Below are positions 1 to 44,136 of a DNA stretch of 44,136 nt, in pieces (positions within the stretch are counted from its first letter, which is position 1; the number at the start of each line of letters is the position of its first letter). The notes beneath the pieces were generated by a model. That model was not told the DNA's origin. It saw only the letters and a program-made list of their open reading frames with translations, and did not search any database. The stretch spans positions 1 through 44,136 of the forward strand of contig JAUNWT010000010.1 in assembly GCA_030540195.1 (NCBI GenBank), read 5' to 3'. The stretch comes from Bacillota bacterium. Its GTDB lineage: Bacteria > Bacillota_I > Bacilli_A > Erysipelotrichales > Coprobacillaceae. The position numbers were made by a program, and so were the translations under genes.

Positions 1-834
1 ATGTCAGTAATTTCAATGAAAAAATTATTAGAAGTAGGTGTTCATTTTGGACATCAAACAAAAAGATGGAATCCAAAAATGGCTCCATACATTTTCACAT
101 CAAGAAACGGTATTTACATTATTGATTTACAAAAATCATCTAAAAAAATCGATGAAGCTTATAAAGCAATGAATGAAATTGCCGAAAAAGGTGGAAAAGT
201 TTTATTTGTAGGAACTAAAAAACAAGCTCAAGAAGCTGTTAAAGAAGAAGCTATCCGTTCTGGAAGTTACTATGTTAATTCACGTTGGTTAGGTGGAACA
301 TTAACAAACTTCAAAACAATTCAAAAAAGAATTAGAAGATTAATTGAATTAGAAAAAATGGAAAAAGATGGAACTTTCGATCTTTTACCTAAAAAAGAAG
401 TTATCTTACTTAAAAAAGAAGCTGCTAAGTTAGAAAAGAACTTAGGTGGAATCAAAGAAATGAGAAGATTACCAAGTGCTTTATTTGTAGTAGATCCTAA
501 AGCTGAACACAACGCTGTTGCTGAAGCAAGAATCTTAGGAATCCCTGTATTTGGTATTGTTGATACTAACTGTGATCCAGATGAAGTTGATTATGTAATC
601 CCAGCAAATGATGATGCTATTAGAGCTGTTAAATTAATCGTTGCAGCTATGGCTGATGCAATTTGTGAAGCAAAAAGTGAACCTTTAACTGTTGCTTATG
701 TTAAAGATGAAGATGAAAAAGAAGTAACTATGAATGATGCTGTATCTTCTGTTGAAAACAACAATAGAAGAGGGCCAAGAAATAAAGCTGGTAGACCAGC
801 TCAAAGAAGAGAAGCTAAACCAACTCAAGAATAA
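1..834 (+). CDS. rpsB: 30S ribosomal protein S2
   Basis: This is a structural protein of the small ribosomal subunit. The 277-residue product begins with the family's typical N-terminus ([21 protein letters not shown]) and contains the conserved [14 protein letters not shown] and [16 protein letters not shown] stretches. It is longer than most bacterial S2 proteins because of a basic, glutamine- and arginine-rich C-terminal tail after about residue 250. The window starts exactly at the ATG, so the ribosome binding site and promoter cannot be seen. It is followed by a terminator and then tsf, the standard rpsB-tsf pairing. Confidence 0.97.
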
Positions 835-865
835 TCAAGGCTGGAAATCATAAATATGTTGTGAT

Positions 866-889
866 GGGAAAGCAAAGCTTTCCCTTTTT
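866..889 (+). terminator. Intrinsic terminator or attenuator between rpsB and tsf
   Basis: A perfect 8-bp stem GGGAAAGC / GCTTTCCC with an AAA loop is followed directly by five T residues. It lies 31 bases after the rpsB stop and 27 bases before tsf. No clear separate promoter for tsf is visible after it, so it probably lets some transcription through and lowers tsf output relative to rpsB. Confidence 0.8.
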
Positions 890-916
890 AATAAATAAAA
901 AACGGAGGACAAAAAA

Positions 917-1798
917 ATGGCAATTAGTGCAAAATTAGTAAAAGAATTACGTGAAAAAACTGGTGCTGGAATGATGGATTGTAAAAAAGCATTAGAAGCA
1001 TGTGATGGTGACATCGAAGCATCATTCGACTGGTTAAGAGAAAAAGGAATTGCAAAATCTGCAAAAAAAGCTGACAGAATCGCAGCTGAAGGTTTATCAG
1101 CATTCGCTATCAATGGTAACGTTGCTGCTATGGTAGAAGTTAACTCTGAAACTGACTTCGTAGCTAAAAACGCTGAATTCATTGCATTAGTAAATACAGT
1201 TTGTGAAGCAGTTGCTGCTAACAATCCTGCAGATTTAGAAGCTGCAAAAGCAATCGAAGTTGATGGAAAAACTCTTGAAACTACAATTGCTGAAGCTTCA
1301 GGAAAAATTGGAGAAAAATTATCTTTAAGAAGAATTAAAACTTTCACTAAAGAAGATAACGAAGTATTTGGTGCTTACTCACATATGGGTGGAAAAATGG
1401 TATCAATCGTTAAATTAGCTGATGCTACTGAAGAAAAAGCAAAAGACATCGCTATGCATGTTGCTGCTATCAACCCAAAATATATCTCTCAAGATGAAAT
1501 TCCACAAGCTGAAAAAGATAGAGAAGATGCTGTACAAACTGAAATTATGGCAAATGATCCAAAATTAGCTAACAAACCTGAAAAAGTATTAGAAGGTATT
1601 AAACGTGGTAAATTAAATAAAGTATTCTCTGAATGGTGCTTATTAGATCAAGAATTTATTAAAACACCTAAAGAAACAGTTGCTAAATACTTAGGAAATA
1701 GTAAAGTATTAGAAATCGCTCGTTTCCAAGTTGGTGAAGGTATCGAAAAGAAAGAAGAAAACTTTGCTGAAGAAGTAGCTGCACAAATGAAACAATAA
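917..1798 (+). CDS. tsf: Translation elongation factor Ts
   Basis: EF-Ts is the nucleotide exchange factor that reloads EF-Tu with GTP. The 293-residue protein shows the N-terminal signature LREKTGAGMMDCKKAL (about residues 11-26), followed by the core TDFVAKN motif within EVNSETDFVAKN. Its length is normal for the family. The ATG is preceded by a strong GGAGG at suitable spacing. It follows rpsB and is followed by a terminator and then pyrH, the common bacterial order. Confidence 0.97.
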   Translation: MAISAKLVKELREKTGAGMMDCKKALEACDGDIEASFDWLREKGIAKSAKKADRIAAEGLSAFAINGNVAAMVEVNSETDFVAKNAEFIALVNTVCEAVAANNPADLEAAKAIEVDGKTLETTIAEASGKIGEKLSLRRIKTFTKEDNEVFGAYSHMGGKMVSIVKLADATEEKAKDIAMHVAAINPKYISQDEIPQAEKDREDAVQTEIMANDPKLANKPEKVLEGIKRGKLNKVFSEWCLLDQEFIKTPKETVAKYLGNSKVLEIARFQVGEGIEKKEENFAEEVAAQMKQ

Positions 1799-1803
1799 TT
1801 ATT

Positions 1804-1830
1804 AAGGACACTTTAAGTGTGTCCTTTTTT
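1804..1830 (+). terminator. Intrinsic terminator between tsf and pyrH
   Basis: Stem AGGACAC (1805-1811) pairs with GTGTCCT (1819-1825) around a seven-base loop and runs into a T tract. The pyrH ribosome binding site AAGGAG follows within ten bases, so partial read-through is needed unless a promoter lies inside tsf. Confidence 0.8.
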
Positions 1831-1852
1831 TGAAAAAGAAGGAGATTATCTT

Positions 1853-2569
1853 ATGAAATACAAAAGAGTCTTATTAAAATTAAGTGGAGAAGCATTAGCT
1901 GGTGAAGATAATTTTGGTATTAATGCTAAAACTGTAGCAGATATTGCAAGACAAATCAAAGAAGCTAAAGAACTAGGTGTTGAAATTGCTATTGTATGTG
2001 GTGGTGGAAACATTTGGCGTGGTGTCACAGGGGCACAAATGGGTATGGAACGTTCTTCAGCAGACTACATGGGAATGTTAGCTACTGTAATGAACGGTTT
2101 AGCTGTACAAAATGCTTTAGAACAATTAGGTGTTCAAACACGTTTACTTTCAGCAATTGAAATGCGTCAAGTTGCTGAACCTTATATTAGAAGACGTGCT
2201 GTAAGACATTTAGAAAAGGGTAGAATTGTTATCTTTGGTGCAGGAACAGGTAGCCCATATTTTACAACTGACACAACAGCTGCTTTAAGAGCTGCTGAAA
2301 TCAATGCAGATGTTATTTTAATGGCTAAAAATGGTGTTGATGGTGTTTATTCAGCAGATCCAAAATTAGATACAAATGCAGTTAAATTTGATGAAATTTC
2401 TTATGCTGATGTTTTAGCTAAAGATTTAAAAGTAATGGATCAAACTGCTATTACTTTATGTAAAGATAATAATATTGACTTATGTGTATTCAATATGCAA
2501 GAAGACGGTAATATTGCCAAAGCTTGTGATGGTCAAAAAATTGGAACGACTATTTCTGGAGGAAAATAA
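1853..2569 (+). CDS. pyrH: UMP kinase
   Basis: UMP kinase phosphorylates UMP to UDP in pyrimidine nucleotide synthesis. The 238-residue product has the bacterial amino-acid-kinase fold motifs: KLSGEAL near the N-terminus, [28 protein letters not shown] and [13 protein letters not shown]. An in-frame GTG at 1817 sits inside the upstream terminator, so the ATG at 1853, with AAGGAG just upstream and the canonical [12 protein letters not shown] start, was chosen. It is followed one base later by frr. Confidence 0.96.
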
Positions 2570-2570
2570 T

Positions 2571-3116
2571 ATGATTAATATGATTTTAGATGATGCAAAC
2601 GATAGAATGCAAAAAGCTATTGAAGCTTATCAAAGAGATTTAGCTACTGTAAGAACAGGTAGAGCAACTCCAGCAATGCTTGATCGTGTAATGGTTAATT
2701 ACTATGGTTCACCAACACCAATTAATCAAATGGCTGGTGTTTCTGTTGTTGAAGGTAGACAATTAGTTATTAAACCTTATGATAAATCTGCTTTAAAAGA
2801 TATTGAACATGGTATTTATGAAGCTGATTTAGGATTAACTCCTCAAAATGATGGAGAAATCATCCGTATTACAGTACCTGCCTTAACAGAAGAAAGACGT
2901 AAAGAGTTTGCTAAAAACGTATGGAAATTTGCTGAACATGCAAAAGTTGCAGTTAGAAATATCCGTCGTGATGCAAATGATGAAATCAAAAAATGTGACG
3001 GTAGTGAAGATGAAATCAAAGATGGACAAAACAGAGTTCAAAAATTAACAGATAAATTTGTTAAAGAAATTGATGAAATCGGAAAAGCTAAAGAAAAAGA
3101 TATTATGACAGTTTAA
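2571..3116 (+). CDS. frr: Ribosome recycling factor
   Basis: RRF works with EF-G to split ribosomes after termination. The 181-residue product carries the RTGRATPAMLDRVMVNYYG and PLNQMA-like (PINQMAG) segments and the C-terminal DEIGKAKEKDIMTV typical of RRF. The ATG at 2571 has GGAGG at 2558-2562, eight bases upstream; an in-frame longer reading would start inside pyrH without a good site. A second ATG at 2580 is possible but lies further from the GGAGG. It is coupled to pyrH with a one-base gap. Confidence 0.96.
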   Translation: MINMILDDANDRMQKAIEAYQRDLATVRTGRATPAMLDRVMVNYYGSPTPINQMAGVSVVEGRQLVIKPYDKSALKDIEHGIYEADLGLTPQNDGEIIRITVPALTEERRKEFAKNVWKFAEHAKVAVRNIRRDANDEIKKCDGSEDEIKDGQNRVQKLTDKFVKEIDEIGKAKEKDIMTV

Positions 3117-3144
3117 AAGGAATACTTCGGTATTTCTTTTTTTT
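3117..3144 (+). terminator. Intrinsic terminator after frr
   Basis: AAGGAATAC pairs with GTATTTCTT around a stable TTCG tetraloop (3126-3129), with eight Ts ending the structure. It closes the rpsB-to-frr group; a separate promoter follows for uppS. Confidence 0.85.
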
Positions 3145-3159
3145 GTTTTTAGGCAAATT

Positions 3160-3187
3160 TTGTTTTTTGTATGTTTTATGTTATAAT
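3160..3187 (+). promoter_or_regulatory. Vegetative promoter for uppS-cdsA-dxr-rseP
   Basis: TTGTTT (3160-3165) and a perfect TATAAT (3182-3187) are separated by 16 bases, and TGT precedes the -10 to give an extended -10. The uppS start is about 29 bases downstream of the -10. Read by eye. Confidence 0.65.
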
Positions 3188-3215
3188 CTTTCTTGACTTT
3201 AAGGAGGATAACTCT

Positions 3216-3947
3216 ATGGATAAAGAAGATTATCAATTAGATATGAATAATATACCAGCGCATATTGCTTTTATTATGGATGGTAATGGACGTTGGGCTA
3301 AAAAAAGAATGATGCCAAGAACATTTGGTCATAATGAAGGAACAAAAACAATTAGAAAAATTGCCCTAGAAGCAAATCGCTTAGGAGTCAAAGCAATGAC
3401 AGTGTATGCTTTTTCAACTGAAAACTTTGCACGACCAGAAGAAGAAGTACAATTTATTTTTAAATTACCTAAAAAGTTCTTTGAATCTTATTTAAAAGAA
3501 TTGATTGAAAATAATGTACAAATATGTATGATTGGTCATCTTGATAAGGCACCACAAGCAACAAGAGATATTATTACTAGTGCTATTGAACAAACAAAAA
3601 ATAATACAGGATTAAAATTGTGCTTTGCTTTTATTTATGGTGGTAGAGATGAAATCGTTCATTCTACAAAACAAATTGTTCAAGATGTTCAAGAAGGAAA
3701 AATAAACATTGATGATATTACGGAAGATTACTTTAATTCAACATTAATGTCAGCTAATTTACCTGACGTGGATTTAATGATTCGTACAAGTGGAGAACAA
3801 CGCTTATCGAATTTTATGTTATGGCAATTAGCGTATGCTGAATTTATTTTTACGCCAGTTTATTGGCCTGATTTTGACGAAAAGGAATTGCATAAATCTA
3901 TTTGGCTTTATCAAAATAGAGAGCGTCGATATGGAGGATTAAAATAG
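3216..3947 (+). CDS. uppS: Undecaprenyl (isoprenyl) diphosphate synthase
   Basis: This cis-prenyltransferase extends farnesyl diphosphate with isopentenyl diphosphate to make the C55 lipid carrier for cell-wall synthesis. The 243-residue protein shows HIAFIMDGNGRWAKKR with the catalytic Asp, YAFSTENFARP, and DLMIRTSGEQRLSNFMLWQ near the C-terminus. The usual NYGGR reads IYGGR here. The ATG at 3216 follows AAGGAGG; upstream in-frame codons overlap the promoter and were rejected. It begins an operon with cdsA, dxr and rseP, and overlaps cdsA by one base. Confidence 0.95.
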   Translation: MDKEDYQLDMNNIPAHIAFIMDGNGRWAKKRMMPRTFGHNEGTKTIRKIALEANRLGVKAMTVYAFSTENFARPEEEVQFIFKLPKKFFESYLKELIENNVQICMIGHLDKAPQATRDIITSAIEQTKNNTGLKLCFAFIYGGRDEIVHSTKQIVQDVQEGKINIDDITEDYFNSTLMSANLPDVDLMIRTSGEQRLSNFMLWQLAYAEFIFTPVYWPDFDEKELHKSIWLYQNRERRYGGLK

Positions 3948-4729
3948 TGAAAGAAAGAATTATTACAGCTTTATATCTTATTGCAGTCGTCGTACCAGCT
4001 GTTGTTTTTGGTGGTTTTTTTTATAAAATCTTGATTGCTGTTGTCATGGGGCTAAGTGTTTATGAAATGCTTCATATTTGCTCAAGACCACGCATTGGTT
4101 TATATACGTATTTTCTTGTAGGAGCATTTTTTGTTGGTGGTTTTTTATTAAGCAGAGATAGTTTGCTTATCTCTAATTACCTTATTTTAGTATATATGGC
4201 TTGTGTTTTGGCTTGTATGATTTTTGATGAAAATTGTAATATTGAACGTGCTGCCTATGTATTTACTATGGGAACACTTGTTTGTGCAGGATGTCATGCT
4301 TTGCTTGTCATGCGTTTAAGTTATGGTTGGGAGTATTTATTGCTTCTAGCAATTGCTACATTTGGAAGTGATACAGGGGCTTATTTTACAGGAATGGCCA
4401 TTGGAAAACATAAATTAATACCAAGACTTTCTCCTAAAAAAACCATTGAAGGTTCAATTGGTGGAATTATTTTAGGAAGTATTTTAGGCCTTGCTTTTGC
4501 CTATTTTACTGGTATTCTTGCAAGACATTGGATCATTGTACCAGCGGTTATTGTTATGACAATAACAGGGCAAATTGGTGATTTGATTTTTAGTGCGATT
4601 AAAAGATATTTTGAGGTCAAAGATTACTCAAAATTATTACCAGGACATGGAGGAATCTTAGATCGTATTGATAGTTTAACGTATAATGTTTTAATATTCA
4701 GTTTCTTTTTAATGATTGTGGGGTTGTAA
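3947..4729 (+). CDS. cdsA: Phosphatidate cytidylyltransferase (CDP-diglyceride synthase)
   Basis: CdsA is an integral membrane enzyme that converts phosphatidic acid and CTP to CDP-diacylglycerol for phospholipid synthesis. The 260-residue protein is made mostly of hydrophobic helices and ends with the family signature: KTIEGSIGG, then GQIGDLIFSAIKR, then LLPGHGGILDRIDS. The GTG start overlaps the uppS stop by one base and is preceded by GGAGG, which points to translational coupling. Confidence 0.93.
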   Translation: MKERIITALYLIAVVVPAVVFGGFFYKILIAVVMGLSVYEMLHICSRPRIGLYTYFLVGAFFVGGFLLSRDSLLISNYLILVYMACVLACMIFDENCNIERAAYVFTMGTLVCAGCHALLVMRLSYGWEYLLLLAIATFGSDTGAYFTGMAIGKHKLIPRLSPKKTIEGSIGGIILGSILGLAFAYFTGILARHWIIVPAVIVMTITGQIGDLIFSAIKRYFEVKDYSKLLPGHGGILDRIDSLTYNVLIFSFFLMIVGL

Positions 4730-4732
4730 AAA

Positions 4733-5881
4733 ATGAAAAAGATTACCATATTAGGGGCAACAGGTTCTATTGGTCAACAAACAGTAGACGTATGTTTACA
4801 TCATCAAGATGAATTTGAAGTTGTTGCTATTTCTGCAGGAAAAAATATCAAATTACTTGAGGAAACAATTAAACAAATCAAACCAAAGGTTGTTTGTGTT
4901 ATTGATGAAAAAGATGCACTTTATTTACAAGAAAAGTATAAAGAAATCAAATGTGTTTATGGACCTGAAGGTCTTGACTATATTGCAACTATAGATGAGG
5001 TAGATATTGTCTTAAATGCGATTGTTGGTTTTGCTGGTTTATTACCAACGATTCACGCTATTGAAGCTAAAAAGGATATTGCCCTTGCTAATAAAGAAAC
5101 TTTAGTTGTTGCAGGACATATTATTACAAAATTAGTAAAGGAAAATGGTGTAAAATTATTACCAGTAGATAGTGAACACTCAGCAATTTTCCAATCTTTA
5201 CAAGGAAATAAAGAAAATAGAATTAAACGTATTCTCTTGACTGCAAGTGGTGGAAGTTTTAGAAATAAAACAAGAGAAGAACTTGCAGGCGTTTCTGTAG
5301 AAGATGCTTTAAAACATCCAAATTGGTCAATGGGTGCAAAAATTACTATTGATAGTGCAACACTTTTTAATAAAGGACTTGAAGTTATTGAAGCTAAGTG
5401 GCTGTTTGATGTTGACTATGATCAAATTGAAGTATTAATTCATCCAGAAAGTATTTTACATTCTGCTGTTGAATATGAAGATACTTCAGTTATGGGTCAA
5501 ATGGGAACACCAGATATGCGTTTGGCTATTCAATATGCTTTGACATATCCAAAAAGGGAAGTTCTTGTTAATGGTGAATCTTTGGATTTAACAAAGATTG
5601 GTTCACTTACTTTTATTAAACCTGATTTTAATAGATTCCATGCTTTAGAACTTGCATATAAAGCAGGAAAAACAGGCGGAAGTTTACCTTGTGTTTTAAA
5701 TGGGGCAAATGAAATGGCTAATTTACTTTTTAGAGAAGGTAAAATAGAATTCTTACAAATTGAAGAACTTGTTGAAAAAGCAATGAATGCTCATCAAGTT
5801 ATTCAAGATCCAAATGTATCACAATTATTAGAAATTGATCATTGGGCAAGAGATTTTGTTTTAAAGGAGATTAATAAATAG
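4733..5881 (+). CDS. dxr: 1-deoxy-D-xylulose 5-phosphate reductoisomerase
   Basis: Dxr makes MEP from DXP with NADPH, the committed step of the non-mevalonate isoprenoid pathway, and so supplies the IPP used by neighbouring UppS. The 382-residue protein has the N-terminal Rossmann motif GATGSIGQQT, ALANKETLVVAG, the metal and substrate site PVDSEHSAIFQ, TASGGSFR, and HPNWSMGAKITIDSATL. Length is normal. It starts three bases after cdsA stops and abuts rseP. Confidence 0.96.
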   Translation: MKKITILGATGSIGQQTVDVCLHHQDEFEVVAISAGKNIKLLEETIKQIKPKVVCVIDEKDALYLQEKYKEIKCVYGPEGLDYIATIDEVDIVLNAIVGFAGLLPTIHAIEAKKDIALANKETLVVAGHIITKLVKENGVKLLPVDSEHSAIFQSLQGNKENRIKRILLTASGGSFRNKTREELAGVSVEDALKHPNWSMGAKITIDSATLFNKGLEVIEAKWLFDVDYDQIEVLIHPESILHSAVEYEDTSVMGQMGTPDMRLAIQYALTYPKREVLVNGESLDLTKIGSLTFIKPDFNRFHALELAYKAGKTGGSLPCVLNGANEMANLLFREGKIEFLQIEELVEKAMNAHQVIQDPNVSQLLEIDHWARDFVLKEINK

Positions 5882-6961
5882 ATGCAAACGATTATAAATA
5901 TTATTGTTTTCTTTTTGATTCTTGGAGCTATTGTCTTGATTCATGAATTAGGTCATTTTTTAACAGCAAAACTTTTTGGGGTTTATTGTGCTGAGTTCTC
6001 TATTGGAATGGGACCTAAACTTTTTTCAAAGAAAAAGGGTGAAACAGAATATCAAATACGTGCACTTCCTATCGGTGGTTATGTTGCTATGGCAGGAGAA
6101 GCTGATCAAGAAGACAATGAAATCATGAAAGATGTTCCCTATGAAAGGACATTAAAAGGGATTAAAACATGGAAGAAATGTGTTATCATGCTTGCTGGTG
6201 TTTTTATGAACTTTGTTTTAGCTCTTGTTTTATTAATTGGTATTTATTCTTTTGTAGAAGTACAAACAAACACTTCAGAAATTGGTAGTGTTGTCAAAAA
6301 TAAAGGAGCAGCTCTTGCGGGAATTGAAGCAGGGGATGTCATTAATAAAATTACAATCAATAATGAAGAACATATCATTGCTTCTTTTTCCGATATTCAA
6401 GAAGTTCTAGATAATGAAAATTTACAATTAGATACAGATACAGTCACTATGAAAGTAAGTCTTACAAGAAATAAACACACTTTAGAAAAAGAAGTGACAG
6501 CAAAATACAATAATGAAACAAAATCTTATGTCATGGGAATTACAGCGGCAACGAAGAAACTTACTTTTGCAGAAGCAATCCGTCAAGGAATCAATCAATT
6601 TATTGAATATGCTTTGTTGATTTTTACGACATTAGGTAAGTTGATTACGGATATGACACATACAGTTTCTCAACTATCGGGACCGGTAGGAATTTATACA
6701 GTTACTGCACAAGTTACACAAACAGGTTCAATTAGTACCTTACTTTCATTAACGGCTTTATTATCGACAAATATTGGAATGTTTAACTTGCTTCCTATAC
6801 CTGGTTTAGATGGAAGTCAAGTATTGTTTGCACTTGTTGAAAAAGTGATTCGTCGTGAAATACCAACACGCATTAAATATGCTTTACAAATGGCAGGTCT
6901 TATTCTTGTTTTTGGATTAATGATTTTTGTAACTGTAAATGATATAGGAAAATTCTTTTAA
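5882..6961 (+). CDS. rseP: RIP-type site-2 zinc metalloprotease
   Basis: This is an intramembrane protease of the RseP/RasP/S2P family that cleaves membrane-bound regulators and remnant signal peptides. The 359-residue protein has a first membrane helix carrying the zinc motif HELGH at residues 21-25, the GMGPKLF segment, a PDZ-like region near 120-220, and a second catalytic segment NLLPIPGLDGSQVLF. The ATG directly follows the dxr stop codon. Which substrates it cuts cannot be told from the sequence. Confidence 0.93.
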   Translation: MQTIINIIVFFLILGAIVLIHELGHFLTAKLFGVYCAEFSIGMGPKLFSKKKGETEYQIRALPIGGYVAMAGEADQEDNEIMKDVPYERTLKGIKTWKKCVIMLAGVFMNFVLALVLLIGIYSFVEVQTNTSEIGSVVKNKGAALAGIEAGDVINKITINNEEHIIASFSDIQEVLDNENLQLDTDTVTMKVSLTRNKHTLEKEVTAKYNNETKSYVMGITAATKKLTFAEAIRQGINQFIEYALLIFTTLGKLITDMTHTVSQLSGPVGIYTVTAQVTQTGSISTLLSLTALLSTNIGMFNLLPIPGLDGSQVLFALVEKVIRREIPTRIKYALQMAGLILVFGLMIFVTVNDIGKFF

Positions 6962-6984
6962 AAAAAGGCTTTTGCCTTTTTTTT
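6961..6984 (+). terminator. Intrinsic terminator after rseP
   Basis: An A-rich stem ending in GGC pairs across a TTTT loop with GCC and a run of eight Ts. It closes the uppS-rseP operon before polC. Confidence 0.8.
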
Positions 6985-6985
6985 G

Positions 6986-6994
6986 TGTTATAAT
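6986..6994 (+). promoter_or_regulatory. Extended -10 promoter for polC
   Basis: TGTTATAAT matches an extended -10 (TGnTATAAT). The position expected for a -35 lies in the preceding terminator and does not match the consensus, so the promoter would depend on the extended -10. The polC ATG is 22 bases downstream. Confidence 0.55.
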
Positions 6995-7016
6995 AAATGC
7001 TGTTTCGAGGTGGAGT

Positions 7017-10000
7017 ATGAATAAATTAATTATTTTATTAAAACAATTAAATATTATAGATCAAGTCAGTATTTTAATGCATGCAAAATTAAATAGGGTT
7101 GTTGTACATCAAAATAATGAATATAGTTTTTATATTGAAAGTAAGGATTTTATTCCGTTTGAAGAATATCAATTATTGATCAATTCAAGTGATCAATTTC
7201 CATATCCTACTGAATTTATTTTCAATTATCCAGAAGATTTTTCATATGATCAAGATTGGTCTTATTATTTAGGCTACATTATTGAAAAAATGAAATTATT
7301 ATCACCATTATTTACATCTTTAAAGATTGAGGATATTGAAATCAATCAAGTTATAAAGATTGGGGTTTTAAATGAAATTCAATTAGAACAATACCAACAA
7401 TTACAAAATAAAATTAAACAACTATTTAAAGAAATTGGTTTAAATAAGTCTTTCCAATTTTATATCAAAGAAGATGCTGCAGAATTAGAAAGCTTACTTC
7501 AAGAAATGGATAGCTATGAACCTGTTCAAATTGACTTGACGGAATTTAAAAAAGCAGAAGCTCCTAAACCAAAATTCGATTATAAAAATAATTATCGACG
7601 TGAAAAAGGAGAAGCTACTTTTTTAAAACTTCATGAAATTACCAGCCAAACAATGGAAAATAACTGTACTATACAAGGATATGTTTTTAAAACAGAACTT
7701 ATTAAAACAAGAGCTGGGAAACATATTCAAACTTTATGGGTTACAGATTATACAGATTCCATTATGGTAAAACGTTTTGAAAATAATACGAATAATAATA
7801 TTGATGATATTAAAATATTAGATAAAGGAAAAGTATGGATCAAAGCCACTGGTGAAATCCGTCTAGATAACTATGCTAGAGAAACTGTTATGATGGCACG
7901 TTCTATTGAAATTGTTAAAGAACCAGCTTCAAGACAAGATAACGCGAAAGAAAAACGTGTAGAATTACATACACATTCAAAAATGTCTGCCATGGATGGT
8001 ATTGGTAATATTTCTGATTATATCAATCAAGTCGCAAAATGGGGACATAAAGCGATTGCCGTTACAGATCATGGAAATGTTCAATCTTTCCCAGAAGCAC
8101 AAATTGCAAGCTTAAAAGCGGGTATTAAGATGATTTATGGTGTTGAATTAAACATGATTGAACCTTACTTCAATATTGTTTTTAATGAAAAAAACATGTC
8201 TATTGAAGATGCAACTTATGTTTCATTCGACTTAGAAACAACAGGTTTTTCCGTGATTCATGATGGTATTACTGAATTTGGTGCGGTAAAAATAAAAAAT
8301 GGTGAAGTTGTTGATCGACTTCAAAGCTTTATTCATCCTGGTAAATCAATTGGTACAAGAGTTTCACAATTAACAAGTATTACCAATGAAATGGTTGCAG
8401 ATGCGCCTTCAATTAAAGAGTTCTTACCAAAGATTTTAGAATTCTTCGAGGGTTCAATTCTTGTGGCCCATAATGCGAAATTCGATATAGGTTTTTTAAA
8501 TGAAAGCTTAAAAAGACTAGGGCAAGAACCTATTCAAAATCCAGTTATTGACTCTTTAGCTCTTGCTAGAGCTATCATGAAGCCAATGAAATCCTATCGT
8601 TTAGGAAATGTCTGTCGTGTTTATCGTGTTAATTATGATGATGAAGTTGCCCATCGTGCCGACTATGATGCGGAAGTATTGGGTTCTGTTTTTACAACGA
8701 TGCTTCATTCTATCATGCAAAATGGACAATATAATTTACTTGATTTAAATAAATTACAAAAAGATGATGCTTATAAAATTGTTTTCCCATATCATATGAC
8801 AGCCCTTGCTTTAAATAAAGAAGGTCTTAAAAATATGTTTAAGATCGTATCAGAAGCCAATACAACTTATTTCCATGATGGTTCACGTATTCCTAAAGAA
8901 AGACTTGAATACTATCGAAAAGGATTGCTTTTTGGAACAAGTTGTTATCGTTCGGATGTTTTTGAAGCGGCTTTGAATTCTTCTGATGAAAAATTAGAAG
9001 AGCTTTTAAAGTTCTATGATTATGTAGAAATTCAACCATTTGATGATTATTATCATTTGATTGATCGAGGACAAATTGAATCGAAAGAAGATTTGATTAT
9101 TTCAATTAAAAGATTGATTTCTGCTGCTAAAAAACTCGATAAAATTATTGTGGCTACAGGGGATGTTCATTTCTTAAATGAAAAAGATAAGATTTATCGA
9201 GATGTCTTTATTTCTCAACCAAAAATTGGAATTGGACATCGTGCGCATCCTTTATGTGATCGTAAAAACCCACGTGCTTTTACACCATCACAATATTTAA
9301 GAACAACAGATGAAATGTTGAAATGTTATGATTATTTAACACCAGAAGAGTGTTATGAATATGTTGTCACAAACACAAATAAAATTGCGGATATGGTAGA
9401 AGAAATCCGACCAATTCATGATAAATTATTTACACCAACAATCGATAATGCCGATGAAAATCTAACAAAAATTTGTTATGATACGGCACATCGTCTTTAT
9501 GGTGAACAATTGCCTGAAATCGTCGAAAAACGATTAGAAAAAGAACTAAGTAATATCATTAAACATGGATTTGGGGTTATTTATTATATCTCTCACTTAT
9601 TAGTAAAAAAATCCAACGATGATGGTTACCTAGTAGGTTCCCGTGGTTCCGTAGGTTCATCCTTTGTCGCAACAATGTCAGGAATTACGGAAGTAAATCC
9701 ATTGCCACCGCATTATTTATGTTTACATTGTAGCCATAGTGAATTTTTAGAAGAAGGTGTGGCTGCTGATGGATATGATCTTCCAGATAAGATCTGTCCT
9801 GTTTGTGGAAAACCAATGAAAGGGGAAGGACATAATATTCCATTTGAAACCTTCCTTGGATTCAATGCTGATAAGGTACCCGATATCGACTTAAATTTCT
9901 CGGGAGCTTATCAAGCCAATGCCCATGCTTTTACTAAAACGATTTTTGGTGAAGATCATGTCTTTAGAGCGGGAACGATTTCAACCGTTGCAGAAAAAAC

Positions 10001-11333
10001 AGCTTATGGTTATGCGAAGGGTTATGCGGAAACACTTGGTGTTGAAAATGAAATGCGAAGTGCAGAATTAGAAAGAATTGCCCGTGGTTGTGGTGGAGTT
10101 AAACGTACAACCGGACAACATCCAGGTGGTATCATTGTTATTCCTAGAGATTATGATGTTTTTGATTTTACGCCTTATCAATATCCTGCTGATGATTTAT
10201 CAGCAGAATGGCGTACGACTCACTTCGACTTCCATGCGATTCATGATAATGTCTTAAAGTTCGATATTTTAGGACATGTCGATCCAACTGTTATTCGTAT
10301 GTTACAAGATTTAACAGGAGTTGATCCTAAAACAATTCCTACAAATGATACGAAAGTTATGTCACTTTTTACAACGAGTGAAGCTTTAGGAATTGATTTA
10401 TCTTATATTAATTGTAAAAGTGGTGCATTAGGTCTACCTGAATTTGGTACAACCTTTGTACGAGGAATGCTTGATCAAACACGACCAACAACTTTTAATG
10501 ATTTAGTTATCATTTCAGGGTTATCTCATGGAACCGACGTTTATCTTGGAAATGCGGAAACACTTATTAAAAATGGAACATGTACCTTAAAAGAAGTTAT
10601 TGGATGTCGTGATGACATCATGGTTTATTTAATTGAAAAAGGTCTGCCAAATAAAGATGCCTTCGATATTATGGAATGTGTTCGTAAAGGAAAATCGCCA
10701 GCAGTTTTCCCTGAAAAGAAATATGAAGAGTTAATGAAAAAGTACAATGTACCTCAATGGTATATTGATTCATGTAAAAAAATCAAATACATGTTCCCTA
10801 AGGCTCATGCCGTTGCTTATGTACTTTCAGCGATTCGTGTGGCATGGTGGAAACTTTATTATCCAAGAGAATATTATGCGGTTTATTTTTCAACGCGTTG
10901 TGATTTCTTTGATATTGATACGCTTGTTGCTGGAAAAGATGCAATTCTGGCAAGACGTAAAGAAATTGAAATGTTAAGAGAAAATAGACAATCTTCCAAT
11001 AAAGATGAAGGATTATGGGATGTTTTTGAAATTGCTTTAGAAATGATTGATCGTGGATTCCACTTCAGTCCATTGAACTTAGAAAAATCAGATGCAAGTA
11101 ATTTCATTTTGGATCCGGATGATCCAAGTGGTTTACTTCCACCATTTAGCTCTGTTGATTCATTAGGTGAATCTGTGGCTAAAACAGTTATTGAAGCAAG
11201 AGAAAAAGGACCTTTCTTATCGAAAGAAGATGTGATTAAACGTACGAAATTAAATAACTCTCATATTAAACAACTGACAAAAATGGGAGTCTTTAATGGA
11301 ATGCAAGAAGAAAATCAATTATCACTTTTCTAG
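7017..11333 (+). CDS. polC: DNA polymerase III alpha subunit, Gram-positive PolC type
   Basis: PolC is the replicative polymerase of low-GC Gram-positives and has proofreading activity. The 1438-residue protein reads, in order: an N-terminal domain, an OB fold near 220-300, a PHP domain beginning at ELHTHSKMSAMDG (about 320), an inserted DEDDh exonuclease starting FDLETTGF (about 405), the rest of PHP, a zinc site CLHC...CPVC (about 905-940), the palm with PDIDLNFSG (aspartates about 956 and 958), and an RTTGQHPGG segment. Length matches the family. The ATG at 7017 follows GGTGGAG; an upstream in-frame codon overlaps the terminator. proS, often next to polC in Bacilli, is absent. Confidence 0.97.
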   Translation: MNKLIILLKQLNIIDQVSILMHAKLNRVVVHQNNEYSFYIESKDFIPFEEYQLLINSSDQFPYPTEFIFNYPEDFSYDQDWSYYLGYIIEKMKLLSPLFTSLKIEDIEINQVIKIGVLNEIQLEQYQQLQNKIKQLFKEIGLNKSFQFYIKEDAAELESLLQEMDSYEPVQIDLTEFKKAEAPKPKFDYKNNYRREKGEATFLKLHEITSQTMENNCTIQGYVFKTELIKTRAGKHIQTLWVTDYTDSIMVKRFENNTNNNIDDIKILDKGKVWIKATGEIRLDNYARETVMMARSIEIVKEPASRQDNAKEKRVELHTHSKMSAMDGIGNISDYINQVAKWGHKAIAVTDHGNVQSFPEAQIASLKAGIKMIYGVELNMIEPYFNIVFNEKNMSIEDATYVSFDLETTGFSVIHDGITEFGAVKIKNGEVVDRLQSFIHPGKSIGTRVSQLTSITNEMVADAPSIKEFLPKILEFFEGSILVAHNAKFDIGFLNESLKRLGQEPIQNPVIDSLALARAIMKPMKSYRLGNVCRVYRVNYDDEVAHRADYDAEVLGSVFTTMLHSIMQNGQYNLLDLNKLQKDDAYKIVFPYHMTALALNKEGLKNMFKIVSEANTTYFHDGSRIPKERLEYYRKGLLFGTSCYRSDVFEAALNSSDEKLEELLKFYDYVEIQPFDDYYHLIDRGQIESKEDLIISIKRLISAAKKLDKIIVATGDVHFLNEKDKIYRDVFISQPKIGIGHRAHPLCDRKNPRAFTPSQYLRTTDEMLKCYDYLTPEECYEYVVTNTNKIADMVEEIRPIHDKLFTPTIDNADENLTKICYDTAHRLYGEQLPEIVEKRLEKELSNIIKHGFGVIYYISHLLVKKSNDDGYLVGSRGSVGSSFVATMSGITEVNPLPPHYLCLHCSHSEFLEEGVAADGYDLPDKICPVCGKPMKGEGHNIPFETFLGFNADKVPDIDLNFSGAYQANAHAFTKTIFGEDHVFRAGTISTVAEKTAYGYAKGYAETLGVENEMRSAELERIARGCGGVKRTTGQHPGGIIVIPRDYDVFDFTPYQYPADDLSAEWRTTHFDFHAIHDNVLKFDILGHVDPTVIRMLQDLTGVDPKTIPTNDTKVMSLFTTSEALGIDLSYINCKSGALGLPEFGTTFVRGMLDQTRPTTFNDLVIISGLSHGTDVYLGNAETLIKNGTCTLKEVIGCRDDIMVYLIEKGLPNKDAFDIMECVRKGKSPAVFPEKKYEELMKKYNVPQWYIDSCKKIKYMFPKAHAVAYVLSAIRVAWWKLYYPREYYAVYFSTRCDFFDIDTLVAGKDAILARRKEIEMLRENRQSSNKDEGLWDVFEIALEMIDRGFHFSPLNLEKSDASNFILDPDDPSGLLPPFSSVDSLGESVAKTVIEAREKGPFLSKEDVIKRTKLNNSHIKQLTKMGVFNGMQEENQLSLF

Positions 11334-11337
11334 TGAC

Positions 11338-11366
11338 TTGATTATCTATTCAGTTTATGCTATATT
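11338..11366 (+). promoter_or_regulatory. Promoter for the rimP-nusA-infB-rbfA operon
   Basis: TTGATT (11338-11343) and TATATT (11361-11366) are exactly 17 bases apart, and TGC precedes the -10. It starts four bases after the polC stop and would give a leader of about 60 bases before rimP. Confidence 0.75.
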
Positions 11367-11390
11367 ATTTATAGTTTCATAGAGAGAAAC

Positions 11391-11408
11391 GAGTGGGGGA
11401 ACCCACTC
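11391..11408 (+). promoter_or_regulatory. Leader hairpin with GNRA tetraloop upstream of rimP
   Basis: A perfect 7-bp stem GAGTGGG / CCCACTC is closed by GGAA, a GNRA tetraloop, and followed by TTTATTATT. The T tract is interrupted, so it could be a weak terminator, an RNA-stabilising 5' hairpin, or a protein-binding site such as one for NusA or S15-like feedback. Its place in the leader of the nusA operon makes a regulatory role plausible but unproven. Confidence 0.5.
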
Positions 11409-11432
11409 TTTATTATTGAATGGGGTGAAAAA

Positions 11433-11900
11433 ATGGAATTATTAGAAAGTATTAAAAATATGGTATTACCTTTTATTGAACAACATGATTGTTACTTAGA
11501 TGACATCGAATATGTCAAAGATGGTAATGATATGTATTTACGTATCTATATTGAAAAAAATGAAGGTTATTTAGATATGGATACATGTGTTGCTGTAAGT
11601 GAATTAATTAGTGATAAATTGGATGAAGTTGATCCAATAAAAGAAGAATACATTTTAGAAGTTTCTTCACCAGGTATTGAAAAGCCTTTAAAAACATTTG
11701 AACAAGTAGAAAAATCGATTGGGGAATATGTTTATGCAAAATTTAAAAACCCTAAATCTGGTCTACATGAAGTAGAAGGATATTTAAAGTCAATCGATGG
11801 ACAACAATTAGAATTTGAATATCTTGTTAAAAACATTAAGAAAAAGATTGTTGTTGATTATGATAATATTCAATTTATTAGATTAGCTGTAAAGTTTTAG
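11433..11900 (+). CDS. rimP: Ribosome maturation factor RimP
   Basis: RimP assists assembly of the 30S subunit. The 155-residue protein has the family core: DDIEYVKDGNDMYLRIYIE, followed by VSELISDKLDEVDPI and EEYILEVSSPGIEKPLKT. The ATG follows GGGGTGA. It is the first gene of the rimP-nusA-ylxR-ylxQ-infB-rbfA operon, 12 bases before nusA. Confidence 0.94.
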   Translation: MELLESIKNMVLPFIEQHDCYLDDIEYVKDGNDMYLRIYIEKNEGYLDMDTCVAVSELISDKLDEVDPIKEEYILEVSSPGIEKPLKTFEQVEKSIGEYVYAKFKNPKSGLHEVEGYLKSIDGQQLEFEYLVKNIKKKIVVDYDNIQFIRLAVKF

Positions 11901-11912
11901 GAGGAATTAAAA

Positions 11913-13235
11913 GTGGCTAGTAAAAAATTTATGGATGCATTAAATCTTTTATGTGAAGAAAAAGGAATTGAAAAAGATGTTTTCTTAGAAATGCTTAAAG
12001 AATCAATTGCGAAAGCATATAAGAAAAACTATATGATTCCTGAAGCAAATGTACGTGTTGAAATCAATGAAAAAACAGGAAAATTTAGATTGTTTGAAAT
12101 TAGAACAGTTGTTGATGATTTAGAAGATGAAGATTTAGAAGTTTCATTAGATGAAGCAAGAGAAATCAATGAAAATTATCAAGTTGGTGACATCATCGAA
12201 ACAGAAGCTGATGTAGATCATATTGGACGTTTAGCAGCAATTCAAACAAAACAATTATTCAGACAAAAAATACGAGAAACTGAAAAAGAAACATTATATA
12301 ATGAATTTGCAGATAAAAAAGATGATATCATTACTGGTATCGTTGATCGTGTTGAACCTAAATTTGCTATCGTTAATATTGGAAAAACTGGAGCTTTCTT
12401 AGGATTAAATCAACAAATTCCAGGTGAAACATTACGTGAAGGACAACATGTTAAAGTTTATGTAAGTGATGTTGATCGTGGAACTAAAGGAACACATATT
12501 GTTGTAAGTAGAACAGAACCGCAATTTGTTAAAAGATTATTTGAATTAGAGGTACCAGAAGTATTCGATGGTACTGTTGAAATTAAATCTGTTTCTCGTG
12601 AACCAGGAGAAAGAAGTAAAGTTGCTGTTTATACAGCTGTTGAAGGATTAGATCCAATTGGTTCATGTGTTGGACCAAAAGGTTCACGTGTTAAAAACGT
12701 GGTTGATGAATTAAATGGAGAAATGATTGACATTATCGAATGGTCAAGTGATCCAGTTGTTTATATTTCACATGCTTTATCACCATCAGATGTTTTAACA
12801 GTTTCTGTCAATGAAGAAGCACACAGTGCTTTAGTTATCGTTCCTGATGATCAACTTTCATTAGCTATCGGTAAACGTGGACAAAATGCAAGACTTGCTG
12901 TAAGACTTACTGGATGGAAAATTGATATCAAATCATTATCAGAAGCAAAAGAACTTGGTTTAATGGAAACAATCGCACAAAAAGAAGAATCACCAGTTGA
13001 TGATGATTTCCAAGATGAATTTGCTCAAGAAATGTTAAATAATGAAGAAGAAGTCAAAGAAGAAGTTGTTGAAGAATCTGTAGAAGAACCTGTTGTTGAA
13101 CAACAAGAAGACGTTGAAGAAACTGTCGAAGAAGATTATGATGAAGATTTTGAAGACTTCGAAGATGATGATTACAGCAAATATGATGAAGATATCGACT
13201 ATGATGAATATGACAAATATTATGATGAAGATTAA
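11913..13235 (+). CDS. nusA: Transcription termination/antitermination factor NusA with long acidic tail
   Basis: NusA binds RNA polymerase and modulates pausing, termination and antitermination. The 440-residue protein has the N-terminal polymerase-binding domain (1-125), an S1 domain (about 133-200) and two KH domains (about 200-345) with CVGPKGSRVKNV and AIGKRGQNARLAVRLTGW. From about residue 358 to the end it carries an 83-residue tail in which about half the residues are Asp or Glu, ending in tyrosine-aspartate repeats. Typical Gram-positive NusA proteins stop near 370 residues. The GTG start follows GGAGG. Confidence 0.95.
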   Translation: MASKKFMDALNLLCEEKGIEKDVFLEMLKESIAKAYKKNYMIPEANVRVEINEKTGKFRLFEIRTVVDDLEDEDLEVSLDEAREINENYQVGDIIETEADVDHIGRLAAIQTKQLFRQKIRETEKETLYNEFADKKDDIITGIVDRVEPKFAIVNIGKTGAFLGLNQQIPGETLREGQHVKVYVSDVDRGTKGTHIVVSRTEPQFVKRLFELEVPEVFDGTVEIKSVSREPGERSKVAVYTAVEGLDPIGSCVGPKGSRVKNVVDELNGEMIDIIEWSSDPVVYISHALSPSDVLTVSVNEEAHSALVIVPDDQLSLAIGKRGQNARLAVRLTGWKIDIKSLSEAKELGLMETIAQKEESPVDDDFQDEFAQEMLNNEEEVKEEVVEESVEEPVVEQQEDVEETVEEDYDEDFEDFEDDDYSKYDEDIDYDEYDKYYDED

Positions 13236-13246
13236 GGTGGGTTTCT

Positions 13247-13501
13247 ATGAAAAAAATACCGCTTAGAAAATGTCTTGCAACAAATGAACAATTACCAAAA
13301 AAAGAATTAATTCGTGTTGTAAGAAATAAAGAAGGTCAAGTTTTTGTTGATCCAACTGGAAAAATGAATGGACGTGGCGCTTATCTTAAAAAAAGTGTTG
13401 AAGCAATTGAGATTGCAAAAAAGAAAAAGCTTTTAAGCCGTTCATTAGAAGTTGAAATTCCTGATGAAATATTTGAGGAGTTGAAATCTTATTGTGATTA
13501 A
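13247..13501 (+). CDS. rnpM: YlxR/RnpM family RNA-binding protein
   Basis: This small basic protein (84 residues) belongs to the YlxR family, reported in Bacillus to modulate RNase P and hence also named RnpM. It shows PLRKCLATNEQLPKKELIRVV and the GRGAYL motif. It sits between nusA and the L7Ae-like gene as in most Bacillota and overlaps the next gene by eight bases. Confidence 0.9.
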   Translation: MKKIPLRKCLATNEQLPKKELIRVVRNKEGQVFVDPTGKMNGRGAYLKKSVEAIEIAKKKKLLSRSLEVEIPDEIFEELKSYCD

Positions 13502-13796
13502 TAAAAATTATTTAAATATGTTAGGTCTTGCAAATGCAGCAAGAGCACTTGTAAATGGAGAAACTTTAATTAAAAGTATTTCTGCCAATAAAGTGGAACT
13601 TGTTTTAATCGCTAATGATGCAAGTGATAACACAAAAAAGAAAATTACAGATAAATGTCAATTTTATCATGTTGATTATTTTATAGTTGATGATATTGAA
13701 ACAATTTCAAAAGCAATCGGTAAACATAACCGGGTTGCTGTAGGTATTACAAATCAAGGATTTGCAAAAAAAATTAAAGAAATGATAGGAGGTTGA
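13494..13796 (+). CDS. ylxQ: YlxQ, L7Ae-family RNA-binding protein
   Basis: The 100-residue product is an L7Ae/L30e-type kink-turn RNA-binding protein. [16 protein letters not shown] and [16 protein letters not shown] match the family, and the expected third segment is [10 protein letters not shown]. The GTG at 13494 overlaps ylxR by eight bases and has GAGGAG upstream; starting later would remove the first helix. It precedes infB by four bases. Confidence 0.88.
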
Positions 13797-13800
13797 TTTT

Positions 13801-15645
13801 ATGGCAAAACAAAATAAAAAGAAAAAAGGTGCACCAAAGAAAAAACAATTACAATCCAACTTTCCTACTAAAAAAGAAACAGTAGAAGTAAAAGATGGCG
13901 TAATTTCTTATGAAGAAGGAATTACAGTTGGTGAACTTGCAGAAAAATTAGGACAAACCCCTGCAAATGTTATTAAAGTGTTATTTTTATTAGGAACAAT
14001 GGTAACAATAAATTCGTCATTAAATGATGAACAAGTAGAACTTATTTGTTTAGAATACGGTTGTGAATGTGAAAAACATGTTCCTGTTGATGAAATCAAT
14101 TTTGAAAATATTGAAGTTGTTGATGATGAAAAAGATCTACAACCTCGTTGTCCAGTTGTAACAATCATGGGACATGTCGATCACGGAAAAACAACTTTAT
14201 TAGATACAATTCGTAAATCAGCAGTTGTTGATGGTGAATTTGGTGGAATTACGCAACATATTGGAGCTTATCAAGTAGAAGTCAATGGTAAAAAGGTTAC
14301 TTTCTTAGATACTCCAGGTCACGAAGCTTTCACTGCTATGAGAGCACGTGGAGCTCAAGTAACAGACATTGTTATTATTGTTGTTGCTGCTGACGATGGA
14401 GTTATGCCTCAAACAAAAGAAGCTATTGACCATGCCAAAGCAGCAGGAGTACCAATTGTTGTTGCAATCAATAAGATTGATAAAGAAGGTGCTGATCCAG
14501 AAAGAATTAAAGCAGAAATGGCTGAAGAAGGATTATTACCAGAAGAATGGGGTGGAGATACAGTTTATTGTGAAATCTCTGCGAAAAAGAAAATTGGTAT
14601 TGAAGAATTATTAGAAACATTAACAGTTGTTGCTGAATTAGCTGATTTAAAAGCTAATCCAAATAGATATGCTTATGGTAGTGTTGTTGAAGGTAAGTTA
14701 GACAAAGGACGTGGTGCTGTTGCAACTTTATTAGTTGAAAATGGTACATTAAGAGCAAGTGATCCAATCGTTGTTGGAGCTGCATTTGGTCGTGTACGTC
14801 AAATGTTAGATGATAAAGGACGTGTTATCAAAGAAGCTTTACCTGGTACACCAGTAGAAATTACAGGATTAAATGAAGTTCCTGTTGCGGGTGATAAATT
14901 CATGGTTTTCGAATCTGAAAAACAAGCTCGTAGTGTCGGTGAAACACGTATGAAAGCTAAAATTGAAAAAGATCGTAATTCAGGAGCTGCTTTATCATTA
15001 GATGATTTATATTCGCAAATAAAAGAAGGTCAAATTATTGATTTAAATATTATCGTTAAAGCAGATGTACAAGGTACTGCAGAAGCAGTTAAAGCATCCT
15101 TAGAAAAAATTGATGTTGATGGTGTACGTGTAAATGTTATCCGTTCAACAGTTGGGGCAATCTCTGAATCAGATGTTATCCTTGCAAGTGCTTCACAAGC
15201 AATTATTTATGGATTCAACGTAAGACCTGATGCAAAAGTAAGAAGTAAAGCAGAAGAAGAAAATGTTGAAATTCGTTTACACAATGTCATCTATAAGATG
15301 GTTGAAGAAATTGAAACAGCTATGAAAGGTATGCTAGCTCCAGAATATCATGAAGTTGTTACTGGACAAGCTGAAATCCGTCAAGTAATCAAAGCAAGTA
15401 AAGTAGGTAATATCGCAGGATGTTATGTTACTGATGGTTCTATTAAAAGAAATAGTGGTATCCGTTTAATCCGTGATGGTATCGTTGTTTATGAAGGTAA
15501 ACTTGCCTCACTTAGACGTTTTAAAGATGATGTTAAAGAAGTTAACTCTGGTTTTGAATGTGGTTTAAATATTGAAAACTACAATGATATCAAAGAAGGA
15601 GATATCATTGAAGGTTATGTTATGGAAGAAGTAGAAAAGAAATAG
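13801..15645 (+). CDS. infB: Translation initiation factor IF-2
   Basis: IF-2 is the GTPase that delivers initiator tRNA to the ribosome. The 614-residue protein has a short lysine-rich N-terminus, an IF2 N-domain (about 35-90), and a GTPase domain with G1 GHVDHGKT (124-131), G3 DTPGH (170-174) and G4 NKID (224-227), followed by beta-barrel domains and a C-terminal fMet-tRNA-binding domain. The N-terminal region is shorter than in Bacillus. ATG follows GGAGG. The operon context is standard. Confidence 0.97.
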
Positions 15646-15658
15646 GAGCGAATGATTT

Positions 15659-16006
15659 ATGTCATTAAAAACAGAAAGAATTAATGCTCAAATTCTAAGA
15701 GAAGTTTCTTTGATTTTACAAAATGAAGTAAGAGATCGTGATTTACGTTTATGTACAATTACAGCGGTTGAAACAACAAATGATTTATCTATTTCCAAAA
15801 TTTATGTTACTTTTTTAGGAAAAAATTATAATCAAGAAAAAGGAATGGAAGCTTTAGAAAGATCAAAAGGATTTATTCGTAATCTTTTAGCAAAAAAATT
15901 AAAGATTAGAAAATGTCCAGAATTACATTTTGTATTAGATACTTCTTTAGAATATGGAAATAAAATCGAAAGTATTATTAATTCATTACATGAAAAAGGC
16001 GAATAA
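15659..16006 (+). CDS. rbfA: 30S ribosome-binding factor A
   Basis: RbfA is a KH-like cold-shock factor for 16S rRNA 5' end maturation. The 115-residue protein shows RINAQILREVSLILQNEVRD near the start and LHFVLDTSLEYGNKIESII at the end, as expected. GGAG lies at the infB stop. The usual followers truB and ribF are absent; rbfA instead ends in a terminator that includes its stop codon. Confidence 0.92.
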   Translation: MSLKTERINAQILREVSLILQNEVRDRDLRLCTITAVETTNDLSISKIYVTFLGKNYNQEKGMEALERSKGFIRNLLAKKLKIRKCPELHFVLDTSLEYGNKIESIINSLHEKGE

Positions 16007-16024
16007 TGGCCTTTTTCTTTTTTT
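15992..16024 (+). terminator. Intrinsic terminator ending the rimP-rbfA operon
   Basis: A perfect 9-bp stem GAAAAAGGC / GCCTTTTTC brackets an eight-base loop that contains the rbfA stop codon, followed by a T tract. Confidence 0.88.
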
Positions 16025-16039
16025 ATTAAAATTAATCTA

Positions 16040-16048
16040 TGCTATAAT
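16040..16048 (+). promoter_or_regulatory. Extended -10 promoter for the aldose epimerase gene
   Basis: TGCTATAAT is a perfect extended -10. The -35 position is T-rich and weak because it overlaps the preceding terminator. It lies 25 bases before the gene start. Confidence 0.55.
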
Positions 16049-16073
16049 GTTTATATAGACAAGGAGGATTATC

Positions 16074-16952
16074 ATGGTAGAATTATCAAACCAATATTTA
16101 ACAGTAAATTTACATCCAAAAGGAGCAGAAATTATTTCTATTGTAGGAAATCAAGACCATATCAACTATATGTGGAAAAGGGATGCTTGCCAATGGGCCA
16201 ACAGTGCACCTATTTTATTTCCAATTGTAGGTGCAATTAAAAACGATACATGTCGTATTGATGGAAAAGAATATCATATGACTCAACATGGCTTTGCCCG
16301 TCATAATGAATTTGAAATTAAAAATCAAAGTCAAACAGAAGTAACATTCACACTTGTATCAAATGATGAAATTATTAAACAATATCCATTTTTATTTGAA
16401 CTTAATGTGACTTATAAATTAGTAGATAATACATTAAGTTGTTCTATTAATGTAAAAAATAAAGACCATCAAACAATTTATTTCCAAGTTGGTGGACATC
16501 CTGCTTTTGCTTGCCCATTTATGGAAAACGAATCAAGTAATGATTATTACGTAGAATTTTCTGAATATGAAACACGCAATCAAAAAGTGATTGATGTAGC
16601 TAAAAGAGGAATGTCACATGTAGAATTACCATTCTTTGATCATGAAAAGAGATTCTTTGTAAGACAACAACTTTTTAATAATGATGCTATTGTTATTAAA
16701 GATTTTAAATCAGAAAATATTTCAATTAAATCATTAAATCATCAAAAATCAATTGTTTTCCATATGCAAGGATTTGATCATGTTGGTTTATGGACAGCAA
16801 AACATGTTGGTGGTTTACTTGCTATTGAACCATGGGTTGGACATGCTGATTATGTTGATTTTGATGGAGAATTTAAAGAAAAAGAAAGCTGTGTTGCTTT
16901 AGATACTGATAAAGAATTTAATGTTCAATTTGCTGTTGAAATCAATCAATAG
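16074..16952 (+). CDS. Aldose 1-epimerase family protein (LacX-like)
   Basis: This cytoplasmic sugar mutarotase-like protein has 292 residues in a galactose-mutarotase beta-sandwich fold. The family segments visible are LHPKGAEIISI, MWKRDACQWANSAPILFPIVG, YHMTQHGFARHNEFEI with the first conserved His, GGHPAFACPF with the second, and EPWVGHADYVDF near the end. This pattern fits the LacX branch rather than classic GalM. Substrate is unknown: it stands alone with its own promoter, and no sugar operon flanks it. ATG follows AAGGAGG. Confidence 0.85.
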   Translation: MVELSNQYLTVNLHPKGAEIISIVGNQDHINYMWKRDACQWANSAPILFPIVGAIKNDTCRIDGKEYHMTQHGFARHNEFEIKNQSQTEVTFTLVSNDEIIKQYPFLFELNVTYKLVDNTLSCSINVKNKDHQTIYFQVGGHPAFACPFMENESSNDYYVEFSEYETRNQKVIDVAKRGMSHVELPFFDHEKRFFVRQQLFNNDAIVIKDFKSENISIKSLNHQKSIVFHMQGFDHVGLWTAKHVGGLLAIEPWVGHADYVDFDGEFKEKESCVALDTDKEFNVQFAVEINQ

Positions 16953-16985
16953 TTGACAATTTTTTTAAATGATTTTTGTTAAAAT
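16953..16985 (+). promoter_or_regulatory. Possible promoter for the Cse60-like gene
   Basis: TTGACA (16953-16958, overlapping the end of the upstream gene) is a perfect -35, but the nearest good -10, TGTTAAAAT (extended TG plus TAAAAT, 16980-16985), is 21 bases away, beyond the normal range. If the extended -10 acts alone, transcription would begin at about 16992, exactly at the ATG of the next gene. Confidence 0.35.
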
Positions 16986-16990
16986 CATTT
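16967..16990 (+). repeat. Perfect 10-bp inverted repeat upstream of the Cse60-like gene
   Basis: AAATGATTTT and AAAATCATTT are separated by TGTT. The dyad covers the candidate -10 and ends one base before the ATG. It has no useful T run after it, so it looks more like an operator for a dimeric regulator than a terminator. Confidence 0.55.
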
Positions 16991-16991
16991 T

Positions 16992-17159
16992 ATGAAAGTA
17001 AAAATAATTGAATGTAGTCACGAACTGGATTTGCAAGATGAAATCAATGATTTTTTAGGAAGAGGAAAGCGAATTATTGACATGAAGTATCAAGTTGCAA
17101 TGTGTTTTTCTTCTGAACTTGAATATTCTTTTAGTTGTTTTATTCTTTATGAAGATTAA
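16992..17159 (+). CDS. Cse60-like small protein
   Basis: A 55-residue protein beginning MKVKIIECSHELDLQDEIN and ending YSFSCFILYED. The pattern (short beta strand, helix with an LQDEINDFL core, IIDMKYQVA strand, tyrosine-rich final strand) matches the Cse60 sporulation-associated family as I know it; no function is established beyond sporulation-related expression in Bacillus. No ribosome binding site precedes the ATG, which fits a leaderless message. It is followed 51 bases later by a DUF1540 gene, also common in spore-formers. The family call is by eye. Confidence 0.6.
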   Translation: MKVKIIECSHELDLQDEINDFLGRGKRIIDMKYQVAMCFSSELEYSFSCFILYED

Positions 17160-17210
17160 AAAGTATAAAATGGAAAGAAATGGTTTAAACTCAATTATGG
17201 AGGTGAAATC

Positions 17211-17363
17211 ATGGCTAAAGATGTAAAATGTTCAGTAACAACATGTGCTTATCATGATCAAAATGATTGCTGTAAAGCAAATGAAATTCGTGTTTCAAAA
17301 TGTAATTGTAGTTCACCTTGTGAAGAACAAGAAACAGAATGTGGAACTTTTAAATTAAAATAG
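17211..17363 (+). CDS. DUF1540 cysteine-rich small protein
   Basis: A 50-residue protein with eight cysteines: VKCSVTTCAYHDQNDCCKANEI, then CNCSSPC and a final Cys near the end. The CSVxxC-x(n)-C pattern and the alternating Cys spacing are those of DUF1540, a presumed metal-binding family widespread in Clostridia and spore-formers, of unknown role. A strong GGAGGTGA precedes the ATG. It ends in a perfect palindromic terminator. Confidence 0.82.
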   Translation: MAKDVKCSVTTCAYHDQNDCCKANEIRVSKCNCSSPCEEQETECGTFKLK

Positions 17364-17389
17364 GAAATTTCCTATTTTAATTTTTTTTT
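17354..17389 (+). terminator. Terminator built from a 28-base perfect palindrome
   Basis: ATTAAAATAGGA and TCCTATTTTAAT form a 12-bp stem around AATT (17354-17381), with nine T residues from 17381 to 17389. It includes the stop codon of the DUF1540 gene. Confidence 0.85.
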
Positions 17390-17401
17390 ACAAGTTTGAT
17401 A

Positions 17402-17410
17402 TGCTATAAT
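17402..17410 (+). promoter_or_regulatory. Extended -10 promoter for the lipoprotein-rsuA-trmB-acpS operon
   Basis: TGCTATAAT again gives a perfect extended -10, with no convincing -35 (the region is the terminator T tract). The lipoprotein ATG lies 18 bases downstream with GGAGGGTGA between. Confidence 0.55.
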
Positions 17411-17427
17411 ATGGAGGGTGATTATAT

Positions 17428-17916
17428 ATGAAGAGATTTTTTGTTTTTTTGATACTACTTTTAACATTATCTGGTTGTCAAAACACACAAAATCAAGATA
17501 CAGTTTCAAAAAAGTTATATAATCAATACCGCCAATATTATCAATTAGTAACATCATCTCATGATTTCCAAGCAGAATGTGAGGAATGTTCAATTCAATT
17601 GATTGTTAATAAAACAACAAATAAACAAATTCGTTATGATGTTATTATTAATAATCCTAAAATTGAAATGGATAATATTAAAGCAATTGCATATGTAGAT
17701 AAAAAGAATAAAGATATACCAAGTATTGGTTTATTAGAAGAAAATTCTTTTTCTTTAAAACCGGATTATATAAATAAAGAAGAAGGATTTTATAAAGGAA
17801 TAAATTTGTCTGGTTTAACGACACAAACAAAATTTAAAGTAAGAATTTATTTTACATATGAAAATAATGGAATAAAGAAAGAAAGGTATGTAATATTAAA
17901 TGGCAATGCGTCTTGA
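17428..17916 (+). CDS. Small predicted lipoprotein of unknown function
   Basis: The 162-residue product has a lipoprotein signal peptide: basic MKR, a hydrophobic run, then lipobox LSGC with Cys at residue 17, so it should be anchored on the outer face of the membrane. The mature part is charged with no motif I recognise; a CEECSIQL segment (about residues 51-58) is notable, and alternating polar/hydrophobic stretches suggest a beta-rich domain. It overlaps the next gene by 17 bases, so it is probably co-translated with it. Not recognised further. Confidence 0.75.
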   Translation: MKRFFVFLILLLTLSGCQNTQNQDTVSKKLYNQYRQYYQLVTSSHDFQAECEECSIQLIVNKTTNKQIRYDVIINNPKIEMDNIKAIAYVDKKNKDIPSIGLLEENSFSLKPDYINKEEGFYKGINLSGLTTQTKFKVRIYFTYENNGIKKERYVILNGNAS

Positions 17917-18616
17917 TAAGCTTTTAGCTCATTATGGTATTGGGACAAGAAAAGAAGTTAAAGCATATATAAGAAAAGGGTATGTTCAAGTTAATGGTCA
18001 AATCATCAAAAAAGATGATTTTAAAGTAGATTACGAAAAAGATCAAATTCTTTTTGATGAACAACCTGTAAATTATAAACCTTATGTTTATTTAATGCTT
18101 CATAAACCATCAGGCTATGTTTCTGCAACGAAAGATAATGTTCATCCAACCGTTCTTGATTTAATAAATGATTACAGTCAGTACGATCTTTTTCCAGTAG
18201 GAAGACTTGATCTTGATACAGAAGGATTGCTATTACTTACAAATGATGGTGATTTTGCACATAAGTTATTAGCACCAAGTCGACATCATTCTAAATTATA
18301 TTATGCAAAAGTCGATGGTATTATGAATCAAGAAGATGTTCTTGAATTTGAAAAAGGAATGATGATTGATCATTATCAATGTCAAAGTTCACATTTAACG
18401 ATTTTAAATACAAATGAAAATACATGTGAAGTTTTGATTGAAATTTTTGAGGGAAAATTCCACCAAGTGAAAAAGATGGTGGAAAAAGTTGGAAAGAAAG
18501 TAACTTATTTAAAAAGAATACAAATGAGAAATTTGAAATTAGATGAGAACTTAAAACTTGGTGAGTATCGTGAACTAAGTGAAGAAGAACTCAATGATTT
18601 AATGAATGATTTATAA
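17900..18616 (+). CDS. rsuA: 16S rRNA pseudouridine(516) synthase-type enzyme
   Basis: RsuA-type enzymes isomerise a uridine in small-subunit rRNA. The 238-residue protein has an N-terminal S4 RNA-binding domain (about 3-50), then the catalytic domain with LMLHKPSGYVSA and GRLDLDTEGLLLLTND; catalytic Asp is likely residue 104. The start at 17900 lies 13 bases after GAAAGG; an ATG two codons later (17906) gives the more canonical MRLDKLL and cannot be ruled out. Target site is inferred from family. Confidence 0.9.
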   Translation: MAMRLDKLLAHYGIGTRKEVKAYIRKGYVQVNGQIIKKDDFKVDYEKDQILFDEQPVNYKPYVYLMLHKPSGYVSATKDNVHPTVLDLINDYSQYDLFPVGRLDLDTEGLLLLTNDGDFAHKLLAPSRHHSKLYYAKVDGIMNQEDVLEFEKGMMIDHYQCQSSHLTILNTNENTCEVLIEIFEGKFHQVKKMVEKVGKKVTYLKRIQMRNLKLDENLKLGEYRELSEEELNDLMNDL

Positions 18617-18628
18617 GGAGGATTTTTT

Positions 18629-19279
18629 GTGAGATTAAGAAATAACCCAAAAGCTTATGATATTATGGAAGAAAATGCGGATTTTGTTATTTTGAATCCT
18701 GAATCTCATAAGGGAAAATATCACCAATTATTTAAAGAAAACAAACCTGTGTTTGTTGAAATTGGAATGGGGAAAGGTGATTTTATTTATCAAAATGCTT
18801 TAAAGCATCCAGAAAATAATTATATTGGAATTGAAAAATTTCCAAGTGTTTTAGCGGCAGCTATTAATAAAATAAATAAACAAGAAAAATTAGATAATTT
18901 AAAATTGATGCATTATGATGCATTAGAATTATTAAATGTTTTTGAAAATGGTGAAATCGATCACTTATTTTTAAACTTTAGTGATCCATGGCCTAAAAAA
19001 AGACATGCCAAAAGACGTTTAACATCACCTGATTTTTTAAATGTTTATCGTCAATTATTAAAAAAAGATGGTTTGATTGAATTTAAAACAGATAATAGAG
19101 GATTATTTGAATATTCTTTACAATCAGTTACAGAAAATCATTATCATCTTGATTATGTAAGCTTAGATCTACATAATTCTCCAGAAGCTGAAGATAATAT
19201 TATGACAGAATATGAAAGAAAATTTTCAGTGAATGGACCTATTTATAAAATGATATTAAGTGATACAATGGGGAAGTAA
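18629..19279 (+). CDS. trmB: tRNA (guanine(46)-N7)-methyltransferase
   Basis: TrmB methylates G46 of tRNA using S-adenosylmethionine. The 216-residue protein shows RLRNNPKAYDIM at the start, the SAM-binding VEIGMGKGDF segment, NYIGIEKF, and the hallmark FLNFSDPWPKKRHAKRRL. GTG start follows AAGGAGG. It sits in an operon with rsuA and a thioredoxin-like gene, one base apart from the latter. Confidence 0.94.
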   Translation: MRLRNNPKAYDIMEENADFVILNPESHKGKYHQLFKENKPVFVEIGMGKGDFIYQNALKHPENNYIGIEKFPSVLAAAINKINKQEKLDNLKLMHYDALELLNVFENGEIDHLFLNFSDPWPKKRHAKRRLTSPDFLNVYRQLLKKDGLIEFKTDNRGLFEYSLQSVTENHYHLDYVSLDLHNSPEAEDNIMTEYERKFSVNGPIYKMILSDTMGK

Positions 19280-19280
19280 T

Positions 19281-19601
19281 ATGGATAAATTTATTGAAAT
19301 AAAAACAGTAGATGATTATAAAAAAGCAATTCAAAATAAATCAATTTTATTATTTACAGCGAATTGGTGTCCTGATTGTATGTTTATTAAACCTTTTATT
19401 GGTGAGATCGTAGACCAATATCAAGATTATACATTTTATAGTGTTAATCGTGATGAAATGCTTGAATTATGCCAAGAGTTGGATATTTTAGGTATTCCTT
19501 CTTTTGTTGCATTTGATCAAGGAAAAGAAATAGGACGTTTTGTAAGTAAGCTAAGAAAGACAAAAGAAGAAATTATTGATTTTATTGACTCATTATCATA
19601 A
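19281..19601 (+). CDS. Thioredoxin-like protein with WCPDC site
   Basis: A 106-residue cytoplasmic thioredoxin-fold protein. The active-site stretch is FTANWCPDCMFIKPF, a CPDC variant of the usual CGPC, and the cis-proline is seen in LDILGIPSF. Such CPDC proteins act as thiol-disulfide reductases with uncertain partners. ATG at 19281 is preceded by GGGGAAG at the end of trmB; an upstream in-frame ATG inside trmB was rejected because it adds a non-family extension. Confidence 0.87.
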   Translation: MDKFIEIKTVDDYKKAIQNKSILLFTANWCPDCMFIKPFIGEIVDQYQDYTFYSVNRDEMLELCQELDILGIPSFVAFDQGKEIGRFVSKLRKTKEEIIDFIDSLS

Positions 19602-19618
19602 AGAAAGGAAGTCTAATT

Positions 19619-20350
19619 ATGTTTAAAAATTTTTTTAAAAAAGCAAATGATGAAGATATCTTTGAAACTGTAGATCCCATCGTGGAACAAAGAAGAAATG
19701 AAAAGTTTTCAAAACCATTAATCTATGATGAAGAATTTAAAAAAGAACAAGAAGCAAATAAAAAGAAAGAAGAAACTTTAAAAAAAGAAAAAGTAAAAGA
19801 AGTTCCAAAGAAGCCTGTAAAACAAGCGGTTCCTAAAGTTGAAGAACCTGTTTCTAAAAAAGGATATGAAATGATTGATATTATTTCACCTATGTTTGGA
19901 ATGAAAGAAGAAAAGGTTGAAACAGAAAGGGTAACTAAAAAGCCAACTGTAAAAAAATCAAAGAAAAAAGACAATTCACTTATTCAAGTAATTTCTCCAT
20001 ATTATGGAAACTTTGAAGAAAAAGAAGTTGAAGAAGAGAGTGAAGCTATTTTAACATCAGCACCAGAAGAAACGGTTGAAGAAGTACAAGAAGAAAAAGA
20101 ACCTGAAAAAAAAGAAGAACTTTTGGAAGAAGAAAAGTTACCGACAGTAGAGGATAATCTTAGAAATATTGCGAATATCGTAAAAGAAGAACAAAACCAA
20201 TTAAAAATCATTGAAGAAAGAACAGGTGAATTTAAGTTAGATTTTGGTGCAAATAAAGATGAAGAAAAAACAACATTGATTGATGAAATTGATGATAATA
20301 TGTCTTTAGATGAATTAATGAGTTTATACGAAAAGAAATTTAAGGATTAG
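19619..20350 (+). CDS. Highly charged hypothetical protein with two ISP(M/Y)(F/Y)G motifs
   Basis: A 243-residue protein of low complexity, rich in Lys and Glu with probable disordered and coiled segments. Two short related motifs stand out: IDIISPMFG (residues 86-94) and IQVISPYYG (122-130), each followed by an acidic stretch. The N-terminus MFKNFFKKAN is amphipathic and could bind membrane. The C-terminus MSLDELMSLYEKKFKD may form a helix. No catalytic domain is seen; a scaffold or adaptor role is an inference. Strong AAAGGAAG precedes the ATG; it is 17 bases after the thioredoxin-like gene. Confidence 0.75.
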   Translation: MFKNFFKKANDEDIFETVDPIVEQRRNEKFSKPLIYDEEFKKEQEANKKKEETLKKEKVKEVPKKPVKQAVPKVEEPVSKKGYEMIDIISPMFGMKEEKVETERVTKKPTVKKSKKKDNSLIQVISPYYGNFEEKEVEEESEAILTSAPEETVEEVQEEKEPEKKEELLEEEKLPTVEDNLRNIANIVKEEQNQLKIIEERTGEFKLDFGANKDEEKTTLIDEIDDNMSLDELMSLYEKKFKD

Positions 20351-20353
20351 AAC

Positions 20354-20671
20354 ATGATTAAAGGGATAGGTGTAGACATTTGTGATTTAAGAAGATTAAC
20401 ATCTTTAGAGAGTCTAGCAAAAAAAATTCTTCATGAAGAAGAATTGAGAATCTTTTGTCAAAAGAAAAATGAAAAAGCAAAAAGAGAATTTTTAGGTGGG
20501 CGTTTTGCAGTGAAAGAAGCATATATTAAGGCATGTGGTTCTTTACCACTTAAAGAAATCTGTTGTTTAAATGATGAACAAGGGCGTCCTTATTTATTAA
20601 ATCAAAAAGGGCATGTGTCTATTTCTCATGAAAATAATTATGCAGTTGCATTTATTGTGGTAGAAGAGTAA
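20354..20671 (+). CDS. acpS: Holo-[acyl-carrier-protein] synthase
   Basis: AcpS transfers 4'-phosphopantetheine from CoA to a serine of acyl carrier protein in fatty acid synthesis. The 105-residue protein starts MIKGIGVDICDLRRL with the metal-binding Asp, has FLGGRFAVKEAYIKA, and ends with VSISHENNYAVAFIVV. It is a little shorter than the usual 115-125 residues, mainly at the C-terminus. It is the last gene of the operon and its stop lies inside a terminator loop. Confidence 0.92.
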   Translation: MIKGIGVDICDLRRLTSLESLAKKILHEEELRIFCQKKNEKAKREFLGGRFAVKEAYIKACGSLPLKEICCLNDEQGRPYLLNQKGHVSISHENNYAVAFIVVEE

Positions 20672-20684
20672 TCTTCTACCATTT
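20658..20684 (+). terminator. Intrinsic terminator after acpS
   Basis: TGGTAGAAGA and TCTTCTACCA make a perfect 10-bp stem around GTAA, which contains most of the acpS stop codon. Only a short TTTA follows, so termination may be partial. Confidence 0.65.
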
Positions 20685-20766
20685 ATGCATTTAAATAGAC
20701 TATTTAGCGGTTTTACGATGAAAAATCAATTGAATTTAACTAAGATGTTTAAAAGGAGGAAAACAG

Positions 20767-21078
20767 ATGTTAAATTCAATTTCATTAGTAGGGAGAATTG
20801 TAAAAACTGTTTATTATGTTCATGATAAAGCATATATTGATATTGAAGTTAAAATGCCATTTCCTTTAGAAATAGGTCATGAGACATGGGATGTTTTTTC
20901 AGTTCAGTTATGGAAAGGGTTAGAAACAATGATGGAAGATGTTGGGGAAATAGGACTATTTCTCGCTATTCGTGGTCGGCTTGTTGTAAGTGATGAGATA
21001 CAAGAGAATTCTTTATTAAAGAGTACAATTATTTATGCTGAATTGATAGAAACATTAAATAAATATTTTTATAAATAA
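20767..21078 (+). CDS. Short SSB-like OB-fold protein
   Basis: The 103-residue protein begins MLNSISLVGRIVKTVYY, like the first strand of single-stranded DNA-binding proteins, and continues with WDVFSVQLWKGLETM and LFLAIRGRLV, matching SSB strands. It lacks the long acidic tail ending DDDIPF that binds partners in replicative SSB, so it is a truncated or specialised paralogue. The main ssb should be elsewhere. A strong AAAAGGAGG precedes the ATG. The 95 bases upstream hold no promoter I trust. Confidence 0.7.
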   Translation: MLNSISLVGRIVKTVYYVHDKAYIDIEVKMPFPLEIGHETWDVFSVQLWKGLETMMEDVGEIGLFLAIRGRLVVSDEIQENSLLKSTIIYAELIETLNKYFYK

Positions 21079-21100
21079 GTGTTTTCTTGTTTTGAAAGGC

Positions 21101-21129
21101 TTTACATTTTGTTTTACCGTAGATAGAAT
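21101..21129 (+). promoter_or_regulatory. Promoter for the PAS-GGDEF gene
   Basis: TTTACA (21101-21106) and TAGAAT (21124-21129) are exactly 17 bases apart. The predicted start of transcription near 21136 leaves a leader of only about ten bases holding GGTGA, which favours the ATG at 21146 as translation start. Confidence 0.6.
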
Positions 21130-21145
21130 AGTAATGGTGATAAAA

Positions 21146-22120
21146 ATGAAACTGGAAGAACTATTCACAGAGTTTTTAATGGATCCTTTCAAATTAATTG
21201 AATCAATTGTTCATGCTAAAGGATCTTCTGTTATTTTGTTTAAAAATAGAAAAAGTGAAATTATTTATGTAAATGAACAGTTTTACTATAAACATCCACA
21301 ATTTAAAGATTGTAAGGAATCAGTTTTTGGAAAAACAGATTTTGATTTATTTCCAAACTCACAAGAACATGCGAAGCAAGCATTTATTGACGAACAAAAT
21401 GTTATGATGACAGGACAAGCTATCAATGTCGTTGAAACAGAAGGTAAAACAGAGAAAGGTCATACCATTATTGCGCATACAAGAAAATATCCAGTACATA
21501 ATAAAGATGGAAATGTCATAGGGGTTTTTGTGATTACGGAAGATATGACAAATGATGTTGTTGCTTTAAGAGAAAATCAAGAAAAAGCAAAAATTCTTAA
21601 GAAATTAAATGTTGAGCTTTCTCAGGAAAATGCGATGGATGCTTTAACACAACTTTATAATCGAAGATTTATACATGCAGAATTAGATACGCTTCATAAA
21701 GAATATATAAAAAATAATACGCCATTTTCTATTTTGATTTTGGACTTAGATAATTTTAAAAGTGTAAATGATAATTATGGACATCATATCGGTAATGAAG
21801 TCATTAAACATGTTGGAAATGTTTTATTGAATATAAAACATCAAAAATATCCAACGATGGAACCGTGTCGATATGGAGGAGATGAATTTTTAGTTATATT
21901 ACCAGCATATCAAAAAGATGGTGCTGTTTCGATTGCAAGAGATATTAAAGATGCCTTTGATCATGTGGTTTTACATGCAGGTAATTATAATGATATTGTA
22001 AGATTAAGTATTGGTGTTGGTGGGATTCGGGACGAAGAAAGTGTACAAGATTTGTTGGATAAGTGCGACCAACGAATGTATATTTCTAAAAGAAATGGAA
22101 AAAATCGAATTACTTATTAG
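21146..22120 (+). CDS. PAS-GGDEF diguanylate cyclase
   Basis: This 324-residue protein should make cyclic di-GMP from two GTP. A PAS domain (about residues 20-137, with VNEQFYYKHPQF and FDLFPNS) is linked through a short helix to a GGDEF domain (about 160-324). The active-site GGDEF is intact at 244-248, and LDLDNFKSVNDNYGH is present. No RxxD inhibitory site lies five residues before GGDEF. No membrane helices are seen, so it is probably cytosolic; the PAS ligand is unknown. The start at 21146 was chosen over an ATG at 21134 because of GGTGA and the promoter position. Confidence 0.88.
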   Translation: MKLEELFTEFLMDPFKLIESIVHAKGSSVILFKNRKSEIIYVNEQFYYKHPQFKDCKESVFGKTDFDLFPNSQEHAKQAFIDEQNVMMTGQAINVVETEGKTEKGHTIIAHTRKYPVHNKDGNVIGVFVITEDMTNDVVALRENQEKAKILKKLNVELSQENAMDALTQLYNRRFIHAELDTLHKEYIKNNTPFSILILDLDNFKSVNDNYGHHIGNEVIKHVGNVLLNIKHQKYPTMEPCRYGGDEFLVILPAYQKDGAVSIARDIKDAFDHVVLHAGNYNDIVRLSIGVGGIRDEESVQDLLDKCDQRMYISKRNGKNRITY

Positions 22121-22147
22121 GATGATACAAAAACTATCATCCTTTTT
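22119..22147 (+). terminator. Intrinsic terminator after the GGDEF gene
   Basis: AGGATGATA and TATCATCCT pair around a seven-base A-rich loop and are followed by five Ts. A TATAAT at 22158-22163 may be the -10 for the next gene but lacks a good -35. Confidence 0.82.
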
Positions 22148-22183
22148 ACATTTGTTATATAATAAGTTCAAGGAAGTGATAGA

Positions 22184-23485
22184 ATGTATAAACAAATTAA
22201 AGAGCTTGCAGCTAAATATCATCAAGATACGATTAAACAGCGACGAGATTTTCATCATTTTGCAGAAAGAGGCTGGCTTGAAATAAGAACAGCATGCCAA
22301 ATTGCAACTACTTTAGAAGAACTTGGTTATGAAGTTTTAGTAGGGAAAGAAATTATGGATAAAGATGCACGTATGGGATTACCACCAGAAACAATTTTTA
22401 ATCTTAACTATTTACGTGCAAAAAAAGAAGGAGCAAATCCAAAATATTTAGAAAAAGTTAAAAATGGTATGACAGCCGTTGCAGGTATTTTAAAAAAGGG
22501 CGATGGACCAGTTGTTGCCATTCGTTTTGATATTGATGCTTTAGGGCTGGTTGAAGATTCAACAGATGGACATTATCCTTTACAACAGGGCTTTTCTTCC
22601 TGTCACTTAGGTGCAATGCATGCTTGTGGTCATGATGGACATGCCTCTATTGGACTTACAACAGCACGTATTTTAATGGAATTGAAAGAACATTTACATG
22701 GAACATTAAAAATTATATTTCAACCGGCAGAAGAAGGTGTGCGTGGTGCAAAATCAATTTGCGAAAGTGGTTTTCTAGATGATGTTGATTATATTTATGC
22801 GGCCCATATTATGCCACGTGATAGCGATTATGATCTCTATTTTGGTATGAATGAATCATTTGCAACAACGAAGCTTGATGTCATATATCATGGTGTTTCA
22901 ACCCATGCGGCTGAATCACCACAATTTGGTAAAAATGCGCTTTTATCTGCTGCAAACTGTATTATTAATTTACATTCCATTCCTCGAAATAGCGACGGTC
23001 AAACACGTGTTAACGTGGGGACGGTTCATGCGGGGACAGGAAGAAATGTTGTTCCTGATACGGCAAAGCTTGAAATAGAAGTTCGAGGAGTCACAAGTGA
23101 ACTTAATCGTTATATGGAAATTTATGCAAGGGATATTATTAATGCTTGTGCTTTAATGCATGATACGGTTGTTGAAATTAAACAAATGGGAAAAGCCTTT
23201 GCTTTAAATTGTGATGAAGATTTTATGAATCAAATTCGAGAACTTTGTCAAAAAGAAATGACTGATTTAAAATTACCATCAGAAAATTTAAGTCCATTAG
23301 GAGGAAGTGATGATTTTTCATATATGATGGAATATGTTCAAGTTCACGGTGGAAAAGCAACCTATATGAAATTGTTGACAGATATTACCGCTTCACCTCA
23401 TAATACTTCATTTGATTTCAATGAAGAAGTTCTTAATAAAGGGCCAAGAATTATGGCGTCTATTGCTTATACATTGTTAAAATAA
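22184..23485 (+). CDS. M20-family amidohydrolase similar to AbgA (aminobenzoyl-glutamate hydrolase subunit A)
   Basis: A zinc-dependent M20D amidohydrolase of 433 residues. It resembles E. coli AbgA throughout: RRDFHHFAERGWLEIRTA, GLPPETIF, SSCHLGAMHACGHDGHASIGL (metal ligands in HACGHDGH, 146-153), FQPAEEGVRGAK (catalytic Glu in 181-185), and VNVGTVHAGTGRNVVPDTAKLE. AbgA acts with AbgB to cleave p-aminobenzoyl-glutamate from folate breakdown; no AbgB or AbgT lies here, so the substrate could be another N-acyl or aminoacyl amide. ATG follows AAGGAAGTGA. It precedes a FakA-like domain gene by 11 bases. Confidence 0.82.
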   Translation: MYKQIKELAAKYHQDTIKQRRDFHHFAERGWLEIRTACQIATTLEELGYEVLVGKEIMDKDARMGLPPETIFNLNYLRAKKEGANPKYLEKVKNGMTAVAGILKKGDGPVVAIRFDIDALGLVEDSTDGHYPLQQGFSSCHLGAMHACGHDGHASIGLTTARILMELKEHLHGTLKIIFQPAEEGVRGAKSICESGFLDDVDYIYAAHIMPRDSDYDLYFGMNESFATTKLDVIYHGVSTHAAESPQFGKNALLSAANCIINLHSIPRNSDGQTRVNVGTVHAGTGRNVVPDTAKLEIEVRGVTSELNRYMEIYARDIINACALMHDTVVEIKQMGKAFALNCDEDFMNQIRELCQKEMTDLKLPSENLSPLGGSDDFSYMMEYVQVHGGKATYMKLLTDITASPHNTSFDFNEEVLNKGPRIMASIAYTLLK

Positions 23486-23496
23486 AGGAGAATTAT

Positions 23497-23748
23497 ATGT
23501 TAGAATTTAAATACGATACACAATTATTAATTGAAGGAAAAAATTTAAATGAAGATGAAATCAGTGCTTACTTTACAGAACACTTTAAAGGAGATTGTTT
23601 GCTTGCGGTAGGCGATGATGAACTTATTAAAATTCATTTTCATACTAATGAACCTTGGAAGGTTCTAGAATACTGTTCAACCCTTGGTGAAATCTATGAT
23701 ATTGTTATAGAAGATATGGATCGTCAATCAAGAGGTCTAAAAGGATAA
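23497..23748 (+). CDS. Stand-alone FakA/YloV middle-domain-like protein
   Basis: An 83-residue protein whose sequence resembles the part of FakA (YloV, the fatty-acid kinase ATP-binding subunit) that follows the DhaL kinase domain: FKYDTQLLIEGKNLNEDEI, then DCLLAVGDDELIKIHFHTNEPWKVLEYC and GEIYDIVIEDMDRQ. The conserved His-x-His-Thr-Asn segment is kept. Without the kinase domain it cannot phosphorylate on its own. Database entries called 'kinase to dihydroxyacetone kinase' are probably this family. Its role is unknown; it is probably co-transcribed with the amidohydrolase. Confidence 0.7.
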   Translation: MLEFKYDTQLLIEGKNLNEDEISAYFTEHFKGDCLLAVGDDELIKIHFHTNEPWKVLEYCSTLGEIYDIVIEDMDRQSRGLKG

Positions 23749-23754
23749 AAACTA

Positions 23755-23783
23755 TTTTATATTAGATTAAAAAATGTTATAAT
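23755..23783 (+). promoter_or_regulatory. Promoter for the Wadjet operon
   Basis: TATAAT (23778-23783) preceded by TGT forms an extended -10; TTTTAT (23755-23760) at 17-base spacing is a weak -35. The -10 ends 109 bases before the jetA ATG, leaving a structured leader of roughly 100 bases. Confidence 0.6.
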
Positions 23784-23799
23784 TGCATAGCTGTTTATA

Positions 23800-23815
23800 A
23801 AATACATAAGTATTT
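23800..23815 (+). promoter_or_regulatory. Leader hairpin upstream of jetA
   Basis: AAATAC and GTATTT pair around ATAA early in the predicted jetA leader. On its own it is weak; its interest lies in its place before the terminator-like hairpin at 23835-23876. Confidence 0.4.
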
Positions 23816-23834
23816 CATAAAACGAAATTAAAGA

Positions 23835-23876
23835 AGAAAGAAATTGATAGAAATATCAAATAAACTTTCTTTTTTT
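23835..23876 (+). terminator. Terminator-like hairpin (putative attenuator) in the jetA leader
   Basis: An outer stem AGAAAG / CTTTCT encloses an inner stem TTGATA / TATCAA capped by a GAAA tetraloop, and the structure ends in seven Ts. It lies between the promoter at 23778 and the jetA ribosome binding site at about 23884, with no room for another promoter after it. It could therefore stop transcription before the operon, end a small RNA of roughly 85 bases, or simply be the end of the upstream operon with leaky read-through. Confidence 0.6.
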
Positions 23877-23892
23877 ATTGATGGGAGGAACT

Positions 23893-25245
23893 ATGGTTAA
23901 TATATTTGATACATTACCCGCAAAGTTTTTTAATATTTTTAATACGTCAGATCGTGTTGTTATTAGCGAGTGTATTGGTGTCCTTTATGACTATATTAAA
24001 GATGATGCTTCTTTTGCTTCGCTGAAAGAAAATCTTATTTATGAACTTACAAAATATTTTACCAATCATTTAATTGAACTCGAAGATGTTCAAATTCAAT
24101 CACCACGCGATAGAGCCTTTTATGTTTATCGACGCTTAAAAGAGTGTGGATGGATCAGTGAAGAAGTGGGAGAAAATTATCAAGTTTATACAAGTTTTGA
24201 AGACTATGCGATTAGTATTATTGAAACTTTAATGAATTTAGATGAAGATCGTGATATTGAATATTCAAGTATGGTTTATAGTATTTATTCGCAGTTTAAA
24301 AACTTTGATATTGAAAATGGACATAAAATTATTGATGCTCAATACAGCATGACAAAAAATTTAATGACAAAATTAAAGAATCTAAATACGAACATTAAAC
24401 GTTATATTAAGCGTTTAGTGAAAGATAATATGAAAAATGATTTAAATCAAATTCTAGATTCTTTATTAAGTGATTATCAGATGAAGATTGTTGATCGTGC
24501 ATTTTATAATTTAACGACAAAAGATCATCCTTTAAAATATAGAAACAGTATTATTTCTCAAATTCAAAAAATAATAGATGATTCTCAAACTACAGAAACA
24601 ATTATTGGTAATATGATGCTTTCTAAAGATATTTCTTATCAAGAAGCGAGTGATTTGTTTTATAGACAAACTTCGTATATTGTAGAAGCTTTTGAAAGTA
24701 TTCTTGATTTAATTAATGAAATCAATAGAAAAAATGAAAAGTTTGTTGCTTCAGCGACGAATCGTATTATGTTTTTAATGAACGCTAAAGAAGATATTGG
24801 TGGAAAAATCAATGACATTATTAAAGAAGGACAAAACTGCCCAGAAGTCTTTGAAAATGTAACGACACTTTCAGTTAATAAATATTTAGATCAACATTCT
24901 CTTTATTTACCAAGAACCATTAAAAAAGTAAAGAATGTGGATTTAATCATTGATGAACCTTTAGATGAAAAAGCGCGTTTAGAGGCCATTGAAAAATTAA
25001 AGCATAATGAAAAATATACAAAAACAGCAATTGAAAAAACTGTTTTAGAACAATTAAATGAAAAAGAATTCCTTTTAGGGTCTAATTACTTCGAAAGTCA
25101 AAAAGATTTATCGATGTTTATTTTAACGTGGCTTTACGGCTTTAGCCAAAATGCCCGTTATCGAATTGAACCGCAAGATCAAATTATTACAAAAGAACAT
25201 TATCAATTTAGAGAATTTACGATAAGGAGAGTTAAAGATGAATAA
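23893..25245 (+). CDS. jetA: Wadjet defence protein JetA (kleisin-like, type II, DUF5716)
   Basis: JetA is the MukF-like kleisin of Wadjet, an SMC-family complex that detects and destroys small circular DNA such as plasmids. The 450-residue product opens VNIFDTLPAKFFNIFNTSD and then has SPRDRAFYVYRRLKECGWI, which I associate with the DUF5716 JetA family; the middle (about 170-330) is mostly helical. Assignment rests on this and on the jetB-jetC-jetD neighbours. The ATG at 23893 follows GGGAGG; an ATG inside the leader structure was rejected. It overlaps jetB by eight bases. Confidence 0.82.
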   Translation: MVNIFDTLPAKFFNIFNTSDRVVISECIGVLYDYIKDDASFASLKENLIYELTKYFTNHLIELEDVQIQSPRDRAFYVYRRLKECGWISEEVGENYQVYTSFEDYAISIIETLMNLDEDRDIEYSSMVYSIYSQFKNFDIENGHKIIDAQYSMTKNLMTKLKNLNTNIKRYIKRLVKDNMKNDLNQILDSLLSDYQMKIVDRAFYNLTTKDHPLKYRNSIISQIQKIIDDSQTTETIIGNMMLSKDISYQEASDLFYRQTSYIVEAFESILDLINEINRKNEKFVASATNRIMFLMNAKEDIGGKINDIIKEGQNCPEVFENVTTLSVNKYLDQHSLYLPRTIKKVKNVDLIIDEPLDEKARLEAIEKLKHNEKYTKTAIEKTVLEQLNEKEFLLGSNYFESQKDLSMFILTWLYGFSQNARYRIEPQDQIITKEHYQFREFTIRRVKDE

Positions 25246-25876
25246 AAATGAATTGATGAAAAATCTGTCACAAGCGTATTTATTATTGTCTGAAAAAAAG
25301 AAAGATGAATTTTCACGTATTTTAAATCGTTTATTGGCAGTAAATTATTTATGTGGCGGTCGAAAAAGGGATCGAGAAGATTATTATTTTATAAGTGAAA
25401 ATGAACAATTATTTAAAGATTTTCTAATGATGTTGGATTATGATTTTCACTTATACAAAGCAGACCGTGTCATCTCTATTCGTAACCTTAATAACTATAA
25501 TCACTTAAATCTTAATCAAATGCAAACGATTGTTTTATTATTGCTTAGAAAACTCTATTTTCAAAAATCACAAGAGCTTCAAGATACGGAATTTATTCAT
25601 ATTACTTTAGGCGAACTTCATGGAGAAATAGAAGCAACAGGAATTTATAATGAACGTTTAAAGAAAACAGAGTTAAAAACGGTTTACCAATTTTTATCAC
25701 GTTACAATATTTGTGAACGTATTGGGGATTTAAATGAGGATGATTCACGTCTTATTATTTACCCAACAATCAATTATATTTTACCTGTTCAAAAAATAGA
25801 AGAAATCAATCAACGTATCCAACAATTTAAGAAAGGAGATCAATATGAAAACACTAACGAAAGTGAAACTGATTAA
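25238..25876 (+). CDS. jetB: Wadjet defence protein JetB (MukE-like, DUF4194)
   Basis: JetB is the MukE-like winged-helix subunit that bridges kleisin and SMC. The 212-residue product is a mixed helical protein with AVNYLCGGRKRDREDYYFI, a central LNQMQTIVLLLLRKLYF helix and TLGELHGEIEATGIY, consistent with DUF4194. It begins inside jetA (overlap eight bases) with AAGGAGAG upstream, and its last 32 bases overlap the start of jetC, so expression of the three subunits is coupled. Confidence 0.82.
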   Translation: MNKNELMKNLSQAYLLLSEKKKDEFSRILNRLLAVNYLCGGRKRDREDYYFISENEQLFKDFLMMLDYDFHLYKADRVISIRNLNNYNHLNLNQMQTIVLLLLRKLYFQKSQELQDTEFIHITLGELHGEIEATGIYNERLKKTELKTVYQFLSRYNICERIGDLNEDDSRLIIYPTINYILPVQKIEEINQRIQQFKKGDQYENTNESETD

Positions 25877-28800
25877 TTGGCATACTTTTTCAAATACTGA
25901 ATTTGAAATTTATAAAAATGCTTTAATTACAGGAGAAAATGGTACAGGGAAATCAACGATTCTCGATGCAATCCAATATGTACTTACAGTAGGAAAGTGT
26001 AAATTCAATAAAGCGGCAAGTGATATAGGGAATCGTACACTTGAGTCTTATATTCGTTGTAAAACAGGGATTGAAGGACATGAATATGTAAGAAATGGGG
26101 ATGTGACAACTTATATTGCTTTAGAATTTTTTGATGAAAAAACAAAGGATTATCAAATTATTGGAACTGTTATTGATTTACCATCTGGTGGACGTCTTAA
26201 TCGTGATTTTTTTCAAATTCTCGACTGTCAAATAAATGATGTTGTTTTTATTGAAGAAAGAAAAGTTTTAACAAAGAAAGAATTTAAAAATGCACTGACT
26301 AATAATAAACAACAAGGATTTTTTAAAGATACTATTAAAGAGGGAGAAAGGCTTTTTGGAAATGCTTTAGGTGTAAAACCTAAATATTTTGATTTAGTAA
26401 CAAGAGCACTTGCGTTTAAAGCCATTGATAATGTTTATCAATTCATTGTTGATTTTTTACTTAAAGAAGATTTTGTGGATATTCAAAATTTAAGAGATAG
26501 TATTAAACATTATAAAGTTCTTGAAGAAAAACTAAAAATATCTAAGAAAGAGTGTGATGCTTTGGAAGAAGTTGTAAAGCTTCACAACCGTTATTTAGAA
26601 AATGATTTCCAAATTGATATTCTTGATTGCACAAAAGAAAAACTCTATGAAAGAGAATTACGCTTTTTAATTGAAAATAGTCAAAAAAGATATCAAACAA
26701 TTGAAGATCAATTAAAATTCATTCAACAAAAACTCAATCAACTTCATCAAGATGAAGAAAGTTATCAAGAAAAATATCATCAACTCGATCAATCATTAAG
26801 AGAAAATGATACCTATAATTTGAAAAATGATTTAAAGAAGGAATGTGATCGTCTAAAAAAAGAAAAAGAGGATAAACATAAAGAATACCTTGGATTATTA
26901 GATGAACTTCAACAAGAAGCCAAACTTTTAAAAGAATTACATATACAAAAAGCATTTATTAAAGCCATTGAAAATGAAGAATATCAAACAGAAACACTTT
27001 CTACATATTTGCGAAAAGTCGAACAAGAAATTAAGGAAAGAACAAACAAGGCTAATCAACAACTTTCTTCATTGCAATTAACGATTACTCAAAATGTCAA
27101 CCAATATAATCAATATCAAGAAGAATATACTTCTTTGAAAGAAAATCAACTCTATTATCGTAAAGAAATCCAAGAATTGATTCATTTATTAAATGAACAA
27201 CTTACAAAACACTTTGGAAAAGAAATCGAAGTAAAACCATTATGCGAATACATCGAAGTCAAAGATGAAAAATGGCGTAATGCTTTAGAAGGTTATTTAA
27301 ATAGTCAAAGATTTGATTTAATTATTGAACCAGAATATTTTGAATATGCTCTTCTTGTTTATGAAGAATATAAAAATAAAAGAGGAATCTATGGCGTAGG
27401 GATTGTGGATGTTGCCAAACTTGCTAAATATGAAGATGTTGCTTTAAAGGAAACTTTGGCAAATCAATTAGAATGTAAAAATACATATGCAAGATGGTAT
27501 GTCAATATGTTACTTTCAAGAGTTCATTGTGTAGATGATGTCACACAACTAAGAAATTATCCAACAGCGATTACACCAACTTGTATGCTTTATAAAAACT
27601 ATACAGCAAGAGCACTCAATCCTCGTATTTACAATAAACCTTATATTGGTTTAGGGGCTATCAAGATTCAATTAAAGACAATTGAACAACAATTAGAAGT
27701 TTTACAACAAGAAATTAAACAACAAAAATTAGAACTTGAAACATTAAAAAATACACAATCTTTATTAAAAAAATCAAATGCCGATAAAATACTTTATCGT
27801 ATTGATCTTCTTGATAAATATCATAATCTTGAAAAAGAATATCAAGAAGTCAATGAGCGTTATCAAAAATTAGAACTTGATGATTCAATCATTTCTTTAC
27901 AAGAAGAATGTGATACGGTAAAGAAACAACTTGATCAAACAAAAAAAGAAAAAGAAAATGCTTTAATGAAAAAAGGAAGTCTTGAAAATAATCTTGAAAC
28001 ATTTAAAGAACAGCTTGAACAAACTCAAGAAAGCTATGATGTTTTACATGAAAAAATCATTCAATTTGAAATGGATCATTTAGAACTTTCACAAAAAGCA
28101 GATCAACAAGTTATTGATTATTTAAAACGCTTTGTAAAAGATTTTAAAGCGATGAAAAATGAAATTGATTATCAAAAATCAGTTTCTCAAAAGAAAGCTC
28201 GTCAAGTAGAATCACAAATTGAAATGAAGATGAAAGACTATAATGATGAATATAATATAGGCTTTGAAAATTCTTTAAAAGATAATGAAAGTTATAAACA
28301 AAGATATCATCAATTAAAAGATATGGATATTGTATCTAAAGAAGAAAAAACAAGACAAGCAAAATTAAAATGTGAAGAATCATTTAAAACTTCTTTTATT
28401 TCGGGATTAAATGAAAAAATTGAAAATGCGAAGAAAGATATTCATGAATTAAATAAAGGATTAGCACAAAGAGATTTCAATGGAGAAACTTACGAATTCT
28501 GTGTTTCACCAACTTCAAGAGATGATTTTAAAGAGTACTATAAGATCATTCAATCTGGTAAAGAATATATGGCAAATAATCTTTTATCAGAAACATTAAA
28601 TGAGAGTCAAAGAAGAATTATGGATGAGTTGTTTGTTAAACTTTCTTCAGTAGAAAATGATCAAGAAACAGAAAAGATGTTACTTGAATATACGGATTAT
28701 CGTAATTATTTAGATTATGATATAAAAATAAAATATGATAGTGGTGATTTTGCTTATTTTTCAAAAGTCAATAAAGAAAAATCAGGTGGAGAAACGCAAA

Positions 28801-29087
28801 CACCATTCTATGTAATTATGGCAGCAAGTTTTGAACAAGTTGTACGTAATCGAAATCAAAATGAAGGTTTTGGTTGTGTTGTTATTTTTGATGAAGCGTT
28901 TAATAACATGGATGAACAAAGAATACAAGAAATGATCAAGTTCTATAATGAACGTGAAATACAAACATTTATTGCAGTACCACCATCAAGAGCAAGTACA
29001 ATTATTCCTTATGTCAATACAAGATTACTTGTTATTAAACAAAATCAACATTCCTTTGTCGAAGGCTTTAGAGATGAAGAGTTATAG
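25845..29087 (+). CDS. jetC: Wadjet SMC-like ATPase JetC
   Basis: JetC is the MukB-like motor that extrudes DNA loops in Wadjet. The 1080-residue protein has Walker A GENGTGKST at 30-38, long glutamine- and lysine-rich coiled-coil arms (roughly 220-430 and 640-900) around a hinge-like globular region (about 440-610), the ABC signature SGGETQTPF at 980-988, and Walker B with D1016-E1017 in VVIFDEAFNNMD. All ATPase residues appear intact. GAAAGGAGAT precedes the ATG inside jetB. It overlaps jetD by 14 bases. Confidence 0.9.
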   Translation: MKTLTKVKLINWHTFSNTEFEIYKNALITGENGTGKSTILDAIQYVLTVGKCKFNKAASDIGNRTLESYIRCKTGIEGHEYVRNGDVTTYIALEFFDEKTKDYQIIGTVIDLPSGGRLNRDFFQILDCQINDVVFIEERKVLTKKEFKNALTNNKQQGFFKDTIKEGERLFGNALGVKPKYFDLVTRALAFKAIDNVYQFIVDFLLKEDFVDIQNLRDSIKHYKVLEEKLKISKKECDALEEVVKLHNRYLENDFQIDILDCTKEKLYERELRFLIENSQKRYQTIEDQLKFIQQKLNQLHQDEESYQEKYHQLDQSLRENDTYNLKNDLKKECDRLKKEKEDKHKEYLGLLDELQQEAKLLKELHIQKAFIKAIENEEYQTETLSTYLRKVEQEIKERTNKANQQLSSLQLTITQNVNQYNQYQEEYTSLKENQLYYRKEIQELIHLLNEQLTKHFGKEIEVKPLCEYIEVKDEKWRNALEGYLNSQRFDLIIEPEYFEYALLVYEEYKNKRGIYGVGIVDVAKLAKYEDVALKETLANQLECKNTYARWYVNMLLSRVHCVDDVTQLRNYPTAITPTCMLYKNYTARALNPRIYNKPYIGLGAIKIQLKTIEQQLEVLQQEIKQQKLELETLKNTQSLLKKSNADKILYRIDLLDKYHNLEKEYQEVNERYQKLELDDSIISLQEECDTVKKQLDQTKKEKENALMKKGSLENNLETFKEQLEQTQESYDVLHEKIIQFEMDHLELSQKADQQVIDYLKRFVKDFKAMKNEIDYQKSVSQKKARQVESQIEMKMKDYNDEYNIGFENSLKDNESYKQRYHQLKDMDIVSKEEKTRQAKLKCEESFKTSFISGLNEKIENAKKDIHELNKGLAQRDFNGETYEFCVSPTSRDDFKEYYKIIQSGKEYMANNLLSETLNESQRRIMDELFVKLSSVENDQETEKMLLEYTDYRNYLDYDIKIKYDSGDFAYFSKVNKEKSGGETQTPFYVIMAASFEQVVRNRNQNEGFGCVVIFDEAFNNMDEQRIQEMIKFYNEREIQTFIAVPPSRASTIIPYVNTRLLVIKQNQHSFVEGFRDEEL

Positions 29088-30288
29088 AAAAGAAATTTTA
29101 GAATATTTTATAAAAAGTTATGAAAATAGTGCCTATGGAAATGGCTTATCATCAAGTCCAAGAAGGATCACTTTTAATCTTAATAAAAAGTATCCAAATT
29201 ATGGTGGCAGTCGTTTTTATGAATTGACAGAGGAAATTGAAAAGGTTGTTTTTCAATTATACGAAGAGGGGTTTGTTGAATTTTCAAATAAGAGTATCTA
29301 TGGTAAAAGAGTGCTTGAATTTGTTAATAATGAAGAAAATATAGAAAAGATTTATCATGAGTTACAAAGAAAATCTTTAAAAGAGAAAAAAGAGAAATAT
29401 TTGTTGTATTTAGAAAAATATGATGATTCTTTCTTTACTGAATTTCAAAATGTTATAAAGAAAAAAGTTCAAAATAACAAGGGGTTATCACCTTATTTAA
29501 AAACAAACGATGTTGAAGATTTAGAAAATGTTATGAAAATACTGCAAGGAATGATAAATCAAGAAGAAGAGATTTCTTTTAGAAAGTTTTCTGAAAAAGT
29601 ATTAGGGGATACCAAAAAATTAGAAAAATATAAAAATAAAATTTATCATATTATTAAAGATTTTTATGATGATTCGATTGAAAACGTAGATGATGCCTTT
29701 GAACTATTCTATATACGTAAAAATCCTGCGTATGTTTATTTAAAAGGAAATGCTATTTTCCAAATAAATAATCAAGTTATTGATTTAAATGAAATGAATC
29801 ATTATTTTGTTTTACCAAGTATTTGTATCAAAGATTTGAAAATTAAGGATATTGAAGCAAAACAAGTAATGACTATTGAAAATTTAACATCTTTTCATGA
29901 TGTGTCTTTAAAAGATACTTTCTCTGTTTTTACAAATGGATTTCATAATCATGCTATAGAAGAATTTTTAAAATGTCTTTATGATTTTTTAGGAGAAAGA
30001 GTTTCTTATCTTCATTTTGGTGATATTGATGCAGGTGGTTTCCATATTTATGAATCCTTAATAAAGAAAACGAAAATTCCATTTCAAACATATAAAATGA
30101 ACGTTGATATGTTAAAGAAGTATAAAGCTTATACAAAACCTTTAACTGAAAATGATCGCAAGAGATTGCTTTTATTTGAAAAAAGGCACCAAGAAGTTAT
30201 TGGCTATATGTTAAAACATAATGTAAAATTAGAACAAGAGATCATAGGAGAAGAAGACGATGAAAGAAAAAACACTTACACGTATTAG
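29074..30288 (+). CDS. jetD: Wadjet nuclease JetD (DUF3322/DUF2220, Toprim)
   Basis: JetD is the topoisomerase VI-like nuclease that cleaves DNA held by JetABC. The 404-residue product has an N-terminal DUF3322-like helical region and a C-terminal DUF2220 Toprim domain. The Toprim acid residues are present: Glu269 in IENLTSF and the DxD pair Asp317/Asp319 in FGDIDAGGFHIYE. ATG at 29074 with GAAGG upstream gives a normal length; longer readings extend far into jetC. Its last 29 bases overlap a MazG-like gene. Confidence 0.87.
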   Translation: MKSYRKEILEYFIKSYENSAYGNGLSSSPRRITFNLNKKYPNYGGSRFYELTEEIEKVVFQLYEEGFVEFSNKSIYGKRVLEFVNNEENIEKIYHELQRKSLKEKKEKYLLYLEKYDDSFFTEFQNVIKKKVQNNKGLSPYLKTNDVEDLENVMKILQGMINQEEEISFRKFSEKVLGDTKKLEKYKNKIYHIIKDFYDDSIENVDDAFELFYIRKNPAYVYLKGNAIFQINNQVIDLNEMNHYFVLPSICIKDLKIKDIEAKQVMTIENLTSFHDVSLKDTFSVFTNGFHNHAIEEFLKCLYDFLGERVSYLHFGDIDAGGFHIYESLIKKTKIPFQTYKMNVDMLKKYKAYTKPLTENDRKRLLLFEKRHQEVIGYMLKHNVKLEQEIIGEEDDERKNTYTY

Positions 30289-30559
30289 AAAATTTACAGA
30301 GGATCGTAATTGGGATCAATTTCATTCGCCTGCAAATCTTGCAAAATCGATTTCTATTGAAGCAAGTGAACTTTTAGAATGTTTTCAATGGGATGAAGAA
30401 AACTTTGATTTACAGCATGTTAAAGAAGAGTTGGCAGATGTCATTATTTATAGTCAAGATTTGTTAGATAAATTAAACTTGGATGTTGATGAAATTGTGG
30501 ATATGAAAATGGCAATGAATGAAAAGAAATATCCTGTTGAAAAATGTAAAAGTAAATAA
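30260..30559 (+). CDS. MazG-like nucleotide pyrophosphohydrolase
   Basis: A 99-residue all-alpha NTP pyrophosphohydrolase of the MazG/dCTPase (RS21-C6) type, which hydrolyses (d)NTPs to monophosphates and pyrophosphate. The magnesium-binding acidic residues are visible as EASELLE (34-40) and EELADV (56-61) with FQW between, typical of the family. It starts inside jetD with AGGAG upstream, so it is part of the Wadjet transcript; it may be defence-linked nucleotide depletion or unrelated house-cleaning. Substrate preference cannot be told. Confidence 0.85.
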   Translation: MKEKTLTRIRKFTEDRNWDQFHSPANLAKSISIEASELLECFQWDEENFDLQHVKEELADVIIYSQDLLDKLNLDVDEIVDMKMAMNEKKYPVEKCKSK

Positions 30560-30572
30560 ATATGTGACAAAG

Positions 30573-30599
30573 AAAAACGGATGAAATTCCGTTTTTTTT
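30573..30599 (+). terminator. Intrinsic terminator of the Wadjet operon
   Basis: AAAAACGGA and TCCGTTTTT make a 9-bp stem around a six-base loop with further Ts. It marks the operon end after the MazG-like gene and before the next promoter. Confidence 0.87.
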
Positions 30600-30616
30600 C
30601 GTTATAAAGAATGAAT

Positions 30617-30645
30617 TTGCAAAAAAATTAATTTCAGTATATAAT
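30617..30645 (+). promoter_or_regulatory. Promoter for the 5-oxoproline operon
   Basis: TTGCAA (30617-30622) and a perfect TATAAT (30640-30645) are exactly 17 bases apart. The first gene begins 29 bases after the -10 with AAGGAGG between. Confidence 0.75.
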
Positions 30646-30673
30646 TTCACAGTCACTAAGGAGGAATTTTATA

Positions 30674-31384
30674 ATGGGAGACGCTATCAAACTTATCGGG
30701 ATAGTTATTGTTATCATTGGTTTTGCTTTAAAATTTGATACATTAGCTACCGTAGTTGTTGCAGGTATCGTTACTGGTTTAGTTGGCGGAATGTCTATTA
30801 TGGATATTTTATCAACACTTGGATCTGCTTTCCTTACAAACCGTACTGCAACATTATTTATTTTAACATTACCAGTTATTGGTCTATGTGAACGTATGGG
30901 ACTTCGCGATAAAGCCGTTGATTTTATCAGTGGTATCAAGAGTGCGACAACAGGTCGTTTATTATCTATTTGGCAAGTCATTCGTACAATTGCTTCAGCA
31001 TTTTCATTACGTATTGGAGGACATCCACAATTTATCCGTCCTTTAATCAACCCAATGGCACAAGCATGTGCAATTGCTAAATATGGAGAAGTTGATGAAA
31101 AAACTGAAGATGAAATTAAAGGGATGGCTGCAGGAACAGAAAACTATGGGAATTTCTTTGCCCAAAACTGTTTTATGGGTTCATCAGGAACTTTATTAAT
31201 TGTTTCGACTTTAAATGAAATCTTCAAATCACACAATATTGCTCAAGAAGTAACTGCTAATCAAATTGCTTTAAATTCAATTCCAATTGCTGTTATTTCA
31301 GTTATTGTGGGTATTGGTTATGCTTTATGGTATGATCGTAAATTAAAGAAACGTTTTAGTAAAAAGCAAGGAGGAGACAAATAG
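30674..31384 (+). CDS. 5-oxoproline transporter subunit, DUF969 family
   Basis: A 236-residue multispanning membrane protein. The start GDAIKLIGIVIVIIGFALKFD and the LPVIGLCERMGLRDKAV segment are typical of DUF969. DUF969 and DUF979 proteins occur together, very often beside pcp, and are annotated as the two subunits of a 5-oxoproline (pyroglutamate) transporter. Here they are followed by pcp, which supports that substrate. It is one base from the DUF979 gene. Confidence 0.88.
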   Translation: MGDAIKLIGIVIVIIGFALKFDTLATVVVAGIVTGLVGGMSIMDILSTLGSAFLTNRTATLFILTLPVIGLCERMGLRDKAVDFISGIKSATTGRLLSIWQVIRTIASAFSLRIGGHPQFIRPLINPMAQACAIAKYGEVDEKTEDEIKGMAAGTENYGNFFAQNCFMGSSGTLLIVSTLNEIFKSHNIAQEVTANQIALNSIPIAVISVIVGIGYALWYDRKLKKRFSKKQGGDK

Positions 31385-31385
31385 T

Positions 31386-32324
31386 ATGTTAGAAATGGAT
31401 TGGAATACAAGTACAATTTTAGCAGAAGTATTCTATTGTATTATCGGACTTATTTTTGCTTTTACTGGAGTCAGTGCTTTAAAAAATAAAGAAGTTGAAA
31501 AAAGAACAACTACAGCCATCTTTTGGTTTATTTTAGCTATTACATTCATTGCTGGACCTTATATTCCTACATGGATCACAGGAGCATGTATTATTGTTTT
31601 AGCTATCTTAACTGCTTTTGGTTTAGTACAACCAGCTGCAATGCATATTCCTACTGCTAAAGAAACAAGAGAAAATGCAGATAAATATGGTTATAAATCA
31701 TTTATTCCACCAGTTGTTTTAGCTTTATCAGCAGTAGTTGTTGCAACATTCTTTACAGATTTAGGAGCAAACAATGCCATTGGTATCAGTGCTATTATTG
31801 GTTTAATTGTTGCTTACTTTATTTTCAAACCTAAATTTTCTTTACCATTTAAAGATGGCATTCGTTTAACAGATAACGTAGGAACAACAGGTATCTTACC
31901 ACAAGTTTTAGCAGCTTTAGGTTCATTATTTACAGCTGCAGGAGTCGGTGCGGTTATTGCTGCAGGAGTCGGTGCTATTATTCCTGAAGGAAATCATCTT
32001 ATTGCCGTCGCTGTTTATTGTATTGGTATGGCCTTATTTACAATGATCATGGGTAATGGTTTTGCTGCTTTTGCGGTTATTACAGTAGGTATTGGTTATC
32101 CATTCTTAATTGCTCAAGGGGCTAATCCAGTTATTGTTGGTGCTTTAGGGTTAACTGCAGGATATTGTGGTACTTTAATGACACCAATGGCTGCAAACTT
32201 TAATATTATGCCAGCGGCTTTATTGGAAACGAAGAGTAAATATGCTATAATAATTTCACAATTGCCAGTTGCGTTAATTATGTTAGCAATACATATCGTT
32301 TTAATGTATGTATTAGCTTTCTAG
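31386..32324 (+). CDS. 5-oxoproline transporter subunit, DUF979 family
   Basis: A 312-residue membrane protein with many hydrophobic helices, a [20 protein letters not shown] loop after the first helices, and Gly-rich segments such as [19 protein letters not shown]. It pairs with the DUF969 subunit upstream. GGAGGAG precedes the ATG at about ten bases. The last helix runs to the stop, so the C-terminus is at the membrane. Function is inferred from the family and from pcp next door. Confidence 0.88.
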
Positions 32325-32335
32325 GAGGAAAAGAA

Positions 32336-32980
32336 ATGAAATTATTATTAACTGCATTTGATCCTTTTGGAGGAGAAAAAATCAATCCAGCTTTAGAAGC
32401 TGTCAAACGTGTTCAAGATAAAATTGGTGATCTTGAAATCGTTAAATTAGAAGTACCAACTGTTTTCTATAAATCAATTGATACAGTTGCAAATGCTATT
32501 GAAAAAGAACATCCAGACGTTGTTTTATGTATTGGACAAGCTGGTGGAAGATTTGACTTAACACCAGAAAGAGTTGCTATCAATATTAATGATGCACGTA
32601 TTCCTGATAATGAAGGAAATCAACCTTTAAGTGGTCCAATCTTTGAAGATGGAGAAAATGCCTATTTTTCATCTTTACCAATCAAAGCAATGGTTGCTGA
32701 AATTAGAAAAGCAGATATTCCTGCAAGTGTTTCCAATTCGGCAGGAACTTATGTATGTAACCATTTAATGTATGGTGTTCTTTATACAATTGCTAAAAAA
32801 TACCCATCAATGCGTGGTGGATTTATGCATGTACCGTTTATTACAAGCCAAGTTGCTAATCGTCCAACAAATGCACCAAGTTTATCACTTGATACAATTG
32901 TTAAAGGAATTGAAGCTGCTTGTAAGGCAATTGCTGAAAATCCAGAAGATATTGTCGCTGTTGAAGGACATACACATTAG
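32336..32980 (+). CDS. pcp: Pyroglutamyl-peptidase I
   Basis: Pcp removes N-terminal pyroglutamate from peptides. The 214-residue cysteine peptidase (family C15) shows [19 protein letters not shown], the catalytic Glu in [19 protein letters not shown], the catalytic Cys in [14 protein letters not shown], and His in GGFMHVPF. The released 5-oxoproline would be the substrate of the transporter genes just upstream. It ends the operon with a strong terminator. Confidence 0.96.
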
Positions 32981-32985
32981 TTATC

Positions 32986-33019
32986 AAAAACTAGAGTTAG
33001 AAATAATTCTAGTTTTTTT
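32986..33019 (+). terminator. Intrinsic terminator after pcp
   Basis: A 14-bp A/T-rich stem (AAAAACTAGAGTTA with TAATTCTAGTTTTT, one G-T pair) is capped by a GAAA tetraloop and followed by Ts. It isolates the pcp operon from the molybdenum operon. Confidence 0.87.
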
Positions 33020-33039
33020 ATTTTGTCTAAAATATTTTG

Positions 33040-33068
33040 TTGAAATTTGTAATGTAATCTATTAAATT
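33040..33068 (+). promoter_or_regulatory. Candidate promoter for the molybdenum-selenium operon
   Basis: TTGAAA (33040-33045) has a weak -10 (TTAAAT at 33062-33067, 16-base spacing, or TAAATT one base on). It is the best pair in the gap between the pcp terminator and moaA, but the -10 is poor, as in regulated promoters. Confidence 0.35.
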
Positions 33069-33076
33069 ATTAATAG
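33059..33076 (+). promoter_or_regulatory. Operator-like dyad overlapping the candidate -10 of the molybdenum operon
   Basis: CTATTAA and TTAATAG form a perfect 7-4-7 inverted repeat around ATTA. Binding here would cover the -10. The operon encodes its own ModE-type DNA-binding protein, a natural candidate to bind it; that link is inference. Confidence 0.5.
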
Positions 33077-33077
33077 G

Positions 33078-33099
33078 GTTATTCTCATTCGAGAATAAC
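33078..33099 (+). promoter_or_regulatory. Hairpin abutting the moaA ribosome binding site
   Basis: GTTATTCTC and GAGAATAAC make a perfect 9-bp stem around ATTC and end one base before GGAGGG (33100-33105). It has no T run, so it is not a terminator; it could steer access to the ribosome binding site or be a second protein-binding dyad. It does not look like the larger Moco RNA element. Confidence 0.55.
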
Positions 33100-33108
33100 G
33101 GAGGGCTT

Positions 33109-34044
33109 ATGTTAGATTCATATCAAAGAAAAATAGATTATATGCGTATTTCCATTACAGATCGTTGTCACTTTGAATGTACTTATTGTAAAAGTGATCA
33201 TCCACAAAAATTAAAACATCAAGATATTTTATCTTATGAACAATTATTGCTTATTGTTGATCAAGCTATCCAATTAGGAATCAATAAATTTAAAATTACA
33301 GGTGGCGAACCAACGCTAAGAAAAGATTATCTTTTCTTTATTAAAGAATTAAAAAAACGAAATGTTCAAGTCACTTTAACGACCAATGGTTCTTTATTTA
33401 CTAAAAATGATTTAGATAGTTTAAAAATAATAGGGATAGATGGCATTAATTTTTCAATAGATACCCTTGATCCAAAAGAGTATTTTTTATTGACGCAACA
33501 AGATTGTTTAGAAACAGTTTTAGATAATCTGTTTTACGCCTATCAACTTAAAATTCCTGTAAAAATAAATTGTGTGATAGATGATACCTTTCATTTAAAA
33601 CGTTTTGATAATCTATTGGAATTGATTAAAGATAAAAAAATTGCAGTACGTTTTATTGAACTCATGCCTTTAAATAAAGAACAACGAAATCAAAAAATAA
33701 GAGATGTTATAAATTATTTAAAAAAATATCCAATTCAAGAATGTTTAGATAAATTAGGAAATGGACCAGCCCATTATTATACAATAGAAGGTTATCAAGG
33801 CTATATAGGATTTATCGAAGCACTTCATCATAAGTTTTGTAGTCAATGCAATCGTCTTCGTTTAACAAGTATAGGAAAGATCAAACCATGTTTGTTTTAT
33901 GAAGAAATGTATGATTTAAAGCCGTATCTTAATAATACAAACCAATTGCGTTTACATCTTGAAAAAGCAATCGAATTGAAACCAAAAGAGCATCATTTTG
34001 AAGAGGATGTTTCTTATACAAAAATGAATGAAATAGGGGGTTAA
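33109..34044 (+). CDS. moaA: GTP 3',8-cyclase MoaA
   Basis: MoaA is the radical-SAM enzyme that starts molybdopterin synthesis from GTP. The 311-residue protein has the N-terminal [4Fe-4S] motif C20-x3-C24-x2-C27 (RCHFECTYC), ITGGEPTLR, and the second cluster in FCSQCNRLRLTSIGKIKPC. It ends in the conserved Gly-Gly needed for activity in the family. It is somewhat shorter than the usual 325-335 residues. GGAGGG precedes the ATG. First gene of the molybdenum-selenium operon. Confidence 0.95.
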   Translation: MLDSYQRKIDYMRISITDRCHFECTYCKSDHPQKLKHQDILSYEQLLLIVDQAIQLGINKFKITGGEPTLRKDYLFFIKELKKRNVQVTLTTNGSLFTKNDLDSLKIIGIDGINFSIDTLDPKEYFLLTQQDCLETVLDNLFYAYQLKIPVKINCVIDDTFHLKRFDNLLELIKDKKIAVRFIELMPLNKEQRNQKIRDVINYLKKYPIQECLDKLGNGPAHYYTIEGYQGYIGFIEALHHKFCSQCNRLRLTSIGKIKPCLFYEEMYDLKPYLNNTNQLRLHLEKAIELKPKEHHFEEDVSYTKMNEIGG

Positions 34045-34045
34045 T

Positions 34046-34525
34046 ATGGATTTTACACACTTTGATGAAAATGGAAATGCTATTATGGTAGATGTGTCTT
34101 CAAAAGATACAACCCAAAGAACAGCTGTGGCTTATGGTGAAATTTATGTAGGTAAAGAAATTTTGCAAAAAATTGAAAACCATCAAATGAAAAAAGGTGA
34201 TGTTCTTTCAGTAGCAAGAATTGCTGGAATTATGGCAGTAAAGAAAACCAGTGATATTATTCCTTTATGTCATCCTTTACTCTTAAGTAAGATTACGGTA
34301 GATTTTCATATCAATCATGAAAAAGAATTGATTGAAACTTGTTGTCAGGTTACCTGTTTAGGTAAAACAGGGGTTGAAATGGAGGCACTTCATGGGGTAA
34401 GTGCAACCTTGCTTACAATCTATGATATGTCGAAGGCTGTTAGTAAAGAAATGGAAATTAGAAATATTCATTTAATAAGTAAAAGTGGTGGAAAGAGTGG
34501 TGATTTTAAATGGCAGGACAAGTAA
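34046..34525 (+). CDS. moaC: Cyclic pyranopterin monophosphate synthase MoaC
   Basis: MoaC converts the MoaA product into cyclic pyranopterin monophosphate, the molybdopterin precursor. The 159-residue protein shows KKGDVLSVARIAGIMAVKKTSDIIPLCHPLLLSK and the C-terminal GVEMEALHGVSATLLTIYDMSKA, both standard. It is one base after the moaA stop and overlaps the next gene by 16 bases. Confidence 0.96.
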   Translation: MDFTHFDENGNAIMVDVSSKDTTQRTAVAYGEIYVGKEILQKIENHQMKKGDVLSVARIAGIMAVKKTSDIIPLCHPLLLSKITVDFHINHEKELIETCCQVTCLGKTGVEMEALHGVSATLLTIYDMSKAVSKEMEIRNIHLISKSGGKSGDFKWQDK

Positions 34526-35451
34526 AAGCAATTTGTTTGAGCAAAAAAAAGGGTACAGCAAAAACACCTGTTGAAAAAATTGAAGTTATTGAAAATCATG
34601 GCTTTAAAAATGATGCCCATGCCGGTTCTTGGCATCGCCAAGTTTCTTTATTATCTTATGAAACAAGAGAGGAATTTAAACAAATGGGTTCTACTGTTGA
34701 AGATGGTGCCTTTGGCGAAAATTTACTTATTTCAGGAATTGATTTTAATGAAATTGAAATAGGGACCTGTCTTAAAATTGGTGATGTTATCCTTGAAATT
34801 ACTCAACTTGGAAAAAGCTGCCATAATCATTGTGCTATTTATCATCAAGTTGGAAAATGTATCATGCCAACCAACGGCTTATTTTCACGTGTTTTAAAAG
34901 GGGGAGAGATTCAATTGAATGATTCAGTTGAAGTTTTAAAAGAAAAAGATAAACGTTTACGTGTGGCGATTTTAACACTTTCTGATAAAGGAAGTCAGGG
35001 ATTGAGAGAAGATTTAAGTGGACCTTATATTCAAGAATATTTTAAAGAAAAAGGTTATTATGTAACTTCTTATGAAATCTTACCGGATGAACAAAAGCTA
35101 ATTGAACAAGCGTTGATCAATTTAGCAGATCGTTGTCATAATGATTTAATTATTACGACGGGTGGAACAGGATTAAGCATGCGTGATGTCACACCAGAAG
35201 CAACGCTAAAAGTTGCAACAAGAAATGTACCAGGTATCAGTGAAGCGATTCGTTATGAGTCAATGAAATATACCAATCGTGCCATGCTTTCAAGAGGCGT
35301 ATCTGTTTTAAGAAACCAAACGTTGATTATTAATTTGCCAGGAAGTTTAAAAGCTGTTAAAGAAAGTTTAGAAATTATTATTGATCCTTTAAAACATGGG
35401 TTAGAAATTTTAAAAGGAGAGGCACATGATTGTGCTCGCAAAGATGGTTGA
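34510..35451 (+). CDS. MOSC domain fused to MogA/MoaB-type molybdopterin adenylyltransferase
   Basis: A 313-residue two-domain protein. Residues 1 to about 145 form a MOSC domain (FKNDAHAGSWHRQVSLLS, GAFGENLLISG, and Cys104 in GKSCHNHCAIYH), a fold that handles sulfur or metal on molybdenum cofactor. Residues about 150 to 313 form a MogA/MoaB domain (RVAILTLSDKGSQG, TTGGTGLSMRDVTPE) that adenylylates molybdopterin before molybdenum insertion. The ATG follows GGTGATTTTAA within the end of moaC. The fusion joins cofactor activation and sulfur/metal handling in one chain. Confidence 0.9.
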   Translation: MAGQVKAICLSKKKGTAKTPVEKIEVIENHGFKNDAHAGSWHRQVSLLSYETREEFKQMGSTVEDGAFGENLLISGIDFNEIEIGTCLKIGDVILEITQLGKSCHNHCAIYHQVGKCIMPTNGLFSRVLKGGEIQLNDSVEVLKEKDKRLRVAILTLSDKGSQGLREDLSGPYIQEYFKEKGYYVTSYEILPDEQKLIEQALINLADRCHNDLIITTGGTGLSMRDVTPEATLKVATRNVPGISEAIRYESMKYTNRAMLSRGVSVLRNQTLIINLPGSLKAVKESLEIIIDPLKHGLEILKGEAHDCARKDG

Positions 35452-36121
35452 TTTATCTCCTTTATATATTTCTTTAAAAACAGCAATTATTACAATCATC
35501 ATTACTTTCTTTTTAGGCTTATTTCTCGCAAAATGGACGTTGAATCGAAAACACGATTTAACGAAAATTATTTTAGATGGTATTTTTACCTTACCTCTTG
35601 TTTTACCACCAACAGTCATGGGATTTTTCTTATTAATGATCTTTGGTGTTAATCAACCTATTGGAAAACTTTTTATCCATATTTTTCATTATAAAATTGC
35701 CTTTAGCTTTTCAGCAACCGTTATTGCTGCTGTCGTGATTTCCTTCCCATTGATGTATCGTAGTGCCAAAGCGGCTATGGAACAAGTAGATCATGATTTA
35801 ATTGATGCAGGAAGAACTTTAGGTATGTCAGAAAAAAGAATTTTCTTTACAGTCATTTTACCTGAAGCTATGCCTGGTATTATTAGTGGGGGTGTTTTAT
35901 CCTTTGCGAGAGGTTTAGGGGAATTTGGCGCAACAGCAATGCTTGCAGGAAATATTGTTGGAAAAACAAGAACCTTGCCTTTAGCGGTTTATAGCGAAGT
36001 TATGTCAGGTAATTATGATAATGCAGGCGTTTATGTCTTTATTATCGTTGTTATTTGCTTGATAGCTGTGGTAGGTGTCAATATTTATCAATACTCTACC
36101 AAGAAAAAAAGGAGTTTCTAG
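35426..36121 (+). CDS. modB: Molybdate ABC transporter permease
   Basis: The 231-residue membrane permease has about five or six hydrophobic helices and the EAA loop LIDAGRTLGMSEKRIFFTVILPEAMPGI that docks to the ATPase. LPPTVMGF and GALGEFGAT-like (ARGLGEFGATAML) segments are typical of ModB. The ATG at 35426 is five bases after AGGAGA and lies inside the previous gene. It directly abuts modC. Confidence 0.92.
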   Translation: MIVLAKMVDLSPLYISLKTAIITIIITFFLGLFLAKWTLNRKHDLTKIILDGIFTLPLVLPPTVMGFFLLMIFGVNQPIGKLFIHIFHYKIAFSFSATVIAAVVISFPLMYRSAKAAMEQVDHDLIDAGRTLGMSEKRIFFTVILPEAMPGIISGGVLSFARGLGEFGATAMLAGNIVGKTRTLPLAVYSEVMSGNYDNAGVYVFIIVVICLIAVVGVNIYQYSTKKKRSF

Positions 36122-36769
36122 ATGAAATTAGAAGTCAAAATCTTTAAAAAACTAGCGGAATATGATTTAGATGTGTGTTTTGAAAGTCATGAAGATCGTC
36201 TTGGTTTAATGGGACCGAGTGGAAGTGGTAAAAGTATGGTTTTAAAATGTATTGCTGGCATTATGACTCCTGATTCAGGACGTATTGTTTTAGATGATGA
36301 AGTTTTATTTGATAGTGATTTAAAAATCAATGTGCCACCGCAAAAAAGAATGATTGGTTATATGTTTCAAAATTATGCTTTATTTAATCATATGAATGTT
36401 TATCAAAATATTGCAGCGCCATTAAAAGCTCATCATGAAGATAAACAAATGATTAAAGAAAAAGTTCAACAAATCATGAAAGATTTTCAAATAGATGATT
36501 TACAAAAAAGATATCCTCGTCAACTTTCGGGAGGACAAAAACAACGCGTTGCTTTAGCACGCTTACTTGTTTATGATACAAAACTTGTTTTATTAGATGA
36601 ACCTTTTAGTGCTTTAGATGAATCATTAAAGGAAATGCTTCTCAATGAAACAAAGAAAAAATTAATTGAGTATCAAAAAAAATGCCTGTTTGTAACACAT
36701 AGTCCAAAGGAAATGAAAATGATGTGTGACAATAAATTAAAAATAAAAAGAGGGAGATTGGAAAAATGA
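36122..36769 (+). CDS. modC: Molybdate ABC transporter ATPase (short ModC)
   Basis: The 215-residue ABC ATPase energises molybdate uptake. Walker A GPSGSGKSM, signature LSGGQKQRVALARLL, Walker B LVLLDEPFSALD and the switch His in FVTHS are all present. The protein ends soon after, so it lacks the C-terminal TOBE/Mop oxyanion-binding domain of E. coli ModC. It starts right after the modB stop and overlaps modA by four bases. Confidence 0.9.
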   Translation: MKLEVKIFKKLAEYDLDVCFESHEDRLGLMGPSGSGKSMVLKCIAGIMTPDSGRIVLDDEVLFDSDLKINVPPQKRMIGYMFQNYALFNHMNVYQNIAAPLKAHHEDKQMIKEKVQQIMKDFQIDDLQKRYPRQLSGGQKQRVALARLLVYDTKLVLLDEPFSALDESLKEMLLNETKKKLIEYQKKCLFVTHSPKEMKMMCDNKLKIKRGRLEK

Positions 36770-37545
36770 AAAAGTTATTAAGTTTAATGTGTAGTTTATT
36801 AATGATTGTTACTTTATGTGGTTGTTCATCAACTCAAGATCAACAAGAAGAAGTAACATTGACACTTGCTGCAGCTGCAAGTTTGGAAAATACGTTTGAA
36901 GATAAACTAATTCCAGAATTTGAAAAGGAAAATCCAAATATCAAAGTTCAAGGAGTTTATGATTCAAGTGGTAAATTACAAATTCAAATTGAACAAGGAT
37001 TAAAAGCAGATGTTTTCTTTTCTGCAGCAACAAAACAAATGGATGCTCTTGTTGATGAAAAATATATCAATAAAAAAGATGTTGTTGACTTATTAGAAAA
37101 TAAACTTGTTTTAATTACTGGTAAACAAACAACAACAGAAGTAAAAGATTTTGCGGATATTGCAAAAGCAGAAACAATTGCTATTGGTGATCCTGAAGTT
37201 GTACCTGCTGGTCAATATGCAAAAATGGCATTAACTCATTTAGGATTATATGATGCTTTAACTTCAAAATATAGTTTAGGAGGAAATGTCACAGAAGTAT
37301 TAAACTGGGTTGCTTCTTCTTCAAGTGAAGTAGGTATTGTTTATTCAACAGATGCTAAAAGCAGTAAAGATGTAAAAGTTCTTGCAACATGTGAAAATAG
37401 TTTATTAGATGAACCTGTTATTTATCCAGTCGCAAAACTTGCTAAAACAAAACATAGTGATGAAACTGAAAAATTCATGAAATTTATTCAAAAGAAATCT
37501 TCTTTAAAACAATTTGAAAATTACGGATTTACTGTTAATAAATAA
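36766..37545 (+). CDS. modA: Molybdate-binding lipoprotein of ABC transporter
   Basis: The 259-residue substrate-binding lipoprotein has a signal peptide with lipobox LCGC (Cys20). LAAAASLENTFEDKLIPEFE, VYDSSGKLQIQIEQGLKADVFFSAATKQMD and GDPEVVPAGQYAKMAL match ModA. It would catch molybdate (or tungstate) outside the membrane and hand it to ModBC. A GGGAGATTGG site precedes the ATG. It is followed by a MoeA-like gene after a one-base gap. Confidence 0.93.
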   Translation: MKKLLSLMCSLLMIVTLCGCSSTQDQQEEVTLTLAAAASLENTFEDKLIPEFEKENPNIKVQGVYDSSGKLQIQIEQGLKADVFFSAATKQMDALVDEKYINKKDVVDLLENKLVLITGKQTTTEVKDFADIAKAETIAIGDPEVVPAGQYAKMALTHLGLYDALTSKYSLGGNVTEVLNWVASSSSEVGIVYSTDAKSSKDVKVLATCENSLLDEPVIYPVAKLAKTKHSDETEKFMKFIQKKSSLKQFENYGFTVNK

Positions 37546-37546
37546 C

Positions 37547-38563
37547 ATGAAAGAAATCAAAACTGAAGATGCCATTGGCAGTGTACTCTGCCATGACATC
37601 ACAGAAATTGTTAAAGACCAAAGAAAAGGCCCTCGTTTTAAGAAGGGCCATATTATTAAAGAAGAAGATATTGAAGTATTATTGAATTTAGGAAAAGAAC
37701 ATCTTTATGTTTTTGAAAAAGATGAAACAATGATGCATGAAAATGACGCAGCTGAAATATTATGCAATCTTTGCTTCAATGATTATATGGAAAAAAGTGG
37801 TATTAGTGAAGGAAAGATTGAACTTAAAAGTACGATCGATGGATTGTTTAAAGTAAATCGAGAAGAGCTTTTTAAAGTCAATTCTTTTGGACAAATGATG
37901 ATTGCGACAAGACAAGGAAATGTACCTGTAAAAAAAGGAGATAAACTTGCCGGTATGCGTATTATTCCACTCGTTATTGAAAAAGAAAAAATGCAACAAA
38001 TCCAAGAGAAAGTTCAAAAACCTATTTTAAAAATCATGCCTTATCAAATAAAAACAGCAGGAATTATTACTACAGGCTCTGAGGTTTATAAAGGGAGAAT
38101 CAAAGACACCTTTACTCCAGTCATTGTAGAAAAATTAAAAGAGTATGGAGTAGAAGTTACTTACCATAGTTTATCATTAGATGACCATGAAATGACAACA
38201 AGCAAAATCAATGAAGCTTTAAAACAAGGGGTGGATCTTGTTTTATGTACAGGGGGTATGTCTGTTGATCCTGATGATAAAACACCACTTGCGATAAAAA
38301 ATACAGGTGCCAAAATTGTAAGCTATGGTGCACCCGTTCTTCCTGGAGCAATGTTTTTATTAAGTTACAAAGGTGATGTGCCAATTGTAGGTTTACCAGG
38401 GTGTGTCATGTATTCCCGTCGAACAATTTTTGATGTTGTTTTACCAAGACTTCTTGCTAAAGATCCAATTACGAGTGATGAACTTGCTTCACTTGGTGAA
38501 GGCGGACTTTGTTTAAATTGTCCTGTTTGTACTTTTCCAAATTGTGGACTTTCGAAAGGATAA
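37547..38563 (+). CDS. MoeA-like molybdopterin-binding protein with C-terminal cysteine cluster
   Basis: A 338-residue protein of the MoeA/MoCF-biosynthesis fold. The central part contains AGIITTGSEVYKGRIKDTFTP and DLVLCTGGMSVDPDDKTPLAI, the molybdopterin-binding motifs. It is shorter than MoeA (about 400) and the usual last domain is absent. Instead it ends with GGLCLNCPVCTFPNCGLSKG, which places Cys at 322, 325, 328 and 333. Such proteins occur in loci of selenium-dependent molybdenum hydroxylases; the cluster may bind metal, Fe-S or selenium. No good ribosome binding site is seen; the start, one base past the modA stop, suggests re-initiation. Confidence 0.85.
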   Translation: MKEIKTEDAIGSVLCHDITEIVKDQRKGPRFKKGHIIKEEDIEVLLNLGKEHLYVFEKDETMMHENDAAEILCNLCFNDYMEKSGISEGKIELKSTIDGLFKVNREELFKVNSFGQMMIATRQGNVPVKKGDKLAGMRIIPLVIEKEKMQQIQEKVQKPILKIMPYQIKTAGIITTGSEVYKGRIKDTFTPVIVEKLKEYGVEVTYHSLSLDDHEMTTSKINEALKQGVDLVLCTGGMSVDPDDKTPLAIKNTGAKIVSYGAPVLPGAMFLLSYKGDVPIVGLPGCVMYSRRTIFDVVLPRLLAKDPITSDELASLGEGGLCLNCPVCTFPNCGLSKG

Positions 38564-38566
38564 AAG

Positions 38567-38917
38567 ATGACTTATAAAAATCCACAGAAATTTGATATGA
38601 AGATTCGTCTTTATAACCAAGAAAAAAGTTTTGGCAAAGGTGTCTATGAATTAATGAAAAAAACGCAGACTTTTGGTTCTTTATCAGGAGCTTACAAAGA
38701 TATGAAAATGTCAAATTCGAAGGCTTGGAAAATCTTAAAGCGTGCGGAAGAAGATTTAGGGATGCCTCTTGTTGAACGTGTCAGTGGTGGTAAAGATGGT
38801 GGTGGCAGTAAACTTACTCAAGAAGGCGAATTATTATTAGAAAAATATGAAAAATTCATTCAAGAAATGAATACATATGCAAATAATCGTTTTAAGGAGA
38901 TTTTTGAAGATGAATAA
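38567..38917 (+). CDS. ModE-type winged-helix regulator lacking a molybdate-binding domain
   Basis: The 116-residue protein matches the N-terminal DNA-binding domain of ModE and related LysR-type helix-turn-helix proteins: FGSLSGAYKDMKMSNSKAWK and LVERVSGGKDGGGSKLTQEG. It lacks the TOBE/Mop domains with which full ModE senses molybdate. It may still regulate the operon by binding the dyad before moaA, with a different partner as sensor. AAAAG precedes the ATG. It overlaps the next gene by eight bases. Confidence 0.85.
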   Translation: MTYKNPQKFDMKIRLYNQEKSFGKGVYELMKKTQTFGSLSGAYKDMKMSNSKAWKILKRAEEDLGMPLVERVSGGKDGGGSKLTQEGELLLEKYEKFIQEMNTYANNRFKEIFEDE

Positions 38918-39140
38918 GCAGGAATATTTAATTATTACTTTTCATTCATTAGATGATGCAATGGATTTAGAGGCAAAACAAACATCTTCTATGAAGGGAC
39001 GTTTGATACCTAAACCATCTGTTATTGAGGCTGGATGTGGCATGTGTTTTTCTTGTCAAAATAAAGAAATAGACAAGTGGAAGATTTTTCTTGAAGAAAA
39101 TCAAATTCATTATGAAAAAATAGTAAAGGTTGTGTTTTAA
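38910..39140 (+). CDS. DUF3343 putative selenium/sulfur carrier protein
   Basis: A 76-residue protein with FHSLDDAMDLE at the start and the triple-cysteine motif CGMCFSC (Cys43, Cys46, Cys49). DUF3343 is a putative Se/S carrier, found with selD and yedF in labile-selenium loci. The ATG at 38910 has AAGGAG at good spacing; an upstream in-frame reading inside the ModE-like gene was rejected. Its stop is immediately followed by selD. Confidence 0.85.
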   Translation: MNKQEYLIITFHSLDDAMDLEAKQTSSMKGRLIPKPSVIEAGCGMCFSCQNKEIDKWKIFLEENQIHYEKIVKVVF

Positions 39141-40160
39141 TTGAAAGAAAAGCTTTATTGTAAAAGTGGTGGATGTAGTGCTAAATTAGGAGCTAAAAAA
39201 TTAAGTCATATTTTAGAAAAAATCGATAAATATCCTAATCCCAACTTACTGGTTGGTTTTGATAGTCATGATGATGCTTCTGTTTATCAAATAAATGAAC
39301 ATCAAGCGATTGTTTCAACTCTTGATTTCTTTCCACCGATGGTAGAAGATCCCTATTTATTTGGACAAATTGCAGCTACGAATGCTTTAAGTGATGTTTA
39401 TGCCATGGGTGGAACACCTTTAACTGCTTTAAATATTGTTTGTTTTAACGATCAAGATGATTTAAATATTTTAGGAAAGATCATTGAAGGTGGAAATGAT
39501 AAATTAAAAGAAGCAAAAGTTGTTTTGTCAGGAGGACATTCAATCAAAGATGAATCAACAAAATATGGTTTAAGTGTAACTGGAATCGTAGATCCAAGTA
39601 AAATGATTCAAAACAATGGGGTACAAATTGGTGATACGTTAATTCTTACTAAAAAATTAGGAGTAGGATTAACATTAAATGCTTACCGTTTAAATGATGC
39701 ACGTCAAGAAATACTTGAGGAAGTTTTTAAGAGTATGACGACACTTAATAAATATGCTTTTGATGTTTTAAATAAGTATACAATCCATGCTTTAACGGAT
39801 GTGACAGGGTTTGGGCTACTTGTTCATTTAGATGAAATGCTTGACAAGAAAGCGACTGCGCTTTTAGATAAAGAAAGTATTCCTTATTTTAAGGATTGTC
39901 CTTATTATGTTGATGAATTCTATTTAAGTGGAGGAGCACAACATAATCGAAATGCGATGAAAAATAAAGTTTGTTTTGATGAAGAAAACTTTGTTTTAGA
40001 AGAAATTCTTTATGATCCACAAACGAGTGGAGGACTTCTTGCCAGCGTTGCAAGTGATGATTTAGAAAATATTTTAAATGATTTTAAACAAGCAGGGCTT
40101 GCTTGTTATGTAATTGGGAAAATTATTGACAAAGATCAATTTGATATTTATGTACGTTAG
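39141..40160 (+). CDS. selD: Selenide, water dikinase SelD
   Basis: SelD makes selenophosphate from selenide and ATP. The 339-residue protein has the active-site loop KSGGCSAK with Cys12 and Lys15, corresponding to the essential Cys and Lys of E. coli SelD; the second Cys of that loop is Ala here, and no selenocysteine is used. GHSIKDESTKYG and LTDVTGFGLLVHLDEM are also typical. TTG start directly follows the previous stop, with AAAGG upstream. selA and selB are absent here, so it is an orphan-type SelD serving the molybdenum cofactor. Confidence 0.93.
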   Translation: MKEKLYCKSGGCSAKLGAKKLSHILEKIDKYPNPNLLVGFDSHDDASVYQINEHQAIVSTLDFFPPMVEDPYLFGQIAATNALSDVYAMGGTPLTALNIVCFNDQDDLNILGKIIEGGNDKLKEAKVVLSGGHSIKDESTKYGLSVTGIVDPSKMIQNNGVQIGDTLILTKKLGVGLTLNAYRLNDARQEILEEVFKSMTTLNKYAFDVLNKYTIHALTDVTGFGLLVHLDEMLDKKATALLDKESIPYFKDCPYYVDEFYLSGGAQHNRNAMKNKVCFDEENFVLEEILYDPQTSGGLLASVASDDLENILNDFKQAGLACYVIGKIIDKDQFDIYVR

Positions 40161-40169
40161 GAGATTATT

Positions 40170-40739
40170 ATGGAAATTTTAGATGCTCGAGGACTTGAAT
40201 GTCCTCTACCAGTTGTGAAAACAAAAGAATTATTAAAAGAAATTGATAAAATAAAAGTACTTGTTGATAATGAAATTGCGATTGAAAACTTGACAAAATT
40301 TGCCGGAGTAAGACATTATCAAATCGTTACAGGTGATGATGGAGATGACTTTTATGCCATTATTGCTAAAGAAGGCATTGATGAAGAATTAGATTTTAAT
40401 GAAAAAAGTGGTGATGTCGTTGTTGTTTCAAGTAAAACAATGGGAAGTAACGAAGAACTTGGGGCTATTTTAATGAAATCATTTATCTTTGCACTTACAA
40501 AACAAGATCAATTACCTAAAGAAATGATTTTCTATAATGAAGGTGTTTTCCTTACTACAAGTGAAGGAGATATTTTAAATGATTTAAAATATCTTGAAAG
40601 TCAAGGGGTTGATATTGTAAGTTGTGGAACTTGTTTGGATTTCTTTAAACGTAAAGAGTTATTACAAGTAGGGACTGTCACAAATATGTATGATATCGTT
40701 GAAAGGATGGAAAAGGCTGAAAAAGTCATTAAGCCATAA
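40170..40739 (+). CDS. yedF: Sulfurtransferase-like selenium metabolism protein YedF
   Basis: A 189-residue protein with an N-terminal TusA/SirA-like domain (EILDARGLECPLPVVKT, reactive Cys11) and a C-terminal DsrE-like domain ending SCGTCLDFFKRKELLQVG. YedF-type proteins are restricted to organisms with SelD and are thought to carry or deliver selenium. GGAG lies before the ATG and the gene is nine bases after selD. Confidence 0.93.
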   Translation: MEILDARGLECPLPVVKTKELLKEIDKIKVLVDNEIAIENLTKFAGVRHYQIVTGDDGDDFYAIIAKEGIDEELDFNEKSGDVVVVSSKTMGSNEELGAILMKSFIFALTKQDQLPKEMIFYNEGVFLTTSEGDILNDLKYLESQGVDIVSCGTCLDFFKRKELLQVGTVTNMYDIVERMEKAEKVIKP

Positions 40740-40744
40740 GAAAA

Positions 40745-41554
40745 ATGAAAGATTTGGTTATTGTAAGAGGTGGTGGCGATATTGCTACAGGAACCATTTA
40801 TAAGCTATATAAATGTGGCTTTAAAGTCTTGATTTTAGAAATTGAAAAGCCAAGTGCCATTCGAAGAAATGTTGCTTTTTGTGAAGCTATTTATGATACA
40901 CAAAAACAAGTAGAAGATGTGACTTGTTATCTAGCCCATGACTATGATGAAGCGAAAAAATTTTTAATGGAAAATAAGGTGACCTTATTGATAGATCCTA
41001 AAGCTCAAGCAATCAATTATTTCAAACCAGAGGTTGTTGTTGATGCTATTCTTGCTAAAAAAAATTTAGGAACAACAAAAGAAATGGCACCAATTACGAT
41101 TGCTTTAGGTCCAGGATTTGTTGCGGGTAAAGACGTCGATGTTGTTATTGAAACAATGCGAGGACATAAACTTGGAAGAACGATATATCAAGGGGCTGCT
41201 TTAAAAAACACGGGTGTACCAGGAATTATTAAAGGCTATGGGAAAGAACGTGTGATTCATTCTCCAGTTGCAGGAACTGTAAAACATGTAAGACATTTAA
41301 CGGATATTGTTAAAAAAGGTGAAGTGATTGCTTATGTTGATCAAACACCTATTTATGCGACAATGGATGGATTACTTCGTGGCTTGATTAAAGAAGGTTT
41401 TGTGGTTACTCAAGGTTTTAAAATGGCAGATATTGATCCACGTGAAGATGAATATGAAAATTGTTTTACTATTTCTGATAAAGCACGTTGTATCGCTGGT
41501 GGTGTCATAGAAGCTATCTTTTATTTAAGAGGACATAGAAATGATTTATCTTGA
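40745..41554 (+). CDS. yqeB: Selenium-dependent molybdenum hydroxylase system protein, YqeB/EF2563 family
   Basis: The 269-residue protein starts LVIVRGGGDIATGTIYKLYK, a Rossmann-like glycine motif, followed by AFCEAIYDTQKQVEDVTC and a lipoyl-like segment (HSPVAGTVKHV). The EF2563 family is a marker of selenium-dependent molybdenum hydroxylase systems, with unproven function in maturation of the labile selenium cofactor. It overlaps the cysteine desulfurase gene by 14 bases. Confidence 0.9.
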   Translation: MKDLVIVRGGGDIATGTIYKLYKCGFKVLILEIEKPSAIRRNVAFCEAIYDTQKQVEDVTCYLAHDYDEAKKFLMENKVTLLIDPKAQAINYFKPEVVVDAILAKKNLGTTKEMAPITIALGPGFVAGKDVDVVIETMRGHKLGRTIYQGAALKNTGVPGIIKGYGKERVIHSPVAGTVKHVRHLTDIVKKGEVIAYVDQTPIYATMDGLLRGLIKEGFVVTQGFKMADIDPREDEYENCFTISDKARCIAGGVIEAIFYLRGHRNDLS

Positions 41555-42659
41555 TCAAGCAGCAACAAGTTTTCCTAAAATTAAAGAAGTTCAAGATGCA
41601 GTAATAGATTGTATGAATCATTGTACCAATGCGAATCGTTCAACCAGTACAACGAGTTTAAATGCAAGTCGATTGATTTATCAAACACGCAAACTTATTA
41701 AAGAATATTTTCATGTACCTCCAGATGGATGTGTAGTTTTAAATAGTGGAAACACAGAAAGTCTCAATACATGTATTAAAGGTATTCTTAAAAAAGGAGA
41801 TCATGTCATTACGACCTATGCTGAACATAACAGTGTTTTAAGACCGCTTTATCAATTAGAAAAAGCAAATATCATTACATTATCGATTACTTCACCTACA
41901 GTAGAGGATATTAAAAAACATCTTCAAAATAAGACAAAATTAATTATTGTAACACATAGTTCAAATGTGACGGGTGAAATTTATCCAATTGCTGAAATTG
42001 GAAAACTTGCACATGAACACGATATTTTAATGATGAGTGATGTCGCACAAAGTGCGGGACATCTTTCAATTGATATGGAAAAGATGAATTTAGATATTTT
42101 ATGTTTTAGTGGTCATAAAGGTTTGCTTGGAAATAGTGGGATTGGCGGTTTTTGTCTTAGCTACCCTATAGAAATGGAACCTTTAATAAGCGGTGGAACC
42201 GGAATGGATTCGTTTAATCATTTTCAAAGCGATTACTATCCAGAACATGTTGAAGCAGGAACACGTAATATGACAGGAATTGCGTCTTTAAAGGCAGGGG
42301 TTTCTTATTTAATGAAATATCAAGATGAAAAAATAGCGTATGCAAATGAGCTTGTTGAACTTCTATATAATGGTTTAAAAAATATTCCTCAGGTTATTTT
42401 GTATGGTACTTTCAAAGAGAGAACACCGATTCTTGCCTTTAATATAAAAGGAATGGATAGTTTTCAAGTGGCGGAGCTTTTAAATACTGAATATGATATT
42501 GCGATTCGTTGCGGGACGCATTGTACACCCTTGATGCATCAACATCTCAATACAGTAGAAAGTGGGCTTGTAAGAGTATCGCCTTCATTTATGAATACAA
42601 AAGAAGAAATACAATTTTTCATTAAAGCAATTCAAGAAATTAGTGAGGATAATTTATGA
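41541..42659 (+). CDS. Class V aminotransferase / cysteine desulfurase-like protein
   Basis: A 372-residue PLP enzyme that probably releases sulfur or selenium from (seleno)cysteine. The N-terminus IYLDQAATSFPK, the PLP-binding Asp in SDVAQSAGH (Asp167), the Schiff-base Lys193 in FSGHKGLLG and Cys328 in RCGTHCTPL (likely catalytic) are all present; Cys324 is nearby. In this context it should feed selenide or sulfide to SelD or to the molybdenum cofactor. It overlaps both neighbours (14 bases with yqeB, four with the fused gene). Confidence 0.9.
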   Translation: MIYLDQAATSFPKIKEVQDAVIDCMNHCTNANRSTSTTSLNASRLIYQTRKLIKEYFHVPPDGCVVLNSGNTESLNTCIKGILKKGDHVITTYAEHNSVLRPLYQLEKANIITLSITSPTVEDIKKHLQNKTKLIIVTHSSNVTGEIYPIAEIGKLAHEHDILMMSDVAQSAGHLSIDMEKMNLDILCFSGHKGLLGNSGIGGFCLSYPIEMEPLISGGTGMDSFNHFQSDYYPEHVEAGTRNMTGIASLKAGVSYLMKYQDEKIAYANELVELLYNGLKNIPQVILYGTFKERTPILAFNIKGMDSFQVAELLNTEYDIAIRCGTHCTPLMHQHLNTVESGLVRVSPSFMNTKEEIQFFIKAIQEISEDNL

Positions 42660-44041
42660 TAATTAGTGTTATTGGTTCAGGTGGAAAGACAACAAAAATA
42701 AAACAGTTAAAAGATCAATATTTAAAAGAGGGTAAGAGTGTTTTAATGACAACTTCTACCCATATGAAAATTGAAGAAAATACATTAGTCAATCCAAGTT
42801 ATGAAGAAATTATAAATGAAATTAAAAAGCATGGGTTTGTACATGCTGGTAGCAGAGCCAAAAATCAAAAAATTAAAGCTTTAGATGATGACTTATTAAA
42901 AAGATTAAAAAAAGAAATAGATGTGATTTTAATTGAAGCGGATGGGTCTCATGGATTGCCTTTAAAGTATCCTAGAGATCATGAACCTGCGGTAGATAAA
43001 GACAGTGATGAAATTATTTTAATTACTTCTTTAAAGGGACTTGGAAAACCTGTTCAAGATGTTGTCCATGGGTATCAAGAAATGAAAGTTGATGAAAATC
43101 AAATAGTAGATTGTCTTTTTGTTCAACAACTTATTAATATCTATTTAGAAAAAATAAAAAAATATAATATTCCCATTAAAATTCAAGTAAACGGGGCAAG
43201 TACGCTTTATGAAAAAGCATTGGCTTCGTTATTGGAAAATCAAAAAGAAGTAACACTTATCAATGAAGAATGGTTTTTACCACAACCAAAACTTGTTATT
43301 TTGGGTGCAGGACATGTGAGCCAATATGTAAGTAAACTTGCTTCTATGTTAGATTTCTATACAATTGTTATTGATGAAAGAAAAGAATTTGCATGTAAAG
43401 AATTATTTCCAAAAGCCAATGAAATTCATTGTGTTTCTTTTGATAAAGCGGACTTTTATTTTCCTAAGGAAACAAATACATGTTATGTTATTGTCACAAG
43501 AGGGCATAAAGATGACCGCTTGTGTTTAAAAAAGACACTTTCTCTACAAAGTCTTTATGTAGGAATGATAGGAAGTAAAAAGAAAGTTAAACAAACCTAT
43601 GATGCTTTATTAGAAGAAGGCTATCAACAAGATGCACTTGATAAAGTCCATGCACCTATTGGACTTCCTATAAAAGCGGTAACTCCTGCAGAAATTGCTG
43701 TGAGTATCATGTCTGAAATTATAGCTATAAAAAATGAGCATCAATACTCAAGTATGACAAGTGACTTATTAGAAGTTCAAGGTGATGGTGTTTTATGTAT
43801 TATTACTGATAAAAAAGGATCAACACCACGTACTGTAGGTAGTATGATGTTTGTAAGTGAAAAAGGACTTGTTGGTTCAATTGGCGGAGGAAGAGAAGAA
43901 TATCAAGCTATTTTAGATGCCAAGGATTGCCAAAAGGTAATGATGAAGCATTATGAATTAAATAATAATGAAAGTGCCAATTTAGGAATGATTTGTGGAG
44001 GAAGTAATGATGTTTTATTTCTCCCTATTAAGCAGCATTAG
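42656..44041 (+). CDS. YqeC-XdhC fusion protein for selenium cofactor maturation
   Basis: A 461-residue fusion. Residues 1 to about 205 are YqeC-like with a P-loop (SVIGSGGKTT, Lys11) and VILIEADGSHGLPLKYP. Residues about 212-345 form the Rossmann domain of XdhC (LVILGAGHVSQYVSKLA, VGMIGSKKKV), and about 360-461 form the XdhC/CoxI domain (CIITDKKGSTPRTVGSMMFV, GSIGGGREE, NLGMICGG). This order is permuted relative to classical XdhC, where the CoxI domain comes first. The SGGC motif's Cys is Arg. It should guide sulfur or selenium insertion into the hydroxylase. Confidence 0.88.
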   Translation: MIISVIGSGGKTTKIKQLKDQYLKEGKSVLMTTSTHMKIEENTLVNPSYEEIINEIKKHGFVHAGSRAKNQKIKALDDDLLKRLKKEIDVILIEADGSHGLPLKYPRDHEPAVDKDSDEIILITSLKGLGKPVQDVVHGYQEMKVDENQIVDCLFVQQLINIYLEKIKKYNIPIKIQVNGASTLYEKALASLLENQKEVTLINEEWFLPQPKLVILGAGHVSQYVSKLASMLDFYTIVIDERKEFACKELFPKANEIHCVSFDKADFYFPKETNTCYVIVTRGHKDDRLCLKKTLSLQSLYVGMIGSKKKVKQTYDALLEEGYQQDALDKVHAPIGLPIKAVTPAEIAVSIMSEIIAIKNEHQYSSMTSDLLEVQGDGVLCIITDKKGSTPRTVGSMMFVSEKGLVGSIGGGREEYQAILDAKDCQKVMMKHYELNNNESANLGMICGGSNDVLFLPIKQH

Positions 44042-44051
44042 CTGCTTTTTT
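44030..44051 (+). terminator. Intrinsic terminator ending the molybdenum-selenium operon
   Basis: AAGCAGC and GCTGCTT pair around ATTA, which overlaps the stop codon of the fusion gene, followed by a T run. Genes further on, including any hydroxylase, would need their own promoter. Confidence 0.85.
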
Positions 44052-44082
44052 TATGTCAATAAATCTATTTTTTTGTAGTATC

Positions 44083-44136
44083 TGTTAACGTTCAGCGAAA
44101 ATGTCACCAAAAATGAAGAAGGGTTCTATTAGTGTG
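44083..44136. other. Possible insertion-element end at the window edge
   Basis: TGTTAACGTTCAGCGAAAATGTCACC has the look of an IS21-type terminal sequence (starting TG), and is followed by short AAAATG repeats. No transposase gene is visible because the window ends here. This is a weak, memory-based resemblance. Confidence 0.25.

Follow-up and report, generated by a model that had tools for sequence, protein, structure and literature searches.

In front of the first gene of a Wadjet operon, a hairpin stands downstream of the promoter; does it control this operon, and does it act as a switch? We addressed this question for the jetABCD locus within a stretch of 44,136 nucleotides (the window) from a genome of the genus Faecalibacillus. 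By JetA identity, the nearest named relatives are F. faecis (91%) and F. intestinalis (84%); no JetA relatives were found in viral contigs. The locus had been labelled a type II Wadjet when it was read from the sequence alone. This label was wrong: JetA1, JetB1, JetC1 and JetD1 of type I were the best PADLOC models for the four genes, which form one operon (Table 1), and the type II models gave no match or a far weaker one. A MazG-like nucleotide pyrophosphatase ORF (30260-30559) overlaps the 3' end of jetD and probably belongs to the operon, with a terminator near 30592 marking the operon end.

Table 1. Features of the jet leader and its neighbouring genes in the window.
Feature	Position	Strand	Basis or remark
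83-aa ORF, FakA-like middle domain only (PF21645)	23497..23748	+	last gene before the leader
Promoter: weak -35 TTTATA, 16-nt spacer, extended -10 TG-T-TATAAT	23756..23783	+	sequence, conservation
Predicted leader transcript	23790..23892	+	start placed from the -10; about 87 nt to the end of the T-tract
Small 5' hairpin, core AAATAC-ATAA-GTATTT (23800-23815)	23794..23821	+	fold, stem kept in F. faecis
Terminator-like hairpin, two-tier with internal loop, then TTTTTTT	23830..23876	+	fold, score, F. faecis
jetA Shine-Dalgarno GGGAGG	23883..23888	+	sequence; predicted read-through fold
jetA, MukF-like	23893..25245	+	PF18982 2e-83; JetA1 7.9e-92; ATG at 23893
jetB, DUF4194, MukE-like	25238..25876	+	domain and PADLOC models
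jetC, SMC ATPase	25845..29087	+	domain and PADLOC models
jetD, nuclease subunit	29074..30288	+	likely start 29074

The sequence-only reading had described an extended -10 promoter at 23778, two hairpins, seven Ts and a Shine-Dalgarno (SD) sequence, and we found every one of these elements where it had placed them. The extended -10 consists of TG at 23775-23776 and TATAAT at 23778-23783. Across 601 kb of the source genome, TGNTATAAT had a 10-fold higher density in intergenic DNA than in coding DNA (0.32 versus 0.032 per kb). It typically lies 26-46 nt ahead of a start codon; ahead of jetA it lies at 118 nt. Three species have kept the promoter segment, namely that of the window, F. faecis and F. 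intestinalis. Around the promoter, about 34 of 36 bases in F. intestinalis are identical to the window, at a divergence of jetA fourfold sites of 50% (28.7% for F. faecis). Farther out in the family, L010 to L015 carry TGNTATAAT 36-39 nt before jetA, without the hairpin. Intergenic enrichment and conservation in relatives thus both support the promoter.

The predicted transcript is strongly structured. Positions 23790-23878 fold to -17.1 kcal/mol against a shuffle mean of -6.7 (z -4.7), and none of 200 shuffles was equally stable. The core of the small 5' hairpin contributes -2.5 kcal/mol, or about -4.9 with its outer pairs, and the terminator-like hairpin alone reaches -12.2 kcal/mol (z -3.9). 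In the latter, a lower purine/pyrimidine stem (GAAAG, 23836-23840; CTTTC, 23865-23869) carries an upper stem closed by a GAAA loop (TTGATA-GAAA-TATCAA, 23844-23859). Seven uninterrupted Ts follow the stem directly (23870-23876). The SD of jetA begins 7 nt after the end of the stem, and there is no space for a second promoter between hairpin and jetA. Most of the SD core stays unpaired when the read-through mRNA is folded in silico. The stem-loop has three exact 21-nt matches in viral contigs.

A stable hairpin directly followed by a U-tract is what defines an intrinsic terminator, and the leader hairpin has this form. Its terminator score was weak, albeit positive (4.9 on a Carafa-type scale devised for E. 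coli), and about 80% of the source genome's own terminators score higher. Because the stem is rich in A-U and contains few G-C pairs, a strict GC-based terminator scan missed the hairpin. In addition, the T-tract can pair with the upstream A-tract. Both properties may make termination less efficient, or may speak for a role that is structural only. Since the hairpin is weak, leakage is expected, and the earlier statement that transcripts should stop before jetA goes too far.

How unusual such an arrangement is was judged against 448 codirectional gene pairs in fragments totalling 601 kb of the same genome. A hairpin with a T-run at most 45 nt before the next start was present in 32 pairs, and 26 of these hairpins follow the upstream stop at a distance of about 35 nt or less, as ordinary gene-end terminators. 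Close to the start and far from the previous stop, such a hairpin occurs in 6 of the 448 pairs including the Wadjet leader. The other five leaders comprise two T-boxes, one FMN riboswitch, the leader of a YitT-family gene and that of a small ORF of no known function. As the characterised leaders of this layout are regulatory, the layout usually means leader regulation in this genome. The T-boxes score 17.8 and 33.3 and the YitT leader 25.8, compared to 4.9 for the Wadjet leader.

F. faecis retains the entire leader, with promoter, hairpins, T-tract and SD. Only 6 of the 103 aligned positions of the predicted transcript differ from the window (five substitutions and one single-base gap). All of them fall among the 47 unpaired and none among the 56 paired positions (Fisher P=0.0075), so that no position covaries between the two hairpin-bearing species and the pairing is a predicted one. 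In the terminator, all 34 paired positions are identical. At a fourfold divergence of 28.7%, the probability of 34 unchanged positions is near 1e-5, taking fourfold sites of this one genome pair as a rough neutral yardstick. F. intestinalis keeps the promoter and lacks the hairpin; its leader is short and unstructured (terminator score -66.6). There, a terminator, GATGCGAAAGCATCTTTTTT (score 17.2), lies ahead of the promoter and right behind the upstream FakA-like gene, whose own terminator is missing in the window and in F. faecis. By parsimony, the lineage of the window and F. faecis would have gained or retained the hairpin and lost the upstream terminator.

In a scan of 50 JetA loci, the order promoter, hairpin, T-tract, SD occurred in the window and F. 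faecis only. The 48 further loci include duplicates and a few truncated leaders; none of the roughly 45 other leaders had the four elements in that sequence. Two of them (L010 and L011) follow F. intestinalis, with the terminator first and then the promoter. In L096, L116 and L118, an inverted repeat with Ts upstream of jetA overlaps the -10 of the promoter. These hairpins near the SD were rejected as attenuators: their 5' arms overlap the -10 and are outside the transcript. The repeat could stop read-through from upstream, not transcripts of its own promoter. By the sequence-only reading, absence of the stem from related loci would count against an attenuator; the outcome was mixed, with the stem present in F. 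faecis and missing from F. intestinalis and the roughly 45 distant JetA leaders. Judged by these leaders, the Wadjet hairpin is specific to one lineage of two closely related gut bacteria.

We consider it about an even chance that the jetABCD leader of the window and F. faecis lineage contains a weak intrinsic terminator that serves as a leaky, non-switching attenuator and as an insulator. The extended -10 promoter would start a transcript near 23790. A fraction of the polymerases would halt in the T-tract and release an RNA of about 85 nt, and the remaining ones would read through to give a jet mRNA with an open SD. The same hairpin would block most read-through from the upstream M20-peptidase/FakA-like operon. 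Fixed and leaky, such an element would presumably hold Wadjet expression low and involve no switch. Of the attenuator-like leader proposed earlier, this retains a hairpin of terminator-like form that separates the conserved promoter from the SD, with paired positions kept in F. faecis, and drops the conditionality. With a leader terminator, the dose of an SMC-nuclease complex could be kept low by simple means. The three Faecalibacillus species offer a natural experiment, as they share the promoter and an orthologous operon with or without the hairpin.

Other explanations of the hairpin have to be weighed against this one. It may be the terminator of the upstream operon that moved past the jet promoter, with insulation as its role and attenuation as a side effect. 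No hairpin is found behind the stop of the 83-aa ORF in the window, where F. intestinalis has one, and the leader hairpin is the only terminator left between the upstream operon and jetA. A role as upstream terminator therefore probably applies too. Loss of the upstream terminator in both hairpin-bearing species fits this explanation, as does the frequency of terminators near the next start, most of them close behind a stop. However, 82 nt separate the leader hairpin from the upstream stop and the conserved promoter lies between them, so that the hairpin would act on jet transcripts whatever its own origin. Moreover, the 83-aa ORF is interrupted by an in-frame stop in F. intestinalis and carries a deletion in F. 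faecis, and hence looks like a decaying gene fragment. We find insulation as the sole role unlikely. Two genes upstream, a PAS-GGDEF gene is of full length in the window (21092-22120) and in F. intestinalis, and shortened in its 3' part in F. faecis (L002:3615-4304). A stem at the 5' end that terminates little and instead shields the jet mRNA or holds the SD open would agree with the weak terminator score, the short distance between stem and SD and the unpaired SD core. But seven Ts, needless in a stability stem, are kept in F. faecis, and F. intestinalis manages without any stem, which makes this explanation unlikely.

Could the leader be a conditional attenuator after all, in which Wadjet is turned on once an RNA-binding protein, an antitermination factor or a plasmid or phage product keeps the hairpin from forming? 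The order of promoter, terminator and SD would suit it, leaders of the same shape with known function in this genome are T-boxes and a riboswitch, and the small 5' hairpin is also retained in F. faecis. A conditional attenuator has a terminator between promoter and gene, as seen here, together with an antiterminator, a leader peptide or a ligand- or protein-binding element, which we did not find. Blocking either terminator arm in silico left the remainder of the fold the same and yielded no alternative pairing in either hairpin-bearing species. Between promoter and hairpin there is no ATG and no SD-preceded start for a leader peptide. A search against Rfam gave no match at gathering score in the whole window, and in the leader nothing beyond chance-level matches. 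With no alternative pairing, leader ORF or RNA family found, and with F. intestinalis and about 45 other JetA leaders lacking the hairpin, the conditional expression suggested earlier gained no support, and we regard such an attenuator as quite unlikely. Very improbable, in our estimate, is the more elaborate scenario in which the leader terminator holds Wadjet off until an antitermination activity of invader or host releases it, with read-through triggering the arming of the complex. Promoter and terminator would also delimit a regulatory small RNA, about 85 nt long and with its own targets. Yet it would be confined to two species, it has no Rfam match, and searches of genome and genus for another copy or a conserved seed outside the locus gave only low-complexity matches below the syntenic ones. 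We therefore hold this to be extremely improbable.

The leaky attenuator and insulator that we favour can be compared with leaders of known function. Like the T-box and riboswitch attenuators of the same genome (two T-boxes, FMN/ribU), the Wadjet leader has the order promoter, leader, terminator and SD; unlike them, it has neither aptamer nor antiterminator and measures only about 85 nt. The YitT-family leader, short as well at about 60 nt, shares the extended -10, a hairpin with seven Ts and an SD straight after, but its hairpin is stronger and it is conserved in five Faecalibacillus genomes. This unannotated leader of a membrane protein gene (L069:2200-2312, minus strand; G000:C16:42200-42312) combines the extended -10 with a conserved block (GCGTATTAAGCG...GCTTTGATCCACATTGTTAGGGAAAA), the strong terminator, the Ts and the SD. 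It is 76-98% identical to its relatives and has no Rfam match at gathering score. It is a better candidate than the Wadjet leader for a new conserved leader element.

The Wadjet literature that we inspected discusses mechanism and not leader control, and we found no account of attenuation in Wadjet in the open-access literature searched (subscription papers lay outside this search). Closer parallels come from other defence systems. In C. difficile RCd22-abiF, a terminator cuts read-through into the defence gene (PMC12373285). Both loci have a SigA-type promoter, a short RNA, an intrinsic terminator and the RBS of a defence gene, with no promoter in between (PMC12373285). However, RCd22 carries two abiF RNA motifs and binds AbiF as an antitoxin, whereas the Wadjet leader has no such motif, and reading its sequence revealed no repeat. 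The effectors differ as well, AbiF being of the abortive infection type and Wadjet an SMC-nuclease complex. An RNA and a terminator likewise stand before the effector in type III toxin-antitoxin operons (ToxIN, AbiQ, CptIN), and read-through sets the ratio (PMC12373285). In contrast to them, the Wadjet locus has neither tandem antitoxin repeats nor an endoribonuclease toxin; downstream lies jetA instead of an RNase or Abi_2 gene. In its anatomy, the Wadjet leader thus matches defence leaders that have already been described, RCd22-abiF and ToxIN.

What the first reader, a model, noticed from the sequence alone, without database searches (positions are those of the whole stretch)
38488..38563. 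MoeA-like protein ends in a CxxCxxCx4C cluster
Cys322, Cys325, Cys328 and Cys333 replace the last MoeA domain and lie next to the DUF3343, SelD and YedF genes. I associate similar GGLCLxCxxCxFPxC tails with selenium-molybdenum loci, but their role is not established to my knowledge. The cluster could hold Zn, Fe-S, or be the acceptor of a selenium atom during cofactor maturation.
Basis: partly seen in the sequence, partly recalled or inferred. Interest (0 to 1): 0.5.

Follow-up and report, generated by a model that had tools for sequence, protein, structure and literature searches.

The report
MoeA stand-in with cysteine tail
The four-cysteine tail is real and deeply conserved, but it does not follow selenium use: it belongs to an uncharacterised, rebuilt version of the molybdenum-inserting protein MoeA that probably loads molybdenum for enzymes such as xanthine dehydrogenase in anaerobic bacteria, many of which show no ordinary MoeA.

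Summary
The 338-aa gene at 37547-38563 ends in CX2CX2CX4C (Cys322/325/328/333); each cysteine is kept in 117 of 120 homologues.

The selenium reading fails for the tail. It is intact in 19 of 19 sampled genomes that carry the gene but lack SelD; the three tail-less copies among the 120 lie in SelD-positive genomes.

The protein is a rearranged MoeA: probably subdomain I without subdomain II, an extra domain, domain III with its acids invariant, and the tail in place of domain IV. No MoeA_N protein was found in 38 of 88 carrier genomes, the window's own included. Of these 38, 36 have a molybdenum hydroxylase; the only two DMSO-reductase-family hits are NuoG-like fusions. ModA (molybdate uptake) lies near it in 63 of 118 loci and TupA (tungstate) in none; at separate MoeA loci the figures are 0 and 8 of 18.

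Best reading: a molybdenum insertase mainly for hydroxylases; the tail is probably a metal site, Fe-S rather than Zn (inferred). My paper searches found no study of the family.

The parts
37547..38563 (+). MoeA-like gene (338 aa), the subject of the finding
   Evidence: Translation; PF00994 MoCF_biosynth is the only Pfam hit; no NCBIfam model above its cut-off for this protein
37547..37717 (+). residues 1-57: probable MoeA subdomain I without the subdomain II insertion
   Evidence: VIA-align Z 9.1, 57 aligned, rmsd 1.9 to gephyrin E; Z 8.2, 57 aligned, rmsd 1.8 to a MoeA structure, residues 27-176. Caution: RNA polymerase chains reach Z 7.2 over the same stretch, and Foldseek gives MoeA chains only E 0.08-0.13. 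Weak profile hit of positions 28-55 to Pyrococcus MoeA, E 0.048
37736..38044 (+). residues 64-166: extra domain, no firm relative found
   Evidence: Model pLDDT 95; only weak structural matches to AMP and pyrimidine nucleoside phosphorylase chains, Z about 5
38060..38452 (+). residues 172-302: MoeA/MogA domain III (molybdopterin-binding domain)
   Evidence: PF00994 E 1.6e-25; VIA-align Z 17.6 to MoaB2 and Mog; hhalign to canonical MoeA prob 98.7, E 1.7e-16; E179, D212, D244 kept in 120 of 120
38495..38560 (+). residues 317-338: tail GEGGLCLNCPVCTFPNCGLSKG, CX2CX2CX4C
   Evidence: Each Cys in 117 of 120 homologues; pLDDT below 50 in the apo model; no Pfam match; no PDB profile match better than E 0.24
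33109..34044 (+). moaA
   Evidence: TIGR02666 279.3 bits, just under its cut-off of 284.05
34046..34525 (+). moaC
   Evidence: Named from sequence by recall, no family search; its relatives cluster with the operon
34510..35451 (+). MOSC-MogA fusion
   Evidence: PF03473 plus PF00994
35426..37545 (+). modB, modC, modA (molybdate uptake)
   Evidence: modA: PF13531 E 2.5e-46; modB and modC named by recall and by clusters
38567..38917 (+). ModE-like HTH protein, DNA-binding part only
   Evidence: TIGR00637 60.3 bits, below its cut-off of 98.5
38877..39140 (+). DUF3343 (Se_S_carrier)
   Evidence: PF11823 E 1.3e-15
39141..40160 (+). selD
   Evidence: TIGR00476 365.2 bits, cut-off 125
40170..40739 (+). 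yedF
   Evidence: TIGR03527 209.8 bits, cut-off 110
40745..41554 (+). yqeB
   Evidence: TIGR03309 379.6 bits, cut-off 220
41541..42659 (+). cysteine desulfurase / selenocysteine lyase-like
   Evidence: TIGR01977 385.8 bits, cut-off 377
42656..44041 (+). YqeC-XdhC fusion
   Evidence: PF19842 plus PF13478 plus PF02625

Best explanation
The gene encodes a member of an uncharacterised MoeA-type family that works as a molybdenum insertase: it takes adenylated molybdopterin from MogA (fused to MOSC in this operon) and molybdate brought in by ModABC, and makes Mo-molybdopterin, which XdhC and MocA pass on mainly to molybdenum hydroxylases such as the xanthine-dehydrogenase-like enzyme of this genome. 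Shown by computation: the rebuilt domain order (subdomain I less firmly than domain III), the invariant MoeA-type acids, the absence of canonical MoeA from many carriers, and the neighbourhoods. Inferred: the reaction itself and the hand-over. The tail belongs to the form found here in anaerobe-rich groups, whether or not the host has SelD. Inferred, weaker: four thiolates with ferredoxin-like CX2CX2C spacing bind a metal site ([4Fe-4S] more likely than Zn) that takes the place of MoeA domain IV at the edge of the active site or docks a partner.
For: MoeA/MogA domain III by profile (prob 98.7) and by fold (Z 17.6); E179, D212 and D244, aligned to conserved MoeA acids, in 120 of 120 rows. Probable subdomain I by fold. 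No MoeA_N match in 38 of 88 carrier genomes, the window's own included; 36 of these 38 have PF02738 hydroxylases, and the only two PF00384 hits among them are GltD-NuoG-like fusions without PF01568. Of 50 carriers with MoeA, 41 have PF00384. In the 215-genome sample its closest partner is the hydroxylase: 31 of 34 carriers, p 1e-23. ModA in 63 of 118 of its loci (one locus counted twice), TupA in 0; separate MoeA loci 0 and 8 of 18. Relatives in a Se gene cluster (Peptoclostridium: FAD-2Fe2S-this-yqeC-mocA-yqeB), beside XdhC and a nucleotidyltransferase inside a Microvirga xanthine-dehydrogenase gene cluster, or fused to a MobA/MocA-like domain in Azospirillum. Tail: 19 of 19 SelD-less carriers keep it.
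Against: Eleven of 88 carriers show no hydroxylase: nine of these have MoeA and PF00384 proteins, G319 has only a NuoG-like PF00384 hit, and G301 has none of the three, so the protein is not hydroxylase-only. Thirteen of 44 hydroxylase genomes lack it, and eight of those lack MoeA too. Some of its loci also hold genes of the other branch: FdhD in 4, MobA in 9, formate-dehydrogenase type in 11 of 118 (of the 38 loci of the class sample, 8 have MoeA nearby). The four alphaproteobacterial relatives aligned have lost the TTGxE and TGGMS motifs, so part of the wider family may not insert Mo. At the PG loop, where five of eight canonical MoeA aligned have Lys, this family has Leu. No biochemical data. 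Tail: no match to any known site, and three tail-less copies show that it can be lost, in G520 even where no MoeA was found.
Confidence: 0.6

Rival explanations
1. The tail accepts or relays selenium during maturation of the Se-dependent hydroxylase cofactor.
For: In the window it sits near DUF3343, SelD, YedF and YqeB; the protein co-occurs with SelD (28 of 34) and YqeB (25 of 34), and with SelD even within hydroxylase genomes (p 0.003).
Against: The tail is intact in 19 of 19 SelD-less carriers; the three tail-less copies lie in SelD-positive genomes. Five of 30 YqeB genomes have no such protein. In 80 named loci, some of them short, yqeB and selD lie nearby in 11 and 7.
Confidence: 0.05
2. 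The protein is not an insertase but a carrier or scaffold that holds molybdopterin or finished cofactor and hands it to MocA and XdhC; Mo insertion in MoeA-less genomes happens in another way.
For: Fusion to a MobA/MocA-like domain in Azospirillum and adjacency to XdhC and a nucleotidyltransferase in Microvirga; these relatives have lost MoeA motifs; MoeA subdomains II and IV are missing, and the proposed MoeA active site lies between III/IV of one chain and II of the other (PMC9458074, passages).
Against: In the 120 rows, nearly all from Firmicutes, the acids aligned to MoeA's are invariant; 38 of 88 carriers show no MoeA_N protein, although the MOSC-MogA type of gene lies in 34 of 81 loci.
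Confidence: 0.25
3. The tail is a structural zinc site with no redox part.
For: Four cysteines close together; the best, insignificant, PDB profile match is a CW zinc finger (E 0.24).
Against: CX2CX2C is the usual spacing of [4Fe-4S] ferredoxins and rare for Zn (recalled). The five relatives read here from alphaproteobacteria (four) and Paenibacillus (one) have no tail; these groups being largely aerobic (recalled), this fits an oxygen-labile site better (inference).
Confidence: 0.3
4. The tail carries persulfide and delivers the sulfido ligand of molybdenum hydroxylases.
For: XdhC-like genes lie in 55 of 118 loci; hydroxylases carry an essential labile sulfur or selenium (PMC2276186; PMC2997495, listing and passages).
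Against: The tail is kept in all 11 carriers without a PF02738 match (L003-L005); in R. capsulatus sulfuration takes place on XdhC by NifS4 (PMC2997495, passages).
Confidence: 0.1

Closest known systems
MoeA / Cnx1 E-domain / gephyrin E-domain (Mo insertase)
   Same: Domain III with its acids; probable subdomain I fold; operon with MoaA, MoaC, MogA, ModABC; the only MoeA-type protein found in 38 of 88 carrier genomes
   Different: No PF03453 or PF03454 match, no subdomain II, an extra domain 64-166, Cys tail instead of domain IV, 338 aa instead of about 400
MogA / MoaB (molybdopterin adenylyltransferase fold)
   Same: Domain 167-308 has the same fold (Z 17.6)
   Different: Has an N-terminal half and the tail; a separate MOSC-MogA gene is present in the same operon
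MoeA-PBP and the duplicated archaeal MoeA1/MoeA2 (PMC11733289, passages)
   Same: A paralogue of MoeA that may separate Mo from W handling
   Different: No PBP domain; in the methods passage I read, that study took hits with all three MoeA Pfam domains, which this family lacks
SDMH accessory proteins YqeB, YqeC, MocA/YgfJ (PMC2276186, PMC2432076)
   Same: Shares loci with them; PMC11448449 notes a 'molybdopterin cofactor biosynthesis protein' (CDR20291_1976) beside yqeC in C. difficile; whether it is this family was not tested
   Different: Not in the part of Table 1 that I read in PMC2276186; no 'MoeA' in the text of that paper or of PMC2432076; its tail does not track SelD

Membership tests
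Canonical MoeA | MoeA_N (PF03453, subdomains I-II) recognisable | tested here: not met
   No PF03453 hit; PF03453 finds nothing in the own genome G000
Canonical MoeA | MoeA_C (PF03454, domain IV) | tested here: not met
   Only PF00994 hits; the chain ends 36 residues after it, in the Cys tail
Canonical MoeA | MoCF domain III with the MoeA-type acids | tested here: met
Canonical MoeA | Subdomain I fold | tested here: met
   Z 9.1 over 57 residues at rmsd 1.9; RNA polymerase chains reach Z 7.2 over the same stretch, so the margin is modest; Foldseek E only 0.08-0.13 for MoeA chains
Canonical MoeA | Insertion of Mo into MPT-AMP | not testable with these tools
   Needs enzymology or complementation
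Selenium-specific maturation factor | Tail present only with SelD | tested here: not met
   19 of 19 SelD-less carriers have the tail
Known metal-binding tail or domain | Match of the tail to a described motif | tested here: inconclusive
   No Pfam hit with a limit of E 10; PDB profile best E 0.24
Molybdenum-hydroxylase maturation module | Co-occurrence and co-location with hydroxylase, XdhC, MocA | tested here: met
   77 of 88 carriers have PF02738; of 118 loci 26 have a hydroxylase, 55 XdhC, 26 MocA nearby; relatives. Exceptions: 11 of 88

The most novel reading that the evidence does not exclude
Anaerobic Firmicutes have a second class of molybdenum insertase, lacking MoeA subdomains II and IV and bearing a C-terminal Fe-S-type tail. 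It feeds molybdate from ModABC to the hydroxylase (MocA/XdhC) branch, while canonical MoeA, next to TupA, FdhD, MobA and formate dehydrogenase, serves the tungsten or bis-MGD branch: two insertases that keep Mo and W apart in one cell, with some species living on the new one alone.
Probability: 0.35. Interest if true: 0.75.

Novelty: new variant of a known kind. Interest (0 to 1): 0.55.

Why it matters
MoeA performs the last step of molybdenum cofactor synthesis, and surveys that ask for its Pfam domains would call many gut anaerobes incomplete. If this protein is their insertase, their cofactor pathway has no gap at that step, purine breakdown by gut bacteria gains a dedicated maturation factor, and the question of how cells keep Mo and W apart can be tested with two clean gene deletions. 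The tail offers a small, mutable handle on the mechanism.

Tried and rejected
Selenium-specific tail: rejected by the SelD counts. Selenocysteine in the tail: the stops of the three tail-less genes are TAA (L006), TAG (L165) and TAA (L185), none of them TGA. Tail loss as assembly error: unlikely for L165 and L185, whose stops abut or overlap the next gene; not excluded for L006. Known tail motif: no match. Profile comparison of the N-terminus with MoeA: weak (prob 13.7, E 0.002); the fold comparison is better evidence, though RNA polymerase chains come within two Z units. Extra domain 64-166: no firm relative listed, which is no proof of a new fold. Hydroxylase-only role: rejected, 11 of 88 carriers show no PF02738 match. 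Strict rule 'PF00384 means MoeA': not clean; seven PF00384 genomes of the 215 have neither MoeA nor this protein, and some PF00384 hits are NuoG-like fusions (only two were checked). Paper searches that found no study of the family: (open-licence PMC papers only).

The genome G333 is in both sets and is counted once among the 88; its locus is counted twice among the 118 (L093 and L149). The 18 separate MoeA loci were chosen because MoeA lies away from this gene; of the 8 class-sample loci where MoeA lies beside it, 4 have ModA and none TupA. SelD lies near one of the 18 MoeA loci. Genomes are related, so the p-values overstate independence. G307's partial MoeA hit was counted as MoeA.

Full report
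WHAT IS THERE. The gene runs from ATG 37547 to the stop at 38561-38563 and encodes 338 aa. Its end reads GEGGLCLNCPVCTFPNCGLSKG, with cysteines 322, 325, 328 and 333, exactly as described. Upstream lie moaA, moaC, a MOSC-MogA fusion, modB, modC and modA; downstream a ModE-like HTH gene, DUF3343, selD, yedF, yqeB, a selenocysteine-lyase-like gene and a YqeC-XdhC fusion (moaC, modB and modC named by recall and by clusters). Pfam finds only PF00994 in the protein. In NCBIfam the best model scores under its cut-off for this protein, and over 20 members nearly all the models that respond are for molybdopterin-domain or CinA-type proteins.

IS THE TAIL REAL AND CONSERVED. I removed the tail from the query and scanned the collection of one genome for each of 84,980 species. 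The best 80 of at least 441 relatives came from Lachnospiraceae, Oscillospiraceae, Peptostreptococcaceae, Acetobacterium, Synergistales and others. Seventy-eight of 80 have C-x2-C-x2-C-x4-C; the remaining two are cut by the contig end. In 215 Clostridia genomes drawn evenly around [Clostridium] asparagiforme, 34 genomes hold 38 full-length copies and 36 of these 38 have the tail. In 295 genomes of the window's own phylum five have a full-length relative, the window included; four have the tail and L006 has not. In the combined 120-row alignment (78 + 37 + 4 + the window; L149 left out as a repeat of L093) each tail Cys and Pro331 is kept in 117 rows.

SELENIUM. SelD over its curated cut-off is present in 28 of the 34 carriers of the 215-genome sample and in 42 of a second set of 55 carriers: 69 of 88 together. 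The 19 SelD-less carriers all keep the tail. The three tail-less copies (G213/L006, G438/L185, G520/L165) are in SelD-positive genomes; G438 and G520 also have YqeB over its cut-off, and L006 lies beside a yqeB-like gene. The stops of L165 and L185 abut or overlap the next gene, so these look like true short genes. They lie apart in the tree, on long branches whose placement is unsure. So, in this sample, the tail neither needs SelD nor is needed where SelD is present. The whole protein does go with SelD (p 5e-15) and YqeB (p 2e-20), but most tightly with PF02738 molybdenum hydroxylases (31 of 34, p 1e-23). A residual link to SelD within hydroxylase genomes remains (28 of 34 against 3 of 10, p 0.003).

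WHAT THE PROTEIN IS. AlphaFold2 gives a confident body (mean pLDDT 86) and a disordered apo tail (residues 318-338 under 50). Residues 167-308 have the MogA/MoaB/MoeA-domain-III fold (Z 17.6), and hhalign finds the same match to canonical MoeA (prob 98.7, E 1.7e-16). The N-terminal 166 residues, predicted alone (pLDDT 95), match MoeA subdomain I in residues 1-57 with subdomain II missing (Z 9.1, 57 aligned, rmsd 1.9). The margin is modest: RNA polymerase chains reach Z 7.2 over the same stretch, Foldseek alone gives MoeA chains E 0.08-0.13, and the profile comparison is weak; a PDB profile search does put Pyrococcus MoeA first (E 0.048). Residues 64-166 have no firm match. E179, D212 and D244 align to conserved acids of MoeA and are kept in 120 of 120 rows; PMC9458074 (passages) names Asp228 of E. 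coli MoeA as a ligand of the active-site Mg, and by recall this corresponds to D212. [quoted passage not shown]

WHAT IT DOES. Canonical MoeA_N was not found in the window's own genome (97.1% complete) nor in 37 other carriers: 38 of 88, including isolates such as Anaerobutyricum hallii, Peptostreptococcus anaerobius, Schaedlerella arabinosiphila and Anaerotruncus massiliensis. The control genomes responded in 11 of 14. Thirty-six of these 38 have a PF02738 hydroxylase. Only two have a PF00384 hit, and both are GltD-NuoG-like fusions without the dinucleotide-binding domain PF01568. PMC6147048 (passages) lists NuoG as a Mo-independent relative. Among the 50 carriers with MoeA, 41 have PF00384 (Fisher p 7e-14; relatedness not corrected, and some of these hits may be NuoG-like too). 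In the window's own genome the only PF02738 enzyme is xanthine-dehydrogenase-like (best model NF043082, 615 bits, under its cut-off of 780), behind a nucleobase/xanthine permease and followed by a MocA-like gene (112.6 bits, under the cut-off of 186.45).

NEIGHBOURS. In 118 loci of the family (38 + 80, one locus twice) ModA lies nearby in 63, XdhC in 55, MocA in 26, a hydroxylase in 26, YqeB in 23, SelD in 11, formate-dehydrogenase type in 11, MobA in 9, FdhD in 4, TupA in none. In 18 loci of canonical MoeA lying apart from it in the same genomes: TupA in 8, FdhD 7, MobA 7, formate-dehydrogenase type 6, SelD 1, and no ModA, XdhC, MocA, hydroxylase or YqeB. Representatives were named; those for ModA, FdhD, formate dehydrogenase and MocA pass a curated NCBIfam cut-off, those for TupA (217.8 of 400), MobA, XdhC and the hydroxylase do not. 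This suggests two branches, a molybdate-hydroxylase branch and a tungstate/formate-dehydrogenase branch, with some mixing.

WIDER FAMILY. A plasmid search found 34 records, of which I read six. Peptoclostridium acidaminophilum has the tailed form between hydroxylase subunits and yqeC-mocA-yqeB. Four alphaproteobacterial proteins are 26-27% identical, without the tail, with GVGGLL at its place; one lies beside XdhC genes and a nucleotidyltransferase inside a Microvirga xanthine-dehydrogenase gene cluster, one is fused to a MobA/MocA-like domain in Azospirillum. These four have lost TTGxE and TGGMS. A Paenibacillus copy keeps those motifs but ends GYGGLHGC. The double glycine before the tail is kept in all 120 rows and in these relatives.

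HOW IT MOST LIKELY WORKS. Shown by computation: architecture, conservation, MoeA vacancy, neighbourhoods, independence of the tail from SelD. Inferred: it inserts Mo into MPT-AMP and serves mainly hydroxylases. Inferred with less support: the tail binds a metal, [4Fe-4S] rather than Zn because CX2CX2C is the ferredoxin spacing (recalled) and because the five relatives read here from largely aerobic groups (recalled) have no tail; it may cap the active site in place of domain IV. Eleven carriers without a hydroxylase match, nine of them with MoeA and PF00384 proteins, show that the role is not confined to that enzyme class.

LITERATURE. PMC2276186 (first quarter of the text and passages) and PMC2432076 (passages) define the Se-hydroxylase marker genes; 'MoeA' does not occur in either. 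PMC11448449 (passages) shows yqeB but not yqeC to matter in C. difficile and notes a molybdopterin cofactor gene beside yqeC. PMC5322559 (passages) treats DUF3343. PMC11733289 (passages) surveyed MoeA; the methods passage I read asks for all three Pfam domains. PMC2997495 (passages) describes MoeA-MogA feeding XdhC and MobA. Searches for papers on this family.

Noticed in passing
window 23878-30288: Four genes in a row match PADLOC models for JetA, JetB, JetC and JetD (JetA1-D1 models): a Wadjet system, probably type I.
   Followed up: partly
window 42656-44041: YqeC and an XdhC-like protein are fused in one reading frame, joining a Se-cofactor marker of unknown function to the cofactor-insertion chaperone.
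   Followed up: no
window 34510-35451: MOSC domain fused to MogA.
   Followed up: no
window 38567-38917: ModE-like repressor reduced to its DNA-binding part, 116 aa, right after the finding.
   Followed up: no
L198 7977-9593 (Azospirillum lipoferum plasmid): Distant tail-less relative fused to a MobA/MocA-like NTP transferase, with the MoeA motifs of domain III lost.
   Followed up: partly
L006, L165, L185: Three relatives end at GGLL, GGFL or GGLLAGRKC, just where the Cys tail would begin; two of the stops abut or overlap the next gene.
   Followed up: partly
residue 286 (window 38402-38404): A cysteine in the GLPGC loop, where canonical MoeA has Asn (LSGNP), is kept in 116 of 120 rows and in the four alphaproteobacterial relatives aligned. 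It is nearly as conserved as the tail, reaches further across the family, and could be catalytic.
   Followed up: no
215-genome sample: G352, G426, G502, G525, G534, G536: Genomes with a PF02738 match but without a match for MoeA_N, this family or PF00384; their Mo supply is unexplained.
   Followed up: no
L224 (own genome contig C63): Nucleobase/xanthine permease, XDH-like FAD, 2Fe-2S and Mo subunits and a MocA-like gene in a row, away from the window.
   Followed up: yes
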